Shown: piece by piece, positions 1 through 64,000 of the stretch
Position numbering within the stretch: the first letter of the stretch is position 1
How the letters are laid out: the number at the start of each line of letters is the position of its first letter
Source of the DNA: an uncultured Litoreibacter sp.
Lineage (GTDB): Bacteria; Pseudomonadota; Alphaproteobacteria; Rhodobacterales; Rhodobacteraceae
Assembly: GCA_947494645.1 (NCBI GenBank)
Contig: CANLVO010000002.1
Span: 862,359-926,358, forward strand
DNA length: 64,000 bases
Direction: 5' to 3'
The notes under the pieces: generated by a model
What the model was told of the DNA's origin: nothing
Databases searched by the model: none
What the model saw: the letters and a program-made list of their open reading frames with translations, nothing else
Program-made: the position numbers and the translations under genes

Positions 1-1109
1 AGGAGGCCCGCATGCATTTGCTCTTGCGCAAAGGGCGCTTGACGCCAGCGGAAATAACACACGGCCTCCGCGCCATGGGCAAACGCCTCCCACGCCCAGA
101 GGCGGCACATGCCGGGCAACGGCGCGGGGTTTACAGGTGCCCAGTTTACCGGGCCTGGTTGCTGTTCCATGATCCACCAGCGGCCGCGGCCAACGGCCCG
201 GTACAGGTCATGGTGGAAGGCTTGAAAGTCCGGGTCGCCTTGCTGGGCGTATGCGCGTTTATGGGTGGCGTCGTCTTCAAGGCGGTCTTCCAGAAAACCA
301 AGCGGGTAGCTGTCCCATGACGCGATATCGAGATCTGCGCCCACGTCGAAATGGTCAAACTCTGTAATGCGGCCCATGTAATTGTGGATCACCGGCGCGT
401 CGGAATGCGCCTTGATGATCTGCGCCTGCTCACGGTTGAAGGCGACAACCTGATCCGAGCTGAAGCGGCGGAAGGCCAGCGCATGAGAGGGGTTGGGCTC
501 CGTCACCGTCAGGTTGGGCAGATTGATCTGTTCAAAGCTGTCATAATCCATCGACCAGAAGACATTGCCCCACGCGCGGTTCAGCGCCTCGGTGCTTTGG
601 TACCGTTGCGCCAGCCAGTCCTGAAAGGCAGAGCGCGCGGCGTCGGAGTAGCTGATGGTCGTGTCATGGCAGCCGTATTCGTTGTCTGTCTGCCACGCAG
701 CGACATAGGCGTTGCCGCCGTAGCGTTTGGCGAGGATCTCAGTGATCCGGCGGCTTTCCTTGCGGAAGCCTTGATGGGAAAAGCAGTAATGCCTGCGCGA
801 GCCGAAGCCGCGCGGATGCCCGTGAGCATCCAGCGCCAGCATGTCGGGGTGTTTGTCCAGCATCCAGCGCGGCGGTGTTGCGGTAGGTGTGCCAAGGATC
901 ACTTTCAGCCCGGCATTGCCCAGCGCCTCAATGGCGCGGTCAAGCCAGTCAAGCTCCAGCCTTCCGGGTTGGGGCTCCATCCGGGACCATGCAAACTCAC
1001 CTATGCGCACCCATGCCAGCCCTGCCTTGACCATGTCGGCGGCGTCTTGCGGCCAGATGTCTTCTGGCCAGTGTTCGGGGTAGTAGCAGACGCCGAGGCC
1101 GCGGGTCAC
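1..1109 (-). CDS. GH42 beta-galactosidase (C-terminus cut by window edge)
   Basis: Predicted cytoplasmic glycoside hydrolase of family 42 that removes terminal beta-linked galactose. About 369 residues are visible before the frame runs off the left edge. The N-terminus reads CYYPEHWPE, the usual opening of the GH42 barrel. TDNEYG carries the expected acid/base Glu at about residue 144, and MEQQPG carries the expected nucleophile Glu at about 315. The start is a GTG at 1109 that overlaps the stop of the upstream lactonase gene (GTGA); no ATG fits as well. It is the last visible member of the leftward galactoside operon, so it is probably induced with the ABC importer and the GH36 alpha-galactosidase. 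Family assignment is firm; the natural substrate (lactose-like sugar, galactosylglycerol) is not shown. Confidence 0.9.
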   Translation of the reverse strand, partial: MTRGLGVCYYPEHWPEDIWPQDAADMVKAGLAWVRIGEFAWSRMEPQPGRLELDWLDRAIEALGNAGLKVILGTPTATPPRWMLDKHPDMLALDAHGHPRGFGSRRHYCFSHQGFRKESRRITEILAKRYGGNAYVAAWQTDNEYGCHDTTISYSDAARSAFQDWLAQRYQSTEALNRAWGNVFWSMDYDSFEQINLPNLTVTEPNPSHALAFRRFSSDQVVAFNREQAQIIKAHSDAPVIHNYMGRITEFDHFDVGADLDIASWDSYPLGFLEDRLEDDATHKRAYAQQGDPDFQAFHHDLYRAVGRGRWWIMEQQPGPVNWAPVNPAPLPGMCRLWAWEAFAHGAEAVCYFRWRQAPFAQEQMHAGL

Positions 1110-1957
1110 ACGAGCACCTGATGCTCTGTTTGGCCGCGCAGGTTCGTCTCGACGGTGAAGGTCTGGCCCGCTAATGGTTCTGCCTCAAGCTGGGCCGCAT
1201 CCATGCCCTCGCGGGCGGTGGTGACCAGCATCGTGATCATGTCGGGTCCACCCAAGGACGGGCAGCTGGCGTGAGACGTCGGCACCGCGAAGCTTTCGAG
1301 CAGTGTTCCGGCAGGGCTGTATTTTGCAACGCGGGCGGCACCCCATTGGGCGTTGAGAAAGCTGCCGTCGGTGGCCACCACTGCGCCGTCCGGGTTCAAG
1401 CCCTCTTCGGCCAGATCAAGAAAGACTGTCGGCGCCGCGTTCGGCCAGCCGTCTTTATCGAGCAGTGACTTGAACACCTTTGCGGGCTTTGTGTCGCCCC
1501 AATAGGCCGCGCTTCTGTCGGGTGTGAAGCAGATGGCGTTGGGGATAGAAAGCGGTCCGAACAGGCGACGCAGCTCGCCGCGGTAGTAGCGGTAGATCGC
1601 GCCGCCGCCATCCGGGTTTTCCTTGCGCATCGTGCCGATCCAGAACCCGCCCCAAGGGTCAGCGCGGCCGTCATTGCTGCGCGTGGTTGGGTCGTCTGCC
1701 TCGAGGTCGCATAGCTTCGAGGTCGCATGCGTTTCGATGTTGAACTTGGTCAGAGCGGTCTCTGTGGCGACGAGAAATGTGTCGTGGTCAATCCATCCCA
1801 AAGCGGAAACATGTTCGTCAAATTTCCAAGCACGGCCATCGTCACAAAGGATGCGCATCCCTATGATATCGCACCAGAAAAACTGCTGTCTGAGCGGGTG
1901 CCATAACGCGCCTTCGCCAAGCTCGCATGGGCGCGCGTCGTGGCATTTCGCGCTCAT
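1106..1957 (-). CDS. SMP-30/gluconolactonase-family sugar lactonase
   Basis: 283-residue beta-propeller of the SMP-30/regucalcin family, which hydrolyses aldonolactones with a bound divalent metal. Visible family signatures are LGEGALWHP near the N-terminus (metal Glu), the [12 protein letters not shown] stretch, and [11 protein letters not shown] near residue 200. Between a sugar dehydrogenase (3461-4231) and KDPGal kinase/aldolase genes, the expected job is opening galactono-lactone to galactonate. It overlaps both neighbours by 4 bp, implying translational coupling. The family also includes arabino- and glucono-lactonases, so the galactono specificity is inferred from context only. Confidence 0.85.
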
Positions 1958-2559
1958 GAATAGGCCTCGTCATAGGCGGTGACGATGTCGCCTGCGATGG
2001 CTTTGATCTCTGCCGCGCCGCGACCCGGTTTGTAGAGGGCGGAGCCGATACCGAAGCCATTTGCGCCAGCGGCTTTCCAATCCGCAAACCCGTCGGGGCC
2101 GGCGCCGCCGACCATGTAGACTTGGGTCTCGGATGGGAGGACGGCGCGGATGGCTTTGAGGCCTTCGATGCCCATTTGGAAGCCCGGGAAAATCTTAAGA
2201 CCGTCGGCACCGGCTTTGAGGGCGGCGAAACACTCTGAAGGGGTTAACGCGCCGGGCCAGCTTTGGAGGCCTGCGGCTTTGGAGGCCTTGATGACCTCGG
2301 GGTCGGTGTTGGGGGAGACGATCAGGCGGCCGCCGACTTGCGCGATGGCGGCGACGTCTTGGGTGCTGAGCACCGTGCCTGCGCCAATTAGTGCTGTCTT
2401 TCCATGGGCTTGGGCCATAGCGCCGATGCTTTCGAGCGGGTCGGGGGAGTTCAGCGGCACTTCGATCTTGGTGATGCCTGCCTCAATCAACGCGTCGCAG
2501 ATGGGCAGGGCCTCTGCTGGGGTGATCCCGCGCAGGATGGCGATGAGATTTCGGCTCAT
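1954..2559 (-). CDS. dgoA: 2-dehydro-3-deoxy-6-phosphogalactonate aldolase
   Basis: 201-residue class I aldolase of the KDPG/KDPGal family that splits 2-keto-3-deoxy-6-phosphogalactonate into pyruvate and glyceraldehyde 3-phosphate. The catalytic Glu is seen in IEVPLNSP (about residue 33) and the Schiff-base Lys in GLKIFP (about residue 122); GGAGPDG is the phosphate-binding loop. Length fits the family. It overlaps dgoK by 4 bp and the lactonase by 4 bp. DgoA rather than the Entner-Doudoroff Eda is chosen because its partner kinase belongs to the galactonokinase family. I considered a role as a sulfo-ED aldolase but the neighbours do not support it. Confidence 0.9.
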
Positions 2560-3464
2560 GAAACAAGCTCCTGATAAGCGGCGGTCAGACCCTTCAGGGT
2601 CAGATCATCGCCGGTATGTTGAACGGGTGTAAGCCCTTGTTTTTCCATCGCCTTTGCGTAGAGCGCGTTCAGGCGTGGCGCTCCGATCAGGGCGATATTC
2701 TGGCCCAGCCAATAGGGGCGTGTGGCCGCGATTTCGGCGCCGATCAAGGTGCCTGAAAGGCGGGCTTTGGAAGTTGCGGCATCGGTGCTTTCCAACAGGT
2801 GGGAAGCGCGAATTTGAAAAAGGCGGGAGGTCACGGTTTCAGGCCGGGACAGCGTGTCGGAGACGGCGTCCAGAAAGGCGTCTTCATCCCAATCTTCGCT
2901 GCCGACGGAGTGGCGCAGGACGGAGTTTTTAGAGAGCAGTGCGAACAGTTCCCCGGTCATAACGGTTTGAAAAGAAACAACTTCCTTAGCAGAAATGTGC
3001 ACCCATTTGGTGTGGGTTCCAGGCATACAGAGCACGCCGTCGAAGTCGGGATTGCCCGCTAGGAAGCCTGCGATCTGGGTCTCCTCGCCGCGCATTACAT
3101 CGGGGGAATTGTCCTGCTTCAGGCCTGGCAGGATATGCATTGAGATGCGTTTATCGCTTGTTTTACAAGGGCTTAGCGTTCCGTGGGGCGTTGTGGGCAC
3201 GGTGCGGTAGGGGGCCTCTGACCAGCCTTGGCGCGCACCGACCATGCCGCAGGCGATGATGGGGGTTTCAGAGGCTCCAAGCCATTGTTCTGTAATGGAA
3301 ATTAGCGTTGGTTCGAACGCGTCTTTCGCCAGAGTGCCCATGCCTTTGTCGGAGGTGGCGCAGTCTTTGACGGTACCGTCAGAGGTCATCGCCCAAGCGC
3401 GCAGATTGGAGGTACCCCAGTCGACTGCGATCCAGTCAGCGTATGTTTTTTCCCCTGACATCAA
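2556..3464 (-). CDS. dgoK: 2-dehydro-3-deoxygalactonokinase
   Basis: 302-residue kinase of the DgoK family (sugar-kinase/actin-like fold) that phosphorylates 2-keto-3-deoxygalactonate with ATP, making the substrate for the adjacent DgoA. Family-typical features are [13 protein letters not shown] at the N-terminus (phosphate-1 loop), [10 protein letters not shown] near residue 70, and MPGTHTKWV near residue 145. It overlaps the dehydrogenase gene upstream and dgoA downstream by 4 bp each, so all are on one transcript. With DgoA this fixes the pathway as De Ley-Doudoroff. The dehydratase that should feed it is absent from the visible part of the operon. Confidence 0.92.
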
Positions 3465-4231
3465 CCGGTTACGACGACGCCGCCGTCGATGACGAGGGCT
3501 TGGCCGGTCATCATCTTGGAGGTGTTGGAGGCCAGAAAGAGCACGCCATTGATCATGTCGTCAGGGTCCAGAGTGTCCTTAAGGCATTGACGGGAAAGGT
3601 GATTTTCCAATCCTTCGGGGGTAACCCAAAGGTCTTTCTGCTTTTGAGTGAGCACCCAACCCGGCGCCAAAGCGTTAACGCGGATTTTGTCGGGGCCGAA
3701 CTCGCGGGCCAGTGAACGGGTCATTCCGTTAATACCCGAATTGGCCGCCGTGTAGAGCGGGTAGCCCGCGTTGCCCATCATGTAGGAGATGGATGAGAAG
3801 TTGATGATCGAGCCGAAACCCGCTTTTTTCATTTGCGGAACAACGGCTTGGCAGGCGAAGAAATAGGCTTTGAGATTGATGGCCATCATCCAGTCGAAGA
3901 ATTCGCTGTCGACTTCTTCGGTGGTGTGGCGCTTGTCGTTGGCGGCGTTGTTAACCAAACAGGTGATCGGGCCGTTTGCTTTGGCGGATTGATCAATCGC
4001 GGCGGTCAAAACGTCCGTATCGGTGATGTCGCCTTGGATGAACAAAGGCGCAACCCCATGTTTTTCCTTCATTTCTTCGACGAATTCAGACGCATCAGAG
4101 CGGCCGATGAAGGCCACTTTTGCGCCTTGGGCCATGAAGCCATCCGTTAACGAGGCACCAATGCCGGAGCCGCCTCCGGTGATGAAGACGGAAGCGCCGT
4201 GCAGATCGTGAAAGGTTGCTACTTTGGTCAT
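3461..4231 (-). CDS. SDR oxidoreductase, probable sugar 1-dehydrogenase; YxxxN in place of YxxxK
   Basis: 256-residue short-chain dehydrogenase, probably oxidising an aldose (likely galactose) to its lactone with NAD(P). The cofactor motif TGGGSGIG, the NNAA motif and the C-terminal MTGQALVIDGG are intact. The catalytic Ser and Tyr are present at normal spacing (Ser, 12 residues, Tyr). The Lys four positions after the Tyr is replaced by Asn: the protein reads YTAAN and the codon is AAT. In classical SDRs that Lys lowers the Tyr pKa and holds the ribose. The gene lies directly before dgoK with a 4 bp overlap. The sugar-dehydrogenase role comes from context; the substitution makes activity uncertain. 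Confidence 0.75.
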   Translation of the reverse strand: MTKVATFHDLHGASVFITGGGSGIGASLTDGFMAQGAKVAFIGRSDASEFVEEMKEKHGVAPLFIQGDITDTDVLTAAIDQSAKANGPITCLVNNAANDKRHTTEEVDSEFFDWMMAINLKAYFFACQAVVPQMKKAGFGSIINFSSISYMMGNAGYPLYTAANSGINGMTRSLAREFGPDKIRVNALAPGWVLTQKQKDLWVTPEGLENHLSRQCLKDTLDPDDMINGVLFLASNTSKMMTGQALVIDGGVVVTG

Positions 4232-4237
4232 CAGACC

Positions 4238-4291
4238 CCCTTTTTGTACAAATTGGGGTAAAGTTTTTGGGCCCGAAACCCATTTTGTACA
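4238..4291. promoter_or_regulatory. Paired TGTACAAA direct repeats upstream of the SDR gene
   Basis: The 94 bp between the GH36 and SDR genes holds two copies of a 13 bp word, read on the minus strand as TGTACAAAAAGGG (4238-4250) and TGTACAAAATGGG (4279-4291). They match at 12 of 13 positions and are 41 bp apart. The copy nearer the SDR start also forms the perfect palindrome TTTGTACAAA (4243-4252). Such TTGTACAA words are common in operators, so this may be an internal regulated promoter. The binding protein is unknown. Confidence 0.35.
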
Positions 4292-4325
4292 TTTTTCGAA
4301 CCCGGATTTCTTAAGGCTTTGTTCA

Positions 4326-6425
4326 TTATAGCCGCTCCCCTTCGAGGACCCACATCGACTCCGGGAAGGACCATGGCAAGGTCACCCCTTGGGTCATCAG
4401 CCATGCGCCGGACACTTCGATGGCTTTTTCTTTCAACACGGGCATTCCGCGTGAAAGCGTGGCGGGTGCGCCGCTTTCGCGGTTGATCAGCCGGACGCGG
4501 TATGTGGCGTCGTGGAAAAGGCGGGTCAGGCGCAGGGGGCGGGGCGCGATTTGGTCGGAGGTTTCGGCTTTGCCTGCGAAGATCACGAATTTGCTGCCGT
4601 CACGCGACAGCTGCTGCTCGGCGATGACGGCGGGGTCAGCTGAATCGAGGCGCAGGATGTCTGCGGGGATCAGCCAATCGCGGTTGTGTTTCCACCAAGA
4701 GGTGACGTCTTTCAGGACGGCTTCTTCATGGGTGTTCAACTCGCGCGGGTCCATCTCAAAGCCCATGTGGCGTTGCGCGGCGACCCACGCGCGGAAAGAG
4801 ATATCGAGGATGCGGCCCGACGTGTGGCACTTGCGTGGGCCGACATGCGAACCGGTGACCGACATGGGCAGGAACAGCGCCGCGTTATGCTGCATCTTGA
4901 GCCGTTCGAGGGCGTCATTTGAATCCGACAGCCAGACGCGTTGGGTGCGTTTGAGGATACCGAAGTCGATGCGACCACCGCCGGATGCGCAGCTTTCAAT
5001 TTCGACGTGCGGGAAGTCTTCGCGCAATCGGTCGAGCAGCGCGTAGGAGCCACGGGTTTGATCGGCATCGGGGGCAGGGAGCACGCGGTTGTGGTCCCAT
5101 TTGATGTAGTCGATTGGGTATTCGGTGAGGATCGCGGCCATGCGGTCGTAGACGAAGTCGCGGACCTCGGGCAGGCCCATGTTGAGCGCCTTTTGCTGGC
5201 GGCCCAAGGTCTGGTCTTCGGAGCCCAAGGCCCAATCGGGGTGGGCGCGGTGCAGGTCGCTGTCCTCGTTGATCATCTCAGGCTCGAACCAGATGCCGAA
5301 GGTCATGCCCTCGCCGTGGACGTGGTCGATGAGAGGGCCGAGGCCGTCAGGGTATTTGCGGGGGTCGACCTGCCAGTCGCTGAGCGACGTTGTGTCATCA
5401 TCGCGCTGCCCGAACCAGCCGTCATCAAGGACGAAGCGTTCGGCACCGAGTTTGGCGGCGCGGGTGGCGATGTCTTGCAGGATGTCGAGCTTGTGGTCGA
5501 AATAAACGGCTTCCCAGCAGTTGTAATGCACGGGGCGCGGCTTGTCGTTGGCGGGGGTGATGATGCGGTCGCGCAGGTGGCGCTGGAAGGCGACGGCGCA
5601 GCCATTGAGACCATCATCTGAGAAGGTGAGGTAGAGCGAAGCACTTTCGAAGTGCTTGGCGGCGTTGACCTCCATCCGGGCGGCGTGGCCGAACTGGATT
5701 TGGCGGCGTCCGTCGGGCAGTTCTTCGGCGATCATCTTATGCCCGCCGGACCAGCCGTAGTGGAACGCGTAGGCGTGGCCTTGGGTATTTGTGGCCCCGC
5801 GGCACGGCACGATGAGGCCGGGGAAATGTTCGTGCCCGGTGCGGCCCGTGCGGTTTTCACGGTAGCGCATGCCGGGTGACCATGCAGTGCGGTTGAGCTG
5901 AAACTCACCCGTCCAGCGGCCCGCCACGTCGATCATTTCGTCGCTGAGCTGTGGGCCGGGGATCACCGGAGCGGAGAGCCAGTGCAGGTGCACGGGATCG
6001 TCGCTGTCGAGGATCGCCTTGGCGGTGATGATCCGGGTGTCGGGGTCGGTCTGGAACCGGGCGGTGTAGCGCAGGTTCGTTTCTCCGTCCTTGTAATGCA
6101 AGGTGAGCGTGTCGTCGGTCTCATCGGCCCCGTCGAAGCAGAATTTCGGCAAGAGCGGGGAGCCGTCCTGAGCGCGCAGGATCAGGCCGGGCTGGCCGGG
6201 GAAGGTGCGCGATGCCTCGGGCAGGATCGACAGATCCGGGTTTTCGTCGAGCATGCCGCCGGTCACATCCAGCGCGTAGGCGTGATAGAGCGTGCCGAGG
6301 TCCTCGCCCTTGGGCAAGGGTGGGCCCCAATAGACCACTTCGGGCAGCCGTGTCCGGCGTGCGGCCAGCACCAGCGTCTGCCGCACATCGTCCAAGCGCC
6401 ATGCTTGGAAAGTCTCGTCGATCAT
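4326..6425 (-). CDS. GH36 alpha-galactosidase
   Basis: 699-residue cytoplasmic glycoside hydrolase of family 36 (RafA/AgaA type), releasing terminal alpha-galactose from melibiose, raffinose or galactosylglycerols. After an N-terminal beta-sandwich, the barrel shows VLDDGWFGQRDDD, the nucleophile motif KWDHNR (Asp about residue 444), SCASGGGRID, and WLSDSND carrying the acid/base Asp. There is no signal peptide, so substrates must be imported, which fits the ABC genes immediately upstream (1 bp gap to the permease stop). Length is normal for the family. Confidence in the family is high; the exact galactoside is unknown. Confidence 0.93.
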   Translation of the reverse strand: MIDETFQAWRLDDVRQTLVLAARRTRLPEVVYWGPPLPKGEDLGTLYHAYALDVTGGMLDENPDLSILPEASRTFPGQPGLILRAQDGSPLLPKFCFDGADETDDTLTLHYKDGETNLRYTARFQTDPDTRIITAKAILDSDDPVHLHWLSAPVIPGPQLSDEMIDVAGRWTGEFQLNRTAWSPGMRYRENRTGRTGHEHFPGLIVPCRGATNTQGHAYAFHYGWSGGHKMIAEELPDGRRQIQFGHAARMEVNAAKHFESASLYLTFSDDGLNGCAVAFQRHLRDRIITPANDKPRPVHYNCWEAVYFDHKLDILQDIATRAAKLGAERFVLDDGWFGQRDDDTTSLSDWQVDPRKYPDGLGPLIDHVHGEGMTFGIWFEPEMINEDSDLHRAHPDWALGSEDQTLGRQQKALNMGLPEVRDFVYDRMAAILTEYPIDYIKWDHNRVLPAPDADQTRGSYALLDRLREDFPHVEIESCASGGGRIDFGILKRTQRVWLSDSNDALERLKMQHNAALFLPMSVTGSHVGPRKCHTSGRILDISFRAWVAAQRHMGFEMDPRELNTHEEAVLKDVTSWWKHNRDWLIPADILRLDSADPAVIAEQQLSRDGSKFVIFAGKAETSDQIAPRPLRLTRLFHDATYRVRLINRESGAPATLSRGMPVLKEKAIEVSGAWLMTQGVTLPWSFPESMWVLEGERL

Positions 6426-6426
6426 T

Positions 6427-7272
6427 TTACTTAACTGCTCCGAGGGTCAGGCCCGCGATGAAGTGTTTCTGCATCAGGAAGAACATGGCCACCGGGGGTA
6501 ATGCCGCAACGATGGAACCCGCACTCATCAGGTGGTAAGCCGCACGGAACTGCGCGTTGAAGGATGTGATCCCTGCCGTTACGGGCTGCGATTCAACGCC
6601 CTGTGTCAGCACCACGGCCCAGAAGTAGTCGTTCCAGATGAAGGTGAAGATCAGCACCGCCATGGCGGCCAGCGCGGGCTTCATCAGCGGCATGATCACG
6701 AACCAGAAGATGCGGAATTCCGAGATGCCTTCGACGCGGGCAGCCTCTACCAATTCGAACGGCAGGGCGCGGATGAAGTTGCGCATGAAGAGGGTACAGA
6801 AGCCCGTCTGGAAGGCGATGTGGAACAGCACGAGGCCGGGGATGGTGTTGTAGAGACCCATATCCAGCGTCAGGTCGCGGACCGGGACCATGAGGATCTG
6901 GAAGGGCACGAAGTTGCCCGCCACGAACATGAAGAAGACCCAAATGTTCGCTTTGAACTTGTAGATGCCCAGCGCGAAGCCGGTCATGGAGCTGAGGATG
7001 ATGCAGCCGATCACCGTTGGGATCGTGATCAAGAGCGAGTTCAGCATGTAGCGCGGCATGTCGGAGCCGAAGACGAGGCCGTAATTTGCGAAACCCTCAA
7101 AGGATGTGGGCCAGCCCCAGTAGTTGCCGGTGGTGAAATCCGCGTCGGGCTTGATGGAGAAGAGGGCCACGGCCAAGAGCGGTGCCAGCCAGACCAGCAA
7201 AGCAACTGGCAACATGGCCTTGTAGGCAATCTGGACGCCGGGGGTCGACTTTTCGATAGGGGTCGGAAACAT
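6427..7272 (-). CDS. Carbohydrate ABC transporter permease (MalG/CUT1 type)
   Basis: 281-residue inner-membrane permease with about six transmembrane helices. The EAA cytoplasmic loop that docks on the ATPase is visible as EAARVEGISEFRIFWFVIMP around residue 180. A long hydrophobic run near residue 20 starts the first helix. It partners the MalF-type permease (1 bp gap) and the binding protein further upstream. The ATPase is not in this operon; the UgpC/MsmK-like gene at 10545-11603 across the regulator is the likely energiser. The substrate is probably an alpha-galactoside, from the adjoining GH36 gene. Confidence 0.9.
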   Translation of the reverse strand: MFPTPIEKSTPGVQIAYKAMLPVALLVWLAPLLAVALFSIKPDADFTTGNYWGWPTSFEGFANYGLVFGSDMPRYMLNSLLITIPTVIGCIILSSMTGFALGIYKFKANIWVFFMFVAGNFVPFQILMVPVRDLTLDMGLYNTIPGLVLFHIAFQTGFCTLFMRNFIRALPFELVEAARVEGISEFRIFWFVIMPLMKPALAAMAVLIFTFIWNDYFWAVVLTQGVESQPVTAGITSFNAQFRAAYHLMSAGSIVAALPPVAMFFLMQKHFIAGLTLGAVK

Positions 7273-7273
7273 C

Positions 7274-8206
7274 TTAGCGTCCCTTCTCTTCGTTATACAT
7301 CGAGTAGAGGAAGTAGGTGATGAACACGAGCATGATCAGGAACAGCACCACGGCGACGGCGGCGCCGTAACCCATGCGGAAGCCGTATTCAGAGAGCGCG
7401 ACCTCGAACATGTAGAAGGAGAGCACCCGGCTGGACCCGAACGGCCCGCCATTGGTCATAATGGAGATCAGATCGAAGGACCGCAGCGCGCCGATGATCG
7501 TCACCACGAAGGCAATGAATGTGGCGGGTTTCAGCTGTGGAACGACTACGTACCAGAGCATCTTGAGGCGCTTGGCGCCGTCGAGGCGGGCGGCCTCGAT
7601 CTGCTCGGGGTCCACGGCGTTCAGGCCGGTGAGGTAGAGGATCATGCAATAGGCCGTCTGCGGCCAGAGGCCCGCGGCGATGATACCGTAGGTCACGTAG
7701 GCCTCGTCGCCCAGCACGTTGATCGGGCCGAGGCCGAACCAACCGAGCGCGATGTTAAACAGGCCAAAGGTCGGGTCGTAGAACCAGCCAAAGACAAGGC
7801 CCACAACCACCTGAGAGATCACGAAGGGGAAGAAGAACAGCGACTTATAAAGGCGGATGCCCCAGACTGTCTGATTCAACAGCAATGCGATGAACAGGCC
7901 TGCGGGGATGGCCAGAAGATAAAGGGCCAGCCAGATGAAGTTGTTCTTCAACGATGTGTAGAAGGCCCCGTCGTCCCACAGCTCGGCGTAGTTGGCGAGG
8001 CCCACGTTTTGCGCTTCGCCCAGGCCGTCCCAGCTTAGCGTGGAATAGTAGAAAGACTGGAAGATCGGGATGATCACGTAGACCATGAAGAACAGGATGC
8101 CGGGGATCAGGAAGAGCCACGGGGTGACCGCGATCTCGTTTCGCTTGTACCAGCCGCGTTCTTTCGGGGCTTGATACTCGGATTGTGGTACGGCGACGTT
8201 GGCCAT
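7274..8206 (-). CDS. Carbohydrate ABC transporter permease (MalF/CUT1 type)
   Basis: 310-residue inner-membrane permease with a first helix around residues 33-55 (WLFLIPGILFFMVYVIIP) and the EAA loop EAARLDGAKRLKMLWYVVVP near residue 205. The start at 8206 is preferred because GGAGG lies about 7 nt upstream; a frame-compatible ATG at 8221 would put that ribosome site inside the gene. It pairs with the MalG-type permease to form the membrane channel. Regulation is expected from the divergent IclR promoter region through the binding-protein gene, with a hairpin in between (8301-8317). Confidence 0.9.
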   Translation of the reverse strand: MANVAVPQSEYQAPKERGWYKRNEIAVTPWLFLIPGILFFMVYVIIPIFQSFYYSTLSWDGLGEAQNVGLANYAELWDDGAFYTSLKNNFIWLALYLLAIPAGLFIALLLNQTVWGIRLYKSLFFFPFVISQVVVGLVFGWFYDPTFGLFNIALGWFGLGPINVLGDEAYVTYGIIAAGLWPQTAYCMILYLTGLNAVDPEQIEAARLDGAKRLKMLWYVVVPQLKPATFIAFVVTIIGALRSFDLISIMTNGGPFGSSRVLSFYMFEVALSEYGFRMGYGAAVAVVLFLIMLVFITYFLYSMYNEEKGR

Positions 8207-8300
8207 GACGGATCCTCCCACGGGTCTGTCTTATGCGTTAAAGCGCATTTGGAAATACCGGATTGGTACTTGCAGATGGGCTTCGGAAGAGGGGTGGTAA

Positions 8301-8317
8301 GGCGGGATATCCCCGCC
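8301..8317 (-). terminator. Hairpin between binding-protein and permease genes
   Basis: A GC-rich inverted repeat (GGCGGG/CCCGCC, 5 nt loop) sits in the 137 bp between the binding-protein gene and the MalF-type gene. It has no strong U run. This position is typical of a processing or attenuation structure that leaves more mRNA for the binding protein than for the membrane subunits. Confidence 0.5.
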
Positions 8318-8343
8318 CTACCGGTGTTCTTGAAGCGGAGCGC

Positions 8344-9603
8344 TTACTTGTAGATACGCTCTGCGGCTTTGTCCAAACGGGCCAGGATCGCGTCCAGGTT
8401 GTCTGGCTTGACCATGAACTCCTGAAGGCCTTCCATGCCAACTTTCGCCATTTCAGCAGGTGCGTCACGGTCGAAGAACTGTGCCACGCCGCCTGGGCTG
8501 TTGGAGGAGAGCATTTCGAAGCCTTCCAGCAGGAACTTGTCGTCATCCACGGAGGATTTGGAGTTCACTGGAAGCTGACCCAGCGCGTCACCCGCGTTGA
8601 TCAGAGTTTGGTTTTCAGCCGACACAACGAACTTCAGGAACGCTTTTGCGGCGTCTTTGTTCGAGGCACCCGATGGGATGTGGAACGTGTCGGTTGGCGC
8701 GTCTTCCGCCATTGCGATGCCGTCGGTGATCGCAGGGAACTGGTAGAAGTCCAGCTTGCTGTCATCGAGACCTGCTTCGCGCAGCGGTGGCACGGCGAAG
8801 TTGCCTTTCAGGATCGCAGCGGCTTCACCCGATACGATGAAAGGCAGCGATTCCTGCCAGCTGTAGGAGGTGTGGTTGTCCACGAAGGCACCCATGTCCA
8901 GCAGCTCTTTCCAGTTTGCGAAGGTCGCGCGGACCTCTGGGCTGTCCCACTTTTCGTTGCCGCCCAAGAGGGAAGCGTGGAAGTCGTAGCCGTTGGTGCG
9001 CATGTTCAGGTAGTCGAACCAGCCGCCAGCGGTCCAAAGGAACTTGGTGCCGATGGTGTAGCATTTACGACCGGAGTCGAGGATCGCCTGACAGTTGGCT
9101 TTCTCTTCGTCCCAAGTTGTTGGCTCTTTCAGGCCCAGCTCTTCATAGATGTCTTTGCGGTAATAGACACCCCACTGGTAGTATGTGTAGGGCACGCCCC
9201 ACTGCTTGCCGTCGAGTGTCATCGCGCCTTTGGTCGATGCCAGCTCTTCAGACAGCTGACCTTCCCAAACGTCGGAGATATCTTCGAACAGGCCTGCATC
9301 CACGTAAGGCTTCATGCGGTTGGCCGCGTACCAGTTGGCAACGTCGGGCGTGTTCGCCGTCAGAAAGTTGCGGATCTGGGTTTTGTAGGCTTCGCGGTCG
9401 ATGACCGTCAGCTCGATGTTCAGGTCAGGGTGCATTTCACCGAAACGCTCAACCATGCCTTCCATCACCGCGCGAGGCGCAGGGTTGGACATGTCCGAGA
9501 AGATGACGAGGTCGCCAGACAGCGCGTGGCCATCCGCGTTCGCACCTGTTGCCGCAACAGCCAATGCAAGCGCCGCTGTGGACGCTTTCAAAAATTTATG
9601 CAT
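8344..9603 (-). CDS. ABC transporter sugar-binding protein (CUT1)
   Basis: 419-residue periplasmic extracellular solute-binding protein of family 1. A signal peptide covers about the first 21 residues and ends in NADGH, so the mature protein probably begins DGHALSG. The body has the MalE-like pattern, including YKTQIRNFL and GVPYTYYQWGVYYRKD near residue 130. The start at 9603 follows a GAGGAAAAG ribosome site; an upstream in-frame extension to 9783 covers the operator region and overlaps the IclR gene, so it is rejected. It is the first gene of the leftward galactoside operon and captures the substrate for the two permeases. Confidence 0.92.
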   Translation of the reverse strand: MHKFLKASTAALALAVAATGANADGHALSGDLVIFSDMSNPAPRAVMEGMVERFGEMHPDLNIELTVIDREAYKTQIRNFLTANTPDVANWYAANRMKPYVDAGLFEDISDVWEGQLSEELASTKGAMTLDGKQWGVPYTYYQWGVYYRKDIYEELGLKEPTTWDEEKANCQAILDSGRKCYTIGTKFLWTAGGWFDYLNMRTNGYDFHASLLGGNEKWDSPEVRATFANWKELLDMGAFVDNHTSYSWQESLPFIVSGEAAAILKGNFAVPPLREAGLDDSKLDFYQFPAITDGIAMAEDAPTDTFHIPSGASNKDAAKAFLKFVVSAENQTLINAGDALGQLPVNSKSSVDDDKFLLEGFEMLSSNSPGGVAQFFDRDAPAEMAKVGMEGLQEFMVKPDNLDAILARLDKAAERIYK

Positions 9604-9620
9604 CTTTTCCTCCCTAGGTA

Positions 9621-9660
9621 AGTTCCAAATAGTGAAACTTAGTTTTGCATATTGAAAACT
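9621..9660. promoter_or_regulatory. Tandem palindromic operators between binding-protein and IclR genes
   Basis: Two adjacent palindromes lie in the 120 bp divergent region. The first (9621-9639) has arms AGTTCCA/TGAAACT with one mismatch. The second (9641-9660) has arms AGTTTT/AAAACT and further symmetry in the centre. Starts are 20 bp apart, about two helical turns, so both could be bound from one DNA face. The neighbouring IclR protein is the obvious candidate, controlling the galactoside operon and possibly itself. Confidence 0.6.
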
Positions 9661-9723
9661 TAACCGCGACTCGGCTAGGGTTGTCAACAGGCAACTCGGG
9701 GAGGAGCGGCCGTGGGAGGACTG

Positions 9724-10521
9724 ATGACTGAGCGCCCGAATGAGGCTGGTACCGTAGGTAAAGCATTGAATGTGCTGGACCAAGTTGCCGCGTTTGGCCG
9801 TCCGGTGCGCTTCTCAGAGCTGCTCGAATCAAGCGAATATCCGAAGGCCACTTTATACCGACTTTTGCAGACTTTGGCGCAGCAGGGGATGATCTCCTTT
9901 GATGCGGAGCGCGGCGTTTACGCGCTGGGTGTGCGGCTGGTGCGGCTGGCCCATCAGGCGTGGCAGACCGCGTCGATTGCGCCTGTGGCCCGCCCTTACT
10001 TGGATGCGCTGTCGCTGGAGATTGGTGAAACCGTGCATCTGGCGCAGCTGGATCACGCGCAGGTTCTTTATGTGGACAAGCGCAACGCGGCTGTGCCGGT
10101 AGAGATGTATTCACAGGCTGGCAAAGTTGGGCCTGTTTATTGCACCGGGGTGGGCAAGGCGATGTTGGCGTGGAGCCGGATCGACGCGCAGACCCGGATC
10201 ATCGAGCAGCAAAGCTACCACCGTTTTACCGACAACACGCTGACCTCGCGCCGCGCGCTGCGGGCCGAGCTGGACATTATTTGCAGCCGTGGCTTTGCCT
10301 TTGACAACGAAGAGCATGAGCCGGGCATCATTTGCGTGGCGCTGCCGATCCTGTCGCAGGGCGGGCGGGTGCTGGGCGGCTTGTCCGTGACCTCCACCAC
10401 CGCGCGGCACTCGCTTGACAGCCTCGCCGCGCTGGTTCCGCATATGAAGACCACCGTCAGCCGTATCGCCGAAGACGCCGAAAGCTGGCGCTTCCCCGAC
10501 CAAATTGAAGAACACGCCTAG
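9724..10521 (+). CDS. IclR-family transcriptional regulator
   Basis: 265-residue regulator with an N-terminal winged helix (about residues 10-65, YPKATLYRLLQTLAQQGMI) and a C-terminal effector-binding domain typical of IclR proteins (GKAMLAWS, LGGLSVTSTTARHS). ATG 9724 is preferred to the GTG at 9712 because GGGAGGA lies just before it. It is divergent from the galactoside operon and followed after 23 bp by the ABC ATPase. It probably senses a galactoside or catabolic intermediate and acts at the palindromes at 9621-9660. Confidence 0.9.
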   Translation: MTERPNEAGTVGKALNVLDQVAAFGRPVRFSELLESSEYPKATLYRLLQTLAQQGMISFDAERGVYALGVRLVRLAHQAWQTASIAPVARPYLDALSLEIGETVHLAQLDHAQVLYVDKRNAAVPVEMYSQAGKVGPVYCTGVGKAMLAWSRIDAQTRIIEQQSYHRFTDNTLTSRRALRAELDIICSRGFAFDNEEHEPGIICVALPILSQGGRVLGGLSVTSTTARHSLDSLAALVPHMKTTVSRIAEDAESWRFPDQIEEHA

Positions 10522-10544
10522 AGCCCCAGAAAGGGAGAAGACCC

Positions 10545-11603
10545 ATGTCAGGTTTGACCATCAGAAACGTGATTAAGCGCTACGGCGATGTGCAGGTGAT
10601 GCATGGCGTTGATCTTGATATTGGCGATGGCGAGTTCTGCGTCTTCGTGGGCCCGTCGGGCTGCGGCAAGTCCACCTTGCTGCGGATGATCGCGGGGCTG
10701 GAAGAGATCACGGAAGGGTCTGTCTCGATTGGGGAGCGTGACGTGACGCGCATGGACCCGTCGGAGCGCGGCGTGGCGATGGTGTTCCAGACCTACGCTT
10801 TGTACCCGCATATGACGGTGAAGGAGAATATGGGGTTCGGCCTGAAGATGAACGGGCACCCCAAGGCGGTGATCGAAGAGAAGGTGGCGGAGGCCACGCG
10901 CATTCTGAAGCTCGAAGAGTATCTGGCGCGCAAACCCGCCGCCCTGTCGGGCGGTCAGCGGCAGCGTGTGTCGATTGGCCGGGCGATTGTTCGCGGCCCG
11001 GAAGTGTTCCTGTTTGACGAACCGCTGTCCAACCTGGATGCCGAGCTGCGTGTGGAAATGCGTGTGGAGATCGCGCGCCTGCACAAGGAAATTGGCGCCA
11101 CGATGATTTACGTGACCCACGATCAGGTTGAGGCGATGACCCTGGCCGACAAGATCGTGGTGCTGCGGGCGGGCCGGATCGAGCAAGTGGGTGCACCGCT
11201 GGAGCTGTACCGCAACCCTGACAACAAGTTTGTCGCTGGGTTCATCGGGTCTCCGGCGATGAACTTCTTGGAGGGATCGGTGAAAGGCGGCAAGGTCAAC
11301 GTGCCTGCGCTGCGTCAGGATTGCGCGGTGGACGTGACTTTGCCTGCGGACGGAACTGCCGTGTCCATCGGCTTGCGGCCTGAGCATCTGGTGATTGATC
11401 CGAAAGGCGACACACATTCTGTGGAGCTGACAGAGGCTTTGGGCGGCGTGTCCTATGCCTACCTGATGAGCGACACGGGCGAGAAGATCATCGTGGAAGA
11501 GCGCGGCGACGATCGGTCGGAGGAAGGCTCTCGTGTTGGGCTGACATTGGACCTGCCGCGCGCGATGGTGTTTGACGGCCAAACGGAGGCCCGCATCCGC
11601 TAA
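10545..11603 (+). CDS. Sugar ABC transporter ATP-binding protein (UgpC/MsmK type)
   Basis: 352-residue ATPase energising a CUT1 importer. Walker A GPSGCGKST is at about residues 36-44, the signature LSGGQRQRVSIGRA near 134, Walker B VFLFDEPLSNLD just after, then the H-loop YVTHDQ. The C-terminal OB-type regulatory domain typical of UgpC/MalK follows. A clear AAAGGGAGAA ribosome site precedes ATG 10545. It sits behind the IclR gene and is the only ATPase near the two permeases encoded to the left, so it is assigned to that transporter; proteins of this type often serve several importers. Confidence 0.92.
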   Translation: MSGLTIRNVIKRYGDVQVMHGVDLDIGDGEFCVFVGPSGCGKSTLLRMIAGLEEITEGSVSIGERDVTRMDPSERGVAMVFQTYALYPHMTVKENMGFGLKMNGHPKAVIEEKVAEATRILKLEEYLARKPAALSGGQRQRVSIGRAIVRGPEVFLFDEPLSNLDAELRVEMRVEIARLHKEIGATMIYVTHDQVEAMTLADKIVVLRAGRIEQVGAPLELYRNPDNKFVAGFIGSPAMNFLEGSVKGGKVNVPALRQDCAVDVTLPADGTAVSIGLRPEHLVIDPKGDTHSVELTEALGGVSYAYLMSDTGEKIIVEERGDDRSEEGSRVGLTLDLPRAMVFDGQTEARIR

Positions 11604-11676
11604 GGGGGCTGCAAAAGCGGCGGTTTGTCGCGGTTTTCTCGACCAAATATTGTCACCGGGGCAATTCGCGCCATGT

Positions 11677-11698
11677 TCCTTTTGAGAGCTTAAAAGGA
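11677..11698 (+). other. Hairpin covering the ribosome site of the cytochrome c gene
   Basis: TCCTTTT (11677-11683) and AAAAGGA (11692-11698) form a 7 bp stem with an 8 nt loop. The right arm contains AAGGA, which is the Shine-Dalgarno sequence 8 nt before ATG 11707. If it folds in mRNA it would hide the ribosome site. Whether it is used is unknown. Confidence 0.35.
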
Positions 11699-11706
11699 CC
11701 CCGCGG

Positions 11707-12303
11707 ATGAACCGGTTTAGCATGATTGTGTTTGCATTTGGCCTGCCCCTTATGGGGTTTTTGGCGCTGAATGACGGGGTCAGCACGTTGTACAAAAACC
11801 TTGGGCCGCAGCCGGGGGAGCTGGCCTATGTGGTCGCTGAGGTCGAGGACGCGGAGCCTGAACCCGAACCTGTTTCTGAACCGGCGGTTGAAGCCGCGGC
11901 TGAAGACGAAGTCGCGGAGGTTGAGCCCGAGCCGGTGGCTGAAGAGGCAGAGGTTGCAGAGCCTGAGGTGGCTTCGGTGGAACCTGCTGCGATTGATTTG
12001 GCAGCCGCCGGGCGGCTGATGCGCCGCTGCACTGCGTGTCACCAGATCGAACAAGAGCGCAACGGCGTTGGGCCGCATCTGCTGGGCGTTGTCGGGCGCG
12101 AGATTGGCAGCGTTGAGGGGTACAGATATTCCGACGCGCTGGTTGCGTTGAATGCTGACGGGCAGGTCTGGACTGAAGACGCACTGGTTGACTGGCTGGA
12201 AAACCCTGCCGGGTTTGCGGCGGGGACCAAGATGAACTTCAAAGTACGTTCCGAGGACGACCGTCGTTTGATTGCAGCTTGGCTGGCGCAGAACGAAGGA
12301 TAA
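11707..12303 (+). CDS. Membrane-anchored c-type cytochrome with acidic linker
   Basis: 198-residue class I cytochrome c. An uncleaved-looking hydrophobic N-terminus (about residues 5-22) would anchor it in the inner membrane. Residues about 40-97 are almost only Ala, Val, Glu and Pro, an extended acidic linker. The heme domain follows with CTACH (Cys about 108, His 112) and the axial Met in TKMNF (about 176). The layout resembles the membrane-tethered cytochrome cy of Rhodobacter, an electron carrier to terminal oxidases, though the sequence was not compared here. It stands alone between the ABC ATPase and the DeoR gene. Confidence 0.85.
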   Translation: MNRFSMIVFAFGLPLMGFLALNDGVSTLYKNLGPQPGELAYVVAEVEDAEPEPEPVSEPAVEAAAEDEVAEVEPEPVAEEAEVAEPEVASVEPAAIDLAAAGRLMRRCTACHQIEQERNGVGPHLLGVVGREIGSVEGYRYSDALVALNADGQVWTEDALVDWLENPAGFAAGTKMNFKVRSEDDRRLIAAWLAQNEG

Positions 12304-12340
12304 ATGTGCGCCTGCGGCGCGCGTGATGTTTTGTGCTCTT

Positions 12341-12397
12341 TTGGGGGCTTTGCCCCCAAGCCGCACGGGCAATGCCCCCAGAGTATTTGAGCGCGTC
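12341..12397 (+). repeat. Intergenic hairpin plus GAGTATTTGA element
   Basis: The perfect stem TTGGGGGC/GCCCCCAA with a TTT loop (12341-12359) is followed by GAGTATTTGA (12381-12390), a weaker version of the repeat also seen at 16412, 24953, 47212 and 55922. Behind the cytochrome c gene it can act as a terminator. Confidence 0.5.
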
Positions 12398-12425
12398 ATT
12401 CTACCCGAACGACGTAGGTGAGTCG

Positions 12426-12470
12426 CGAAAAGCGAAACCCCAGACTGTGAAAATGGTTTCGTTTGTTTCG
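12426..12470. promoter_or_regulatory. CGAAA/TTTCG operator words before the DeoR gene
   Basis: CGAAA occurs at 12426 and 12433 and its complement TTTCG at 12457 and 12466, giving a two-plus-two inverted arrangement 32-76 bp before the regulator start. DeoR/GlpR-family proteins commonly recognise such TTTCG words, and the same words recur before the TRAP operon (13284-13330). Autoregulation is the simplest reading. Confidence 0.5.
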
Positions 12471-12501
12471 TTTTTATGCTTGGCTTGGGGCGGGGGTGCC
12501 T

Positions 12502-13263
12502 ATGCTGAGCCAGCGACAGAGAAAAATTCTTGGACTGATAGAAGCCCAGCAACGGGTGCGGGTGGAGGATTTGGCAGCGCGGTTTGCGACCTCTCCGCAG
12601 ACCATTCGCAAGGATTTGCAAGCGCTGGCGGAATTGCATCATGTGGTGCGGTTTCATGGTGGTGCTGCTTTGGTGGGCGGCGTTGAATATGCCTCTCCGG
12701 CGCAACGTGAAGGCGATGCCTCGGCGGCGAAACAGGCGATTGGGGCGGCGGTGGCGGCGCGTATTCCGCAGACCTGTGCAGTGTTCATGAATGCCGGCAC
12801 CACCACGGCGCAGGTGGTGCGGATGCTGTCGGGCCATAGCCAGCTGCGGGTGATCACCGATAATGTGGATTTTGCCGCTGAAATGCGTTTGTTTCCTGGG
12901 GTCGAGGTGATCGTGCCGGGCGGCGCTGTGCGGCGCAGCGACGGGGCAATTCTGGGGGCGGAGGCCGTGGATTATGTCCGGCAGTTTCGAGTGGATTATG
13001 CGGTGATCGGGGCCGCGGCTGTGGCTGAAGATGGCGCCCTTTTGGACTTTGATCTGGCGGAGGTGCAGGTCTGCCGGGCCATGATTGCTCATGCGGCGCA
13101 TGTGATTCTGGCAATCGATGCGGGCAAGTTCGGACGATCGGCTCCGGTGACGCTGGGGCATCTGAGGGATGTGCATACGGTCGTCACGGACAGGGTGGCG
13201 CCAAGTTGGGTGACACCGCTGTGCAGCAAGCATGAGGTGGAGCTGGTCTTGTCTGGCGCATGA
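12502..13263 (+). CDS. DeoR/GlpR-family regulator of the TRAP/sulfosugar locus
   Basis: 253-residue repressor with an N-terminal helix-turn-helix (MLSQRQRKILGLIEAQQRV onward, residues 1-57, containing ATSPQTIRKDL) and the DeoR C-terminal sugar-phosphate sensor domain (NAGTTTAQV near residue 95, PGGAVRRSDGAILG near 137). The start at 12502 gives the usual family N-terminus; an in-frame ATG at 12463 would add a hydrophobic stretch not found in the family. It directly precedes the TRAP genes on the same strand. A DeoR-family protein (CsqR/YihW) controls sulfoquinovose genes in E. coli, which is consistent with the assignment proposed for this locus. Confidence 0.88.
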   Translation: MLSQRQRKILGLIEAQQRVRVEDLAARFATSPQTIRKDLQALAELHHVVRFHGGAALVGGVEYASPAQREGDASAAKQAIGAAVAARIPQTCAVFMNAGTTTAQVVRMLSGHSQLRVITDNVDFAAEMRLFPGVEVIVPGGAVRRSDGAILGAEAVDYVRQFRVDYAVIGAAAVAEDGALLDFDLAEVQVCRAMIAHAAHVILAIDAGKFGRSAPVTLGHLRDVHTVVTDRVAPSWVTPLCSKHEVELVLSGA

Positions 13264-13272
13264 AGACAGTTC

Positions 13273-13330
13273 TTGACAGAGCCTTTCGGATTAACGCTAA
13301 TCGAAAGTAACGCGCTTTCGGCGAGTTTCG
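13273..13330 (+). promoter_or_regulatory. Promoter and TTTCG operators before the TRAP operon
   Basis: A sigma70-like promoter is visible: TTGACA (13273-13278), 17 bp, GCTAAT (13296-13301). An imperfect inverted repeat CTTTCG...CGAAAG spans the spacer and the -10 box (about 13283-13307). Two more TTTCG words follow at 13316 and 13326. Overlap with the promoter suggests repression by the DeoR protein encoded just upstream. Confidence 0.6.
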
Positions 13331-13355
13331 AATTTTGCGGCGTTCTGGGAGGAAC

Positions 13356-13946
13356 ATGGGCTCAGTCTTGGCAGTGACGCGCTTGCTGGCGCTGGTGAAT
13401 GGCACGTTGCTTGCCATTGGCCGGCACATATCGGTCGTCCTGATGGGGCTGATGGTTCTGGCGATTCTGATCCAAGTGTTTTTTCGCTATGCGCTGAACA
13501 ACGCCCTGCCTTGGCCTGACGAGGCCGCGCGGTTCATGATGTTGTGGCTGACCGGGTTGGTGGCGCCGACGGCCTACCGTCGCGGCGGCTTTGTGGCGAT
13601 TGACATGCTGGTCTTGATGATGCCGCGGGTGATCTCGGCCTTTTTGTCGATGTTCCTGCTGTTTGTCGCGCTGCTGGTTTTGGTCGTGGCCACCAAGATT
13701 GGCTGGGGCGAGGTCACGGGCTTTGGCGGCAAGTTCAAAACCGCAGCACTGTGGCTGCCGACGAATATCGGGTTTACCGAATGGTTCCGGGTGCCGAGGT
13801 CGTGGATGATGGCCTCGCTACTGGTTGGGGTCGCCTTGATGACGATGGTCACGGTCGGAATGATCCTGCGCCAGGTGCTGATCCTTGCGGGGCGCGAGGA
13901 AGAGCTGCCGATCATCCCTGAAGCCGCCACGTTGGGAGCTGACTGA
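13356..13946 (+). CDS. TRAP transporter small membrane subunit (DctQ)
   Basis: 196-residue four-helix membrane protein of the DctQ family; it couples the binding protein to the large channel subunit. Conserved features are the first helix near residue 22, FFRYALNNALPWPDEAARF (about 45-63) and RRGGFVAIDML. ATG 13356 follows GGGAGGAAC; a longer frame from a TTG at 13335 is not needed. It overlaps dctM by one base (TGATG). As the first gene behind the DeoR-type operator it likely opens a sulfosugar-inducible transport operon; the substrate is not shown by sequence. Confidence 0.88.
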   Translation: MGSVLAVTRLLALVNGTLLAIGRHISVVLMGLMVLAILIQVFFRYALNNALPWPDEAARFMMLWLTGLVAPTAYRRGGFVAIDMLVLMMPRVISAFLSMFLLFVALLVLVVATKIGWGEVTGFGGKFKTAALWLPTNIGFTEWFRVPRSWMMASLLVGVALMTMVTVGMILRQVLILAGREEELPIIPEAATLGAD

Positions 13947-15232
13947 TGCTTGTTTGGTTCCTGCCGCTGTTTTTGCTGTTTCTGTGCATCGGCCTGCCGG
14001 TGTTCTTCGGGCTGGTGGCAGCCCCCGGCATCTTGCTGTGGCTGAACGGGCAGGAGAAGGACATCACGCTGCTGTACCGCAACGTCTATAACGGGATGGA
14101 CAGCTTTCCGCTGATGGCCATTCCGTTTTTCATGCTGGCGGGCGAGATGATGAACCGGGGCGGCATCACGATGCGGCTGGTGGAGTTTTCGCAGGCTTGT
14201 GTGGGGCATTTGAAGGGCGGTTTGGCGCAGGTGAATATTCTGTCGTCGATGCTGTTTGCCGGGCTTTCGGGGTCTGCGGTGGCGGACACATCGGCGCTGG
14301 GCTCGATGTTGATCCCCGCGATGGAGAAAGAGGGCTACACGCGGCGCTTTGCGGCGGCGATCACGGCGGCCTCATCGGTGATTGGGCCGATCATTCCGCC
14401 CTCAGGCATCATGATCATTTACGCCTATGTGATGGGCGAAAGCGTGGCCGCGCTGTTTTTGGCGGGCATCGTGCCGGGGGTTTTGGTGGGCGCAGGGCTG
14501 ATGGCGATGACGTCTTATATGGCTAACTCCGCCGACTTCCCGAAATCGCGCGAGCGGGCGACGTGGTCGGAGAAAGGGCAGGCCTCGATCAAGGCGTTCT
14601 TCCCGCTGCTGACGCCGGTGATCATTCTGGGCGGCATTTTGGGGGGTGTTTTCACGCCCACCGAGGCTGCGGCGGTGGCGGTGTTTTACGCCTTCATCAT
14701 CTCGATCTTCGTGCTGAAAGAGATGTCTTTAAAGGACTTGCCGGATGTGTTGACCAAGGCGGCGCTGACCTCCTCGGTGGTGCTGTTGCTGGTGGGCGCG
14801 GCGATGGCGTTCAAGACGGTCGTGTCGCTGAGCCACGCGCCGGAGACGCTGGCCGCTTACATATTGTCGCTGTCCTCAAACCCGCTGGTGTTGCTGTTTT
14901 TGATCAACCTGCTGCTGTTCATCGTAGGGATGTTTCTGGATGCAGGCCCCGCAATCATCATTCTGGGGCCAATCCTGGCGCCAATTTTCACATCGCTGGG
15001 CGTCGACCCGGTGCATTTCGCGATCATCATGAGCGTGAACCTGACCGTGGGGCTGGCGACGCCACCGATGGGGCTGGTGCTGTTTGTGGCCTCATCTGTC
15101 AGCGGAGAGCGGGTCGAGGCGATTGCGAAAGCGATTTTGCCTTTCCTCGCTGTCGAAATTGCGGTGATATTCCTGATAACTTACGTGCCGGCGATCTCGC
15201 TCTTTGTGCCGGGGCTGTTCGGCTTTCTATAA
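13946..15232 (+). CDS. TRAP transporter large membrane subunit (DctM)
   Basis: 428-residue membrane protein with about twelve helices, the sodium-coupled transport subunit of a TRAP importer. Family signatures are FPLMAIPFFMLAGEMMNRGG near residue 50, SGSAVADTSALGSMLIPAM near 110, the PPSG loop near 152, and a C-terminal ATPPMGLVLF. It works with the DctQ before it and the DctP binding protein 30 bp after it. Confidence 0.93.
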   Translation: MLVWFLPLFLLFLCIGLPVFFGLVAAPGILLWLNGQEKDITLLYRNVYNGMDSFPLMAIPFFMLAGEMMNRGGITMRLVEFSQACVGHLKGGLAQVNILSSMLFAGLSGSAVADTSALGSMLIPAMEKEGYTRRFAAAITAASSVIGPIIPPSGIMIIYAYVMGESVAALFLAGIVPGVLVGAGLMAMTSYMANSADFPKSRERATWSEKGQASIKAFFPLLTPVIILGGILGGVFTPTEAAAVAVFYAFIISIFVLKEMSLKDLPDVLTKAALTSSVVLLLVGAAMAFKTVVSLSHAPETLAAYILSLSSNPLVLLFLINLLLFIVGMFLDAGPAIIILGPILAPIFTSLGVDPVHFAIIMSVNLTVGLATPPMGLVLFVASSVSGERVEAIAKAILPFLAVEIAVIFLITYVPAISLFVPGLFGFL

Positions 15233-15262
15233 AAACTGAAAAATCCAATGGGAGGATATTTG

Positions 15263-16336
15263 ATGAAACTTGGAACCACTTTGAAGGCGTTGGGCCTTGC
15301 GGCCATGATGGCCACAACCAGCGTCGCGGCCTGGGCCGATGGTCACGCGATGACCATTCGTGCGACCGCGAACTCGAATGAAAACGACGAGGATTATGAC
15401 GGTCTGGTCGTGTTCAAGAACTACGTGGAAGCGGCCTCGAACGGCGCGATCACGGTCGAGCTGTTCATCGGCACGCAGCTGTGCGGCAATGGCGCGGAAT
15501 GTCTGCAAGGTGTGGGCGACGGCACGATTGACGTCTATGTCTCCACCTCAGGTGGGGTGTCGGGCATCTTCCCGTTCATCCAGGTTCTGGACCTGCCTTA
15601 CCTGATGGCGGATGACCGGATTGCTGAGGCTGCGTTGGCCAACGGGTCCGAGTTCACCACGACGATGCAAGGCATGGTCAAGGAAGCGTCCGGCGACACG
15701 ATCCGCCTGATGACCATTGGCAACACTGGCGGCTGGCGCAACTTTGCCAACACCAAGCGCCGCGTGGCGGAGCCGGGTGATATGGACGGGCTGAAGATCC
15801 GGACTGTCGTGGCTGATCTGCCGCAAGAGCTGGTGAAAGCGCTTGGCGCGTCACCGACGCCGATCCCATGGCCTGAGCTGTTCACCTCGTTCCAGACGGG
15901 CGTTGTGGAAGGCTCCAAGAACGGCATCACCGACATCATGAACATGAAGTTCCCGGATGCAGGTCTGAAATATGTGACGCTGGACGGACATGCCTATATG
16001 GGCGCGCTGTGGTTCATGAACAATGAGAAGTTCCAGTCGATGGATGACGAGCTGAAGCGCGTTGTTGTGGACGGGTTCTACCAGCTGCAGCAGGCCACGT
16101 TTGCCTCGCCAAAGCGCAAGTCGATTCAGGCCTATGAAGATTTTGTCGCGGCTGGCGGCGATCTGTATGTGCCGACACCGGATCAGAAAGCGGCCTTCAA
16201 GGACGCGGCGGCCCCGGTGTATGACTGGTTCAAGGACAATGTGGATGGCGGCCCGGCAGCGTTTGATGCGCTGAGCGCGGCGGTTGCCACGGCGGAAGCC
16301 TCCGTGAATGCGGCGCGTGACGCGGACCTGAACTAA
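15263..16336 (+). CDS. TRAP transporter substrate-binding protein (DctP), candidate sulfosugar binder
   Basis: 357-residue periplasmic DctP-family protein. The signal peptide covers about 23 residues and ends in WADGH, so the mature protein probably begins DGHAMT. The domain shows the DctP patterns FIGTQLCGNGAECLQGVGDG and EPGDMDGLKIRT and the LFTSFQTGVVEG hinge region. ATG 15263 follows GGGAGG; a start at 15248 would swallow it. Unusually the binding-protein gene comes last, after Q and M, and is closed by a strong terminator. In the proposed reading it delivers sulfoquinovose or its glycerol glycoside to the enzymes encoded downstream. Confidence 0.9.
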   Translation: MKLGTTLKALGLAAMMATTSVAAWADGHAMTIRATANSNENDEDYDGLVVFKNYVEAASNGAITVELFIGTQLCGNGAECLQGVGDGTIDVYVSTSGGVSGIFPFIQVLDLPYLMADDRIAEAALANGSEFTTTMQGMVKEASGDTIRLMTIGNTGGWRNFANTKRRVAEPGDMDGLKIRTVVADLPQELVKALGASPTPIPWPELFTSFQTGVVEGSKNGITDIMNMKFPDAGLKYVTLDGHAYMGALWFMNNEKFQSMDDELKRVVVDGFYQLQQATFASPKRKSIQAYEDFVAAGGDLYVPTPDQKAAFKDAAAPVYDWFKDNVDGGPAAFDALSAAVATAEASVNAARDADLN

Positions 16337-16342
16337 GACATG

Positions 16343-16376
16343 TGGCGCGGCAGTCGAGGCTGCCGCGCCATTTTTT
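16343..16376 (+). terminator. Rho-independent terminator after the TRAP operon
   Basis: A perfect 11 bp stem TGGCGCGGCAG/CTGCCGCGCCA with a 6 nt loop is followed by six T. It separates the TRAP operon from the convergent Sel1 gene and implies a separate promoter for the enzyme operon. Confidence 0.9.
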
Positions 16377-16402
16377 CCCGTTTTCCTGATTGCGGATATG
16401 CG

Positions 16403-16433
16403 CCTCCGGCGGGAGGTATTTTTGAAGCAATGA
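16403..16433 (+). repeat. Roseobacter-type intergenic repeat, copy 1
   Basis: A CCTCC/GGAGG hairpin runs into TATTTTTGAAGCAATGATGG. The same 22 bp core recurs exactly at 55926-55947 in this window. It sits between convergent gene ends, so it may be a bidirectional terminator or a repeated mobile-type element. Confidence 0.6.
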
Positions 16434-16454
16434 TGGGGGTTGGCGCCCTTTGGA

Positions 16455-16919
16455 TCAGCGGAACGGATACATCCAAACTTTGTAATCGGCGATCAGCTCA
16501 TGCGCGTGGTCAATCTGCTCTTTGGTCATCTTCTTGACCACTTCCTCCTGGGAAATTGCCGCGTCGGGGTCGCCTCCGATCGCGCTGAGGGCGTACCACA
16601 TGTAGGCGCGGACCAGATCGGGCGCGACGCCGATCCCTTCCTCGTAATACCAGCCGATGCCCGACTGCGCGCCGGGATGACCCTTCATGGAGCTGCGCAG
16701 ATACCATTCAAAGGCGCGGACCGGGTCTTTTTCAACGCCGAGGCCCAACGCGTACATGACGCCGATGAGCTCTTCTGCGTCAGCGTTGCCGGAGCGGGCC
16801 GCGGGCCAAAGGGCTTCGCGGGCTTCTTCGAATTTAAGAGCCTCCATCAGGTCGCGGGCCTTTTCGATATCGGCCAAGGCGGGGGCGGTCATGAGCGCAA
16901 GGGCAAGAAGAAATCGCAT
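16455..16919 (-). CDS. Sel1-repeat protein, secreted
   Basis: 154-residue protein with a short signal peptide (MRFLLALALMTAPALA) and two to three Sel1-like repeats, seen as ELIGVMYALGLGVEKDPVRAFEWYLRSS and QSGIGWYYEEGIGVAPDLVRAYMWY in the central part. Such alpha-solenoids mediate protein contacts in the envelope. ATG 16919 is chosen because GGAG lies just before it and the signal peptide starts there; ATG 16931 is an alternative. It is divergent from the diheme peroxidase gene, whose start is only about 15 bp away, so the two share a promoter region. No specific partner can be named. Confidence 0.8.
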   Translation of the reverse strand: MRFLLALALMTAPALADIEKARDLMEALKFEEAREALWPAARSGNADAEELIGVMYALGLGVEKDPVRAFEWYLRSSMKGHPGAQSGIGWYYEEGIGVAPDLVRAYMWYALSAIGGDPDAAISQEEVVKKMTKEQIDHAHELIADYKVWMYPFR

Positions 16920-16934
16920 CGGGGTCTCCATCTG

Positions 16935-18185
16935 TTGGGGGCAGTTTGGCTTGCGCTTGCAGGACCTGCAATGGCTGACGCGCCGGAGGGGATGTTCGCG
17001 CCCATTGATGCGGAGATGGCGGCGATTGGGCAGCTGTTGTTTTACGACCCGATCTTGTCGGGCAACCAGAATATTTCCTGCGGCACCTGCCACAACCATG
17101 ACCATTTCAGCGCTGATGGGGTGAGCCTTGGTATTGGCGAGGGGGGTGTCGGGCTGGGGCCAAAGCGGGTGACGCTTGAGGGACCGGATCAGATCAAGAA
17201 GCGTATCCCGCGCAACGCGCAGGCGCTGTTTAATGTGGGCGCTTTGGAGGTGTTCTTTCATGACGGGCGGTTAGGAGCCTCGCCGGATTACGGCAATGGG
17301 GTCAATTCGCCGGCGGAAGAGTTTTTGCCCAAGGGGTTGAACAGCATTCTGGCGGCGCAGGCGCTGTTTCCGATGACGTCGCAATTCGAGATGGCGGGCA
17401 ACCCGAAAGAAAACGAAGTGGCCGGGGCCATTCATGACCGCATCGACATGGCGTGGCCCATTCTGGCCAAACGGGTACGGATCAACGACACCTACCGCGA
17501 GATGTTTGCGGGAGCTGGGGTGGAGCAGGTCTCTATCGCAGATATCGGCAACGCTTTGGCGGCCTTTATGGACGCGGAGTGGCGGTCTTTCGACAGCGCT
17601 TACGACCTTGGCACGATGAACGCGGCGCAGGTGCGGGGCGCGGATTTGTTCTTTGGCGAGGCGGGCTGTGCCGACTGCCATGGCGGGCCGCTTTTCACCG
17701 ATGAGGGGTTTCACGCGATTGGGTTGCCGCCCTTTGGTCCGGGCCGCACACGGCGGTTCGACCCGATGCCGCGCGATGTGGGGCGGATGGCAGAGAGCGA
17801 CGCGTTGGAAGACGCCTACCGGTTCCGTACGCCGTCGCTGCGCAATGTCGCGCTGACCGGACCGTACGGGCATAACGGGGCCTACCCGACATTGGAGGGG
17901 ATTATTCGCCACCACGCGGACCCTGTTGGAAGCTTGGACATGTGGCAGCCAGAGATGGCGCAACTGCCTTCGGTGCCTTGGCTGCAGCAGGCAGATTTTC
18001 TGATCCAGCAGGACGTGCGGGAGATGGCGCGGGTGCGGGCGGCGATTGATCTGGAGCCGCAGGCGCTGAGCGACGCGGAGATCATGGATCTGGTGGCCTT
18101 CATGGGGGCGCTGACCGGCAAACGCTCCATCCATGGGCGGCTGGGGAAACCTGAAGCTGTGCCCAGCGGGCTGAGGGTGGATTGA
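16935..18185 (+). CDS. Diheme cytochrome c peroxidase / MauG-family protein
   Basis: About 416-residue periplasmic diheme protein. Heme motifs are CGTCH (Cys about 49) and CADCH (Cys about 245); FRTPSLRNVALTGPYGHNG near residue 300 is the family's conserved loop. No ATG gives a signal peptide; the frame before MADAP reads LGAVWLALAGPAMA, so a TTG at 16935 (or CTG 16932) is the likely start, with cleavage after AMA. The frame stays open to 16440 but that part lies opposite the Sel1 gene. The stop overlaps the start of the kinase gene (TGATG), so it is translationally coupled to the sulfosugar enzymes. Substrate and role there are unknown. Confidence 0.8.
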   Translation: MGAVWLALAGPAMADAPEGMFAPIDAEMAAIGQLLFYDPILSGNQNISCGTCHNHDHFSADGVSLGIGEGGVGLGPKRVTLEGPDQIKKRIPRNAQALFNVGALEVFFHDGRLGASPDYGNGVNSPAEEFLPKGLNSILAAQALFPMTSQFEMAGNPKENEVAGAIHDRIDMAWPILAKRVRINDTYREMFAGAGVEQVSIADIGNALAAFMDAEWRSFDSAYDLGTMNAAQVRGADLFFGEAGCADCHGGPLFTDEGFHAIGLPPFGPGRTRRFDPMPRDVGRMAESDALEDAYRFRTPSLRNVALTGPYGHNGAYPTLEGIIRHHADPVGSLDMWQPEMAQLPSVPWLQQADFLIQQDVREMARVRAAIDLEPQALSDAEIMDLVAFMGALTGKRSIHGRLGKPEAVPSGLRVD

Positions 18186-19054
18186 TGGCGCGTGTGATGG
18201 TGGCAGGCTCGGCCGCGTTGGATTTTGTGTTCCAGATGGAGGCGCTGCCTGCGCGGGCGGAAAAATACGCCGCAGACACGGTGGATATCGTGGGCGGTGG
18301 ATGCGCGGCCAATGCGGCGGTGGCGATTGCCCGGCTGGGTGGTGACGCGCAGCTTTTGGCGCGGTTCGGGCGCGATGATGTGTGCGATCTGGTGCTGGAA
18401 GATATCCGCGCCGAGGGCGTGGACGTTGGGCCATGTGTGATCACGGAGGGGGCACGCTCGGCCATGTCGTCGGTCTATGTGGACGGGGCGGGGGAGCGGC
18501 AGATCATGGCGTTTCGCGGCGCGGGGCTGGCGAAGGATCCGGGGCTTTTAGAGCTGCGGGCTGACGCGGTTCTTGCGGACACGCGCTGGCCGGAGGCCGC
18601 GCGACAAGTGATCGAGATGGGGGGCGCCTTGGGCGTGCCAAGCGTGCTGGATGGCGAGGCCCCGGTGCCCGCAAACTTGGCGGCAGCGGCCAGCCATGTG
18701 GTGTTTTCCGAGCAAGGCTTGATGGACTTCACCGGTGTCGGGGACGTGACCGAGGCCTATGCGGCGCTGGAGCTGCCGGGCTGGTGCGCTGTGACCATGG
18801 GGGCTGCAGGCGTGCTGCATCCCGGCGGGGTTTTGCCGGGGTTTGAGGTGGATGTGAAAGACACGCTTGGCGCGGGCGACGTGTGGCACGGGGCCTTTGC
18901 CCTGCGGCTGGGCGAGGGCGCGGGTGAAATGGATGCGATGCGGTTTGCCCATGCGGCGGCGGCTTTGAAATGCACGGGCTTTGGGGGGCGCAAGGCCGCG
19001 CCCGACCGGACCCAAGTGGAACAGTTTTTGAAAGAGAGAATGGCATGCAACTGA
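18185..19054 (+). CDS. PfkB-family kinase, probable 6-deoxy-6-sulfofructose kinase (YihV-like)
   Basis: 289-residue ribokinase-fold sugar kinase. It has EKYAADTVDIVGGGCAANA at the N-terminal substrate region, the catalytic DTLGAGDVWHGA (Asp about 232), and a C-terminal RFAHAAAALKCTGFGGR. From memory these match E. coli YihV closely in position and wording, including the A-D-x-R-W motif whose Arg (about 134 here, 138 in YihV) contacts the sulfonate. The proposed reaction is ATP plus sulfofructose to sulfofructose 1-phosphate, feeding the aldolase whose gene overlaps its end by 10 bp. Another ketohexose kinase is the alternative. Confidence 0.75.
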   Translation: MARVMVAGSAALDFVFQMEALPARAEKYAADTVDIVGGGCAANAAVAIARLGGDAQLLARFGRDDVCDLVLEDIRAEGVDVGPCVITEGARSAMSSVYVDGAGERQIMAFRGAGLAKDPGLLELRADAVLADTRWPEAARQVIEMGGALGVPSVLDGEAPVPANLAAAASHVVFSEQGLMDFTGVGDVTEAYAALELPGWCAVTMGAAGVLHPGGVLPGFEVDVKDTLGAGDVWHGAFALRLGEGAGEMDAMRFAHAAAALKCTGFGGRKAAPDRTQVEQFLKERMACN

Positions 19055-20070
19055 CAGCAGGAAAACTATGGGGCATGCGGCGCATGGCCGACGCGGGCGG
19101 CGTGTTCAAGATGACCGCCGTGGATCAACGCCCGCCCATCAAGGGCCCGATTGCCGCGCATTATGGTGTGGATCAGGCACCTTACGAGGATGTGGCGCGG
19201 TTCAAGGCGATGCTGGTGGAGACGCTGCAAGGCGGATCGAGCGCGATGCTGCTGGACCCGCATTACGCGATCCCGGTGGGGCTGAAGCACTTGTCGCCCA
19301 CCAAAGGGCTGATCGTGACGCTGGAGGACTCGCTGTTTGAGGAGACTGGCAACGGGCGTCTGTCCTCGTCGATTGACGATTGGGACGTGGGCAAGATCAA
19401 GCGGATGGGCGGCGACGCGGTGAAGGTGCTGGCGTGGTACCGGCCCGATGCCAGCGCGGAGGTGAACCAGAAGCAGAAGGACTGGACCAAGCGCATCGGT
19501 GAGGCGTGTGCCAAGTATGACATCCCGTTCCTGTTCGAGCTGCTGGTGCACCCGATTGACAGCGATGCGGAGCAGACGAGCGACTATGTGGAGATGACCA
19601 CCAAGCGTGCGGATGACGTGCTGCGCTCGGTCGAGGCGTTTTCCGGCGCTGATTTTGGTGTGGATGTGTTCAAGCTGGAAAGCCCGGTGCCTGCGAAGGA
19701 TGTGGCTACGACCGACGGTGTGCAGGGTTTGTTTGACGAGATGGGGCGTCTCGCGGGGCGGCCATGGGTGATGTTGTCCGCTGGCGCGGGCAAGCCAGAG
19801 TTCAAGGCGATTTTGGAGCATGCCTTTGCCGCTGGGGCCTCGGGCTTTTTGGCGGGGCGGGCGATCTGGCTGGACGCGTTTCAGGCCTTTCCCGATTGGG
19901 ACGCAATCCGCGCCGGACTGGAAGGCGAAAGCGCGGCCTATATGGCCGAGATCTCCGCATTGGCGGATGCGAAAGCGACGGCTTGGGACAAACATGCCTG
20001 CTGGGGCGAGGGTGGCGCGCAGTTTGCGCCTGCGGATGCGTCGTTCCGGCATGGGTATGAGGGTCTCTGA
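19045..20070 (+). CDS. Class I LacD/YihT-family aldolase, probable sulfofructose-1-phosphate aldolase
   Basis: 341-residue class I aldolase of the tagatose-1,6-bisphosphate/sulfofructose-1-phosphate aldolase family. Landmarks are FKMTAVDQRP near residue 25, GDAVKVLAWYRPD near 125, the Schiff-base Lys in VDVFKLESP (about 210), PWVMLSAG and ASGFLAGRAIW. The last two carry the phosphate/sulfonate-facing residues in YihT as I recall it. ATG 19045 gives the family N-terminus and overlaps the kinase gene by 10 bp. Expected products are dihydroxyacetone phosphate and sulfolactaldehyde. Tagatose 1,6-bisphosphate is the alternative substrate, but the isomerase and Gfo-type neighbours argue against a lactose-type pathway. 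Confidence 0.75.
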   Translation: MQLTAGKLWGMRRMADAGGVFKMTAVDQRPPIKGPIAAHYGVDQAPYEDVARFKAMLVETLQGGSSAMLLDPHYAIPVGLKHLSPTKGLIVTLEDSLFEETGNGRLSSSIDDWDVGKIKRMGGDAVKVLAWYRPDASAEVNQKQKDWTKRIGEACAKYDIPFLFELLVHPIDSDAEQTSDYVEMTTKRADDVLRSVEAFSGADFGVDVFKLESPVPAKDVATTDGVQGLFDEMGRLAGRPWVMLSAGAGKPEFKAILEHAFAAGASGFLAGRAIWLDAFQAFPDWDAIRAGLEGESAAYMAEISALADAKATAWDKHACWGEGGAQFAPADASFRHGYEGL

Positions 20071-21413
20071 TGAAGATCGGGATATTGCCGCTGGGGCGGC
20101 CAACATTTGACGTGCCCTATGCCGAGGAAAAACTGGCAGGGATGCTGGCGGATCTGGATGCCTTGGAGGGCCACGAGGTCATTGGGCCGCGCGCTCTGCT
20201 GATGGAGGCGTCGCCGGAAGCGCTGGACGCCGTTGCGTCGGCTGATCTGGTGTTGGTCTTGCAGGTAACATTTACGGATGCGTCTTTCGTCGTAGAGGCC
20301 TCCAAGCTGGGCTTGCCGCTGGCGATCTGGGCGGTGCCGGAGCCTCGGCTGGGTGGTCGGCTGCGACTGAACGCGTTTTGCGGGCTGAACCTGGCGGGCC
20401 ATGCGCTGGGGCGAAACGGGGTCGGCTTTGGCTGGCTTTACGGCGATCCCGGCGAGGCTGACCTGGCGGGGCTTCTGGACGACAAATACGCGGTGACGCG
20501 CATTGACGGGCGCGAGCCCGGTGTGGCCGCGCAAACGATGCCCGTGCCGGATCTGCGCATTGCGCGGATCGGGGCGCATCCAGTTGGATTTGACACTTGC
20601 GCCTACGACAAGGCGGAGCTGAAGGCGCTGACAGGCGCGGAAGTGGACGAGTTGGAGCTGTCGGACATGTTCGATGCTGCGCGCGGTTTGGGGGACGAGG
20701 CAGTCGCGCCCTACCACGCCAAAGTGGCCAATGTGCCGAACCTGAAGGACATGGATGCGGGCGAGCTGGACCGGTCTTTGCGGCTGGCAGGCGCGCTGGA
20801 TATGCTGCGCAGCGAAAACAAATATGACGCCTTCGCCATTCGCTGCTGGCCGGAGACATTTACCGAGTATGGCGGCGCCGTCTGCGGCCCGGTTTCGATG
20901 ATGGGTGAGGCCCGCGTGCCATGCGCCTGCGAGGCAGATGTATACGGCGCGGTGACGCAGGCGATCTTGCAGGATGTGGCCAATGCCCCTGTTTTTCTTG
21001 CCGATTTGGTCGATATGAATATCGAACATGATACGGGCGTTGTGTGGCATTGCGGGCAGGCTCCGCTGTCGATGACGGATGACGAACCGATGGCAACGGT
21101 GCATACGAACCGCAAACAGGCGCTTCTCTATGAGTTCACTTTGAAGCCCGGCCGGGTGACATTCTTCCGGCTGTCTCAAGCTTATGGTGAGCCGAAAGTG
21201 GTGATTGCGGGCGGTGAAATGCTGCGCAGCGAAATGGCGTTTACGGGGACATCCGGCGTGGTGCGGTTTGATTATGCTGCGCAGCAGGTTCTGGACGATG
21301 TGATGAATTCCGGGTTGGAGCATCACATGGCGATTGCGTATGGCGACCACCGCGATGCGTTGCGCGGGATAGCAGCCGGAATGGGCCTGAACGTGGTGGA
21401 GCTGGGCGCGTGA
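20070..21413 (+). CDS. L-fucose-isomerase-fold sugar isomerase, candidate sulfoquinovose isomerase
   Basis: 447-residue protein of the L-fucose/L-arabinose isomerase superfamily, which interconverts aldoses and ketoses with a divalent metal. Likely metal ligands are Glu in CWPETF (about 262), Glu/Asp in CEADVYGA (about 288/290) and His in VVWHCGQ (about 327). The start overlaps the aldolase stop (TGATG). An isomerase of this fold, rather than the YihS type, is the hallmark reported for the sulfo-EMP2 route. Here it would turn sulfoquinovose into sulfofructose for the kinase. The family also includes isomerases of other sugars, so the substrate is inferred. Confidence 0.7.
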   Translation: MKIGILPLGRPTFDVPYAEEKLAGMLADLDALEGHEVIGPRALLMEASPEALDAVASADLVLVLQVTFTDASFVVEASKLGLPLAIWAVPEPRLGGRLRLNAFCGLNLAGHALGRNGVGFGWLYGDPGEADLAGLLDDKYAVTRIDGREPGVAAQTMPVPDLRIARIGAHPVGFDTCAYDKAELKALTGAEVDELELSDMFDAARGLGDEAVAPYHAKVANVPNLKDMDAGELDRSLRLAGALDMLRSENKYDAFAIRCWPETFTEYGGAVCGPVSMMGEARVPCACEADVYGAVTQAILQDVANAPVFLADLVDMNIEHDTGVVWHCGQAPLSMTDDEPMATVHTNRKQALLYEFTLKPGRVTFFRLSQAYGEPKVVIAGGEMLRSEMAFTGTSGVVRFDYAAQQVLDDVMNSGLEHHMAIAYGDHRDALRGIAAGMGLNVVELGA

Positions 21414-22501
21414 TCAGATACGGGATTATCGGCTCCGGCATGATGGGGCAGGAGCATATTCGCAATATTGCGCTGCTGGAGGGCGCTTGCGTGGGCGGCA
21501 TTGCTGATCCGAATGAGGAGATGCGAGGCCTGTCGGTGAAGAATTCCGGCGCGCAGGGCTTTGCCACGATGGAGGAGATGCTGGCGGCGGATGTGTGCGA
21601 CGTGGTGCTGGTGGTCTCGCCCAATGACACCCATGCGGGGATCATGCAGAAGCTGTTGGCGACGGATAAGCCGATCTTGGTGGAGAAACCGCTGGCCACA
21701 ACAAGCGCCGATTGCCGGGACCTGCTGAACATGTCCAAGGGCCGCGCCGCGCCGGTTTGGGTAGCGATGGAGTACCGCTATATGCCGCCTCTGCAGCGGC
21801 TGATGCAGGCAGTGGATCAGGGCGCGGTTGGCACCCCGCGCATGATGTCGATCCGCGAACATCGCTTTCCGTTTTTGCCCAAGGTGGATGACTGGAACCG
21901 GTTTAATGCGCGCACCGGCGGTACGCTGACCGAGAAATGCTGCCATTTCTGGGACCTGATGCGGCTGGTTCTGAAAAGTGACCCGGTGCGGGTTTACGCC
22001 TCGGCAGGGGTGGATGTGAACCACCGCGACGAGCGTTATATGGGCAAAATGCCGGACATTATCGACAACGCCTATGTGGTGGTGGATTTCGAGAATGGCG
22101 CGCGGGGCATGCTGGATTTGTGCATGTTTGCCGAAGGCTCGTTCTGGCAGGAAACCATTGCGGTCACCGGCGAAAAGGCACGGGTGGAGGCGTTTGTGCC
22201 GGGGCCTGCGAGGTTCTCGCCTGATGGCAAGGAGCGCGAAGCGGAGTTCGTGATGTCCTTGCGCGCACTGAAGGAAGAGGTGCGCGAGGTGGTGCATGTA
22301 CCTGAGCATATCTTGGCGGCGGGGGACCATCATGGCTCGACGTTTTTTCAGCATGAGAAGTTCTTGAACCTCGTGCGAACAGGGGTGGGCGCGCCGGAGG
22401 TCTCGTTGCAGGATGGCTACTGGTCTGTGCTGGTCGGCGAGGCGGCGGAAGAGAGCGCGCGATCCGGCCAAGCAATTGATTTGAAAGGCAAAGGCCCATG
22501 A
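21410..22501 (+). CDS. Gfo/Idh/MocA-family protein, candidate NAD-dependent sulfoquinovosidase (GH188-like) or sugar dehydrogenase
   Basis: 363-residue protein with an N-terminal Rossmann domain (GIIGSGMMG at residues 5-13) and the EKP motif with Lys at about 93, followed by a C-terminal domain containing EKCCHFWDLMR. The start is GTG at 21410, overlapping the isomerase stop (GTGA). Gfo/Idh/MocA proteins are usually sugar dehydrogenases. A branch of NAD-dependent sulfoquinovosidases (family GH188) has the same fold and occurs in sulfo-EMP2 gene clusters. No conventional GH31 sulfoquinovosidase is seen here, so this is the best candidate for releasing sulfoquinovose from its glycerol glycoside. 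Family is certain, reaction is inference. Confidence 0.65.
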   Translation: MIRYGIIGSGMMGQEHIRNIALLEGACVGGIADPNEEMRGLSVKNSGAQGFATMEEMLAADVCDVVLVVSPNDTHAGIMQKLLATDKPILVEKPLATTSADCRDLLNMSKGRAAPVWVAMEYRYMPPLQRLMQAVDQGAVGTPRMMSIREHRFPFLPKVDDWNRFNARTGGTLTEKCCHFWDLMRLVLKSDPVRVYASAGVDVNHRDERYMGKMPDIIDNAYVVVDFENGARGMLDLCMFAEGSFWQETIAVTGEKARVEAFVPGPARFSPDGKEREAEFVMSLRALKEEVREVVHVPEHILAAGDHHGSTFFQHEKFLNLVRTGVGAPEVSLQDGYWSVLVGEAAEESARSGQAIDLKGKGP

Positions 22502-23484
22502 TGTTTGGAAAGATGCCGGATGGCAGCGCGGTGGAGCGGCACCGGATCGAGGGCGGCGGGATGACCGCATATGTGCTGAGCTACGGCGCGGTGTTGCAGG
22601 ATTTGCGGCTTGCCGGTCATGACGCGCCGCTGGTGCTGGGGTTCGAGGAATTTGCGCCGTATCTCACGGATAGCCCGTATTTCGGGGCCACGGCCGGGCG
22701 CTGTGCCAATCGCATTGGCGAGGGTCAGTTCGAGATTGATGGTGTGGCCTATCAGGTCGACCGCAACTTTCAGGACCGCCACCATCTGCACGGCGGCTCC
22801 AAGGGGGTGGGCAAGCGCAACTGGACCGTGGAAAGCGTGGCTGAGGACCGGATCACGCTGCGGATTGAGCTGGCGGACGGGGAGATGGGATACCCCGGCA
22901 ACATGGTCGCGCGGTGCAGCTTTGCCTGCCTAGACGGCGGCATCTTTGACGTGCGGCTGAGTGCCGAGACCGACGCGCCGACGCTGTGCAATTTCGCCCA
23001 TCACAGCTATTGGAACCTCGATGGCGGGGCCACCACGGATGACCATGTGCTACAGCTGGACGCAGACCGGGTGACGGTGGTGGATGACGGGTTTATTCCG
23101 ACGGGCGAAAGCCGGGATGTGACGGGCTCGCGCTATGATTTCCGGCAGATGCGGCCGATCAAGGACGACGTGTTTATCGACCACAACCTGTGCCTGTCTG
23201 ACGCAAGGATGGATTTGCGCAAAATCGGGACCTTGAAGTCGGAGAAGTCAGGGGTTTCGATGGAAATGCGCTCGACGGAGCCGGGGTGCCAAGTTTATGA
23301 CGGGTTCAAGCTGGATGTGAAACCAAAGGGGCTTGGCGGGCGTTCTTACGGAGCGAATGCCGGCGTGGCGCTGGAGCCGCAGATTTGGCCCGACGCCGTG
23401 AACCATGACACATTCCCGAACGCGATTTTGCGGCCGGGCGAGACATATGACCAACACACGCAGTTTGTGTTTTCAAAAGGATAA
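22498..23484 (+). CDS. Aldose 1-epimerase (GalM-like mutarotase)
   Basis: 328-residue mutarotase interconverting alpha and beta anomers of a sugar in the cytoplasm. Family motifs are GATAGRCANRIGEGQF near residue 62, HHLHGG near 98, and NFAHHSYWNLDG near 165 (catalytic His); a Glu near the C-terminus (ALEPQIWPD) is the expected base. It overlaps the Gfo-type gene by 4 bp and precedes the dehydrogenase gene by 6 bp. In the proposed pathway it would equilibrate sulfoquinovose anomers before isomerisation, as mutarotases do in other sulfoglycolytic clusters. Confidence 0.88.
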   Translation: MMFGKMPDGSAVERHRIEGGGMTAYVLSYGAVLQDLRLAGHDAPLVLGFEEFAPYLTDSPYFGATAGRCANRIGEGQFEIDGVAYQVDRNFQDRHHLHGGSKGVGKRNWTVESVAEDRITLRIELADGEMGYPGNMVARCSFACLDGGIFDVRLSAETDAPTLCNFAHHSYWNLDGGATTDDHVLQLDADRVTVVDDGFIPTGESRDVTGSRYDFRQMRPIKDDVFIDHNLCLSDARMDLRKIGTLKSEKSGVSMEMRSTEPGCQVYDGFKLDVKPKGLGGRSYGANAGVALEPQIWPDAVNHDTFPNAILRPGETYDQHTQFVFSKG

Positions 23485-23490
23485 AGCGCG

Positions 23491-24933
23491 ATGAGCTACA
23501 CCAAATACATGAAAGAGGCGAACCTCATTGGCGGCACGTGGGTCGGCGCTGATAGTGGCGAGACCATTGACGTAACCAACCCTGCCACGGGTGAGGTGAT
23601 CGGCACGGTGCCGAACTCGGGCGAGGCTGAGACCTTGCGCGCGATTGACGCCGCGGACGCCGCGTTTGACGGGCTGGCGGGCATGGCGCTGATGGAGCGT
23701 GTTGGTTTGCTGATGAAGCTGCATGACGCGTTGATGGACAACCAGAAGACGCTGGCGGAACTGCTGACGGTCGAGATGGGCAAGCCGATGGCGGAATCCA
23801 TGGGTGAGATCGGCATCGGGGCGGCTTACGTGCGCTGGTTTGCCGAAGAAGTGCGCCGCGCCAAGGGTGAGATTATTCCTGCGCCCACGAATGGTCGTCG
23901 TTTCCTGGTTAGCAAGCACCCGATTGGTGTCGTGGGGATGATCACCCCGTGGAATTTCCCGTCTTCGATGCTGGCACGCAAGGTTGCCCCCGCGCTCGCG
24001 ATTGGCTGCACCGTGGTGGCGAAACCGGCAACGGCAACGCCCTATTCCGGGCTGGCCTGGGGCGCGTTGGCGGAAGACGCTGGTTTCCCGGCGGGCTCGG
24101 TCAATGTGGTGACGGGTTCGGCTCGCAAGATTGGCAGCGCGATTATGGATGACCCGCGCGTGCGCAAGGTGACGTTCACCGGCTCGACCGAGGTGGGCAA
24201 AGAGCTGATCCGGCAATCGGCTGGCACGGTGAAGAAAGTGTCGATGGAGTTGGGAGGCAACGCGCCGTTCCTGGTGTTTGACGACGCCGATGTCGACAAG
24301 GCCGTGCAAGGCGCGATGGTGTCGAAATTCCGTAACTCTGGGCAGACCTGCGTCTGCGCCAACCGCATCTATGTGCAGGCGGGGGTGTATGACGCTTTTG
24401 TCGAGAAGCTGATCGCGGCGACGGCGGCAATGAAAGTTGGCAACGGGCTGGAAGACGGCGTGGAGCAGGGCCCGATGATCGACATGGACGCAGTCGAGAA
24501 GGTTGAAGAGTTCATTGCGGATGCCACATCCAAGGGCGGCAGCGTGGCGCAAGGCGGCAAACGGCATGACAAGGGGCAGAGCTTCTTTGAACCGACCGTG
24601 ATTACGGATGCGACGCAGGACATGATGTTTGCCAAGGAGGAGATCTTTGGCCCCATCGCGCCCGTGTTCAAATTTGAGGATGAGGACGAGGCGATTGCCT
24701 GGGCCAATGACACGGAGTTCGGGCTGGCCTCTTACGCCTATACCCGCGACGTGGGCCGGATCTTCAAACTGACCGAGAAGCTGCAATACGGGATGATCGG
24801 GATCAACTCGGGGCTGATCACGACCGTGGAGGCTCCGTTTGGCGGGGTGAAGGAAAGCGGGCTGGGCAAAGAGGGCGGCAGCCAAGGTCTGGAAGACTAT
24901 ATGGAGACCAAATACACAGCGATCGATTTTTGA
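23491..24933 (+). CDS. GabD-like aldehyde dehydrogenase, candidate sulfolactaldehyde dehydrogenase
   Basis: 480-residue NAD(P)-dependent aldehyde dehydrogenase of the succinate-semialdehyde dehydrogenase subfamily. Catalytic residues are Glu in MELGGN (about 253) and Cys in GQTCVCANR (about 287, with a second Cys at 289 as in GabD). WNFPSSM and the TGSTEVG cofactor loop are intact. It is the last gene of the operon and is closed by a UUCG-loop terminator. In sulfoglycolysis, dehydrogenases of this type oxidise sulfolactaldehyde to sulfolactate. Succinate semialdehyde or another small aldehyde would be the alternative if the operon has a different substrate. Confidence 0.8.
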   Translation: MSYTKYMKEANLIGGTWVGADSGETIDVTNPATGEVIGTVPNSGEAETLRAIDAADAAFDGLAGMALMERVGLLMKLHDALMDNQKTLAELLTVEMGKPMAESMGEIGIGAAYVRWFAEEVRRAKGEIIPAPTNGRRFLVSKHPIGVVGMITPWNFPSSMLARKVAPALAIGCTVVAKPATATPYSGLAWGALAEDAGFPAGSVNVVTGSARKIGSAIMDDPRVRKVTFTGSTEVGKELIRQSAGTVKKVSMELGGNAPFLVFDDADVDKAVQGAMVSKFRNSGQTCVCANRIYVQAGVYDAFVEKLIAATAAMKVGNGLEDGVEQGPMIDMDAVEKVEEFIADATSKGGSVAQGGKRHDKGQSFFEPTVITDATQDMMFAKEEIFGPIAPVFKFEDEDEAIAWANDTEFGLASYAYTRDVGRIFKLTEKLQYGMIGINSGLITTVEAPFGGVKESGLGKEGGSQGLEDYMETKYTAIDF

Positions 24934-24952
24934 TCAGCGGGCCCTGCGGGGC

Positions 24953-24970
24953 GGATATTTTTGAACATGG
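24953..24970 (+). repeat. Intergenic repeat GGATATTTTTGAACATGG
   Basis: A variant of the TATTTTTGAA element described at 16403. It is placed between the aldehyde dehydrogenase stop and the terminator hairpin, again at a 3' end. Confidence 0.5.
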
Positions 24971-24971
24971 G

Positions 24972-24997
24972 AAGGGGTGCTTCGGTGCCCCTTTTTC
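24972..24997 (+). terminator. Rho-independent terminator with UUCG tetraloop
   Basis: AAGGGGTGC pairs with GTGCCCCTT (two G-U pairs) and closes a C(UUCG)G tetraloop, followed by TTTTC. It ends the kinase-to-dehydrogenase operon. Confidence 0.92.
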
Positions 24998-25031
24998 TTG
25001 CGTTTGTTCGGATTTCTGACAGGGTGCGGCT

Positions 25032-26012
25032 ATGCGAGCCCCTGTTATTGATAACCTGCAATATGTGAATTGGTCGGAGAAAGCGTTCCGGCAGTTGCGG
25101 GAGGGCGGCGTGGACGCGATCCATGTGACGATCGCCTATCATGAGAGCTTTCGCGAGGCGGTTTTGAATGTCGCGCAGTGGAACCGATGGTTTGAGCAAT
25201 ACCCGGACCTGATCATGCGCGGGGCCACGGGCGACGATGTGCGCCGCGCGGTTGAAACCGGGCGGACGGCGGTGTTTTTCGGGTTTCAGAACCCCTCGCC
25301 CATGGAAGATGACATTGGGCTGATCGAGGTCTGGCATCAGCTGGGCATTCGCTTCATGCAGCTGACCTATAACAACCAATCGCTGCTGGCGACGGGGTGC
25401 TATGAGGAAGATGACAGCGGGCTGACGCGGTTTGGCCGGCAGGCGGTGGCGGAGATGAACCGTGTGGGCATGGTAGTGGATATGAGCCATTCCGCGGATC
25501 GGTCCACCTTGGAGGCGATTGAGCATTCAACGCGACCCATTGCGATTACCCATGCCAATCCTGACTGGTGGCACCCGGCCTTGCGCAACAAGTCTGACGA
25601 GGTTTTGCGCGCCTTGACGGATGCGGGCGGGATGCTGGGTTTCTCGATGTATCCGCATCACTTGAAAGACGGGACCGACTGCACGCTGGCCAGCTTTTGC
25701 GAGATGATTGCCGAGGCGGCGCAGCGCTACGGGGTGCAGCATTTGGGGATCGGCTCGGATCTGTGTCAGGACCAGCCCGACAGCGTGGTGACCTGGATGC
25801 GCAACGGGCGGTGGTCCAAGGAGATGGATTACGGCGAGGGGTCTGCCGCGCAAGCCGGGTTCCCGGCGCAACCGGACTGGTTTGTGGACAACCGCGACAT
25901 GTCGAACCTGAGCGCCGGGTTGCTAGCGGTGGGCTTCGCGCAGGCGGAGGTGGACGCGATCATGGGCGGCAATTGGTTGCGGTTCTATGACGCGTCTTTT
26001 GGTTCGCGATGA
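25032..26012 (+). CDS. Membrane-dipeptidase-like protein (peptidase family M19), divergent metal site
   Basis: 326-residue amidohydrolase-fold protein of the M19/renal dipeptidase family, cytoplasmic by the lack of a signal peptide. VVDMSHSADRS near residue 148 and ITHANPD near 175 carry expected zinc ligands, and GIGSDLCQD near 240 the catalytic Asp region. The usual N-terminal H-x-D pair is not present: the corresponding start reads VIDNLQYVNW. This resembles, from memory, the dipeptidase-like gene next to dimethylglycine catabolism in Pseudomonas (PA5396 type). It overlaps the following gene by 4 bp. Substrate unknown; it need not be a peptide. Confidence 0.75.
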   Translation: MRAPVIDNLQYVNWSEKAFRQLREGGVDAIHVTIAYHESFREAVLNVAQWNRWFEQYPDLIMRGATGDDVRRAVETGRTAVFFGFQNPSPMEDDIGLIEVWHQLGIRFMQLTYNNQSLLATGCYEEDDSGLTRFGRQAVAEMNRVGMVVDMSHSADRSTLEAIEHSTRPIAITHANPDWWHPALRNKSDEVLRALTDAGGMLGFSMYPHHLKDGTDCTLASFCEMIAEAAQRYGVQHLGIGSDLCQDQPDSVVTWMRNGRWSKEMDYGEGSAAQAGFPAQPDWFVDNRDMSNLSAGLLAVGFAQAEVDAIMGGNWLRFYDASFGSR

Positions 26013-27643
26013 ACGCGCCGCTGCCACCCCAAGAGCCGCTGCGCAGCCCAGATGACGTGATGCGGCTGGCCCGGATGGGCGCGATGTTTCCGACGCGGCT
26101 GAGCTTTCTGCGGACCCTGATGCGACGGCTTTCGTTCGAGCAGGTTCAGGTAACGCGGCCCGTCTGGGCGATGGACGCGGAGGGCTACGGGCATGGGGTC
26201 TACCAGCTTGATCTGGGCGGGTTCACCTATTCGCTGGTGGCCGTGTCGAACCGGCTGGACCCTGAACAGCGCACCGACCGGGTGATCGCAGAGGCCTGGG
26301 ACGCGGCGTTTGTGCTGTATGACGGGGTGCCGGATCAGGGCGAGATCGCCCGGATTTGTGCAAGTGCCCCGTTGCAGGAGGCCGGGCGGTTCACGCCCCG
26401 CGATCTGGTGCTGAGCCGGGCGAACAAATCGGTGCGGCTGTTTGCACATGTGACCTCTGCCTTGCGTGACGGGACGCCGGTCGATGCGGAGATGGTGGCG
26501 CAGATCGGGTATCTGATGCGCACAACCGCCGTGTATGGCAATGGCAAGTTTGGCATCGCGGATCGCAGTGTGATTGCGGAGCGGCCCGGCTTGGACGGGC
26601 CTTTCATGGCGGAGATGCTGACCGTCTGGCTCATTCGCGGCTTCACCCATGATCTGGCGGAGCATGTGGGCGGGGCCGCGCTGGATCGGAATTTGAAGCG
26701 GCATATCGGGGTGGGCAACTCGACCGGGTTGGGGATGGCGCCGTTTCTGGTGTCCCACCCTGAGTTGTTGAACAACTGGATGATGGTGCGGGAGACCGCG
26801 CTGGCGCGGGTGCGGGCGTTGCCTCGGGTCGATGCCGGGCCTTTGCTGGCTTTGGCGGACCGCGCGGCGCGGCATTTGGCGCAGTGGCAGGTGCCGGATG
26901 CGGCGCATCAGGCGCGGATCGAGCTTTTGCGCGGCGAATGGGAGGACCTGCGTTCGGGCCTTGCTGATCTGTTGTCGCAACCAAAGCCGCTGGACCAACT
27001 GGTGCGGGCCAGCCAAGCCTTTGGGTTGGACTGTCAGGAACTGGTGGTCAGCCTTGTGCTGGAACCGTTCGGAGAAATTGTGGACGGGTTGACGGAGTGT
27101 ATGGGCATGGCCTCTGCGGTGCCATTGCAGCCGGGGATGAGCGTGGCCCGGCTACGGGACCTGATCGAACTGAATTTCCACTGGGCGCTGCCGATGGATT
27201 TCGACTGCGAGACCGGGTGCGCCCAGTTCTGGTACGTGTCGGAAGAGAAACTGGAGCCCAGGCTAGGGGCGCGGCATGAGGAGCCGGGGGCCGAGCTGGA
27301 AAGCCCGCTGGATATTGGCAGACAGGTGCAGGCCCTGTCGTTTGATCTGAATGATTATGAGGGCAGCCTGGCGGCCTTTTTGCGGGCCTTTCCGCAGCAT
27401 CGGTCTGCAGTGCGGCGGGTGCAGCGCACGGCGAGCCACCCGTTTGCAGAGATACGCGACAACCTTATCGGCGCAGAGTGCCGCCCGATTGACATGCTGC
27501 GCTGCAAGCTGTCGTTTTTCGGCGCGTCCAAGTTTGACCCTAAGTCGGACCGCTGGACCCGGATCACGCTGGCGCAGGGCGCGCCTTTGCATGACGAGCT
27601 GGCTGCGGCAGATGACTGGTGGTTGCCAGTGTTTGAGCCGTGA
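26009..27643 (+). CDS. Conserved hypothetical protein, 544 residues
   Basis: Not recognised. It is a soluble-looking protein without signal peptide or membrane segment. Notable stretches are GHGVYQLDLGGFTYSLVAVS near residue 50, a middle part with YGNGKFGIADRS near 175 and RHIGVGNSTGLGMAPFLVSH near 230, and AQFWYVSEEKLEPRLG near 405. The strongly conserved-looking Gly/Asn-rich GVGNSTGLGM could be a nucleotide or phosphate site, but no family motif matches. It is translationally coupled to the M19-like gene (ATGA) and followed after 13 bp by a DUF3726-like gene, so the three probably work together. Codon use and third-position GC match neighbours, supporting a real gene. Confidence 0.75.
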   Translation: MNAPLPPQEPLRSPDDVMRLARMGAMFPTRLSFLRTLMRRLSFEQVQVTRPVWAMDAEGYGHGVYQLDLGGFTYSLVAVSNRLDPEQRTDRVIAEAWDAAFVLYDGVPDQGEIARICASAPLQEAGRFTPRDLVLSRANKSVRLFAHVTSALRDGTPVDAEMVAQIGYLMRTTAVYGNGKFGIADRSVIAERPGLDGPFMAEMLTVWLIRGFTHDLAEHVGGAALDRNLKRHIGVGNSTGLGMAPFLVSHPELLNNWMMVRETALARVRALPRVDAGPLLALADRAARHLAQWQVPDAAHQARIELLRGEWEDLRSGLADLLSQPKPLDQLVRASQAFGLDCQELVVSLVLEPFGEIVDGLTECMGMASAVPLQPGMSVARLRDLIELNFHWALPMDFDCETGCAQFWYVSEEKLEPRLGARHEEPGAELESPLDIGRQVQALSFDLNDYEGSLAAFLRAFPQHRSAVRRVQRTASHPFAEIRDNLIGAECRPIDMLRCKLSFFGASKFDPKSDRWTRITLAQGAPLHDELAAADDWWLPVFEP

Positions 27644-27656
27644 AAGCGCATCAACG

Positions 27657-28262
27657 ATGACGGGTCACGACTGGTTTGACCGCTTCGTGGCGGCGGGGCC
27701 GGGCTATGACGGGGTGCAGATGTCGCTGGCCGAGCTGCAGGCTTTGCTCTTGAAGGCGGGCATAGGCGCGGGGCTGCCTTTGGGACATGCCGAGGATTTT
27801 AGCGGCTTGGCCGATTTGCTTGCCAGCGACCCGCAGCTTTTTGCCATGGCGCTGGCGGCCTTGGATGGCCCGCATTTGCCCGCACATGTCGAAGGCACGG
27901 AAGATCATGTGGTGATCGAGCAAGCCCGCGTGCTGATGGCGGGGCCGGTGGTGATTGACGCATTGCTCGCAGGCGCCGCGCGGGTGGTGCTGCACCGGAT
28001 CGACTGGCCGCTTTTGCTGTGGCCGATGTTGCACCGCGCGCAACTGGTCTATGACGTGCGGTTCGGGCTGGCATCGGGGGCCAAGGGCTCGGTCACGGTC
28101 GAGATGGCCGAGCGGCAGATGCTGGATGTGTTCGGACCGGTGCAGCCGGTGCCTGTGCAGATCGTGGAGATGTTGAAAAGCCTCGCTGCGCGGACCTATG
28201 TGCCGGCCAGTGAAGCGTCGCGGGTCGCGGGGGCCGGGGCAGGGTTGTCGGACAATGACTAG
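27657..28262 (+). CDS. DUF3726-like protein of unknown function
   Basis: 201-residue protein with the MSLAELQALLLKAGIGAGLP opening that I associate with DUF3726. No catalytic motif, signal peptide or membrane segment is obvious. It follows the 544-residue protein after 13 bp and ends the three-gene operon that starts at 25032. It faces the leftward YHS gene convergently, with only 21 bp between stops. Function unknown; association with the M19-like protein is positional. Confidence 0.65.
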   Translation: MTGHDWFDRFVAAGPGYDGVQMSLAELQALLLKAGIGAGLPLGHAEDFSGLADLLASDPQLFAMALAALDGPHLPAHVEGTEDHVVIEQARVLMAGPVVIDALLAGAARVVLHRIDWPLLLWPMLHRAQLVYDVRFGLASGAKGSVTVEMAERQMLDVFGPVQPVPVQIVEMLKSLAARTYVPASEASRVAGAGAGLSDND

Positions 28263-28283
28263 ACGCCCCGGCGGATTTTCGGG

Positions 28284-28742
28284 CTAGACGCTCAGGCTGG
28301 GCCAATTGCGGTCGCCATCGGCGATATACTCAGGGATATTGCGGTCCCAGCGGCGTTGGATGCGGCGCGAGTAGTTCAGGTACAGCTTGCCGTCGACGAT
28401 TTTCCACGCTTCCGGGGTGGTTGAGGCCAGCGAGCCCTGTGCCACCGCATATGCGCAGAAGCCGCCATATTGCGGGGCGTAGTCCTCGGGGGCGGCTGCG
28501 AACAGGTCGCGGTTCTTGGCGGACGAGAAGCGCCAGGTGACGCCGTTCCACTCATGGGTAAAGTCCTTGCTGCCTTCAACGGGCTTTCCTTCGGTGAAGT
28601 AGGCCACCGCGTCGCTGCCATCGATGGCCACGCCGCGGCTGGAATAGGTCTTGGTTGTCGCCGCAAAGGCGGTGGCGGGCAGGACGGCGAGGGCCGCAGC
28701 CATTTTCAAGAGGGATCGTCTGTTTGGGGTCATGGTCGGCAT
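28284..28742 (-). CDS. YHS-domain protein with export signal
   Basis: 152-residue protein with a Tat-like N-terminus (NRRSLLKMAAALAVLP, residues 6-21) and a YHS-type domain in the mature part (GVAIDGSDAVAYFTEGKPV, later GGFCAYAVAQG). YHS domains are small and often metal-binding; here no clear Cys pair remains beyond a single Cys. ATG 28742 follows AGAAGGAG. It is the last gene in the leftward xsc-to-soeC direction, 119 bp after soeC, and may be cotranscribed. A link to sulfite oxidation or its electron transfer is possible but only positional. Confidence 0.78.
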   Translation of the reverse strand: MPTMTPNRRSLLKMAAALAVLPATAFAATTKTYSSRGVAIDGSDAVAYFTEGKPVEGSKDFTHEWNGVTWRFSSAKNRDLFAAAPEDYAPQYGGFCAYAVAQGSLASTTPEAWKIVDGKLYLNYSRRIQRRWDRNIPEYIADGDRNWPSLSV

Positions 28743-28793
28743 CACGGGCGGTCTCCTTCTGAAGGTTGGTTGGGTTCTACACCGCAAATGGGT

Positions 28794-28822
28794 GTCAGGC
28801 ACGGCTTTGCCACCCGCCTGAC
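28794..28822 (-). other. Inverted repeat between soeC and the YHS gene
   Basis: GTCAGGC (28794-28800) and GCCTGAC (28816-28822) form a perfect 7 bp stem with a 15 nt loop in the 119 bp soeC/YHS gap. There is no U run on either side. It could be a partial terminator or an operator; nothing decides between them. Confidence 0.3.
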
Positions 28823-28861
28823 GGAATTGTCAGCGGCTGTTATTGCAGCTCTGGATTGGTG

Positions 28862-29740
28862 TTAGCCGCGTTGACCGTAATAGAGCCCGACCGTGTGCTC
28901 GGCTTCCGCGAAGAACAGCCAACGGGTGGTGAGCGCACCTGCGATATGGGCGAGGATCGCGACGAGGGCCAGCAGATGGCTGAACGGGAAGAACATCAGC
29001 AGCGCCCAAGGCAGCAGCGACAAGAGCACCAAGCCGATGATGCGCAGATTACGCGCGTGCTTGCGGCCGACGACATGAACCATTTCCTTCATCAGGTAGT
29101 TCTTCGCGCTGTGGGGTGCCTCGAACATGCGGGTCTTGCCGATGGTGCCGAGGCCTGTCGCGCTCTCTATGGTGGAGCCGGACCCAGCGAACCGCTTGTC
29201 GCCAATGACCCAAGCGAGGATTTGCAGAACCCCGATGGTGACAAGGCCCGCGGCGGCCACCTGAACCTGACCTGTCAGGAATGCCCCGCCCGTGAGCGCG
29301 TAGCTGAGGAAGACCAGCGGCGTGGTCCAGTGGTGCCAGCGCGGCACGGTCTTAATCTGGGTGTAGATCATCGAGGTGCCCAGAACGGTGCAAACGCAGA
29401 GGATCGCGCCCAGCAGGCCAAGGAGGCCGATGCGGGTGTTGAAGAAGATCACGCCTATTGCGTAGAGGCCCATGACAATGAGCGTGGCCACGGCCAAGCA
29501 GCCCTCGCGCGACAGCCAGCTGGTGCGCCACTGGCTGAAGGCTTTCAGCGCGCGTTGCGGATTGCCGAGGTGGAAGGTCGACGAGATCAGGCCGCCCACG
29601 GCCAGCGCGTAGGCGATGGCGAAGAAGATGAAGGCGGTGAAGCCGGAGACGTCGGGTTTGCCGAGGCCCAGGAAGGCCAGCATGCCGAAGCCAAGGCCGG
29701 AAAAGACGGTGAAGAAGATAATGGACGGTGCGGGATGCAT
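28862..29740 (-). CDS. soeC: Sulfite dehydrogenase membrane anchor subunit
   Basis: 292-residue DmsC/NrfD-like quinone-side membrane subunit with eight or so helices, starting MHPAPSIIFFTVFSGLGFGM. It anchors the cytoplasmic SoeAB to the inner membrane and passes electrons from sulfite oxidation to the quinone pool. Its start overlaps the soeB stop by one base (TGATG). Assignment as SoeC rather than DmsC follows from the partners: a SoeA without a Tat signal, and cotranscription with xsc, pta and tauE, whose pathway makes sulfite. Confidence 0.88.
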   Translation of the reverse strand: MHPAPSIIFFTVFSGLGFGMLAFLGLGKPDVSGFTAFIFFAIAYALAVGGLISSTFHLGNPQRALKAFSQWRTSWLSREGCLAVATLIVMGLYAIGVIFFNTRIGLLGLLGAILCVCTVLGTSMIYTQIKTVPRWHHWTTPLVFLSYALTGGAFLTGQVQVAAAGLVTIGVLQILAWVIGDKRFAGSGSTIESATGLGTIGKTRMFEAPHSAKNYLMKEMVHVVGRKHARNLRIIGLVLLSLLPWALLMFFPFSHLLALVAILAHIAGALTTRWLFFAEAEHTVGLYYGQRG

Positions 29741-30480
29741 CAGAGTTTCTCCAGCGTTTTGTCGAGCCAGCCGAGGAAGCCTGTGGGCTCAGCGGCCACG
29801 GGTTCCAAGAGAGGGGCGAGGATGTCGATCTGCTCGTCCTTGGGACGGGGCGGCAGGTATTTGTTGACGGGTTTGGTGCCTTGCTCGGGCATCAGGTCGA
29901 AACCGCCGCGTTCCTTTACGAGTTGGCTGACATCGGAGGTTTCGTCACCGAGGTCACCGAAGTGCCGCGCGCCTGCTGGGCAGGTGCGGACGCAAGCCGG
30001 CTGGCGGTCTTCCTCGGGCAGGTTTTCGTTGTAGATGCGGTCGACGCAGAGGGTGCATTTCTTCATCACGCCTTCGGCCTGATCCAGTTCCCGCGCGCCG
30101 TAGGGGCAGGCCCATGCACACAGGCCGCAGCCGATGCAGTCGGACTCGTTGACAAGCACGATGCCGTCTTCGACACGTTTGTAGCTGGCCCCTGTTGGGC
30201 AGACGGTGACGCACGGCGCGTCCTCGCAATGCAGGCAGCTCTTCGGGAAGTGGATGGTTTGGGCGGCCCCTGTTTCGGGCTGCACCTCGTAGCTGTGCAC
30301 CCGGTTCAAGAAGGTGCCGGACGGGTCCTTGCCATAGGCGTTCTGGTCGCTGAGCGCCGCGCCGTAGTTTTCCGTGTTCCAGCCTTTGCAGGACACCACG
30401 CAAGCGTGGCAGCCGACGCATGTGTCGAGGTCGATGACTAGGCCGAGCTTCTTCTCGGTTTGAGCGGGGAGTGTGGTCAT
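29740..30480 (-). CDS. soeB: Sulfite dehydrogenase iron-sulfur subunit
   Basis: 246-residue ferredoxin-like subunit with four Cys clusters for four [4Fe-4S] centres: CVGCHACVVSC, CLHCEDAPCVTVC, CIGCGLCAWAC, and a split cluster beginning CTLC and ending CVRTC. It carries electrons from SoeA to SoeC on the cytoplasmic side. ATG 30480 overlaps the soeA stop by 4 bp; a longer in-frame opening upstream lies inside soeA and is rejected. Length and order of the clusters are as in SoeB/DmsB proteins. Confidence 0.92.
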   Translation of the reverse strand: MTTLPAQTEKKLGLVIDLDTCVGCHACVVSCKGWNTENYGAALSDQNAYGKDPSGTFLNRVHSYEVQPETGAAQTIHFPKSCLHCEDAPCVTVCPTGASYKRVEDGIVLVNESDCIGCGLCAWACPYGARELDQAEGVMKKCTLCVDRIYNENLPEEDRQPACVRTCPAGARHFGDLGDETSDVSQLVKERGGFDLMPEQGTKPVNKYLPPRPKDEQIDILAPLLEPVAAEPTGFLGWLDKTLEKL

Positions 30481-33293
30481 TGGCCGAGCTTCCATGTCAG
30501 ATTTTCGGGGCCCTTGCCGACGGGCGATTTTTGGGCCGGGATGTTGGGCTGGGTTTGGACATCTGCCGGGGTTGCGGCTTTTTCGACGCGGACCTTCAGG
30601 TCGAACCATGCGGCCTGGCCGGTGATCGGGTCGGAGTTGGACCAGCGGAGGCCGTCGCCTTTGGGGGGCAGCAGCTCGTGGATCAGGTGGTTGAGGAGGA
30701 AGCCTTTGGTGGTCTCAGGCGCGTCCTCTTCCAGCGCCCATGCGCCTTTGCGTTTGCCGATGGCGTTCCATGTCCAGATAGTGTTTTCGTTCAGCGCGGC
30801 TTGATGCGCGACGGGGACGGTGATTTCGCCGTGGGGGCTGGTGACCTTGGCCCAGTCGCCTTCCTTGAAGCCGTTTTCCTCCCAAATTTTGGTTGGTACG
30901 TAGAGCGGGTTGTGGCCGTGGATTTGTCTGAGCCACGCGTTTTGCGAGCCCCATGAGTGGTACATCGCCATGGGCCGCTGCGTGAGCGCGGTGATGGGGT
31001 ATTCGTCGGCCTTGTTGTCCTCTTCATTGGAGTACCAGATCGGCAGCGGGTCCATCGTTTCCTTGATCCGCTCCCGCAGGTGATCGGGGGGCTGACGCGT
31101 GCCATGGCCCTCGGCTGCGAGTTGGAAGCGGCGCATGGGTTCTAAGTAGAGGTTGAACAGGTAGGGCATGGGCTTGTCGAAGAAGCTCTTTTTGACGGCC
31201 CAGTCCTGGTAATTCATGTTCCATGGTTTGAAGAAGGCGGCGTCCTCGGGGACGTGCTCCATCCAGAAGCCGCCATTGTCGATATAGGCGTCGAGCTGGC
31301 CGGGATTGCTTTCGCCGCGCCCGTGCTCGTCGCCATTGCCACGGAAGCCCGCAAGCGGCCCCACGCCGGGGCGGCGGATGTGGTTGGTGATGTAGTCGGC
31401 GTAATCCTGATATTTTTGGCTGCCGTCTTCATTGACGAAACCCGGCAGGCCGAGGCGGGCGCCGAGATCACACAGCGCGGATTGGAAGCCTTTGACGTCG
31501 CGGTCAGGCTCCACCACGGGCCAGCGGATGGCGTCGGCGACGGCGTCGGCCTCGCAGATTGGGCGGTCCAGCAGGCTGATGCAGTCGTGGCGTTCGAGAT
31601 AGGTCGTGTCGGGCAGGATCAGGTCGGCGTAGCTGACCATTTCCGAGCTATAGGCGTCGGAATAGATGATGTTGGGGATGACGTAGTCGCCGTTTTCATC
31701 CTTGTCGGTGAGCATGTCGATCACGCCGCGCGTGTTCATCGACGAGTTCCACGACATGTTCGCCATGTACATAAACAGCGTGTCGATTTTGTAGGGCACG
31801 CCCGCGTGGGCGTTGGAGATGACCATGTGCATCATGCCGTGGCTCGACATCGGGTTTTCCCAAGTGAAAGCCTTGTCGATGCGGGCAGGCGAGCCGTCTT
31901 CTTTCAGCGCAAGATCGTCGGGACCGTGGGTGAAGCCCAGATGCGGGCCGTCTAGCGCCTCGCCCGGGGTGACTTTGCAATGGGGCTTCGGATGCGCCTC
32001 TGGCGGTTTGGGGTAGGGCGGCTTGAAGCGCATCCCGCCGGGGGTCTCCACCGTGCCGAGGATGATCTGCAGCATGTGCAGCGCGCGGCAGGTCTGAAAG
32101 CCGTTCGCATGGGCCGAGATGCCGCGCATGGAGTGGAAGCTCACCGGGCGGCCCACGAATTTATCATGGGTTTCGCCGCGGAAGTCGGTCCAGGTTTGCT
32201 TGACCTCGATAGCTTGGTTGAAGGCCACGTCGGCAAGTTCGGCTGCGATGCGCTTGATGCGGTCGGCGGTGATGCCGGTTTTGGCAGCGACGGCCTCGGG
32301 GGCGTATTGCGGGTCGAGGTATTTCTCCGCCATGTGCTGGAAGACGGAGCGGTGGGTGACGCCTTTGACGCGCTGCGATCCGGCGAGGTCCGGTTTAACG
32401 CCCTTCTTGTCGAAGGCGGCGGGCTTGCCGGTGGCGCGGTCGATGACCATCAGCTTGTTGTCTTTGTCGCGCATCAGGAGGCCGAAATCCTCGGACTTCT
32501 CGTCGCCGTTCACCAAGACGGGTGCGTTGGTCCATTGGGCGAGGTAGTGCAGGTCGATCTTGCCGGCTTTGAACAGCTCGTGGACCAGCGACAGGATGAA
32601 CAGCCCATCGGTGCCGGGCGTGATGCCGACCCATTCATCGGCGACGGCGTTGTAGCCCGACCGGATCGGGTTGACGCCGTAGACCTTGGCACCGCGCGCT
32701 TTGACCTTGCCGAGGCCCATTTTGATAGGGTTGGAGTCGTGATCTTCCGCGACGCCGAAGATCATCACCATCTTGGTGCGGTCCCAATCGGGCTGGCCGA
32801 ATTCCCAGAACGCGCCGCCCATGGTGTAGATGCCAGCGGCGGCCATATTCACCGAACAGAACCCGCCATGCGCGGCGTAGTTCGGGGTGCCGAAGCCCTG
32901 CGCCCAGAGGGAGGTGAAGCTTTGCGACTGGTCACGGCCCGTGAAAAACGCGAGCTTTTCCGGGTTGTCGCGGCGGACGGGCTCCAGAATGCCGACGGCG
33001 ATGTCGTATGCTTCTTCCCATGTGATTTCTTCGAACTCACCCGATCCGCGTGGACCGACGCGCTTCATGGGCGCGCGCAGCCGCGACGGCGCGTTGTGCT
33101 GCATGATCCCAGCGGAGCCTTTGGCGCATAGCACGCCTTGGTTGACCGGGTGGTCTTTGTTGCCCTCGATATAGGCGACTTTGCCGTCCTTCATATGCAC
33201 GTTGATCCCGCAGCGGCAGGCGCACATGTAGCAGGTGGTCTTGCGGACCTCGTCAGAGACCTTGGGTGACAGGTTGATCACTGGTTGGTTCAT
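30477..33293 (-). CDS. soeA: Sulfite dehydrogenase molybdopterin subunit
   Basis: 938-residue molybdopterin oxidoreductase of the DMSO-reductase superfamily. The N-terminus binds a [4Fe-4S] cluster (CYMCACRCG, then VLCAKG), and the cofactor domains follow with FFTGRDQSQSF and the late THSWGSQNAWLRQIHG-like dinucleotide region. No Tat signal is present, so it acts in the cytoplasm, oxidising sulfite to sulfate. It lies 11 bp behind the TauE-family exporter gene in the xsc operon. Polysulfide or thiosulfate reductase catalytic subunits are the main alternative, but those carry Tat signals. Confidence 0.9.
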   Translation of the reverse strand: MNQPVINLSPKVSDEVRKTTCYMCACRCGINVHMKDGKVAYIEGNKDHPVNQGVLCAKGSAGIMQHNAPSRLRAPMKRVGPRGSGEFEEITWEEAYDIAVGILEPVRRDNPEKLAFFTGRDQSQSFTSLWAQGFGTPNYAAHGGFCSVNMAAAGIYTMGGAFWEFGQPDWDRTKMVMIFGVAEDHDSNPIKMGLGKVKARGAKVYGVNPIRSGYNAVADEWVGITPGTDGLFILSLVHELFKAGKIDLHYLAQWTNAPVLVNGDEKSEDFGLLMRDKDNKLMVIDRATGKPAAFDKKGVKPDLAGSQRVKGVTHRSVFQHMAEKYLDPQYAPEAVAAKTGITADRIKRIAAELADVAFNQAIEVKQTWTDFRGETHDKFVGRPVSFHSMRGISAHANGFQTCRALHMLQIILGTVETPGGMRFKPPYPKPPEAHPKPHCKVTPGEALDGPHLGFTHGPDDLALKEDGSPARIDKAFTWENPMSSHGMMHMVISNAHAGVPYKIDTLFMYMANMSWNSSMNTRGVIDMLTDKDENGDYVIPNIIYSDAYSSEMVSYADLILPDTTYLERHDCISLLDRPICEADAVADAIRWPVVEPDRDVKGFQSALCDLGARLGLPGFVNEDGSQKYQDYADYITNHIRRPGVGPLAGFRGNGDEHGRGESNPGQLDAYIDNGGFWMEHVPEDAAFFKPWNMNYQDWAVKKSFFDKPMPYLFNLYLEPMRRFQLAAEGHGTRQPPDHLRERIKETMDPLPIWYSNEEDNKADEYPITALTQRPMAMYHSWGSQNAWLRQIHGHNPLYVPTKIWEENGFKEGDWAKVTSPHGEITVPVAHQAALNENTIWTWNAIGKRKGAWALEEDAPETTKGFLLNHLIHELLPPKGDGLRWSNSDPITGQAAWFDLKVRVEKAATPADVQTQPNIPAQKSPVGKGPENLTWKLGQ

Positions 33294-33304
33294 GGTGAGG
33301 GCTC

Positions 33305-34066
33305 CTAGTTGGATACGGTGCGGATGAGGCCGAGCGAGGCGAGGCCAAGCAACAGCGTCAGGCAGAAGGGTTTGTAGTAGGGCTCAAGGCGCGGGATGAA
33401 GAACGCGCGGCCGACATAGAGGCCGATGAGCGTTGGGATGATGAAGAACATGCCCCGCGCGACGGCGGTTTGGTCCATGGTGCCGATGACGAGATGGGTG
33501 ATCAGGCCGACCACGCCTGCGCCGAGCAGATAGATAGACAAGGTGCCGCGCATGGTGCGCGGGTCGAGCTGGCGCGACAGCATGTAGAGCGCGATGAACA
33601 TGCCCCCTGCGCCTGAGAAGCCGGTGATGATGCCTGCGCCGAGGCCCGCGCCATAGGTGCCAGCCGGGGTGGCAAGGAACGGCAGCCGCATCTTGAACAG
33701 CTGGCTGAGCGCCAGCACGATCAGAATCGTCAGCGCCACCGCTTTCGACGTGTCGGTGGGCAGTTGCAGGTTCAGCAGCAGACCAATGGGCAAGCCGAGG
33801 CCGCTGCCGATGATCAGGCCCTTGGCGGTGGGTCTGTCAGCGTCAGCGATGCCGCCTTTGAACATGGCGAGGCTGCCTGCCATCTCGAGGAACCAGAGCA
33901 TCGGGATCAGCGCGATGGGCGGCAGGATGAAGATGGCCGAGGCCATGACCACCGCCGAGAGGCCGAAGCCGGAAAAGCCGCGCACCATGGCTGCAAGGAA
34001 GGTGATGCCGCTGAGCAGCAGCAGCTCCATCCCTGTCAGGTTGGTGAGATCGGCCAGCAGGTTCAT
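33305..34066 (-). CDS. tauE: TauE/SafE-family sulfite/anion exporter
   Basis: 253-residue membrane protein with about eight helices of the TauE/SafE family (LAAMVRGFSGFGLSAVVMA near residue 25, GAGLGAGIITGFSGAGGMF near 137: the two repeated family motifs). It probably exports sulfite formed by Xsc when SoeABC cannot keep up. The start overlaps the pta stop (ATGA) and soeA follows after 11 bp. Having both export and oxidation in one operon gives two outlets for a toxic product. The gene name is by context; the family exports various anions. Confidence 0.82.
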   Translation of the reverse strand: MNLLADLTNLTGMELLLLSGITFLAAMVRGFSGFGLSAVVMASAIFILPPIALIPMLWFLEMAGSLAMFKGGIADADRPTAKGLIIGSGLGLPIGLLLNLQLPTDTSKAVALTILIVLALSQLFKMRLPFLATPAGTYGAGLGAGIITGFSGAGGMFIALYMLSRQLDPRTMRGTLSIYLLGAGVVGLITHLVIGTMDQTAVARGMFFIIPTLIGLYVGRAFFIPRLEPYYKPFCLTLLLGLASLGLIRTVSN

Positions 34067-35016
34067 GTGGCGGCGTTCACGATGGAGGCCAGACAGATGG
34101 AGGCCATCCGTGCCGCAGGCGGGTCGGCGCGGGACGTCAGCAGGATCGGAACCTTTGCGCCCATCACGATGCCAGCGGCACAGCCGCCGGTGAGGTAGAC
34201 GAAGGATTTGAACAGCGCGTTGCCCGACACAATGTCAGGCACCATGATTGCGTCGGCTTTGCCCGCGACCGGGTCGGCGGTCAGCTTCTTGGTGGCCACG
34301 GCGTCAGGGCTGAGGATCAGGTCCATCGCCAACGGGCCGGAGAAATCGGCGTCCTTGATGTTGTCTTTTGCCCAAGTGGCGAGCGTGTCGGCCTCCACCG
34401 AGCTGGGCACGGAGGGGATGACGCTTTCGGTCGCCGACAGAAACGCCACTTTCGGGCGCTCATTGCCGACGAGATGCAGCAGCTTGACCACCTCGCGGGT
34501 GGCGTCCTGGCGCGTTTCCATATTGGGGGAGACGTTAACGGCGGCGTCAGAGATCAGAATGGGCTTGCCGCCATCCGGGTGCGAGATGTGAAAGATATGT
34601 ACAAGGCGGTTGCCGGTGCGCAGGCCCGCGTCGCGGTTCAGCGCGGATTTCATGAAGACGTCGGTGTGAAGATTGCCCTTCATCAGCACGTCGGCGCGGC
34701 CCTCCCCGCAGGCGAATGCGGCGGCCTTGCCGCTGTCTTCCTCGCCCTCGGCCTCGATGATGTCGAAGCCTGAGATATCCCAGCCCAGCTTTTCGGCCTC
34801 CGCCTCGATGATGGCGCGCTCTCCGCAGAAGACGGGCTCCATGATGTCGGCCTCTGCGGCATCGCGGGCGGCTTCCATGGGCAGGGGCGCACCGGCGCGG
34901 GCAATGGCGACGCGCGGGCTTTTGGCGGCTTTGGCCATATTCAGAAGAGTGTCAGGGCAGACGGCTTCACGGGTGGACAGAAACGGGTTCTCAGCGGTCA
35001 CAACGTATTCTCCCAA
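34063..35016 (-). CDS. pta: Phosphate acetyltransferase
   Basis: 317-residue Pta of the short, non-fused type that converts acetyl phosphate from Xsc into acetyl-CoA. Family features are DVLMKGNLHTDVFMKSAL near residue 107, the ISDAAVNVSPNMETR stretch near 155, and GNALFKSFVYLTGG near 275. It lies directly behind xsc with a hairpin in the 71 bp gap, and overlaps tauE by 4 bp. This xsc-pta pair is the standard arrangement in sulfonate-degrading alphaproteobacteria. Confidence 0.92.
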   Translation of the reverse strand: MGEYVVTAENPFLSTREAVCPDTLLNMAKAAKSPRVAIARAGAPLPMEAARDAAEADIMEPVFCGERAIIEAEAEKLGWDISGFDIIEAEGEEDSGKAAAFACGEGRADVLMKGNLHTDVFMKSALNRDAGLRTGNRLVHIFHISHPDGGKPILISDAAVNVSPNMETRQDATREVVKLLHLVGNERPKVAFLSATESVIPSVPSSVEADTLATWAKDNIKDADFSGPLAMDLILSPDAVATKKLTADPVAGKADAIMVPDIVSGNALFKSFVYLTGGCAAGIVMGAKVPILLTSRADPPAARMASICLASIVNAAT

Positions 35017-35035
35017 AACGCAGCCTATTCACCAC

Positions 35036-35064
35036 AAAACCCGCCCCAATTGCTTGGGACGGGT
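35036..35064 (-). terminator. Hairpin between xsc and pta
   Basis: On the minus strand an 11 bp stem (ACCCGTCCCAA with TTGGGGCGGGT, one G-U pair) closes a 4 nt loop and is followed by TTTT. It lies between two genes of one pathway, so it may attenuate rather than end transcription, giving more xsc than pta mRNA. Confidence 0.75.
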
Positions 35065-35087
35065 AGGGTCGTACTATGCAGCAGAAA

Positions 35088-36857
35088 TTACTCTGCGGCC
35101 ATATCCGATGCGGAGACGCCAGCCACAGCAACCGGCTTCTTCATGGCGTCGCGGCGGAACGGCTCGCCCAGCTCTTTGTTCAGCAGAACCTCGATGAAGG
35201 TCGTGGTGTTGTTTTCCATCTGGTCCTCCACAGCGGCGTTCAGAGCGTCGGTCAGCGCGTCCATGTTGTCCACTTGCACGCCTTTGAGGCCACAGGCGTC
35301 CGCGATTTTGGCGTAAGACACGTTTTCATCCAGCTCGGTGCCGACGAAGTTGTCGTCGAACCACAGCGTGGTGTTCCGCTTCTCTGCGCCCCACTGGTAG
35401 TTGCGGAAGATGATCATGGTCATCGGTGGCCAGTCGCCACGGCCCACGGAGACCATTTCGTTCATCGAGATGCCGAATGCGCCGTCGCCTGCAAAGCCCA
35501 CAACGGGCACGTCAGGGCAGCCGATTTTGGCGCCGACGATGGCCGGGAAGCCGTAGCCGCAAGGCCCGAACAGGCCCGGTGCCAGATACTTACGGCCTTC
35601 CTCGAAGGACGGATAGGCGTTGCCGATGGCGCAGTTGTTGCCGATGTCAGACGAGATGATCGCGTTCTTCGGCAGGGCCGACTGGATCGCGCGCCATGCT
35701 TGGCGGGGCGACATCTTGTTTGGCTCCGCAGTGCGAGCCCGCTCGTTCCAGGTGGTGCCCGGATCGTCTTCTTCGTGGTCTAGCGACGTCAGCTCCTGTG
35801 CCCAAGCCGATTTGGTTTGTGCGATCAGGTTTTTGCGATCTGCGCGGCCCGCGTCGCCTGCGCCGTCCGACAGGTTGGCGAGGATGCCTTCGGCAACCTT
35901 CTTGGCGTCGCCCACGATGCCGACGGTGACTTTCTTGGTCAGGCCGATACGGTCAGGGTTCAGGTCCACTTGGATGATCTTGGCGTCTGTCGGCCAGTAA
36001 TCGATGCCGTAGCCCGGCAGGGTCGAGAACGGGTTCAGGCGGGTGCCCAGCGCCAAAACGACGTCGGCCTTGGAGATCAGTTCCATCCCAGCTTTCGAGC
36101 CGTTATAGCCCAGCGGGCCTGCAAAGAGTGGGTGGTTGCCGGGGAACGCGTCATTGTGCTGGTAGCCTACGCAAACAGGTGCGTCGAGCGTTTCAGCCAG
36201 CTTCATGGAGGCGTCGATGCCGCCGGCCAGAACAACGCCAGCGCCGTTCAGGATGACCGGGAATTTGGCGGAAGACAGCAGCTCAGCGGCGTTCTTGACG
36301 GCCTCAGCACCACCGGCGGGGCGTTCGAACTCGACTGCGACGGGCAGCTCAATGTCGATGACTTGCGTCCAGAAATCGCGCGGGATGTTGATTTGCGCAG
36401 GTGCGGAAGCGCGGTAGGCCTGCATGATCACGCGGTTCAGCGTCTCGGCGATGCGGGACGGGTCGCGGACTTCTTCTTGGTAGGCAACACAATCGGCGAA
36501 CAGGTTCATCTGCTCCATCTCTTGGAAGCCACCTTGGCCGATGGTTTTGTTGGCCGCTTGTGGCGTGACCAGCAGCAGCGGAGTGTGGTTCCAGTAGGCG
36601 GTTTTGACGGAGGTCACGAAGTTCGTAATGCCGGGGCCGTTTTGCGCGATCATCATCGACATTTCGCCGGTGGCGCGGGTGTAGCCGTCGGACATCATGC
36701 CAGCGGTCATCTCGTGGGCGCAGTCCCAGAATTTGATGCCGGAGGTTGGGAACAGGTCGGAAATCGGCATCATGGCCGAGCCGATAATCCCGAACGCGTG
36801 GCGGATGCCGTGCATTTGCAGCGTTTTGACGAAGGCTTCTTCGGTCGTCATTTTCAT
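35088..36857 (-). CDS. xsc: Sulfoacetaldehyde acetyltransferase
   Basis: 589-residue thiamine-diphosphate enzyme that cleaves sulfoacetaldehyde with phosphate to acetyl phosphate and sulfite. The N-terminal MTTEEAFVKTLQMHGIRHAFGI, the central LALGTRLNPFS and the diphosphate/Mg motif beginning GDGAFGISMNE (about residue 460) with QWGAEKRN match Xsc. Length is right. A start codon at 36857 follows GGGAGAGA. It heads the leftward xsc-pta-tauE-soeABC operon, with paired repeats upstream that may bind TauR. Supply can come from taurine via Tpa and possibly from other sulfonates. Confidence 0.95.
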   Translation of the reverse strand: MKMTTEEAFVKTLQMHGIRHAFGIIGSAMMPISDLFPTSGIKFWDCAHEMTAGMMSDGYTRATGEMSMMIAQNGPGITNFVTSVKTAYWNHTPLLLVTPQAANKTIGQGGFQEMEQMNLFADCVAYQEEVRDPSRIAETLNRVIMQAYRASAPAQINIPRDFWTQVIDIELPVAVEFERPAGGAEAVKNAAELLSSAKFPVILNGAGVVLAGGIDASMKLAETLDAPVCVGYQHNDAFPGNHPLFAGPLGYNGSKAGMELISKADVVLALGTRLNPFSTLPGYGIDYWPTDAKIIQVDLNPDRIGLTKKVTVGIVGDAKKVAEGILANLSDGAGDAGRADRKNLIAQTKSAWAQELTSLDHEEDDPGTTWNERARTAEPNKMSPRQAWRAIQSALPKNAIISSDIGNNCAIGNAYPSFEEGRKYLAPGLFGPCGYGFPAIVGAKIGCPDVPVVGFAGDGAFGISMNEMVSVGRGDWPPMTMIIFRNYQWGAEKRNTTLWFDDNFVGTELDENVSYAKIADACGLKGVQVDNMDALTDALNAAVEDQMENNTTTFIEVLLNKELGEPFRRDAMKKPVAVAGVSASDMAAE

Positions 36858-36937
36858 GGAAGTCTCTCCCTAGGGCGTGAGGTAAAACAGGTTGTTCTTG
36901 GTGTTGGGGCTAACCTAGCAGTGAGAGCCTGTCTAGT

Positions 36938-36969
36938 TTAGAGCCAGTGTTGCGTGAACATATATCCAG
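36938..36969 (-). promoter_or_regulatory. Paired repeats upstream of xsc, candidate TauR site
   Basis: TTAGAGCCAG (36938-36947) and ATATATCCAG (36960-36969) share TAnnnCCAG-like wording and start exactly 22 bp apart, 81-112 bp before the xsc start. Read on the minus strand they resemble CTGGACYTAA, the TauR repeat I recall from Rhodobacter capsulatus (8 and 7 of 10 matches). A similar pair with the same spacing precedes tpa. Confidence 0.5.
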
Positions 36970-36996
36970 AACGGCTTCGCCAAAGCCATATATGTT
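36957..36996. other. Nested inverted repeat between tauR and xsc
   Basis: AACATATAT (36957-36965) and ATATATGTT (36988-36996) are perfect 9 bp arms, and inside them GGCTT/AAGCC forms a second 5 bp stem. It partly overlaps the second candidate TauR repeat. No U run follows, so a regulatory cruciform or RNA element is as likely as the tauR terminator. Confidence 0.4.
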
Positions 36997-37095
36997 GAAA
37001 ATTGGGACTTTGCGAGGCCGTAGGGATCTGCGGTTTCGTCTGGTTTTTCTGATTTGAGGATATGCGCGGAGAATCAATAATTGAGCCAAATAGTC

Positions 37096-38565
37096 TCAAA
37101 TTTTGGGTTTTAGCTGCTCTATTGTCTCTGCGATCTTGGCAATTCCGGGGGAGATTTGCGCGGCAGAGATCGACGAATAGGCCAGACGGTAGTGGCGGTA
37201 TATTCGCCCTGTGCCCTCGCAGAACGGTGCGCCGGGCTCAATCAGCACCGATTTCGCTTTCAACGCCTCGGCCAGCCGCATGGTGTCGACGCCCTCGGGC
37301 GAGCGCATCCAATAGCTGGAGCCGCCGAAGGTGCCGACGCCTGCGACCTCCAGTTTATGCTCGGCAATGGCTTTGTCCATCAGGCGGCGGCGGTCGTGAA
37401 ACGCGTTGCGCAACCGGCGCACCAGCGCGTCGTAATGGCCCAGTGACAGGAAGTAGGCAGCGGTGCGCTGCATGTGGCCCGGCGGGTGGCGCAGCACGGC
37501 AGAGCGCAGGGCGCGGGCCTCGCGAATAAACGGCGCGGGGCCCACTAAATAGCCGAGGCGAAGCCCGGGGAAGAGGGACTTGGAGAAGGAGCCGATATAA
37601 ATCACCCGGCCCTCCTCATCGAGCGACTTCAGCGCGGGGGAGGGCGGTTTGAGAAAGGACATCTCGAACTCATAGTCGTCCTCGACGATCAGGAAATCGT
37701 CCTCGCGGGCCCGGCGCAGCAGCTCTTCGCGGCGCTCCAGCGGCATGGTGGCCGTGGTCGGACATTGGTGGCTCGGGGTGGTGAAGAGTACATCCGTTTC
37801 GGCTGGAATTTGATCGGGCAGGATGCCGCCCCCGTCCACGGTGATCGGCGTACGGTGGCAGCGGGACTGTTTCAGGATATGGCGCAGGCCCGGATAGCAG
37901 GGGTCTTCATGCGTGGCCATGCGGCGCTGGGTCAGCAGCACTTGGGCGGTTAGCCACAGCGCGTTTTGCGCGCCAACGGTGATCAGGATCTCGTCCGGGT
38001 TGGCCAGAATGCCGCGCCTAGGCAGGGTGTTGCGGGCGATGAACTCCAAGAGTTGCGGATCGTCGCGGTCGACCTGATCAGCGGTCAGATTGTCGAAGTC
38101 GCGTTGCCCCAAAGCCCTGAGCGCGCAAAGCCGCCAGTTTTGGCGGTCAAAGAGCGACGGGTCCACCTGCCCGTACAGGAACGGGTACTTGTAGGCCCGC
38201 CAGTCGACGGGTTTTTCGACCTGCAACGCGCCTGAGAAGCGGTTGCCGATGGCGCGGGACCAATCCACGGTGTCCTGACTGGCACGCCCGCTGATCTGCG
38301 GCGGCTCGGGCGCGTTTTCAGAGACGAAATAGCCTGACCGCCCGGCAGAGGAGAGGTAGTCGTCGGCCATCAGCTCGTTATAGGCCAGCGTCACAGTGAT
38401 GCGGCTGACGCCCAGATGCGCAGCGAGTTTCCGCGACGATGGCAGCTTCTCACCGGGGCGGAACCGGCCAGAAAGAACCCCGCCCGCCACCATCTGCTGG
38501 ATCTGCTGCTGCAAGGTGCCCTCGAATGCGGGGTCGAGGAAGAATGTGTCGATGGCGATGGACAT
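37096..38565 (-). CDS. tauR: TauR, MocR/GntR-type regulator of taurine genes
   Basis: 489-residue MocR-type regulator: an N-terminal GntR winged helix (about residues 15-80, LPSSRKLAAHLGVSRITVTLAYNEL) joined to an aminotransferase-I-like domain that binds pyridoxal phosphate. The PLP Lys is expected in IGSFSKSLFPGLRLG (about residue 310). It lies between xsc and the tpa/tauABC genes, as TauR does in Rhodobacter and relatives, where it activates tpa and tauABC with taurine. The start follows a region shared divergently with the nitroreductase gene. Confidence 0.88.
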   Translation of the reverse strand: MSIAIDTFFLDPAFEGTLQQQIQQMVAGGVLSGRFRPGEKLPSSRKLAAHLGVSRITVTLAYNELMADDYLSSAGRSGYFVSENAPEPPQISGRASQDTVDWSRAIGNRFSGALQVEKPVDWRAYKYPFLYGQVDPSLFDRQNWRLCALRALGQRDFDNLTADQVDRDDPQLLEFIARNTLPRRGILANPDEILITVGAQNALWLTAQVLLTQRRMATHEDPCYPGLRHILKQSRCHRTPITVDGGGILPDQIPAETDVLFTTPSHQCPTTATMPLERREELLRRAREDDFLIVEDDYEFEMSFLKPPSPALKSLDEEGRVIYIGSFSKSLFPGLRLGYLVGPAPFIREARALRSAVLRHPPGHMQRTAAYFLSLGHYDALVRRLRNAFHDRRRLMDKAIAEHKLEVAGVGTFGGSSYWMRSPEGVDTMRLAEALKAKSVLIEPGAPFCEGTGRIYRHYRLAYSSISAAQISPGIAKIAETIEQLKPKI

Positions 38566-38694
38566 AAGCTGGCCTTAAGCGGTGGCTGAAGTGGCTATAC
38601 AGGACCTGCGTGTAAAGCGGAAGTCTGCGGCGGTCTCGGGGGGCGTTTGGCCGTGGTGAGTTCTAGGGACCGTTACATGTCTTCCAAAAATTCC

Positions 38695-38736
38695 TTGACT
38701 GGTTCGATATCGTACTAGATAGTTCGACATAGAACT
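38695..38736 (+). promoter_or_regulatory. Promoter with inverted-repeat operator for the nitroreductase/MarR pair
   Basis: TTGACT (38695-38700) and GATAGT (38718-38723) with a 17 bp spacer form a sigma70-like promoter. The perfect inverted repeat AGTTC/GAACT with a 6 bp spacer (38721-38736) overlaps the -10 box. The MarR protein encoded second in this operon is the likely ligand, giving autorepression. Confidence 0.55.
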
Positions 38737-38751
38737 TAAGGAGATCTGGCT

Positions 38752-39888
38752 ATGAACCGTAGAAACTTTCTCAAACTGGCTGGCGGAGGCATTGTCCTTG
38801 CCGCTGGCAGCGCGGGCCTTTTCGCCGCGACACGTACACCTGACAAAGCGCTGGCACCTTGGGGGCTGATTGGCAGCTATGACGATCCGCGCAAAAATGC
38901 GCTTTCGCATGCGATCCTGGCGCCGAACCCGCATAACCGTCAGCCCTGGATTGTCAGCCTTGAGGGTGATGACGGGCTGACGCTGTATTTTGACACCGAC
39001 AAGCAGCTGCCGCACACGGACCCGTTCGATAGGCAACTGACCATCGGTCTTGGCTGCTTTCTTGAACTGATGCGGATGGCTGCAAATGCGGATGGCTACG
39101 ATGTTGCCATCACCCTGTTCCCGGAAGGGGAGGACATGGCGGGGCTGGACAATCGCCCGATTGCCACCGCCGCGTTTACCAAAGGGGCGGTTACGCGCGA
39201 TCCTTTGTTTGATCACATGCTAGACCGTCGGTCTAACAAGGAGCCCTTTGACACAGGCCGGACCGTCTCGCCTGACGCTCTGGCCCGCATATTGACGGTT
39301 GCCCGCCAGACCGAAATCGGCGGCTCTATTGATAGCGATGACATTGCGTATTGGCGGCAGCTGACCAGCGCGGCCCTGACGATCGAGGTCGAGACCCCGC
39401 ACACCTACAAGGAAAGCGTGGACCTGATGCGGATCGGCAAGGCAGAGGTCAACGCCAACCCCGACGGTATCGACTTCAGCGGTGCGCTTTTCGAAGCGCT
39501 TGCCTTGGCGGGTGTCATGACGCGCGAGGCGTTGCTGGACCCAAATTCGACCGGGTTTCAGGAGGGGATGAAGGCCGTTCTTGCCAATACTGAAACGGCG
39601 ATGGGGCATCTCTGGATGGTGACCCCAACCAATACCAGACGGGACCAGATTGCCGCCGGTGCCGATTGGCTACGGGTCAATCTTGCCTGCACCGCCGAGG
39701 GCCTCGGGTTTCAGCCATTGAGCCAGGCCCTTCAGGAATACCCGGAGATGGCGGAAATTTATCAGGAGACACACCAACGCCTTGCCCCGGCTGGTGGAAC
39801 GGTTCAAATGTTGGCGCGGATCGGGTACGGTCCGAATGTTGCGGTCAGCCCTCGCTGGCCGATAGAGGCCAAGATCGGAACGGTTTGA
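38752..39888 (+). CDS. Acg-like nitroreductase-family protein with Tat-type signal
   Basis: 378-residue FMN-binding nitroreductase-fold protein of the Acg type. It begins MNRRNFLKLAGGG, a Tat-like twin-Arg signal with a hydrophobic run to about residue 27, so it is probably exported with flavin bound. APNPHNRQPW near residue 62 is the family's FMN loop, and RRSNKEPF near 160 its second contact. A clear AAGGAGA ribosome site precedes ATG 38752. It overlaps the MarR gene by 4 bp. It lies between tauR and tpa but has no known role in taurine use; a redox-stress function is a guess. Confidence 0.78.
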   Translation: MNRRNFLKLAGGGIVLAAGSAGLFAATRTPDKALAPWGLIGSYDDPRKNALSHAILAPNPHNRQPWIVSLEGDDGLTLYFDTDKQLPHTDPFDRQLTIGLGCFLELMRMAANADGYDVAITLFPEGEDMAGLDNRPIATAAFTKGAVTRDPLFDHMLDRRSNKEPFDTGRTVSPDALARILTVARQTEIGGSIDSDDIAYWRQLTSAALTIEVETPHTYKESVDLMRIGKAEVNANPDGIDFSGALFEALALAGVMTREALLDPNSTGFQEGMKAVLANTETAMGHLWMVTPTNTRRDQIAAGADWLRVNLACTAEGLGFQPLSQALQEYPEMAEIYQETHQRLAPAGGTVQMLARIGYGPNVAVSPRWPIEAKIGTV

Positions 39889-40334
39889 GCGAAGAAAGTG
39901 GCAGCGCGGACGAAGTCTTCGGCTTCTTTACCGAAATTGGGATCATCAACCAATTGTCGACGGCCATGTTCGCCAAGAGCCTGCCTGACGGCGTCCACCC
40001 CTCGCATTTTTCGATCCTGAACCACCTTGCGCGCATGGGCGACGGCAAAACGCCCATGCGGATCGCGTCAGCCATGCAGGTGACCAAGAACACGATGACC
40101 CATTCGCTGAAAGTGCTGCAGGAGCGGGGCTATATCGACGTCCAGCCGGACCCGGAAGATGGGCGTGGCAAACGGGTGTTTCTGACCGATGCCGGCCGTG
40201 CATTTCGCGAAGAGGCGATTGCTCAGGTAAGTGAGCAGTTTCGGCATGTCATCGGCGGTGATCAACTCACGATCATGCGTCGCATACGCGGCGATCTGGA
40301 GCTGATGCGGAAGCATCTCGACGACAACAGATAG
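39885..40334 (+). CDS. MarR-family transcriptional regulator
   Basis: 149-residue winged-helix regulator. The DNA-binding part is seen as PMRIASAMQVTKNTMTHSLKV followed by LQERGYIDVQ, and the wing as DPEDGRGKRVFLTDAG (about residues 60-110). The start is TTG at 39885, overlapping the nitroreductase stop (TTGA); the frame is open further upstream but only inside the preceding gene. It probably represses the two-gene operon at the inverted repeat at 38721-38736. Ligand unknown. Confidence 0.82.
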   Translation: MSEESGSADEVFGFFTEIGIINQLSTAMFAKSLPDGVHPSHFSILNHLARMGDGKTPMRIASAMQVTKNTMTHSLKVLQERGYIDVQPDPEDGRGKRVFLTDAGRAFREEAIAQVSEQFRHVIGGDQLTIMRRIRGDLELMRKHLDDNR

Positions 40335-40434
40335 GGCCGTTCGGGTCTTTCGGTGAGGTTCGGTGTCCTTGGCCTCAGGCGTTGAAGGTCGCAGGAAGCG
40401 AGCACGCCGGGTTGTTTTTCTTAGACTGAAACAC

Positions 40435-40466
40435 AAAGCCCGCCCCTGATGGCAGGAGCGGGCTTT
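40435..40466. terminator. Bidirectional terminator between marR and tpa
   Basis: AAAGCCCGC (40435-40443) pairs with GCGGGCTTT (40458-40466), a perfect 9 bp stem with a 14 nt loop. A/T runs at both feet allow it to work for the rightward MarR operon and the leftward tpa gene. Confidence 0.85.
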
Positions 40467-40489
40467 GGCATTTGGTATGTCTTGGGACC

Positions 40490-41905
40490 TTAGCCCATGA
40501 CGGCTGTCAGCGCCCCATCGACAGAGGTCAGGATTTGGTCGATATCATCTTTCGTCGCGATCAGCGCAGGCGAGAAGCAGAGCGTGTTGTTCAGCCCCGG
40601 CAGCGAGCGGTTGGTCATGCCGATGATCACCGCGTCGTTCTTCATGCAGTGACCGGTGACGGCAGCCACGGTTTTCTCGGGCAGCGGTTCGCGGGTGGTG
40701 CGGTCGGCGACCAGCTCCATCCCGGTGAACAGACCCTTGCCGCGGACCTCGCCGATGCAGGCGTGCTTGTCTTGCAACGCGCGCATCTGGTCGACCATGT
40801 AGTCGCCCATGGCCACGGTGTTGTCCAAGAGGCCCTCCCGCTCGATGATTGCCATGTTTTCCAGCGCCGCCGCCGGGCCAGCCGTGCAGCCGCCGAAGGT
40901 GGAGATGTCGCGGAAGTAGTTGAGGTGATCGGAGGTGTTGTCCTTGAACATGTCAAAAACCTCTTCAGTGGTCACGCAGCAGGAGATCGCTGCGTAACCC
41001 GACGCCACGCCTTTGGCCATTGTCACGATGTCCGGCTTGATGCCGTAATGCTGGTAGCCGAACCATGTGCCGGTACGACCGACGCCGCAGACGACCTCGT
41101 CGATATGGAGCAGGATGTCGTATTTCTTGCAGATCTCTTGCACCCGATCCCAGTAACCGGGCGGAGGGGTGATGACGCCACCGCCTGCTGTGACCGGCTC
41201 AAGGCAAAGCGAGCCTACGGTGTCCGCGCCCTCGCGCAGGATAACTTCCTCGATCGCGTTGGCGGCGGCGACGCCGTATTCTTCAGAGCTGAGGTCGGCC
41301 ATGCCCTGATCGCCCTTGCGGTATTCCAAGCAGTGCGGCACGCGGATGAAGCCCGGCGTGAAAGGGCCGTAATGCGCGTTGCGCTCGTCCTGACCGCCGC
41401 CCGACAGGCAGGCGATGGTGGTGCCGTGGTAGTCGCGCTCACGGTAGAGGATCTTGTGCTTCTTGCCGCCGTAGCGCTGATGCGCGATCTGACGGACCAT
41501 CTTGAAGCCCTTCTCATTCGCCTCGGAGCCGGAGTTGGCGTAGTAGACGCGGCTCATGCCGGGCATCTTGCTGAGCAGTTTTTCAGAGAACATGGCTGCC
41601 GGGATCGAGCCCACGGTGCCGCCGAAGAAGTTCATTTTGACCAGCTGGTCGCGCACTGCGTCTGCGATGGTTTCGCGGCCGTAGCCTACGTTGACGGTCC
41701 AGACCCCGCCGGAGACGGCGTCGATATGCTCACGGCCATGCTGGTCCCAGACGCGCAGGCCCTTGCCCTCGACGATGATCTTGGGGTCGGTGCGCTCGCC
41801 CTCAGGTGCCATATAGGGGGCATGCTGGCTCAGGTGGTGCCAGACATGGGCGCGGTCGGCTTCGACGATGCCCGACAGATCGTTTGGTGAAAGATTACCG
41901 TCCAT
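40490..41905 (-). CDS. tpa: Taurine-pyruvate aminotransferase
   Basis: 471-residue class III aminotransferase converting taurine and pyruvate into sulfoacetaldehyde and alanine. The PLP Lys is in TMAKGVASG, the cofactor Asp in LLHIDEVVCG, and YYANSGSEANEKGFKM is the phosphate-site loop. ATG 41905 follows GGGAGT; the frame extends to 42001 but lacks the family's sequence there. It is divergent from tauABC across 507 bp that contain paired repeats resembling TauR sites. Its product is the substrate of Xsc. Confidence 0.92.
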   Translation of the reverse strand: MDGNLSPNDLSGIVEADRAHVWHHLSQHAPYMAPEGERTDPKIIVEGKGLRVWDQHGREHIDAVSGGVWTVNVGYGRETIADAVRDQLVKMNFFGGTVGSIPAAMFSEKLLSKMPGMSRVYYANSGSEANEKGFKMVRQIAHQRYGGKKHKILYRERDYHGTTIACLSGGGQDERNAHYGPFTPGFIRVPHCLEYRKGDQGMADLSSEEYGVAAANAIEEVILREGADTVGSLCLEPVTAGGGVITPPPGYWDRVQEICKKYDILLHIDEVVCGVGRTGTWFGYQHYGIKPDIVTMAKGVASGYAAISCCVTTEEVFDMFKDNTSDHLNYFRDISTFGGCTAGPAAALENMAIIEREGLLDNTVAMGDYMVDQMRALQDKHACIGEVRGKGLFTGMELVADRTTREPLPEKTVAAVTGHCMKNDAVIIGMTNRSLPGLNNTLCFSPALIATKDDIDQILTSVDGALTAVMG

Positions 41906-42025
41906 GACGAGGACTCCCTTGTGAAAGCGTTGCGTGAGGCTGGCCCTATATGGCCCGTCAGACGAATCTGTGGGGCGGGGCAAGTATATCCTAATTTCCA
42001 AGCAGCACAGAGTTTGGGCAGTCCA

Positions 42026-42057
42026 ATAGGGCCAGTTGCTTCAATGGATAGGTCCAC
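42026..42057 (-). promoter_or_regulatory. Paired repeats between tpa and tauA, candidate TauR site
   Basis: ATAGGGCCAG (42026-42035) and ATAGGTCCAC (42048-42057) start 22 bp apart, 121-152 bp before the tpa start. On the minus strand each matches the recalled TauR repeat CTGGACYTAA at 8 of 10 positions. They lie in the 507 bp gene-free stretch 41906-42412, in which I see no other gene or RNA. The remaining sequence there is AT-richer than its surroundings and holds the two divergent promoters. Confidence 0.55.
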
Positions 42058-42412
42058 TTGACAGGTGTATCTGCGACATACCCGACCACCGACCGCATAT
42101 TTTTCGTTGCGAATGAATGATTTGGCGGCGATTTGTGGTGTCGCTTTTGCACCTTGCGGCGGCGGTCCTGAAGAAACGAAATGATTGACTCGTGATAGTT
42201 TCTTTACCTGTCTGAGACCGACCGATGATCCGAAAGGAGAATACGGGCTTTCGAAAGAAGGCTGAACGGGCTTCGCATAGTGATTGGCAATCCTGTTGCC
42301 GCTGTGCTTTGTTCTGCAGGCCCCTCGTGGCGGGCAGGTCCGGCAAGGGCCACCGCATACGACGGTTTCGACTAAATGAAGACCAATTGTTCAACATGGG
42401 AGATGAACAACA

Positions 42413-43417
42413 ATGACACTTACCACCAAATTGATGGGTGCCGTAGCCGGCGTCGCGCTGCTCACCGGCGCAACTGCTGCTGTCGCTGACGGCCACCTCG
42501 AAGAAATCACCGTCGCCTACTTCCTGGAATGGCCAACACCAAACCAGTTCGCACAGCAAAACAAGCTGTACGAAGAAGCCATGGGCGTCAAAATCAACTG
42601 GGTCTCCTTTGACGCCGGTACCGCAATGTCCGCCGCTATGGCTTCGGGCGACGTGCACATTTCCTACAGCCAAGGTGTGACACCGTTCCTGGTGGCAACT
42701 GCTGCTGGTCAGGACCTGAAAGCCATCGACGTGGCCGTGTCCTACTCTGACAACGACAACTGTGTTGTGCGTGGCTCGCTGGAAATCGACGCGTCGAACG
42801 CTGGCGCCGAGCTTCCTGGCAAGCAGGTTGGTGTGCCGCTGGGTACCGCTGCTCACTCCGGTTTCCTCGCACAGATGAAGCACTTTGGTGTTGACCCTGA
42901 GTCGATGAAAATCGTGGACATGGCACCTGTCGACTCTGCCGCTGCGTTCGCAGCTGGCGAGCTGGACATGGCCTGCGGCTGGTCCGGCCCGCTGCAGCGC
43001 ATGAAAGAGCACGGCAACGTGCTGCTGGAAGGCGCTGAAAAAGAAGCCGTCGTTGGCCGCGTGTTCGACGTTGTGTCGATCCCAGCTGCTTTCGGCGCTG
43101 AGAACCCAGAGCTGGTTGCGAAATTCCTGAAGGTCAACGCCGATATGGAAGAGAAGTATCGCACCGACGCTGAAGCCATGTTCCCTGATATCGCTATCGC
43201 AGCTGGTATGGACGTGGACGCGGTGAAATCCACTGCAGCCGAGTTCGGCTACCCAACCATGGAAGAAAAGCTGTCCGACTACTGGATGGCTGGCGGCGTG
43301 ACCGAGTACATGGCGTCCTCCGCAGCCAAGCTGGAAGAAGCTGGTCAGATCACAGCGCTGGACGACTACGCGCCACTGGTTGACGGCTCCTATCTGGAAG
43401 CTGCTTCGAAAATGTAA
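42413..43417 (+). CDS. tauA: Taurine ABC transporter binding protein
   Basis: 334-residue periplasmic binding protein of the TauA/SsuA/NMT1 family. The signal peptide covers about 24 residues and ends in VADGH, so the mature form probably begins DGHLEE. YFLEWPTPNQ, the SYSQGVTPFL region near residue 80 and CGWSGPLQRM near 187 match taurine-binding proteins. It is first in tauABC, followed by a hairpin that probably raises its mRNA share. Expression should be taurine-induced through TauR. Confidence 0.92.
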   Translation: MTLTTKLMGAVAGVALLTGATAAVADGHLEEITVAYFLEWPTPNQFAQQNKLYEEAMGVKINWVSFDAGTAMSAAMASGDVHISYSQGVTPFLVATAAGQDLKAIDVAVSYSDNDNCVVRGSLEIDASNAGAELPGKQVGVPLGTAAHSGFLAQMKHFGVDPESMKIVDMAPVDSAAAFAAGELDMACGWSGPLQRMKEHGNVLLEGAEKEAVVGRVFDVVSIPAAFGAENPELVAKFLKVNADMEEKYRTDAEAMFPDIAIAAGMDVDAVKSTAAEFGYPTMEEKLSDYWMAGGVTEYMASSAAKLEEAGQITALDDYAPLVDGSYLEAASKM

Positions 43418-43439
43418 GCCTACGCAGGCTTTGCACAAA

Positions 43440-43477
43440 GGGGCGCGGCGTCACGGATGATGCCGCGCCCCAGTTTT
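43440..43477 (+). terminator. Hairpin between tauA and tauB
   Basis: A perfect 10 bp stem GGGGCGCGGC/GCCGCGCCCC with a 12 nt loop is followed by AGTTTT. Its position suggests partial termination or mRNA protection, leaving more tauA than tauBC transcript. Confidence 0.8.
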
Positions 43478-43503
43478 AACCACTTAAGGGACGGGAGTGG
43501 TCT

Positions 43504-44307
43504 ATGTCAGGACTGACAATCAACGATGTATCAATGACCTTCGAGCTGCCAAATGGCGGGTCGGTCGAGGCGTTGAAAGACATCAAGCTGAACATCAAGG
43601 GCGGCGAGCTGCTGTCCGTGCTTGGGCCCTCGGGCTGCGGCAAAACCACATTGCTCAACATTCTGGCAGGCTTTCTGGCCCCGACCGCGGGAGAGATCGA
43701 CCTGAACGGCCACAAGGTGACCGGGCCACATCCCGAACGCGGGATGGTGTTCCAGCAGGGTGCCTTGTTTGAGTGGATGAACGTCTCAGAGAATATCGGC
43801 TTCGGCCCGTCCATGAAGGGCACGCCCAAGGGCGAGATCGACGACCGTGTGCAGGAGCTGCTTGGCATCGTTGGCCTTCAGGAATTTGGCGAGAAGATGA
43901 TCTACGAGCTGTCGGGCGGGATGCAGCAGCGCGTGGCCCTGGCCCGCTGCCTGTGCAACGACCCCGACGTGATCTTGATGGACGAGCCATTGGGCGCGCT
44001 TGACGCGCTGACCCGAGAAAAGATGCAGTCGCTGGTGTTGGACATCTGGAAAAAGACCGGCAAGACCATCATCCTGATCACCCACTCCGTTGAAGAAGCC
44101 CTCCTTCTGGGCGAACGGCTTTTGGTCATGGCGCCCCGTCCGGGCCGCGTGCACAAGGAATACCGCCTGCCCTTCGCCGAGCTGGGCGTGGGCGCGGACC
44201 TGCGAGAGGTCAAACGCCACAAGGACTTCGGTCCAACGCGTGACGAAATCCTGAACATGATTTGGGATATGGAAGAAGAAATCATGGGTCGGACGGAGAA
44301 CGCGTAA
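43504..44307 (+). CDS. tauB: Taurine ABC transporter ATP-binding protein
   Basis: 267-residue ATPase of the TauB/SsuB family. Walker A is GPSGCGKTT (about residue 42), the signature LSGGMQQRVALARCL near 138, and Walker B VILMDEPLGALD just after. ATG 43504 lies 9 bp behind GGGACGGGAG. Its stop overlaps tauC by one base (TAATG). It drives taurine uptake with TauA and TauC. Confidence 0.93.
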   Translation: MSGLTINDVSMTFELPNGGSVEALKDIKLNIKGGELLSVLGPSGCGKTTLLNILAGFLAPTAGEIDLNGHKVTGPHPERGMVFQQGALFEWMNVSENIGFGPSMKGTPKGEIDDRVQELLGIVGLQEFGEKMIYELSGGMQQRVALARCLCNDPDVILMDEPLGALDALTREKMQSLVLDIWKKTGKTIILITHSVEEALLLGERLLVMAPRPGRVHKEYRLPFAELGVGADLREVKRHKDFGPTRDEILNMIWDMEEEIMGRTENA

Positions 44308-45617
44308 TGGCACAAGAAATTTTCGAGCTGATCAGCTCCTCGCTCTGGATGATCGTCGGCATTGCCCTGATCTTCGCGCTCTATCTTGCCATTTCCGGCA
44401 TCTGCTACTTTGTGTGGGGGCTGTATTCAAAAGGCCGCGAAAAGGCGCAGGGCTACACGTCGCTGAAAACCGTGACCTTTGGCGACGAAAGCGCGGTTGT
44501 GGCGAACCGCATCGCGTCGATTGCCGCCGTGATTGCCATTTTCCTGCTATGGGCCATCGCAACCGGGTCCAGCCTGTTGCCGTTCAGCGTGCTGCCGGGG
44601 CCCCACAAAGGTGAAACCTCGTTCGAATACACCGCGACCAATGCTGCGGGCGAGACGGGCAAGGGCACGATCACCATGCTGGTCCATGAGTTCGGAGAGA
44701 AACCCGAGCCGCTGCCTTTGGCGGCGGATGACGGCGACTTTGCGCAGAACCAGTCGGTCGTTGTGGCCCAGCGCCGCAAGGCTTTGATCAAGACGCAGGC
44801 CGACGAGGGCTTCACCTTCACCGAGATTGACGGCCAGCCAATCTCCGCTGGGGACACCGTGAACTTTGCTGACGGCAACGTTCTGGTCACCCAACGCGGT
44901 TCGCTGTCGGTTGAACCTGACGTGGGCATGACGATGGAGGCTCTGTACCTGCCGCCGCCAGAGGCCGTGTGGACCCGCTTCATCGACCTCAACAAGAACG
45001 GCTACCAAGGCGTGGGCCTGTGGGAGAACGTCTTCTGGTCGCTGATCCGCGTGGTCGTAGGCTTCGCACTGGGCTGCCTGTTCGGCATCCCCTTGGGCTT
45101 TGCCATGGGCCTGAACGGCTGGCTCAGAGGCTGGTTTGACCCGATCGTGGAATTCATGCGTCCGGTGCCGCCGCTGGCACTGATCCCGCTGATCATCATC
45201 TGGTTCGGCATTGGCGAGCAGGGCAAAATCTCCCTGCTGTTCCTTGCAGCCCTTTGGATCATGACGATTGCGGCGCGGGCTGGTGTGTCCGGGGTAAACA
45301 TCTCGAAAGTGCATGCCGCCTATTCGCTTGGGGCCACCAAACGGCAAATCCTGTCAAAGGTGATCCTGCCCAACTCCCTGCCGGAGATCTTCACCGGCGC
45401 ACGGGTAGCGATGGGCGTGTGCTGGGGTACGGTTGTGGCCGCCGAACTTGTGGCGGCTGAAAAAGGCGCCGGCAAGATGATCATCGCCGCGTCCAAGTTC
45501 CAGCTGACCGACATCGTGATCATCGGCATCATCATCATCGGCGTGATTGGCTACGGGATCGACATGATCATGCGCGGCGCCGAGAACAAGCTGGTGCCAT
45601 GGAAAGGGCGCGGCTAA
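44307..45617 (+). CDS. tauC: Taurine ABC transporter permease with long N-terminal extension
   Basis: 436-residue permease, against roughly 275 in E. coli TauC. The last 230 residues are the normal domain (EFMRPVPPLALIPLIIIWFG; EAA-type loop AAYSLGATKRQILSKVILP). The first 200 add two hydrophobic segments (about residues 10-33 and 70-90) around a soluble part, then a mainly polar domain of about 100 residues including MLVHEFGEKPEPLPL and FADGNVLVTQRGSLSVEPD, probably periplasmic. The extension is continuous and in frame with no sign of frameshift. Its role is unknown; it may shape substrate transfer from TauA. Confidence 0.9.
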   Translation: MAQEIFELISSSLWMIVGIALIFALYLAISGICYFVWGLYSKGREKAQGYTSLKTVTFGDESAVVANRIASIAAVIAIFLLWAIATGSSLLPFSVLPGPHKGETSFEYTATNAAGETGKGTITMLVHEFGEKPEPLPLAADDGDFAQNQSVVVAQRRKALIKTQADEGFTFTEIDGQPISAGDTVNFADGNVLVTQRGSLSVEPDVGMTMEALYLPPPEAVWTRFIDLNKNGYQGVGLWENVFWSLIRVVVGFALGCLFGIPLGFAMGLNGWLRGWFDPIVEFMRPVPPLALIPLIIIWFGIGEQGKISLLFLAALWIMTIAARAGVSGVNISKVHAAYSLGATKRQILSKVILPNSLPEIFTGARVAMGVCWGTVVAAELVAAEKGAGKMIIAASKFQLTDIVIIGIIIIGVIGYGIDMIMRGAENKLVPWKGRG

Positions 45618-45641
45618 GCCTGCACCCTTCGTCGTAAAAAC

Positions 45642-45676
45642 ACCGCCGCCGGTCGCAATGACGGGCGGCGGTTTTT
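45642..45676 (+). terminator. Rho-independent terminator after tauC
   Basis: ACCGCCGCC (45642-45650) and GGCGGCGGT (45664-45672) form a perfect 9 bp stem followed by TTTTT. It closes the tauABC operon before the sdaA gene. Confidence 0.92.
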
Positions 45677-45700
45677 CGTTTTCAGGGCTATTGTGCGGCC

Positions 45701-47101
45701 ATGTTTCTGAGCATTTTCGACATCTTCAAAGTGGGCGTCGGTCCGTCCTCGTCCCACACGATGGGGCCGATGAGCGCGGCCGCGCGGTTTCTCGACCAGC
45801 TGCGCACCGGGGAACGCGAACCGGGCGCGGGGGACGTGGCTGCGCTGGCGGCGTCGCTGCATGGCTCGCTTGCCTTCACCGGCAAGGGTCACGCCAGCGA
45901 CCGCGCCGTGATGCTGGGCTTCATGGGATTTGAACCCGCCACATTGGACCCGGATGCGGTGGACGGGCTTGTCGCGGATTTGGCGGAGCAAAAGCAGGTG
46001 GTGCCCGACGGGCTTGGCCCGCTGCGTTTTGACCCCGCGCAGGACCTCGTGTTTGACTATGACCGCACGCTGGAAGGCCATGCCAACGGGATGATTTTCA
46101 AGGCCTATGACACGGCTGGAAACCTGTATCTGCAAGAGACCTACTATTCTGTCGGCGGCGGCTTTGTAGTGACGGAGGCGGAGCTCTCTGGCGTACACAC
46201 CGACCTGCACGCCCAGAAAGAGGAGGCCGGGTTCCCGTACCCGTTCGGCTCGGCAAAAGAGATGCTCGAGATGGGGGCCGCCTCGGGCAAGACCATCGCC
46301 CAGATGAAAGAGGCCAACGAGCTGTCGGGCATGACCCGCGCCGCGCTGGACCGCGACCTTGAGGCGCTGCGTCGCGCCATGTTTGACTGCATCGACCGCG
46401 GGCTGCGCATGGAAGGCGAGCTGCCCGGCGGACTGCGCGTCAAGCGCCGGGCCAAGCATATCCATGACCAACTGCAGGCCGAGCAGGGCATGAACCGCGG
46501 GCAGCCGCATACGATCAACGACTGGATGAGCGTCTACGCCATGGCGGTGAACGAGGAAAACGCCGCCGGGGGCAAAGTGGTGACCTCGCCGACCAACGGG
46601 GCTGCAGGCGTGTTGCCCGCCGTGCTGCGCTACTACCGCGATCACTGCGTGGGTGCGTCTGAGGCCGGGATGCGGGATTTCCTGCTGACCGCCGCCGCCA
46701 TCGGCGGGCTGATCAAGCATAACGCCTCCATTTCCGGGGCAGAGGTTGGCTGTCAGGGAGAGGTCGGCTCGGCCTCTTCCATGGCCGCTGCCGGGCTTTG
46801 CGCCGCCTTGGGCGGCTCAAACGCGCAGATCGAGAATGCGGCAGAGATCGCGTTGGAACACCACCTCGGCATGACCTGCGATCCCGTGGCGGGCCTTGTC
46901 CAGGTGCCCTGTATCGAGCGCAACGGGCTAGGGGCGATCAAGGCCGTCTCCGCCGCGTCGCTGTCGCTGCGCGGCGACGGCACGCATTTCATGCCGCTCG
47001 ACAATTGCATCGAGGCAATGCGTCAGACCGGCATCGACATGAGCACGAAATACAAGGAAACGAGCCAGGGCGGTTTGGCGGTCAACATCCCGGAATGCTA
47101 G
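45701..47101 (+). CDS. sdaA: L-serine dehydratase (iron-sulfur, single chain)
   Basis: 466-residue L-serine ammonia-lyase converting serine to pyruvate with a [4Fe-4S] cluster. The N-terminal beta domain starts [20 protein letters not shown], and the alpha domain carries cluster Cys residues in [14 protein letters not shown] and [14 protein letters not shown] (about 350 and 390). Length fits the fused type of proteobacteria. It stands alone behind the tauC terminator. Pyruvate is the amino acceptor for Tpa, so a supportive role is possible, but this gene is common in the group irrespective of taurine use. Confidence 0.93.
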
Positions 47102-47211
47102 TCCCTTTCGTAGGTTGGGAGCTCGAAGCCGCCCTTTTCGGCGACAAAACCGCCTGTCGGATAATGGGTGGGAACGGTTCTCAACCATGGAAAAGGTCTC
47201 CTGTGGCTTCC

Positions 47212-47267
47212 CATGTTTCAAAATATCCTGGGGGTGAGGAGCGTCAGCGACGAGGGGGCTAGCCCCC
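47212..47267 (-). repeat. Intergenic repeat, reverse copy, with GGGGGCTAGCCCCC palindrome
   Basis: Read on the minus strand, GGATATTTTGAAACATGG (47212-47229) is a close version of the element at 24953. The perfect palindrome GGGGGCTAGCCCCC (47254-47267) stands beside it. The pair lies between the convergent ends of sdaA and the SnoaL gene. The rest of the 200 bp gap holds no gene that I can see. Confidence 0.55.
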
Positions 47268-47301
47268 TTGCCACGGCGATGCCGATAGGCAGCGCAAAAC
47301 C

Positions 47302-48285
47302 TTATGGTAACAGCTGGCCCGTTCGGGCCTGTGCCATCTCCCGCATCCGGGCCAGTACATCGACGCCGATCTGCGCGTAGACATGCAGCAGGTCAACCAG
47401 CACCCAGTTCTCCCGGATCAGGCCGTTTTCGACGCGCCAGAAATCCAGCGACCGCATTGTGATCTCTTGTCCTGCAGGGGCGATGCCCATCCAGCCATCG
47501 CCGCTGATCGTGGCGCTCATGCCGGGCCATGCGGTGAAGCCGACATAGTCGCCTTGCGCAAAGAAATGCCCGCCCGCGGGGTCGCCCACCCGGTCTGGCA
47601 TGGCGCTCAGAAACGGGATTTGGTGCCAGTTTCGAAACCCCGCAATGCCGCGCCCGGTCCCGATGCCCGCGGGGCCGTACCAGCTGCAGCGCGGGTGCCA
47701 GTAGCGGGGCAGGTCCATGCCGTCGACTCCGTGCTCTTTGTAGCGCCCCAAGCCCGTCAGCATGTCGCCCACCACTTGCAACGCGGCGCTGCCATCGCCT
47801 GAGGCGCGCAACCCGTCTTGTGTGGCCGGGCCGGGGACGTGCCATTCGCGGCCCAGCGACGGGGCCATCGGCCAGACGCCTGCTTGCATCATCACCTCTG
47901 GCAGGTCCCAAAGCGCCTGCATCTCGACGACGCGCCCCTGTTCGAGCCGGAAGAACTCGTGAAAACGCATGGCGCATTGGTGGCCCGTGGCGGGGATGCC
48001 CAGCCATGGTTTGGCAAAGGTGCCGGTGTAATAGCCGCAACACCCGACCCAGTGGCCTGAGGCGATCTCGCTTTCGATCACAATCGTCTCGCGGCGTTCC
48101 AAATCGGGCCAGGCGGTATGCAGTGGCGCGAGCACATCGGACACATATGCCTGCGGGCCGCTCAACGTCTCGAACGGGTGGGCCAGCTGGATCAACGCGT
48201 CTGGTGCGAACGCCGCATCAACCGCTCGGGCCACGGCGCTTGCCTCGAAGTCATAGAGCGCGGCGCGCAGGGATTGCAGTGTCAT
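47302..48285 (-). CDS. Tandem SnoaL-like (ester cyclase-type) protein
   Basis: 327-residue protein that appears to contain two NTF2/SnoaL-like domains. The first (about residues 1-140) ends AMRFHEFFRLEQGRVVEMQAL, the second (about 190-310) ends MRSLDFWRVENGLIRENWVL, each the typical last strand of a SnoaL fold. Such domains bind small hydrophobic or polar molecules and can be isomerases, cyclases or hydratases. It overlaps the racemase-family gene upstream by 4 bp (ATG 48285), so the two are coupled. The substrate is unknown. Confidence 0.72.
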   Translation of the reverse strand: MTLQSLRAALYDFEASAVARAVDAAFAPDALIQLAHPFETLSGPQAYVSDVLAPLHTAWPDLERRETIVIESEIASGHWVGCCGYYTGTFAKPWLGIPATGHQCAMRFHEFFRLEQGRVVEMQALWDLPEVMMQAGVWPMAPSLGREWHVPGPATQDGLRASGDGSAALQVVGDMLTGLGRYKEHGVDGMDLPRYWHPRCSWYGPAGIGTGRGIAGFRNWHQIPFLSAMPDRVGDPAGGHFFAQGDYVGFTAWPGMSATISGDGWMGIAPAGQEITMRSLDFWRVENGLIRENWVLVDLLHVYAQIGVDVLARMREMAQARTGQLLP

Positions 48286-49001
48286 GGGTCGGGATACCGG
48301 CGTGGCGACAGGCCGGATTGAAACCAGCTCACAAAGCTCTCGATGGAAAAGACCGGCACTCCGGTGGCCGCACGGATGTCGGCCGCGTAGGGCACCATAT
48401 TGGTGCATTCCAGCACGATCGCGCCCAGTTCAGGATGGGCCGCCTGCAACTCCAGCGCCGCCTCGACATTGTCGGCGCGAGCTTGTGCCACATCAAGGGA
48501 CAGCGCGTTGCCGAGGATCGCGCGGGTGAACTCCTGACCGCCTTCGGTGGAGTGAACCGGGGTGCCGTCGGGCACGCCTGCCTTGCTCAGGTGGTCTTGC
48601 GTGAGCGTCGAGCCTGAGATCGTCAGGATGCCCGCCTTTTTGTCGCGAGGCAGCAACGCGTTGACCATCGCCACCTGCATCAGGGACGAGGTCGCCACGG
48701 GCACCGGCACAGCCGCCGACAGCTCCGCCTGATAAAGCGACAGGAATCCGCAATTCGTGGTGATGCCGTCTGCGCCGTCGCGCACCAGGTCTTGGGCGGC
48801 GTCGATGAAGGCGTCTAGCAAACCCGTTGCCCCCTGCCGCACCACCCGGTCAGGAGACGCGTCACGCACCACTTTGTAGAGCACCGGGAAGGGCCATGTC
48901 AGCGCGTTGCCCATGTCGCCGGGGATGCGCGGAAACTGCGCGTCCAGCATCAAGATGCCCACGGATGCGCCGTAAATGGATTTGCCGCCCTCAACGATCA
49001 T
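48282..49001 (-). CDS. Asp/Glu/hydantoin racemase-family protein
   Basis: 239-residue cofactor-independent racemase-fold protein. Two Cys residues sit where the family has its acid/base pair: TTNCGFLSLYQ (about 82) and VLECTNMVPY (about 195). ATG 49001 follows GGGAGGCAG; the frame's earlier start at 49031 lacks a ribosome site. It overlaps the SnoaL gene by 4 bp and is near a D-amino-acid dehydrogenase-like gene and a TRAP transporter, suggesting work on an amino acid or related acid. Maleate isomerase and arylmalonate decarboxylase share the fold and are alternatives. Confidence 0.75.
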   Translation of the reverse strand: MIVEGGKSIYGASVGILMLDAQFPRIPGDMGNALTWPFPVLYKVVRDASPDRVVRQGATGLLDAFIDAAQDLVRDGADGITTNCGFLSLYQAELSAAVPVPVATSSLMQVAMVNALLPRDKKAGILTISGSTLTQDHLSKAGVPDGTPVHSTEGGQEFTRAILGNALSLDVAQARADNVEAALELQAAHPELGAIVLECTNMVPYAADIRAATGVPVFSIESFVSWFQSGLSPRRYPDP

Positions 49002-49100
49002 ACTGCCTCCCTCTTGGTGTGGAATTGACACGATGGCCGCGCCCGACGCAAGAATTGCTTTGCCAGCCGGGGCGCGCAGATTTTCACGAAAGTCAGCGGC

Positions 49101-49616
49101 CTAGTAGGTGGTGGCGGCGCGGGCGGATTGGTCATATTGCCCCGACATCAGCCGCATCAGTGCCGAGAGTTTGCTCATTTGCGCAGGTTCGATGCCAAGT
49201 TCGCCCACCGCGTTGAGCAACAGGCGTTCGCGAATGTCGCGGTATTGCTCGCACAGATCGACCCCCTTCGGGGTGGCCTCCACCGTCTTTTCCTTGCCGA
49301 TACGGCCATCCTTTGCCAGCCCGGCGCGGATCAGCTTCTTGACCGCGTAGTTGACGGTATGGGTGTCCTCAATGTTGAGCACATGGCAAATGTCAGCCAG
49401 CTTCTTGGGGCGCTCGCGATGGCGCACCGTGTGCAGGACCAGCACCTCAAGCGGGGACATGTCTGCCATGCCAGCCGCAGCCATTGCGCGGACCATCCAG
49501 CGTTGGAAGGCGTGGCTGGCAAGGATCATTGCGAACTCGAACTCGGACACTTCGGGGAACGGCCCCTCAGCAAGGTGGGCCGATGAAACGATGGGTCCGA
49601 GGTGATTTTTAGCCAT
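49101..49616 (-). CDS. MarR-like winged-helix regulator
   Basis: 171-residue winged-helix protein. The recognition part is seen as PKKLADICHVLNIEDTHTVNYAVKKL (about residues 70-95), and the wing follows (GRIGKEKTVEATPKG). It is divergent from the FAD oxidoreductase gene, with the inverted repeat GTCAAC/GTTGAC at 49646-49662 just before its start, so it probably controls itself and the flanking genes. The inducer is unknown. Confidence 0.8.
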   Translation of the reverse strand: MAKNHLGPIVSSAHLAEGPFPEVSEFEFAMILASHAFQRWMVRAMAAAGMADMSPLEVLVLHTVRHRERPKKLADICHVLNIEDTHTVNYAVKKLIRAGLAKDGRIGKEKTVEATPKGVDLCEQYRDIRERLLLNAVGELGIEPAQMSKLSALMRLMSGQYDQSARAATTY

Positions 49617-49645
49617 AGGTGATTGAAGCTTTACGATGATAAATT

Positions 49646-49662
49646 GTCAACAAATCGTTGAC
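49646..49662. promoter_or_regulatory. Inverted-repeat operator before the MarR-like gene
   Basis: GTCAAC (49646-49651) and GTTGAC (49657-49662) are perfect 6 bp arms with a 5 bp spacer, 30-46 bp upstream of the MarR-like start, in the 168 bp divergent region. Size and position suit a MarR-family dimer. Confidence 0.5.
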
Positions 49663-49784
49663 GTATTGGTAATATCGGTCATGGTCGAGGGGAAGGATTC
49701 GTAAATTTGCGGAGTATGCGTGACCCCAAGCCCGATCTCCCCTGACCCCAGCATCGGGTGCTTGAGCTGGCTGCGGTGCAGCCG

Positions 49785-51041
49785 ATGAGCTACGCCAAGA
49801 CCGTTGCCATTATTGGAGCGGGGATCGTTGGGGTCTCGACCGCGGTCTGGCTGCAGCGCGACGGGCACAAGGTAATTCTCATCGACAAGGCGGGCCCGGC
49901 GGAAGGGACGTCTTATGGCAATGGTGGCGTGTTGGCCTCTTGCGCCTGCGTGCCTGTCACCGGGCCGGGGCTGGTGAAGAAGGCCCCCAAAATGGCGCTC
50001 GATCCGAACCAACCGCTGTTTCTGCGTTGGGGGTATCTGCCCAAGCTGATGCCATGGCTTTGGAAATATCTCAGCCACGCGAATGAGGCCGACACGCGCC
50101 GCATCTCGGCGGCGGTGGCCAATATCGTGGGCGACAGCCTCGCGGATCATCAGGCCTTGTCTGAGGGCACCGGGGCGGAGGGGTTTGTGAAGCCTAGCGA
50201 CTACCTGTTTCTCTACAATGATCGCGCGCATTTCGAGGGGGATGCGCTTGTTTGGGACATCCGCCGCAAACAGGGCTTTACCTGGGAAGAATTGGACGGC
50301 GCGGACCGCGCGGCCTATGACCCGGTCTACGCGCCTCAGTTCGATATGATGGTGAAGCTGGCCGATCATGGCCGCATTTCCGATCCGGGCGGCTATGTCA
50401 AAGCGCTGGCCAAGCATGTGGAAGCGTCAGGCGGGCAGGTCGTGAAAGCCAAGGTTGACGACATTGTCATTGAGGACGGCACCGTCACCGGGGTGCGGGC
50501 GGACGGCGAGGTGATTGCCTGCGACGCGTGTGTTGTGGCGACGGGCATCTGGTCGGGGCCGCTGGCTGATAAGCTGGGTGTGAAAGTCCCGATGGAGTCG
50601 GAGCGCGGCTACCATCTGGAATTGTGGAACCCCTCACAAATGCCGAAAGCGCCCGCGATGATTGCCTCGGGCAAGTTTGTTGCCACCCCCATGGATGGCC
50701 GGCTGCGCCTTGCGGGCGTGGTTGAGTTTGGCGGGCTGGAGGCGGCCCCCTCTAAGGCGCCGCTTGAGCTTTTGCGGCGGAATGCCAAGGCCGCGTTCCC
50801 GGGTCTGACCTGGGGGCGGGAAGAAGAATGGATGGGCCACCGCCCGGCCCCTGCCGACTCGATCCCTGTGATCGGAGAGGTGCCAAAGGCCAACGGCGCG
50901 TTCATGGGGTTCGGGCATCATCACATTGGGCTGACAGGTGGTCCCAAGACGGGGCGCCTGCTGGCGCAAATGATTGCGGGCAAGAAACCAAACATTGACG
51001 TGGAGGTGTATTCACCTGCACGCTACGCGATGAATAATTAG
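49785..51041 (+). CDS. FAD-dependent D-amino-acid dehydrogenase-like oxidoreductase (DadA family)
   Basis: 418-residue flavoprotein of the DAO/DadA family. The FAD-binding IIGAGIVGVSTAVWL is at residues 9-23, and GHHHIGLTGGPKTGRLL near 375 is the C-terminal FAD contact. The ATG at 49785 gives the normal N-terminus; a GTG at 49758 is possible but adds non-family residues. It would oxidise a D-amino acid or a related secondary amine, passing electrons to the quinone pool. It precedes a TRAP transporter by 42 bp, which may import its substrate. Confidence 0.82.
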   Translation: MSYAKTVAIIGAGIVGVSTAVWLQRDGHKVILIDKAGPAEGTSYGNGGVLASCACVPVTGPGLVKKAPKMALDPNQPLFLRWGYLPKLMPWLWKYLSHANEADTRRISAAVANIVGDSLADHQALSEGTGAEGFVKPSDYLFLYNDRAHFEGDALVWDIRRKQGFTWEELDGADRAAYDPVYAPQFDMMVKLADHGRISDPGGYVKALAKHVEASGGQVVKAKVDDIVIEDGTVTGVRADGEVIACDACVVATGIWSGPLADKLGVKVPMESERGYHLELWNPSQMPKAPAMIASGKFVATPMDGRLRLAGVVEFGGLEAAPSKAPLELLRRNAKAAFPGLTWGREEEWMGHRPAPADSIPVIGEVPKANGAFMGFGHHHIGLTGGPKTGRLLAQMIAGKKPNIDVEVYSPARYAMNN

Positions 51042-51083
51042 AAACCCGCCAAGGGGCTGAAATTTCAACTGGGAGAAAGACTT

Positions 51084-52067
51084 ATGAAGAAACTGACTAG
51101 CCTTATGATGGCAACTGCGCTGACCGCGTCTGTTGCCGCACCTGCGTTCGCCGATGGCCATGCGCAGAAATGGGATATGCCGATGGCCTATTCCGCATCA
51201 AACTTCCACTCGGAGAATGGTGTAAAATTTGCCGACTGCGTGCGTGAAGGCACCGGCGGCGCGATTGACATCACCGTCCACCCCGGCGGCTCGCTGTTCA
51301 AAGGCGCTGACATCAAACGTGCCGTGCAAACGGGTCAGGTCCCAATTGGCGAGCGCCTGTTGTCTGGCCACCAGAACGAAAACGCCGTCTTTGGCTTCGA
51401 TTCCGTGCCCTTCCTTGCGACCTCTTTCGACGCCTCCGGCAAGCTGTTTGAAGCGGCCAAGCCGAAGCTCGAAGAAGTTCTGGCGGATCAGAACCTGACG
51501 CTGCTCTATTCCGTGCCGTGGCCGCCACAGGGTCTGTACTTCAACAAGGAAGTGAACTCGGTCGCTGACATGGAAGGCATCAAGTTCCGCTCCTACAACA
51601 ACGCCACCGCGCGTCTGGCGGAGCTGACCGGCATGCTGCCCGTGACCATCGAAGCGGCTGAGATTTCTCAGGCGTTTGCGACAGGTGTGGCGGAGTCGAT
51701 GATTTCGTCGGGTGCAACCGGCTATGACCGCAAGGTCTGGGAGTCGCTGAGCCACTTCTACGAGGTGGACGCATGGCTGCCTTACAACCACGTCATGGTG
51801 AACAATGATGCATGGGCCGAGGTCTCTGACGAGAACAAAGCCGCTGTGCAGGCCTGCGCCGACACGGCTGCTGCGGACGGTCTGGCCGCATCTAAAGCCT
51901 ATACACAGTTCACACTGGACGGCCTAAAGGCCGGTGGCATGACCGTGGGTCGCGCCGGTGACGGCCTTGTGGAAGAGCTGAAAGGTATCGGCGAAACCAT
52001 GACCGCTGAGTGGCTCGAAGCCGCTGGCGACGACGGCAAGGCCATCGTCGACGCGTTCAATAACTAA
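51084..52067 (+). CDS. TRAP transporter substrate-binding protein (DctP), second system
   Basis: 327-residue periplasmic DctP-family protein. The signal peptide covers about 23 residues and ends in FADGH, so the mature form probably begins DGHAQK. DctP hallmarks are GGSLFKGADIKRAVQTGQVPIG and VADMEGIKFRSYNNAT (about residue 155; the Arg contacts the substrate carboxylate). A GGGAGAAA ribosome site precedes it. The substrate is an organic acid by family; the neighbours suggest an amino acid or a uronate. Confidence 0.9.
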   Translation: MKKLTSLMMATALTASVAAPAFADGHAQKWDMPMAYSASNFHSENGVKFADCVREGTGGAIDITVHPGGSLFKGADIKRAVQTGQVPIGERLLSGHQNENAVFGFDSVPFLATSFDASGKLFEAAKPKLEEVLADQNLTLLYSVPWPPQGLYFNKEVNSVADMEGIKFRSYNNATARLAELTGMLPVTIEAAEISQAFATGVAESMISSGATGYDRKVWESLSHFYEVDAWLPYNHVMVNNDAWAEVSDENKAAVQACADTAAADGLAASKAYTQFTLDGLKAGGMTVGRAGDGLVEELKGIGETMTAEWLEAAGDDGKAIVDAFNN

Positions 52068-52075
52068 AGCGACAT

Positions 52076-52110
52076 GCGCCCCGGTCTGAAAAGGTCGGGG
52101 CGCTTTTCTT
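52076..52110 (+). terminator. Hairpin between dctP and dctQ
   Basis: GCGCCCCG (52076-52083) and CGGGGCGC (52096-52103) form a perfect 8 bp stem followed by TTTTCTT. Its position suits partial termination that leaves more binding protein than membrane subunits. Confidence 0.82.
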
Positions 52111-52140
52111 TACGGATTTCCATCACGGCGGGGCAGGGGA

Positions 52141-52656
52141 ATGATACGCAAAGCACTGGACGGGCTTTACACGGCTGCAGGGGTTCTCGCGGCGTTGTGT
52201 CTCATCATCATACTGTGCCTGATCGTGGTGCAGATGGTTGCTCGCTGGACGGGAGAAGTCTTCCCCGGTGCGCCTGATTACGCGGGCTACGCCATGGCAG
52301 CCGCGTCTTTTCTGGCCTTTGCCAATGCGCTCAACAAGGGCAGCCACATTCGGGTGTCGATCCTGCTGAACGCGGTGGGGGAGCGCACGAAATACTGGCT
52401 AGAGGTTTGGTGCTTTGGGGTGGCAACCGCCGTCACGTGGTACATTGCGTATTATATCTGGGTCATGCGCGGCTACGCGATCCGGTTTAATGACGTGAGC
52501 CAGGGCCAGGACGCGACCCCTCTTGCGATTGCGCAATTCCCGATCCTTGTGGGCTCCGTCATCCTTGCAATTGCGGTGACGGACAACCTCGTCTCGCTGT
52601 TCTTGAACGGCAAGCACAACATCGTGCGCGACATCAGCGATACGCAGGCGGAGTAG
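52141..52656 (+). CDS. TRAP transporter small membrane subunit (DctQ), second system
   Basis: 171-residue four-helix DctQ-family protein. It shows the first helix (ALCLIIILCLIVVQMVARW, about residues 20-38), FPGAPDYAGYAMAAASFLAFA and NKGSHIRVSILL. It follows the dctP gene after a hairpin and precedes dctM by 5 bp. It pairs with DctM in the inner membrane. Confidence 0.88.
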   Translation: MIRKALDGLYTAAGVLAALCLIIILCLIVVQMVARWTGEVFPGAPDYAGYAMAAASFLAFANALNKGSHIRVSILLNAVGERTKYWLEVWCFGVATAVTWYIAYYIWVMRGYAIRFNDVSQGQDATPLAIAQFPILVGSVILAIAVTDNLVSLFLNGKHNIVRDISDTQAE

Positions 52657-52661
52657 GGCGC

Positions 52662-53978
52662 ATGGATCAGGCTTACGTCATTATTCTCTTCTTGTTCGTT
52701 CTCTTCGCGCTTCTGGGCAGCGGCGTCTGGGTCGGCCTTGCCCTGGTAGGGGTGGCCTTTGTCGGAATGGAGCTGTTTGCGGCGTCAGGCTCCACCGGGG
52801 ACCGCATGGCCACGGAAATTTGGAGCGCCTCTTCCAGCTGGACCCTGACCGCCTTGCCGATGTTCATCTGGATGGGGGAAATCCTGTTCCGAACGCGGCT
52901 CAGTCAGGACATGTTCAACGGTCTCAGCCCGTGGCTGGCGAAGCTGCCGGGCGGGTTGGTGCACACCAATATCATCGGCTGTACTGTCTTTGCAGCTGTC
53001 TCCGGCTCCTCTGCTGCGACGCTGACCACGGTTGGCAAGATGTCGATCCCCGAACTGCGCAAGCGCAACTACCCTGAACACATGGTCATCGGCACGCTGG
53101 CGGGCGCGGCCACGCTGGGGCTGATGATCCCGCCATCACTGGCGCTGATCGTCTACGGTGTCTCGATCAACGAGAGCATCATCAAGCTGTTCTTTGCGGG
53201 CGTGCTTCCGGGGCTGGTGCTGGCGGCCATGTTCATGACTTACGTCGCGGGCTACTCCTTTGTCTCAAAAGATTGGTCGCCGATCCAGGAAACCGGCATG
53301 TCCATTGCCGACAAGATCAAGAACTCGCGCTTCCTTATCCCAGTGATGTTGCTGATCATCGCGGTGATTGGCTCCATGTTCATGGGGATTGCCACGGCGA
53401 CCGAGGCTGCGGCGATCGGTGTGCTGGGCGCGCTGGTGCTGGCAGCCCTGCAAGGCTCGCTGACCTGGTCGACCTTCACCGAAAGCCTGATGGGGGCAAC
53501 GCGCACCTCGGCCATGATCGCGCTGATCCTTGCGGGCGCGGCGTTCCTGAAAATGGCCATGGGGTTCACCGGGCTGCCGCGCGAGTTGGCGGATTCCATT
53601 GCCGCGATGGAGCTGTCGCGCTTCCAGCTGCTTATGGCGCTGTTGGTGTTCTACATCATCCTGGGGTGTTTCCTTGACGGGATTTCTGCAATTGTTCTGA
53701 CCATGGCGGTTGTCGAGCCGATGGTGCGCGAGGCCGGAATCGACATGATCTGGTTCGGTATTTTCGTGGTCGTTGTGGTCGAGATGGCGCAAATTACTCC
53801 GCCTATCGGCTTCAACCTCTTCGTGCTGCAAGGCATGACCAACCATGAGATGGGCTACATCGCAAAGGCGGCGATCCCGATGTTCCTGATCATGGTGCTG
53901 ATGTGCTTCGTGTTGATCTGGTTCCCGGAACTCGCCACCTGGCTGCCCGACAATATCCGACAAGGGCCAAACGCCTAG
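52662..53978 (+). CDS. TRAP transporter large membrane subunit (DctM), second system
   Basis: 438-residue DctM-family membrane protein with about twelve helices. ALPMFIWMGEILFRTRLS near residue 65, SGSSAATLTTVGKMSIPEL near 112, and the C-terminal EMAQITPPIGFNLFVLQGM are the family's conserved loops. It abuts the BASS-type gene without a gap. It forms the sodium-coupled channel of this importer. Confidence 0.93.
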   Translation: MDQAYVIILFLFVLFALLGSGVWVGLALVGVAFVGMELFAASGSTGDRMATEIWSASSSWTLTALPMFIWMGEILFRTRLSQDMFNGLSPWLAKLPGGLVHTNIIGCTVFAAVSGSSAATLTTVGKMSIPELRKRNYPEHMVIGTLAGAATLGLMIPPSLALIVYGVSINESIIKLFFAGVLPGLVLAAMFMTYVAGYSFVSKDWSPIQETGMSIADKIKNSRFLIPVMLLIIAVIGSMFMGIATATEAAAIGVLGALVLAALQGSLTWSTFTESLMGATRTSAMIALILAGAAFLKMAMGFTGLPRELADSIAAMELSRFQLLMALLVFYIILGCFLDGISAIVLTMAVVEPMVREAGIDMIWFGIFVVVVVEMAQITPPIGFNLFVLQGMTNHEMGYIAKAAIPMFLIMVLMCFVLIWFPELATWLPDNIRQGPNA

Positions 53979-54914
53979 ATGATCTTGCGGTGGCTTGCAG
54001 ACCGGGGTCCGTGGGTTCTGGTCGCAGGCATCGTAGCGGGGTTGTTGCTGCCGTCGGTGGCGGGGATCTTGGTGCCCTACATTCCCCATATGGTCGCCGG
54101 GCTTTTGTTTCTGTCGGCGCTGCGGATCGGGCCGTCGCGGATGCGGGCCTCGATGAAGGGCAACATGTTCGGCACGTTGCAGGTGCTGCTCGTGATGCAG
54201 CTGGCCTTTCCGCTGTTGGTGATCGCCGTGCTGTCGGCGTTTGGTTGGCTGGGAAGTCCCTTTGCCCTGGCATTTGTGATCATCGCCATGGCGTCGTCCA
54301 TCTCGGGCGCGCCGAATATGGTGGCAATGATGGGGTTCGAGCCAGAGGCGTCGATGCGGTTTCTGCTGATTGGCACGGCGATCCTGCCGCTGACGGTGAT
54401 CCCGGTGCTGTGGCTGATGCCCGCCTTGGGGGGCTTCACCGACGTGATCCTGGCCGCATTGCGCCTCTTGGTGGTGATCGGGCTGTCGTCGGCCTTTGCG
54501 TTTCTTATTCGAGGGGTGTTGTGGAAGGACCCGTCACCGGACGAGCTGAAAGCCGTCGACGGTGCCTCCGCCCTGCTGTTGGCGGTGATTGTGGTGGGGC
54601 TGATGTCGGCGGTCAATGCGGCGTTGATAAACGAGCCGTCGCGGTTCTGGCTGTGGCTGGGCTTTGTGCTGACGGTGAATTTCGGGCTGCAGATATTGGC
54701 CTTTTTGGTGCTGCGGCGTGGGGCTTACGCGGACCGGATCGCGGCGCTGAGTGTTCTGGCGGGCAACCGCAACATCGCGCTGTTTCTGGTGGCCTTGCCG
54801 GAGCAGGTGATGGCCCCCTTGCTGATCTTTGTGGGCTGCTACCAAATCCCGATGTACCTGACGCCGCTTGTCATGGGCCGGGTGTTGAAAACGCTGGACC
54901 GGGGCGGCGCTTGA
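53979..54914 (+). CDS. Bile-acid:sodium symporter (BASS)-family transporter
   Basis: 311-residue membrane protein with nine or ten helices, beginning MILRWLADRGPWVLVAGIVAG. It shows the family's SISGAPNMVAMMG and VLAGNRNIALFLVALP crossover motifs (about residues 108 and 265). It starts at the base after the dctM stop, so it is cotranscribed with the TRAP importer. BASS proteins carry organic acids with sodium. Here it may export a product or import a related acid; the substrate is unknown. Confidence 0.78.
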   Translation: MILRWLADRGPWVLVAGIVAGLLLPSVAGILVPYIPHMVAGLLFLSALRIGPSRMRASMKGNMFGTLQVLLVMQLAFPLLVIAVLSAFGWLGSPFALAFVIIAMASSISGAPNMVAMMGFEPEASMRFLLIGTAILPLTVIPVLWLMPALGGFTDVILAALRLLVVIGLSSAFAFLIRGVLWKDPSPDELKAVDGASALLLAVIVVGLMSAVNAALINEPSRFWLWLGFVLTVNFGLQILAFLVLRRGAYADRIAALSVLAGNRNIALFLVALPEQVMAPLLIFVGCYQIPMYLTPLVMGRVLKTLDRGGA

Positions 54915-54952
54915 GGCCACTGTGCGGGCGAATTTCGAAAAGGAAGACCGAC

Positions 54953-55786
54953 ATGAAGAAGATCGTTTTGACCGGGGCCAATGGCAATCTGGGCCAGGAG
55001 CTACGCGGGATGCTGGCGGGGCTTTGCGATGAGCTGATCTCGACCGATATTGCCGATGGAGTGGGCGACCTTTTGGACAACGAGACCTTCGTGCAGGCGG
55101 ATTTGTCGGAGATGGATCAGGTCCGCCCGTTGCTGGAAGGTGCCGACATGGTGGTGCATTTCGGCGCGATCGTGGACGAACTGCCCTTCGATCAAATGTG
55201 GGGGCCAAACTTCATGGGGTCTTACAACATCTGGGAAAGCGCGCGGCAGCTGGGGGTGCGTCGGATCGTCTATGCCTCCTCGATCCATGCGATGGGGATG
55301 TATCCCAAGACCACCCGCATTGACACTGAGATGCCGCACCGGCCCGACACTTATTACGGCTTCGCCAAATGCTTCACCGAGGATTTGGGCCGCATGTATT
55401 GGGAGAAGGAAGGCATCGAAAGCGTGCATCTTCGGATCTATTCAGCCACATCGAAGCCCGGCAATGCGCGGGCGCTGGGGTCGTGGCTGAGCTTCGATGA
55501 TCTGCGCCAGCTTGTGATGCGGTCAATCGACACGCCCGTCGTGGGGTTCACGGTGGTCTACGGCGTGTCGAACAATGACCGCAGCCCCGTGGACAATTCA
55601 GCGGCTGCGTTTCTGGGCTACCGCCCCAAGGACAATGCCGAGGTCTATGCGGAAGAGGTTTTTGCGAAAGAGCCTGAAGCGGACCTGTCTGATCTGGGTC
55701 AGACCTGCCATGGGGGGCCGTTTGCCTCCGCCACTCTGGGAGTCTCGCCCATGGGGCAGATGGCTATTCCTGACAAAGAAGACTAG
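54953..55786 (+). CDS. Uronate-dehydrogenase-like NAD-dependent oxidoreductase
   Basis: 277-residue extended-SDR-like protein of the uronate dehydrogenase group. The NAD motif is TGANGNLGQEL (residues 7-17), the catalytic Ser and Tyr/Lys are in YASSIHAMG and YYGFAK (about 112 and 136-140). ATG 54953 follows AAAGGAAGA. It lies 38 bp behind the BASS-type gene. Uronate dehydrogenases oxidise glucuronate or galacturonate to aldarolactones and TRAP transporters often import uronates, which is one possible reading of the second transport system. The genes of aldarate breakdown are not seen. Confidence 0.75.
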   Translation: MKKIVLTGANGNLGQELRGMLAGLCDELISTDIADGVGDLLDNETFVQADLSEMDQVRPLLEGADMVVHFGAIVDELPFDQMWGPNFMGSYNIWESARQLGVRRIVYASSIHAMGMYPKTTRIDTEMPHRPDTYYGFAKCFTEDLGRMYWEKEGIESVHLRIYSATSKPGNARALGSWLSFDDLRQLVMRSIDTPVVGFTVVYGVSNNDRSPVDNSAAAFLGYRPKDNAEVYAEEVFAKEPEADLSDLGQTCHGGPFASATLGVSPMGQMAIPDKED

Positions 55787-55820
55787 CGGTTTCGCCGCGC
55801 CCTTCGGGCCCGGCGACCGG

Positions 55821-55947
55821 CCGGGGGCTGCGCCCCCGGAATGATTTTGTTGTGGCTTCGCCACGGATGGTGGCGCTGCCCCCAAACTCGAATTTAATGG
55901 GGGCTCTGCCCCCAAACCCCCGGAGTATTTTTGAAGCAATGATGGGG
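55821..55947 (+). repeat. Cluster of GGGGGC hairpins ending in the TATTTTTGAA element
   Basis: The 193 bp gap between the uronate-dehydrogenase-like gene and glpR contains no gene. It holds CCGGGGGC/GCCCCCGG (55821-55839), TGGGGGC/GCCCCCA (55898-55914) and the repeat core TATTTTTGAAGCAATGATGG (from 55926), which matches copy 1 (16403) over 22 bp. Such elements are common between genes in this bacterial group and may end transcription from both sides. Confidence 0.65.
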
Positions 55948-55979
55948 TAAGACTGTCTTTCAGGGGCTGACGGCGGCGT

Positions 55980-56741
55980 TTACTTTGCGATGACCAGCTC
56001 TGTTTTCCAGCGGGCGCATTTCTTTGTGATCGGTTGCGATGGGGCTGCATCGGTATAGAAGGCGTCGACATCTTTCAGCGACGCGATGCGCACCGGGGCG
56101 GCGCGGTCAAATTTTGTGGTGTCCGCGACCAGAAAGCTCTCCCGGGATTGGGCGATGATGGTCTGGCTGACGCCGACCTCCTGAATGTCGAAATCGAGGA
56201 TATCGCCATCGGGATCCAGCGCCGAGCATCCGATCACTGCGTAGTCGAACTTGAAGGCCTGGATCATCTGCACGGTCATGGGCCCGGTCAGACCGCCATC
56301 TGATCGGCGCAGGGTGCCGCCCGCGACCATCACCTCGCAATCCGGATTTGCCGCGAGGATGTGCGCGATGTTGAGGTTGTTGGTGACCACCATCAGGTTG
56401 CGGTGGCCCAAAAGCTCGTGGGCGACCGCCTCGGTGCTGGTGCCGATATTGAGAAAGATCGACGCGTTGTCCGGGATGTCGGCGGCGCAGCGTTTGGCAA
56501 TGCGGAGCTTGGCCGCGCGGTTGAGGTCACGGCGCTCATCATAACCGATATTCGTTACGCCCGAAGGCAGGATCGCCCCGCCATGCACCCGCTTGAGCTG
56601 CCCGCTTTCGGCAAGATCACTGAGATCCTTGCGGATCGTCTGGACAGAGATATTGAACCGCTCTGCCAGATCATCGACCGACACGCGGCCCTCGGATTGG
56701 GCGATCTCCAGAATGTCGGTTTGTCGGAAGTTCTCGGCCAT
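55980..56741 (-). CDS. glpR: Glycerol-3-phosphate regulon repressor (DeoR family)
   Basis: 253-residue DeoR-family repressor. The helix-turn-helix is VSVDDLAERFNISVQTIRKDL (about residues 18-38, seen in two parts around the AERFN turn), and the sensor domain shows NIGTSTEAVAHEL and AGGTLRRSDGGLTG (about 95-140). It is divergent from glpD with CGAAA words in the 83 bp between, as expected for GlpR, which is released by glycerol 3-phosphate. ATG 56741 gives the normal N-terminus; 56753 is possible. Confidence 0.87.
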   Translation of the reverse strand: MAENFRQTDILEIAQSEGRVSVDDLAERFNISVQTIRKDLSDLAESGQLKRVHGGAILPSGVTNIGYDERRDLNRAAKLRIAKRCAADIPDNASIFLNIGTSTEAVAHELLGHRNLMVVTNNLNIAHILAANPDCEVMVAGGTLRRSDGGLTGPMTVQMIQAFKFDYAVIGCSALDPDGDILDFDIQEVGVSQTIIAQSRESFLVADTTKFDRAAPVRIASLKDVDAFYTDAAPSQPITKKCARWKTELVIAK

Positions 56742-56754
56742 TTCACGTCCCATA

Positions 56755-56791
56755 CGAAAGCAAAACGAAACTAAAACTTGACGAAACGAAA
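56755..56791. promoter_or_regulatory. CGAAA repeats between glpR and glpD, candidate GlpR operators
   Basis: CGAAA occurs at 56755, 56766, 56782 and 56787. The first two are 11 bp apart, one helical turn. Read on the other strand they are TTTCG(TTT) words, typical of GlpR/DeoR sites, and resemble those before the DeoR gene at 12502. Confidence 0.6.
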
Positions 56792-56824
56792 GTAAACATA
56801 TGTGTAGGGCATGAATGTAGAAAG

Positions 56825-58408
56825 ATGAGTCGAGACATGTCCGAGCACGTAACAGACCTTTTCGTCATTGGCGGCGGCATCAATGGATGCGGCATTGCGC
56901 GGGACGCCGCGGGGCGCGGGATAAGCGTCACATTGGCCGAAATGAAGGATCTGGCCTGGGCCACGTCCTCCTCTTCGACCAAGCTGTTTCATGGCGGGCT
57001 GCGCTATCTGGAATATGGCGAGATCAGGCTGGTGCGCGAGGCGCTGATTGAGCGGGAACGTCTTCTGACCGCCATGCCACATATCAGCTGGCCGATGCGG
57101 TTTGTGCTGCCCTACCACAAGGACATGCGGTTTGAAGGCTCGACGCCCGCCTCTAAGCTGCTGAGCACGGTGATGCCTTGGATGAAGGGGCGCAGGCCGT
57201 CCTGGATGATCCGCTTCGGGTTGTTTCTCTATGACACTCTGGGTGGGCGGCAAATCCTGCCGGGCACGAAGACCGTTGATCTGCGCAATGGGCCCGAGGG
57301 GGCACCGCTGCAGAACCGGCTTGAGAAAGCGTTTGAGTACAGCGATTGCTGGATCGAGGATTCCCGGCTGGTGGTGCTGAACGCCCGCGACGCGCAGGCG
57401 CGAGGCGCGGAGGTGCTGACGCATACGAAAGTGGTCGGCGCGGAGGTGCGCGACGGGGTATGGGAGATAACGCTGGAAGATCTGAGCAGCGGCAAGACCC
57501 TGAAGCGGCACGCGAAGATGCTGGTCAATGCGGCGGGTCCTTGGGTGGGCGACATCATCCACAACACTGTCCGGATCAATGCGACCGAGGATGTGCGCCT
57601 CGTGCGCGGCAGCCATATCGTCACCAAGAAACTTTATGATCATGACAAGTGCTACTTTTTTCAGGGCGAGGACGGGCGGATCATTTTCGCCATTCCCTAC
57701 GAGACCGATTTCACCCTGATCGGCACCACGGATGCAGCGCATGACGAACCTGATGGCGAGCCGGTCTGCACCGATGAGGAACGCGATTATCTGCTGGATT
57801 TCGCCTCCAATTACTTCACCAAACCCGTGACCAAGGACGACATCGTCTGGACCTATTCCGGGGTCAGGCCGCTTTATGATGACGGGGCCAAATCGGCCAC
57901 CGCGGCGACACGGGACTATGTGCTGAAGATCAATGAGGGCGCAGGCGCGCCGATGCTGAACGTGTTCGGCGGCAAGATCACCACCTACCGTAAGCTGGCG
58001 GAGCATGCCTTGGCCAAGATCAGCCCGTTTCTGAAACGCAAGGGCGCGCCCTGGACCTCCGGGGTTGCGATGCCGGGGGGTGATTTCAAGGTCAGCGAGG
58101 TGGACAGCCTGATCGCCGGGCTAGAACGCGATTACGGGTTTCTGGACGCCTTCTGGGCCAAGCGGTTGATCCGGGCTTACGGCACCGACGCGCGGCTCAT
58201 TCTGGGCGACGCGAAACAAGCTTCGGATCTGGGGCTGGCCTTTGGGGCAACCCTGACTGAGGCGGAGGTGCGCTGGCTGATGGACAAGGAATTCGCCCGC
58301 TCCGCAGAGGATATCGTCTGGCGCCGCTCGAAACTGGGCTTGCGTCTGAGCGCGGGCGAGATCAAGGTTTTGGACGATTGGATGGCCGCTGAGGGAGGCA
58401 AGGCATGA
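56825..58408 (+). CDS. glpD: Glycerol-3-phosphate dehydrogenase (FAD, respiratory)
   Basis: 527-residue membrane-associated flavoprotein oxidising glycerol 3-phosphate to dihydroxyacetone phosphate and reducing quinone. [17 protein letters not shown] (about residues 13-29) binds [18 protein letters not shown] (about 47-61) is the family's substrate loop, and [11 protein letters not shown] near 345 and [15 protein letters not shown] near 380 complete the pattern. It overlaps glpK by 4 bp and is controlled by the divergent GlpR. Confidence 0.94.
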
Positions 58409-59889
58409 CCCATATTCTAGCAATTGATCAGGGGACGACGTCGAGCCGCGCCATCCTGTTTGACGGCGAGATGAAGATTGTGGCCTCCGCACAGGAAGAG
58501 TTCACTCAGCATTTCCCGAAGTCGGGCTGGGTGGAGCATGAGCCGGATGATCTGTGGTCAACCGTGGCCTCTACCTGCCGCGGCGCGATGGAGCGGGCGG
58601 GGCTGACGGGCGACGACATCACCGCCATTGGCATCACCAACCAGCGCGAAACCACCGTGGTCTGGGACAAAGCCACCGGCAAGCCGGTGTATAATGCGAT
58701 TGTCTGGCAGGACCGGCGCACCTCGGAGTTTTGCCGGGAGCTGCGCGAGGCAGGCCATGAGCCAATGTTCACAGAACGCACCGGGCTTTTGTGCGACCCT
58801 TATTTTTCGGGCACCAAGCTGCGTTGGATTTTGGAGAATGTGGACGGCGTCAAAGCGCGGGCGCAGGCGGGCGAGTTGCTGTTTGGCACAGTCGACAGCT
58901 ACATCATCTGGAAGCTGACCGGCGGCAAACGGCATGTCACTGACGCGACCAACGCGGCGCGGACGCTGCTTTACGACATCAAGAAGGGCCGCTGGTCCAC
59001 GACTATTTGCGAGCTGTTTGGTATCCCGATGGGAATGCTGCCCGAGGTGCTGGACTGCGCGGCAGATTTCGGCATGGCGCGGGGCGACCTCTTTGGCCGC
59101 GAGATCCCCATTCTGGGCGTGGCAGGCGATCAGCAGGCGGCCACGGTTGGGCAGGCCTGCTTCGAGCCGGGCATGTTGAAATCGACCTACGGCACGGGAT
59201 GCTTTGCGCTGCTGAACACCGGCGACACGCCAGTAACTTCGGAGAACCGACTGCTGACGACGATTGCCTATCAGTTCGACGGCGCGCCTACCTATGCGCT
59301 GGAGGGCTCGATCTTCATTGCAGGCGCGGTGGTGCAATGGCTGCGCGACGGGTTGAAGATCATTCGCGAAGCGTCCGAGACGCAGCCTCTGGCCGACAAA
59401 GCCGATGCCGGGCAAGACGTGATCCTCGTGCCTGCCTTTACCGGCCTTGGTGCGCCCTATTGGGACGCCGATTGCCGCGGGGCCATCTATGGGCTGACCC
59501 GCAATTCGGGACCGGAGGAATTTGCCAAGGCGGCGCTGGAAAGCGTGGGTTACCAGACCCGTGACCTATTGGAGGCGATGACCGCCGACTGGTCCGGCTC
59601 GGGCGAAAACGTGCTGCGGGTGGATGGCGGGATGACTGCCAGCGACTGGGCGATGCAGTTCCTCAGCGACATCATCGGGGCGCAGGTGGATCGTCCGCAT
59701 GTGCTGGAGACCACAGCCCTTGGGGCCGCGTGGCTGGCCGGGATGCGGGCGGGGATATACCCCGATCAGGCCGGGTTTGCGAAAAGCTGGGCGTTGGAGC
59801 GCCGCTTTGAGCCGGGCATGGACGAGGACACCCGCGCGCGCAAATACGGGGCTTGGCAAAAGGCGGTGGCGGCCACATTGTCGGTCTGA
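58405..59889 (+). CDS. glpK: Glycerol kinase
   Basis: 494-residue FGGY-family kinase making glycerol 3-phosphate. [16 protein letters not shown] is at the N-terminus, [20 protein letters not shown] near residue 76 holds the substrate Arg and Glu, and [19 protein letters not shown] near 408 is the family's C-terminal signature. It is coupled to glpD by ATGA. No glpF or G3P transporter is next to it, so glycerol entry is by diffusion, another channel, or as part of a glycoside. Confidence 0.95.
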
Positions 59890-59907
59890 CACGACAAGGG
59901 GGACGGC

Positions 59908-61302
59908 ATGGCACAAGAGACCGCGAAGTTCCTCGAAGGCAACCTGTTTCGCCACATCACGGTGATGTCGCTGACCTCCTCGGTTGGCTTGCTCGCAGTG
60001 TTTCTGGTCGATTTCGTCGACATGATCTTCATCTCGATGCTGGGCAATGCGTCGTTGGCAGCGGCCGTCGGCTATGCCGGCGCGATCCTGTTTTTCACCA
60101 CCTCGTTTGGCATCGGCATGGCAATAGCCGCAGGTGCCTTGGTGTCGCGTGCGCTGGGGCAGAATGACGAGGACCGCGCGCGGCAGTTGATCACCAACGG
60201 GCTGGTCTACGGCGTCATGTTTGGCTGCGCGTTCTCGTCGCTGGTGTGGCTCAACCTTGGGACATTGACCGCACTTGTGGGGGCCACGGGCGAGACACAG
60301 GAATTGGCGATTTACTACCTGCAGATCATTGTGCCCAGCCTGCCGTTTTTGCTGGTGGGCATGATGGGCGGGGCGATCCTGCGGGCGTATGGCGACGCGC
60401 GGCGCGCGATGATGGCCACGATTTATGGCGGGCTGGTCAATGCGGTGTTGGACCCGATCCTGATCTTCGGGCTGGATTTGGAACTTGTCGGTGCGGCTTG
60501 GGCCAGCGTCGCTGCGCGGGTCGCGATTGCCGCGACCGCGCTTTTGCCGATCATCCGCCATCACGGCGGCATTGGCGCGCCGCATATGCCCGCATTGTTG
60601 CGGGACTTCGTTCCGGTTTTCTCCATCGCGCTGCCTGCGATCCTGACACAATTGGCCACGCCCATCGGGCAGGGCTATGTCACCCGCGCCATGGCGGCTT
60701 ACGGCGAGGAGGCCGTGGCGGGCATGGCCGTCGTCTCCCGGCTGACGCCGGTGTCATTTGCGGTGATCTTCGCCTTGTCAGGTGCGCTTGGCCCGATCAT
60801 TGGGCAGAATTTCGGCGGCGGGCGGCATGACCGTGTGGGCCGCGCCTTTCGGGACGGGCTGCTTTTTATCGGGCTTTACGTGCTCTTCGTGAGCCTCGTG
60901 TTGTTCCTCTTGCGCGACCAGATCGTGGCGCTGTTCGGGGCGCAGGGGGTGGGTGTCACCCTGATCTATCTGTTCTGCGGCCCGCTTGCGCTCCTGTTCT
61001 ACTTCAACGGCGCGATCTTCGTGGCCAACTCTGCGTTCAACAACCTCGGCCATCCGTTCTACTCCACTTGGATCAACTGGGGACGCCACACGCTGGGCAC
61101 CATGCCGACGGTGGCTTTGGGGGCGTATCTGTTTGGGGCCGCTGGTGTGTTGATCGGGCAAGCCGTCGGAGGGGTGCTCTTTGCCGCCGTCGCTTTGTGG
61201 CTGGCGCGTCGTGTCATTCGAGACGGGGCAGGGGCAGCGGATCAAAGCGATCCGTTTGCGCGCGAAAGCCGGTTGATGCAGCTTTTGCATATGCGTCGCT
61301 GA
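59908..61302 (+). CDS. MATE-family multidrug/sodium antiporter
   Basis: 464-residue MATE-family membrane protein with twelve helices. Typical stretches are VSLVASVAFVDMIFISMLG-like wording at the start (FLVDFVDMIFISMLGNASL, about residue 30-48), PLPFLLVGMMGGAILRAYGDARRAM-like sequence near 150, and NFGGGRHDRVGRAFRDGL near 300. It follows glpK by 18 bp with a GGGGGA ribosome site, so it may be read through from the glp operon. Exported substrate unknown. Confidence 0.88.
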   Translation: MAQETAKFLEGNLFRHITVMSLTSSVGLLAVFLVDFVDMIFISMLGNASLAAAVGYAGAILFFTTSFGIGMAIAAGALVSRALGQNDEDRARQLITNGLVYGVMFGCAFSSLVWLNLGTLTALVGATGETQELAIYYLQIIVPSLPFLLVGMMGGAILRAYGDARRAMMATIYGGLVNAVLDPILIFGLDLELVGAAWASVAARVAIAATALLPIIRHHGGIGAPHMPALLRDFVPVFSIALPAILTQLATPIGQGYVTRAMAAYGEEAVAGMAVVSRLTPVSFAVIFALSGALGPIIGQNFGGGRHDRVGRAFRDGLLFIGLYVLFVSLVLFLLRDQIVALFGAQGVGVTLIYLFCGPLALLFYFNGAIFVANSAFNNLGHPFYSTWINWGRHTLGTMPTVALGAYLFGAAGVLIGQAVGGVLFAAVALWLARRVIRDGAGAADQSDPFARESRLMQLLHMRR

Positions 61303-61396
61303 CACCGCTCAATCCTGCGTGACAATTGCCGCAGTTCCCCTTGAACAGGCGGATGCAGGCCGTAAGCTGGCGCTCTATTCAAAAGGGAGATCGGCC

Positions 61397-61600
61397 ATGT
61401 CCGTCGCAAGAGTCACAGAAATCATTTCATCCTCGTCCAAAAGCTTCGAAGACGCCGTTGAAGTCGGCGTGAAACGCGCCTCCAAGACGTTGAAGAACGT
61501 CACAAGTGCCTGGGTACAGGACATGAAATGCACCGTCGATGACGGCAAGATCTCGGAATATCGCGTGATCCTGAAGGTCACCTTCGTTCTGAAAGACTAG
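61397..61600 (+). CDS. Dodecin, flavin-binding protein
   Basis: 67-residue dodecin that forms a dodecameric flavin store. The full family pattern is visible: MSVARVTEIISSSSKSFEDA, then KRASKTLKNVTSAWV and the C-terminal YRVILKVTFVLKD. ATG 61397 follows AAAGGGAGA; an open frame reaching back to 61319 is not family sequence. It lies in the MATE-to-reductase gap and probably has its own promoter. Confidence 0.92.
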   Translation: MSVARVTEIISSSSKSFEDAVEVGVKRASKTLKNVTSAWVQDMKCTVDDGKISEYRVILKVTFVLKD

Positions 61601-61624
61601 ACCAGTCCGGCCTGCGGCGACCCT

Positions 61625-62797
61625 CTAACCGGGTTGGCGCAGGCCCAATCTGTGCTTGGCAAAGCGCCACGCCAGGCGCGGCATCCGCCGCAAAAGCTCC
61701 CATCTCAGATCAGCGTAATCTGCCTCGCCTGCGAGCAGCTGCAGGTATTTCATCTGCAAATGCGAGCCCCGTGCAAAGGCTTTCTTGAAATAGCCCTGCG
61801 TAGCTTTGGGAAACATGATCAGCCGCCAGAGCCGCGCCTGATCAAGCGATTTCTGGATTGGGCGGATCAGCGGCTTGTAGCGTACCATCGCCGTCTCCGG
61901 TGCGTTTCTTGCAATGGCCTTTGCCGCTGCCTCTGCAGCCAATGCGCCGCTTTCCATGGCCAGCGCAATGCCCTCCCCGGTGATCGGGTCAACCAACCCG
62001 GCGGCGTCTCCGGTCAGAAGCACTGCGCCATGGCCTGGAGTTTTTTTGTAATCGCCGAAGGGCAGATATGCGCCTTTATAGCTGAGCGAGGCATCGGCCT
62101 GCGTCAGCGCCACGTAGCGTGACATGCTGGCCTTGATATCGGGGTTCTGCGGCGGCAGGCCGCAGATGCCGACGGTTCTGGTTTTGCGCTTGGGGAAAGA
62201 CCAGCCATAGCCCCATTCCGCCGCGTCGAAATCTATCTCGACCGCATCGTCATGAGCGGGTCCCAATGGGGTTTCGATCTCAAGCCCGAAGGCGGTTTTG
62301 TCCGGGTCAAACGCTTTGCCAAACAGCGCCCGCGCCACGACCGAGCCGACACCGTCCGCGCCGATCAGCACGTCATAGCCCAGCACCTCCCCGCCGCGGA
62401 GTTGCACGGTTCGTGCGACCTGATCAATCTGCGTGACCGCATCACCCAGATAGGGCACAGCCCCGCTGCTAACGGCTTTCTCATGCAGCATCGCATCGAG
62501 GTCGCGGCGCATGGTCAGGTGCATTTCGGGCGCGTTGGGGATGTCGGCCAAATGCGCGCCGCTGGCCGAAAACCGCATATGGGTGGAGGTCAGAAACAGA
62601 TCAGGGGTGATGTCCTGCCCGAAGATGTCGCGCAGCGCCTTGCGGCTGCGCCCGGTGAACAGCCCGCCACACAGCTTGTCACGCGGGAAGCTGGCCTTGT
62701 CGACTATCGCGGTCGTGAGCCCGTGCTTGCGCGCCTCCCGTGCGGCAGCGCTTCCGGCAGGACCCGAGCCTACCACAATGATGTCGAACCGTTTCAT
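61625..62797 (-). CDS. Geranylgeranyl-reductase-family flavoprotein
   Basis: 390-residue FAD-dependent oxidoreductase of the geranylgeranyl reductase/ChlP family. FAD motifs are VVGSGPAGSAAARE (residues 7-20), GADGVGSVVAR near 160, and LLTGDAAGLVDPITGEGI near 270. DKLCGG near 40 is a family feature. ATG 62797 gives the normal N-terminus. Such proteins reduce isoprenoid chains of lipids or pigments, but related members act on other unsaturated substrates. No photosynthesis gene is visible in the window, so the substrate stays open. Confidence 0.8.
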   Translation of the reverse strand: MKRFDIIVVGSGPAGSAAAREARKHGLTTAIVDKASFPRDKLCGGLFTGRSRKALRDIFGQDITPDLFLTSTHMRFSASGAHLADIPNAPEMHLTMRRDLDAMLHEKAVSSGAVPYLGDAVTQIDQVARTVQLRGGEVLGYDVLIGADGVGSVVARALFGKAFDPDKTAFGLEIETPLGPAHDDAVEIDFDAAEWGYGWSFPKRKTRTVGICGLPPQNPDIKASMSRYVALTQADASLSYKGAYLPFGDYKKTPGHGAVLLTGDAAGLVDPITGEGIALAMESGALAAEAAAKAIARNAPETAMVRYKPLIRPIQKSLDQARLWRLIMFPKATQGYFKKAFARGSHLQMKYLQLLAGEADYADLRWELLRRMPRLAWRFAKHRLGLRQPG

Positions 62798-62982
62798 GCG
62801 CTCAGGTGTATGGGGCCTTTGACGGGCATTCAATGCTTTGCCCCGCCGCAACGGCGCCTGCCTAAAGTTTTCGCAATTTCGCTGCCGATTTTTCGAATAA
62901 TCGTGGTTTCGAGCCTTGAGGTTTTGCAATTCGAATACAGCTTAGGTTAAGTAAGAAAACCCCGCTAATTCAGGAGCGTCAG

Positions 62983-64000
62983 TGTCCCTCTTTATTCTCG
63001 TTGCGCTGCCATTTTTCGGGGCACTCCTTCCGGGTTTGATGAATTCAGCGGGCCGCGCGTCTTGCGCTGGGGTGACCTTCACCGTCTCGCTTGTGGCCTT
63101 CCTGGGATTGCTGACCAACCTGCCCGCCGTTTGGGCGGGCGAGGTGGTGACCGCCCGGATCGACTGGCTGCCCTCGCTGGGGCTGAATTTCACCTTGATG
63201 CTCGATGGGTTGGGCTTCTTCTTCGCGCTGCTCATCCTTGGGATCGGGCTTTTGATCATCGCCTACGCGCGGCACTATCTCAGCCGCGACGACAATATGG
63301 GGGAGTTCTTCACCTATCTGCTGCTCTTTCAGGGCGCGATGGTGGGGATTGTTCTGAGCGATAACATCCTGCTTTTGCTGGTGTTTTGGGAGCTCACCTC
63401 GCTGTCGTCCTTCCTGCTTATCGGTTACTGGAAGCATCTGCCCGAAGGCCGCCAAGGCGCGCGCATGGCGCTGACGGTGACCGGCATGGGCGGGCTCGCC
63501 ATGATCGGCGGGATGCTCATTCTGGGCCAGATCGCGGGCAGTTACGACCTGAGCGTTATCTTGCAAAACCGGGAGCTGATACAGGCCGACCCCCTTTATG
63601 TGCCAGCGCTGATCCTGATCCTGATGGGCTGTTTCACCAAATCCGCGCAGTTCCCGTTCCACTTCTGGTTGCCCCACGCCATGGCCGCGCCCACGCCGGT
63701 CTCGGCCTATCTGCACTCGGCCACGATGGTCAAAGCGGGCATCTTCCTGATGGCCCGCATGTGGCCGGTTTTGTCGGGCACGCCGGAATGGTTCATGATC
63801 GTGACCACCGCGGGCCTTGTCACCATGGTTCTGGGCGCGGTGATTGCGCTGTTCAAGCATGACCTCAAGGCGCTTCTGGCCTTCTCGACGGTGTCCCATC
63901 TGGGTCTGATCACCATGCTATTGGGCACCGGCACCGCCTTTGGCGCCATGGCCGCGATGTTCCACATCCTCAACCACGCTACGTTCAAAGCCGCGCTCTT
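62983..64000 (+). CDS. Multisubunit Na+/H+ antiporter subunit A (MrpA/MnhA), N-terminal part
   Basis: First 339 residues of a large membrane protein related to NuoL; the gene runs off the right edge. HFWLPHAMAAPTPVSAYLHSATMVKAG is the core proton-channel motif (seen in two blocks around residues 229-255, with Lys 253 or so), and FWELTSLSSFLLIG near 130 holds the conserved Glu. The start is GTG at 62983, 7 nt after GGAG. MrpA proteins open six- or seven-gene operons for sodium/proton exchange, suited to a marine cell. NuoL of complex I is the alternative and would sit among nuo genes. Confidence 0.85.

Follow-up and report, generated by a model that had tools for sequence, protein, structure and literature searches.

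Sulfoquinovose (SQ) is a sulfur-bearing sugar found in the membranes of plants and algae. Its output is put at billions of tons a year (PMC10755693), and its use in the Roseobacter group is described as mainly sulfo-SMO (PMC13372026). The defining enzymes of sulfo-EMP2 include a kinase of the PfkA type (SqiK, PF00365) and an aldolase of class II (SqiA, PF01116) (PMC9594981), and hybrid sulfo-EMP1/2 gene clusters occur in Proteobacteria and Actinobacteria (PMC12890257, citing Sharma 2023). A GH188-associated cluster of Jannaschia faecimaris is listed in the legend of Fig. 5 of PMC10755693, and further GH188-bearing clusters are described in Actinobacteria (PMC11465081) and in Arthrobacter AK01 (PMC8873060, PMC10755693).

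Here we describe a locus within a 64,000-nucleotide stretch of DNA (the window) from an uncultured Litoreibacter sp. of the Roseobacter group. As judged from its sequence, the operon very probably imports SQ and degrades it by a hybrid sulfo-EMP pathway. Its genes are as follows:

12502 to 13263, + strand: DeoR-family regulator (PF00455/PF08220; reading frame from 12463, ATG at 12502)
13335 to 13946, + strand: TRAP small permease, dctQ (PF04290)
13946 to 15232, + strand: TRAP large permease, dctM (PF06808; above the TIGR00786 cut-off)
15248 to 16336, + strand: TRAP solute-binding protein, dctP, proposed receptor for SQ or SQ-glycerol (PF03480)
about 16455 to 16919, - strand: Sel1-repeat protein, divergent from the peroxidase (PF08238)
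roughly 16899 to 18185, + strand: di-heme cytochrome c peroxidase/MauG-family protein, "cytP" (PF03150; two CXXCH motifs)
18182 to 19054, + strand: PfkB kinase, proposed sulfofructose kinase, YihV-like (PF00294)
19042 to 20070, + strand: class I aldolase of the LacD/DeoC family, proposed sulfofructose-1-phosphate aldolase (PF01791; frame opens at 18970, start taken as the ATG at 19042)
20070 to 21413, + strand: fucose/arabinose-isomerase-fold protein, proposed SQ isomerase, SqvD/SftI-like (PF02952)
21410 to 22501, + strand: GH188 NAD-dependent sulfoquinovosidase, SqgA-like (matches 8zn9, 8qc3 and 8qc2)
22498 to 23484, + strand: aldose 1-epimerase, proposed SQ mutarotase (PF01263; 22.7% to YihR)
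23491 to 24933, + strand: GabD-like aldehyde dehydrogenase, proposed sulfolactaldehyde (SLA) dehydrogenase (PF00171)

Families and gene order are read directly from the DNA. The regulator is 35% identical to E. coli CsqR (E 4e-52), and the frames from kinase to dehydrogenase overlap or nearly abut, as the original prediction had claimed. That prediction placed ten genes between 12,502 and 24,933, all of which were found as open frames of the families it named; it overlooked the Sel1 and peroxidase genes. Importer and kinase are not contiguous but lie ∼1.8 kb apart, with these two genes in between. The end of the peroxidase frame at 18185 overlaps the start of the kinase frame, and the N-terminus of the Sel1 protein reads as that of a possibly secreted protein. 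Of the 52 loci taken from named genomes, at least 29 combine kinase, aldolase, isomerase and GH188, a lower bound because several of these loci are short contigs, and the gene set is thus observed to be kept far beyond chance.

Like the hybrid sulfo-EMP1/2 clusters, the locus combines enzymes of both sets, in this case an SqvD-type isomerase with a YihV-type kinase, but its LacD-type aldolase is close to neither YihT nor the class II SqiA, and it comes with a TRAP importer, a Sel1 gene and a di-heme peroxidase gene. The J. faecimaris locus (L037, matched to the Fig. 5 legend of PMC10755693 by species rather than by gene accession) is syntenic with the window across TRAP, Sel1, cytP, kinase, aldolase, isomerase, GH188, GalM and dehydrogenase, but has one more gene, SlcC-like, between GH188 and GalM, with identities to the window of 44-85%. 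The actinobacterial clusters with a Tyr variant of GH188 (PMC11465081) share the fucose isomerase, sulfofructose kinase, SLA dehydrogenase and GH188, and the Y160 cluster also the sulfofructose-phosphate aldolase; the window instead has Leu in the triad, a TRAP rather than an ABC importer, and an operon without sulfolactate lyase genes. Arthrobacter AK01 shares the YihV-like kinase, class I aldolase, SLA dehydrogenase and GH188, but has a YihS-type isomerase and an ABC importer (PMC8873060, PMC10755693). Roseobacter-group sulfo-SMO clusters have GH188 in common with the window, and the TRAP-Sel1-cytP module recurs beside them in five Litoreibacter-type genomes and in G033, but they desulfonate by a monooxygenase, whereas sulfoglycolysis is predicted for the window.

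We predict that SQ, or its glycoside with glycerol, enters the cell by the TRAP system, and that the GH188 enzyme liberates SQ via transient C3 oxidation with NAD. The epimerase would then open or equilibrate the SQ ring, the fucose-isomerase-fold enzyme would convert SQ to sulfofructose, and the YihV-like kinase would yield sulfofructose-1-phosphate, which the LacD-type class I aldolase would split into DHAP and sulfolactaldehyde. The GabD-like enzyme would oxidize the latter to sulfolactate. The sulfosugar substrate had been put forward as an inference, and is now well supported by the GH188 identity and sulfonate-binding residues, the sub-cut-off SQ isomerase match, a kinase nearest to YihV and a TRAP importer shared with SMO-type loci.

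The last of these is the strongest independent support for the sulfosugar reading. Among 21 genomes of the window's genus, the isomerase is present in 13, SmoC (E<1e-250) in five and both in none; all 18 congeners with one or the other have a close dctP and cytP. In the five lacking the isomerase, the same importer adjoins GH188 and sulfoquinovose-monooxygenase-type genes, close dctP relatives being neighbors of SmoABC-like genes. We know of no characterised case of TRAP import of SQ. The enzymes might degrade SQ while the TRAP system takes up a C3 sulfonate and SQ enters by other means: TRAP systems for short sulfonates exist, the distant solved relatives of dctP include the isethionate-binding DctP 8t9t, and none of the three papers found to pair SQ with a TRAP term concerns SQ import judging by title. 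The module of G034, moreover, adjoins sulfatase-like frames on a contig other than that of the isomerase. We nevertheless consider this arrangement unlikely, given that the close TRAP genes adjoin GH188 in isomerase loci and SMO-type loci alike, that no C3 sulfonate is expected in the latter, and that G187 carries TRAP, Sel1, cytP and GH188 together on a contig apart from its catabolic genes.

The GH188 protein matches the solved structures 8zn9 (E 5e-115) and SqgA (8qc3, E 3e-109; 8qc2, E 1e-107) and is predicted to cleave SQ glycosides with NAD. Both its sulfonate triad Arg/Leu/Lys (R152, L156, K158) and its catalytic residues (K93, Y124, E175, H179, H308) are present. The triad is R/L/K in all 40 GH188 rows, comprising the window, 37 named loci and two SMO-type loci; two plasmid rows stand outside the 40, one from Zymomonas with the triad intact and one from Chlorohelix with R, V and H.

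The isomerase has a single NCBIfam match at E 0.001, to the SQ isomerase model NF048012, at 249 bits against a cut-off of 700. Its AlphaFold model (pLDDT 93) retrieves the L-arabinose/L-fucose isomerase fold, and family PF02952, fold and this sub-cut-off match together place it with the SqvD-type (fucose isomerase family) enzymes of sulfo-EMP2. There is no significant similarity to the YihS-type isomerase (PF07221; best E 1.0), a profile comparison with E. coli FucI was not significant (prob 9.4), and a phmmer search of the PDB gave one weak match only, to an unrelated enzyme (E 0.034). In seven of the 52 named loci an isomerase homologue accompanies GH31 YihQ-like and SqiA-like genes; the L065 representative exceeds the PRK10426 cut-off (994 vs 553) and that of L069 the cut-off for sulfolactaldehyde 3-reductase (485 vs 348).

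The kinase is YihV-type by match, identity and tree. Its best solved match is sulfofructose kinase YihV (7ag6, 165 bits; 38.6% identical to the E. coli protein), with 2rbc, whose role is not assigned, nearly as close at 162 bits, and the EKY, VGGG, ADxRW, GAGD and ALKCT-GGR blocks that the original prediction had named all appear in the alignment with 7ag6. In a tree from which the partial L066 kinase was left out, the 19 locus kinases (window included) group with YihV and one Rhizobium kinase (support 91/87), and seven other PfkB proteins of the source genome fall outside. The predicted grouping with YihV is therefore recovered, but with the Rhizobium kinase, of unassigned role, inside it, the split of locus kinases and YihV from that protein having support of only 59/0. 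Weighing against the assignment, the window kinase has alanine at YihV N109, and the Rhizobium kinase, itself in a sulfatase-bearing cluster, has all three of the YihV residues compared. The aldolase exceeds the PRK12858 cut-off (321 vs 184 bits) and aligns a lysine with YihT K193. Expected to be YihT/LacD-like, it is a class I enzyme of PF01791, the Pfam family of both, but lies nearer LacD than YihT (142 vs 78 bits) and does not appear to be a clear YihT orthologue; because of its long branches, the aldolase tree does not separate LacD from YihT ancestry.

An operon for another 6-deoxy or acidic hexose, such as quinovose, fucose or a uronate glycoside, could make equally good use of an isomerase, a ketose kinase, an aldolase of the LacD type and an aldehyde dehydrogenase. 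Stretches of Marinovum pMaD8 and Parasedimentitalea combine LacD-type aldolases, fucose-isomerase-like proteins (25-26% identical) and dihydroxyacetone-kinase-type genes with no annotated Gfo/Idh/MocA gene, and Rhizobium sp. CC-CFT758 has a YihV-like kinase and LacD-type aldolase beside a sulfatase gene. Against this very improbable reading stand the intact GH188 sulfonate triad, the TRAP module shared with SmoABC-like genes, and the fact that 14 of the 37 GH188-bearing named loci carry ComE or SuyA/SuyB-like genes. The sulfo-EMP2 label of the original prediction is wrong because PfkA-type kinase and class II aldolase are both replaced (the kinase matches PF00294 only, the aldolase PF01791), and with two of three defining enzymes contradicting it a canonical sulfo-EMP2 pathway is scarcely credible, despite the SqvD/SftI-like isomerase and the identical intermediates expected (PMC9594981). 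The operon is very probably a hybrid sulfo-EMP system mixing two known routes, and hybrids as such have already been surveyed.

The dehydrogenase is indistinguishable by sequence from succinate-semialdehyde dehydrogenase: its best solved match is SSADH 3jz4, the SLA dehydrogenase 8c54 ranks sixth, and in an alignment read by eye the two arginines proposed to bind the sulfonate in SLA dehydrogenase (PMC10599462) can be seen both in it and in E. coli GabD. In the source genome, ComDE and Xsc could plausibly take sulfolactate further, yielding acetyl phosphate and sulfite. This genome encodes a sulfopyruvate decarboxylase (ComD 149 vs a cut-off of 148, ComE 241 vs 222), and the window, beyond the operon, has the following genes:

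35088 to 36857, - strand: Xsc sulfoacetaldehyde acetyltransferase, proposed later step (TIGR03457, 938 bits, cut-off 676)
34063 to 35016, - strand: phosphate acetyltransferase (Pta) family gene adjoining xsc (PF01515)
33305 to 34066, - strand: TauE/SafE-type sulfite exporter (PF01925)
28862 to 33293, - strand: putative SoeABC-like molybdenum enzyme (PF00384/PF04879, PF04976, PF13247), with catalytic (30477-33293), Fe-S (29740-30609) and membrane anchor (28862-29740) subunits

With these genes a single cell could in principle release and oxidize the sulfur of SQ. ComDE is present in six of the 52 named loci, above cut-off in the one pair tested. A search of the source genome for SuyB returned just a 506-aa frame, 33% identical, which we read as an altronate dehydratase, and sulfolactate lyase is therefore rejected for this genome.

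The main puzzle of the locus is the peroxidase module rather than the pathway. Across 198 family genomes, cytP is present in 54 of the 105 that have one or the other SQ route and in two of the 93 that have neither, at a threshold of 1e-115 set after viewing the scores (close relatives ≤1e-139, others ≥1e-108). The two exceptions (G141 and G196; peroxidases 54-55% identical), kept in the counts as misses, have no TRAP or Sel1 match within 20 kb of the peroxidase and are probably paralogues. All 22 cytP-bearing named loci have the Sel1 gene; cytP is missing from two isomerase genomes (G118 and G084). Specificity of cytP to sulfoglycolysis was rejected because the gene is also present in SMO-type loci. 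Tentatively, and with considerable doubt, we suggest that TRAP, Sel1 and peroxidase form a dedicated periplasmic SQ front end in Roseobacter-group bacteria that serves either of two catabolic routes, in which the peroxidase would perform a needed periplasmic oxidation or MauG/MbnH-like protein maturation, its target being the receptor, the Sel1 protein or a sulfolipid-derived substrate, and behind which one organism might take SQ to acetyl phosphate and sulfate via sulfoglycolysis, ComDE, Xsc and the Soe-like complex.

Conservation of the peroxidase suggests that sulfolipid use involves a step absent from the pathway schemes compared, and the locus supplies candidates for a TRAP importer of SQ. 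Sister species of the window's genus have importer and sulfoquinovosidase type in common and differ in catabolic route, sulfoglycolysis or monooxygenase, and the costs and benefits of the two routes are therefore testable within one genus.

The operon lies in a genome of 3.44 Mb that is 99.4% complete:

12,502-24,933, plus strand: operon from the start of the DeoR regulator gene to the end of the dehydrogenase gene, including genes for a TRAP importer (dctQMP), Sel1 (minus strand), a di-heme cytochrome c peroxidase (cytP), kinase, aldolase, isomerase, GH188 protein and epimerase

The gene families named in the original prediction were borne out by Pfam and NCBIfam, and its observation of the locus stands. 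The regulator shares 35% identity with CsqR and the epimerase 23% with YihR, the dehydrogenase is closest to succinate-semialdehyde dehydrogenases (SSADH), and the nearest isomerases among named loci are from Litoreibacter (72-94% identity). Directly after the operon (25032-26012) is a membrane dipeptidase family gene with no evident link to it, present at six of the 52 named loci, all of them titled Litoreibacter; just upstream (4326-11603) is an ordinary sugar locus with genes for a GH36-type alpha-galactosidase, an ABC permease, an IclR regulator and an ABC ATPase.

Judged by sequence, the sharpest identification in the operon is that of the Gfo/Idh/MocA protein as a putative GH188 sulfoquinovosidase. 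Its top three solved relatives (8zn9, 8qc3 and 8qc2) match at E 5e-115 to 1e-107 and the fourth at E 8e-24. In PMC10755693, 8qc2 and 8qc3 are structures of SqgA, a GH188 enzyme binding the sulfonate through Arg166, Leu170 and Lys172. These residues align with R152, L156 and K158 of the window's protein, in which the GH188 catalytic set is aligned at K93, Y124, E175, H179 and H308. Across 40 rows (the window, 37 named loci and two loci of the sulfoquinovose (SQ) monooxygenase, or SMO, type) the triad is conserved in 40/40, the tyrosine in 39/40 and the last histidine in 35/40; two aligned plasmid homologs were not counted, that of Zymomonas with an intact triad and that of Chlorohelix with R, V and H.

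Among solved structures, E. coli sulfofructose kinase (7ag6, 165 bits) is the kinase's best relative, with 2rbc, a sugar kinase without an assigned role, nearly as close (162 bits). In a 29-row tree one group (91/87) takes in the locus kinases, YihV and a single Rhizobium kinase and excludes seven further PfkB proteins encoded by the window's genome; support for the group without the Rhizobium kinase is only 59/0. Three YihV residues (Lys, Arg and Asn) are said, in 2021 work by Sharma, to contact the sulfonate. Lys and Arg are present in 20/20 locus and YihV rows; at the third position 13 rows have Asn, the four Litoreibacter rows Ala and three rows Ser. All three residues also occur in the Rhizobium kinase, whose gene cluster includes a sulfatase, so that these alone are no proof of a role in SQ metabolism. 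This cluster (Rhizobium sp. CC-CFT758 plasmid, 651-16972) pairs the YihV-like kinase with a LacD-type aldolase beside genes for a TSUP transporter, a formylglycine-generating-enzyme-family protein and the sulfatase; the stretch has no annotated isomerase of the window's kind and no Gfo/Idh/MocA gene, and perhaps serves a different sugar that is sulfated or sulfonated.

By family the aldolase belongs to class I (PRK12858, 321 bits versus a cut-off of 184). Its solved relatives are, in order, 8tnf (295 bits), LacD chains (~124 at best) and YihT (~67); BLAST aligns it with a Lactococcus LacD at 31.9% identity (142 bits) and with YihT at 28.2% (78 bits), and its tree places it firmly with neither. 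The single NCBIfam match of the isomerase at E 0.001 is NF048012, sulfoquinovose isomerase, at 249 bits versus a cut-off of 700. Its AlphaFold model (pLDDT 93, pTM 0.92, 28-row alignment) has the arabinose/fucose isomerase fold, and L-arabinose, D-arabinose or L-fucose isomerases account for the 41 best Foldseek chains (TM-scores ~0.46-0.59 on the query); comparing sequence profiles with FucI gave no significant match. The metal ligands of FucI are Glu, Asp and His, and E288, D312, H418 and H419, invariant across the 28 rows, could be those of the window's isomerase.

The pathway had been labeled sulfo-EMP2, which is defined (PMC9594981) by three enzymes: SqvD, a kinase of PfkA type and a class II aldolase. 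The latter two are not found here, and the operon lacks the YihS isomerase of canonical sulfo-EMP; the predicted pathway is therefore a hybrid, for which the sulfo-EMP2 label is wrong. Earlier papers already report hybrid sulfo-EMP clusters in Proteobacteria and Actinobacteria (PMC12890257) and an Actinobacterium with fucose isomerase, SF kinase, SFP aldolase and GH188 together (PMC11465081). Jannaschia faecimaris, whose locus is syntenic with the window, is named in the Fig. 5 legend of PMC10755693. PMC13372026, PMC10599462, PMC8873060 and PMC12608037 were also drawn on.

The proposed substrate, SQ, is very probably right, on grounds that include sulfonate genes at homologous loci and an importer common to two SQ routes. 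In the 52 named loci, which were fetched via the isomerase and partly come from genomes also surveyed below, several are short contigs, so that partner counts are lower bounds: kinase 42, aldolase 35, GH188 37, dctP (the TRAP solute-binding protein) 31, cytP 22, Sel1 22 and dehydrogenase 24. ComD and ComE lie ~6 kb from the isomerase in 6/52 (Shimia, Actibacterium), the only pair tested, that of locus L046, being above NCBIfam cut-offs; genes that we label SuyA- or SuyB-like, for which NCBIfam gives only galactarate dehydratase far below cut-off, occur in 9/52, and YihQ-like with SqiA-like genes in 7/52 (Chimaeribacter, Yersinia aldovae, Pseudovibrio, Cohaesibacter). Such sulfonate genes near the isomerase support SQ as the substrate.

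Isomerase-like proteins are also encoded on three plasmids. Zymomonas mobilis ZM4 pZZM402 (128-11361) has an isomerase 38.5% identical to the window's, a class II aldolase, an aldose epimerase, a GH188-like protein with intact triad, a TonB receptor, MFS transporters and an SSADH-like gene, and looks like an SQ cluster in an ethanol-producing bacterium. On Deinococcus peraridilitoris pDEIPE01, genes for a fucose isomerase-like protein (27.6%), PfkB kinase, LacD-type aldolase, glycosidase-size TIM-barrel protein and SSADH lie together and may form a distant SQ cluster. In Candidatus Chlorohelix allophototropha the isomerase homolog (33%) adjoins PPi-type phosphofructokinase, SSADH-like and nitrite/sulfite reductase genes, and the Gfo/Idh/MocA protein lacks part of the sulfonate triad.

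Within the genus, 13 of 21 genomes have the isomerase, five a SmoC-like monooxygenase (E<1e-250) and none both. All 18 route-bearing genomes have close dctP (74-100%) and cytP (58-100%), one dctP (G017) with an internal stop; the well-assembled G001 and G010, with neither route, have only distant dctP and cytP, and the last genome (G019, 57% complete) has dctP and a partial cytP. The five SMO-type loci of the genus, and likewise that of genome G033, have dctQMP, Sel1 and cytP next to GH188 and SmoA-, SmoB- and SmoC-like genes; these Smo labels follow the order of the genes and their families (flavin reductase, aldo-keto reductase, alkanesulfonate monooxygenase), all below NCBIfam cut-offs. Another locus of SMO type, in G026, has TRAP and GH188, a peroxidase only 44% identical and no Sel1 match. 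That two routes of breakdown for one sugar share an importer is the strongest indication here that the TRAP system would carry SQ or its glycosides. A search of literature titles, with key papers outside its reach, found none on SQ import by TRAP.

The most interesting part of the locus is the peroxidase, which the original gene list, sound as to families, did not include. The cytP product is a CCP_MauG protein (PF03150) with two CXXCH motifs, encoded between importer and kinase and divergent from the Sel1 gene; its solved relatives range over bacterial peroxidases and MauG. Across 198 genomes of the family (197 genera), cytP was found in 56 (E<1e-115, chosen after seeing the genus results), the isomerase in 18 (E<1e-90) and SmoC in 87 (E<1e-130), the two routes never together (0/198; chance probability 1.5e-5). 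It occurs in 54/105 genomes with either route and 2/93 with neither (Fisher p 1.3e-16, counts that depend on threshold and ignore shared ancestry); about half of route-bearing genomes are without it. Where both genes are present, cytP lies <=15 kb from the isomerase in 12/16 genomes and from SmoC in 28/38. G118 carries TRAP and catabolic genes but neither cytP nor Sel1, G084 has no TRAP or cytP within the 20 kb read, and in G034 the TRAP-Sel1-cytP module adjoins sulfatase-like frames. Titles in the literature search held nothing relating SQ to cytochrome c peroxidase.

The following clusters may bear on the fate of sulfolactate:

Window, 28.8-38.6 kb: sulfite/Xsc cluster (Soe-like complex, TauE-type exporter, phosphate acetyltransferase, Xsc, MocR-type regulator)
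Window, 28862-45617, ~4 kb downstream of the operon: wider taurine/sulfite cluster, adding a class III aminotransferase and taurine-type ABC transporter genes
Same genome, other contig (C1), 4766-11306: L095 run (histidinol-dehydrogenase-family gene, SDR, zinc alcohol dehydrogenase, ComD, ComE, FMN hydroxyacid dehydrogenase)

The only SuyB-like candidate in the genome is a frame of altronate-dehydratase type. The L095 run, with ComD at 149 bits versus a cut-off of 148 and ComE at 241 versus 222, resembles a DHPS/sulfolactate cluster and is possibly one. The xsc cluster may be mainly for taurine, given the adjoining class III aminotransferase and taurine-type ABC transporter gene, the latter below its cut-off. 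With ComDE from L095 and the Xsc and Soe-like genes of the window, a single cell could, on paper, convert SQ completely to acetyl phosphate, sulfite and sulfate.
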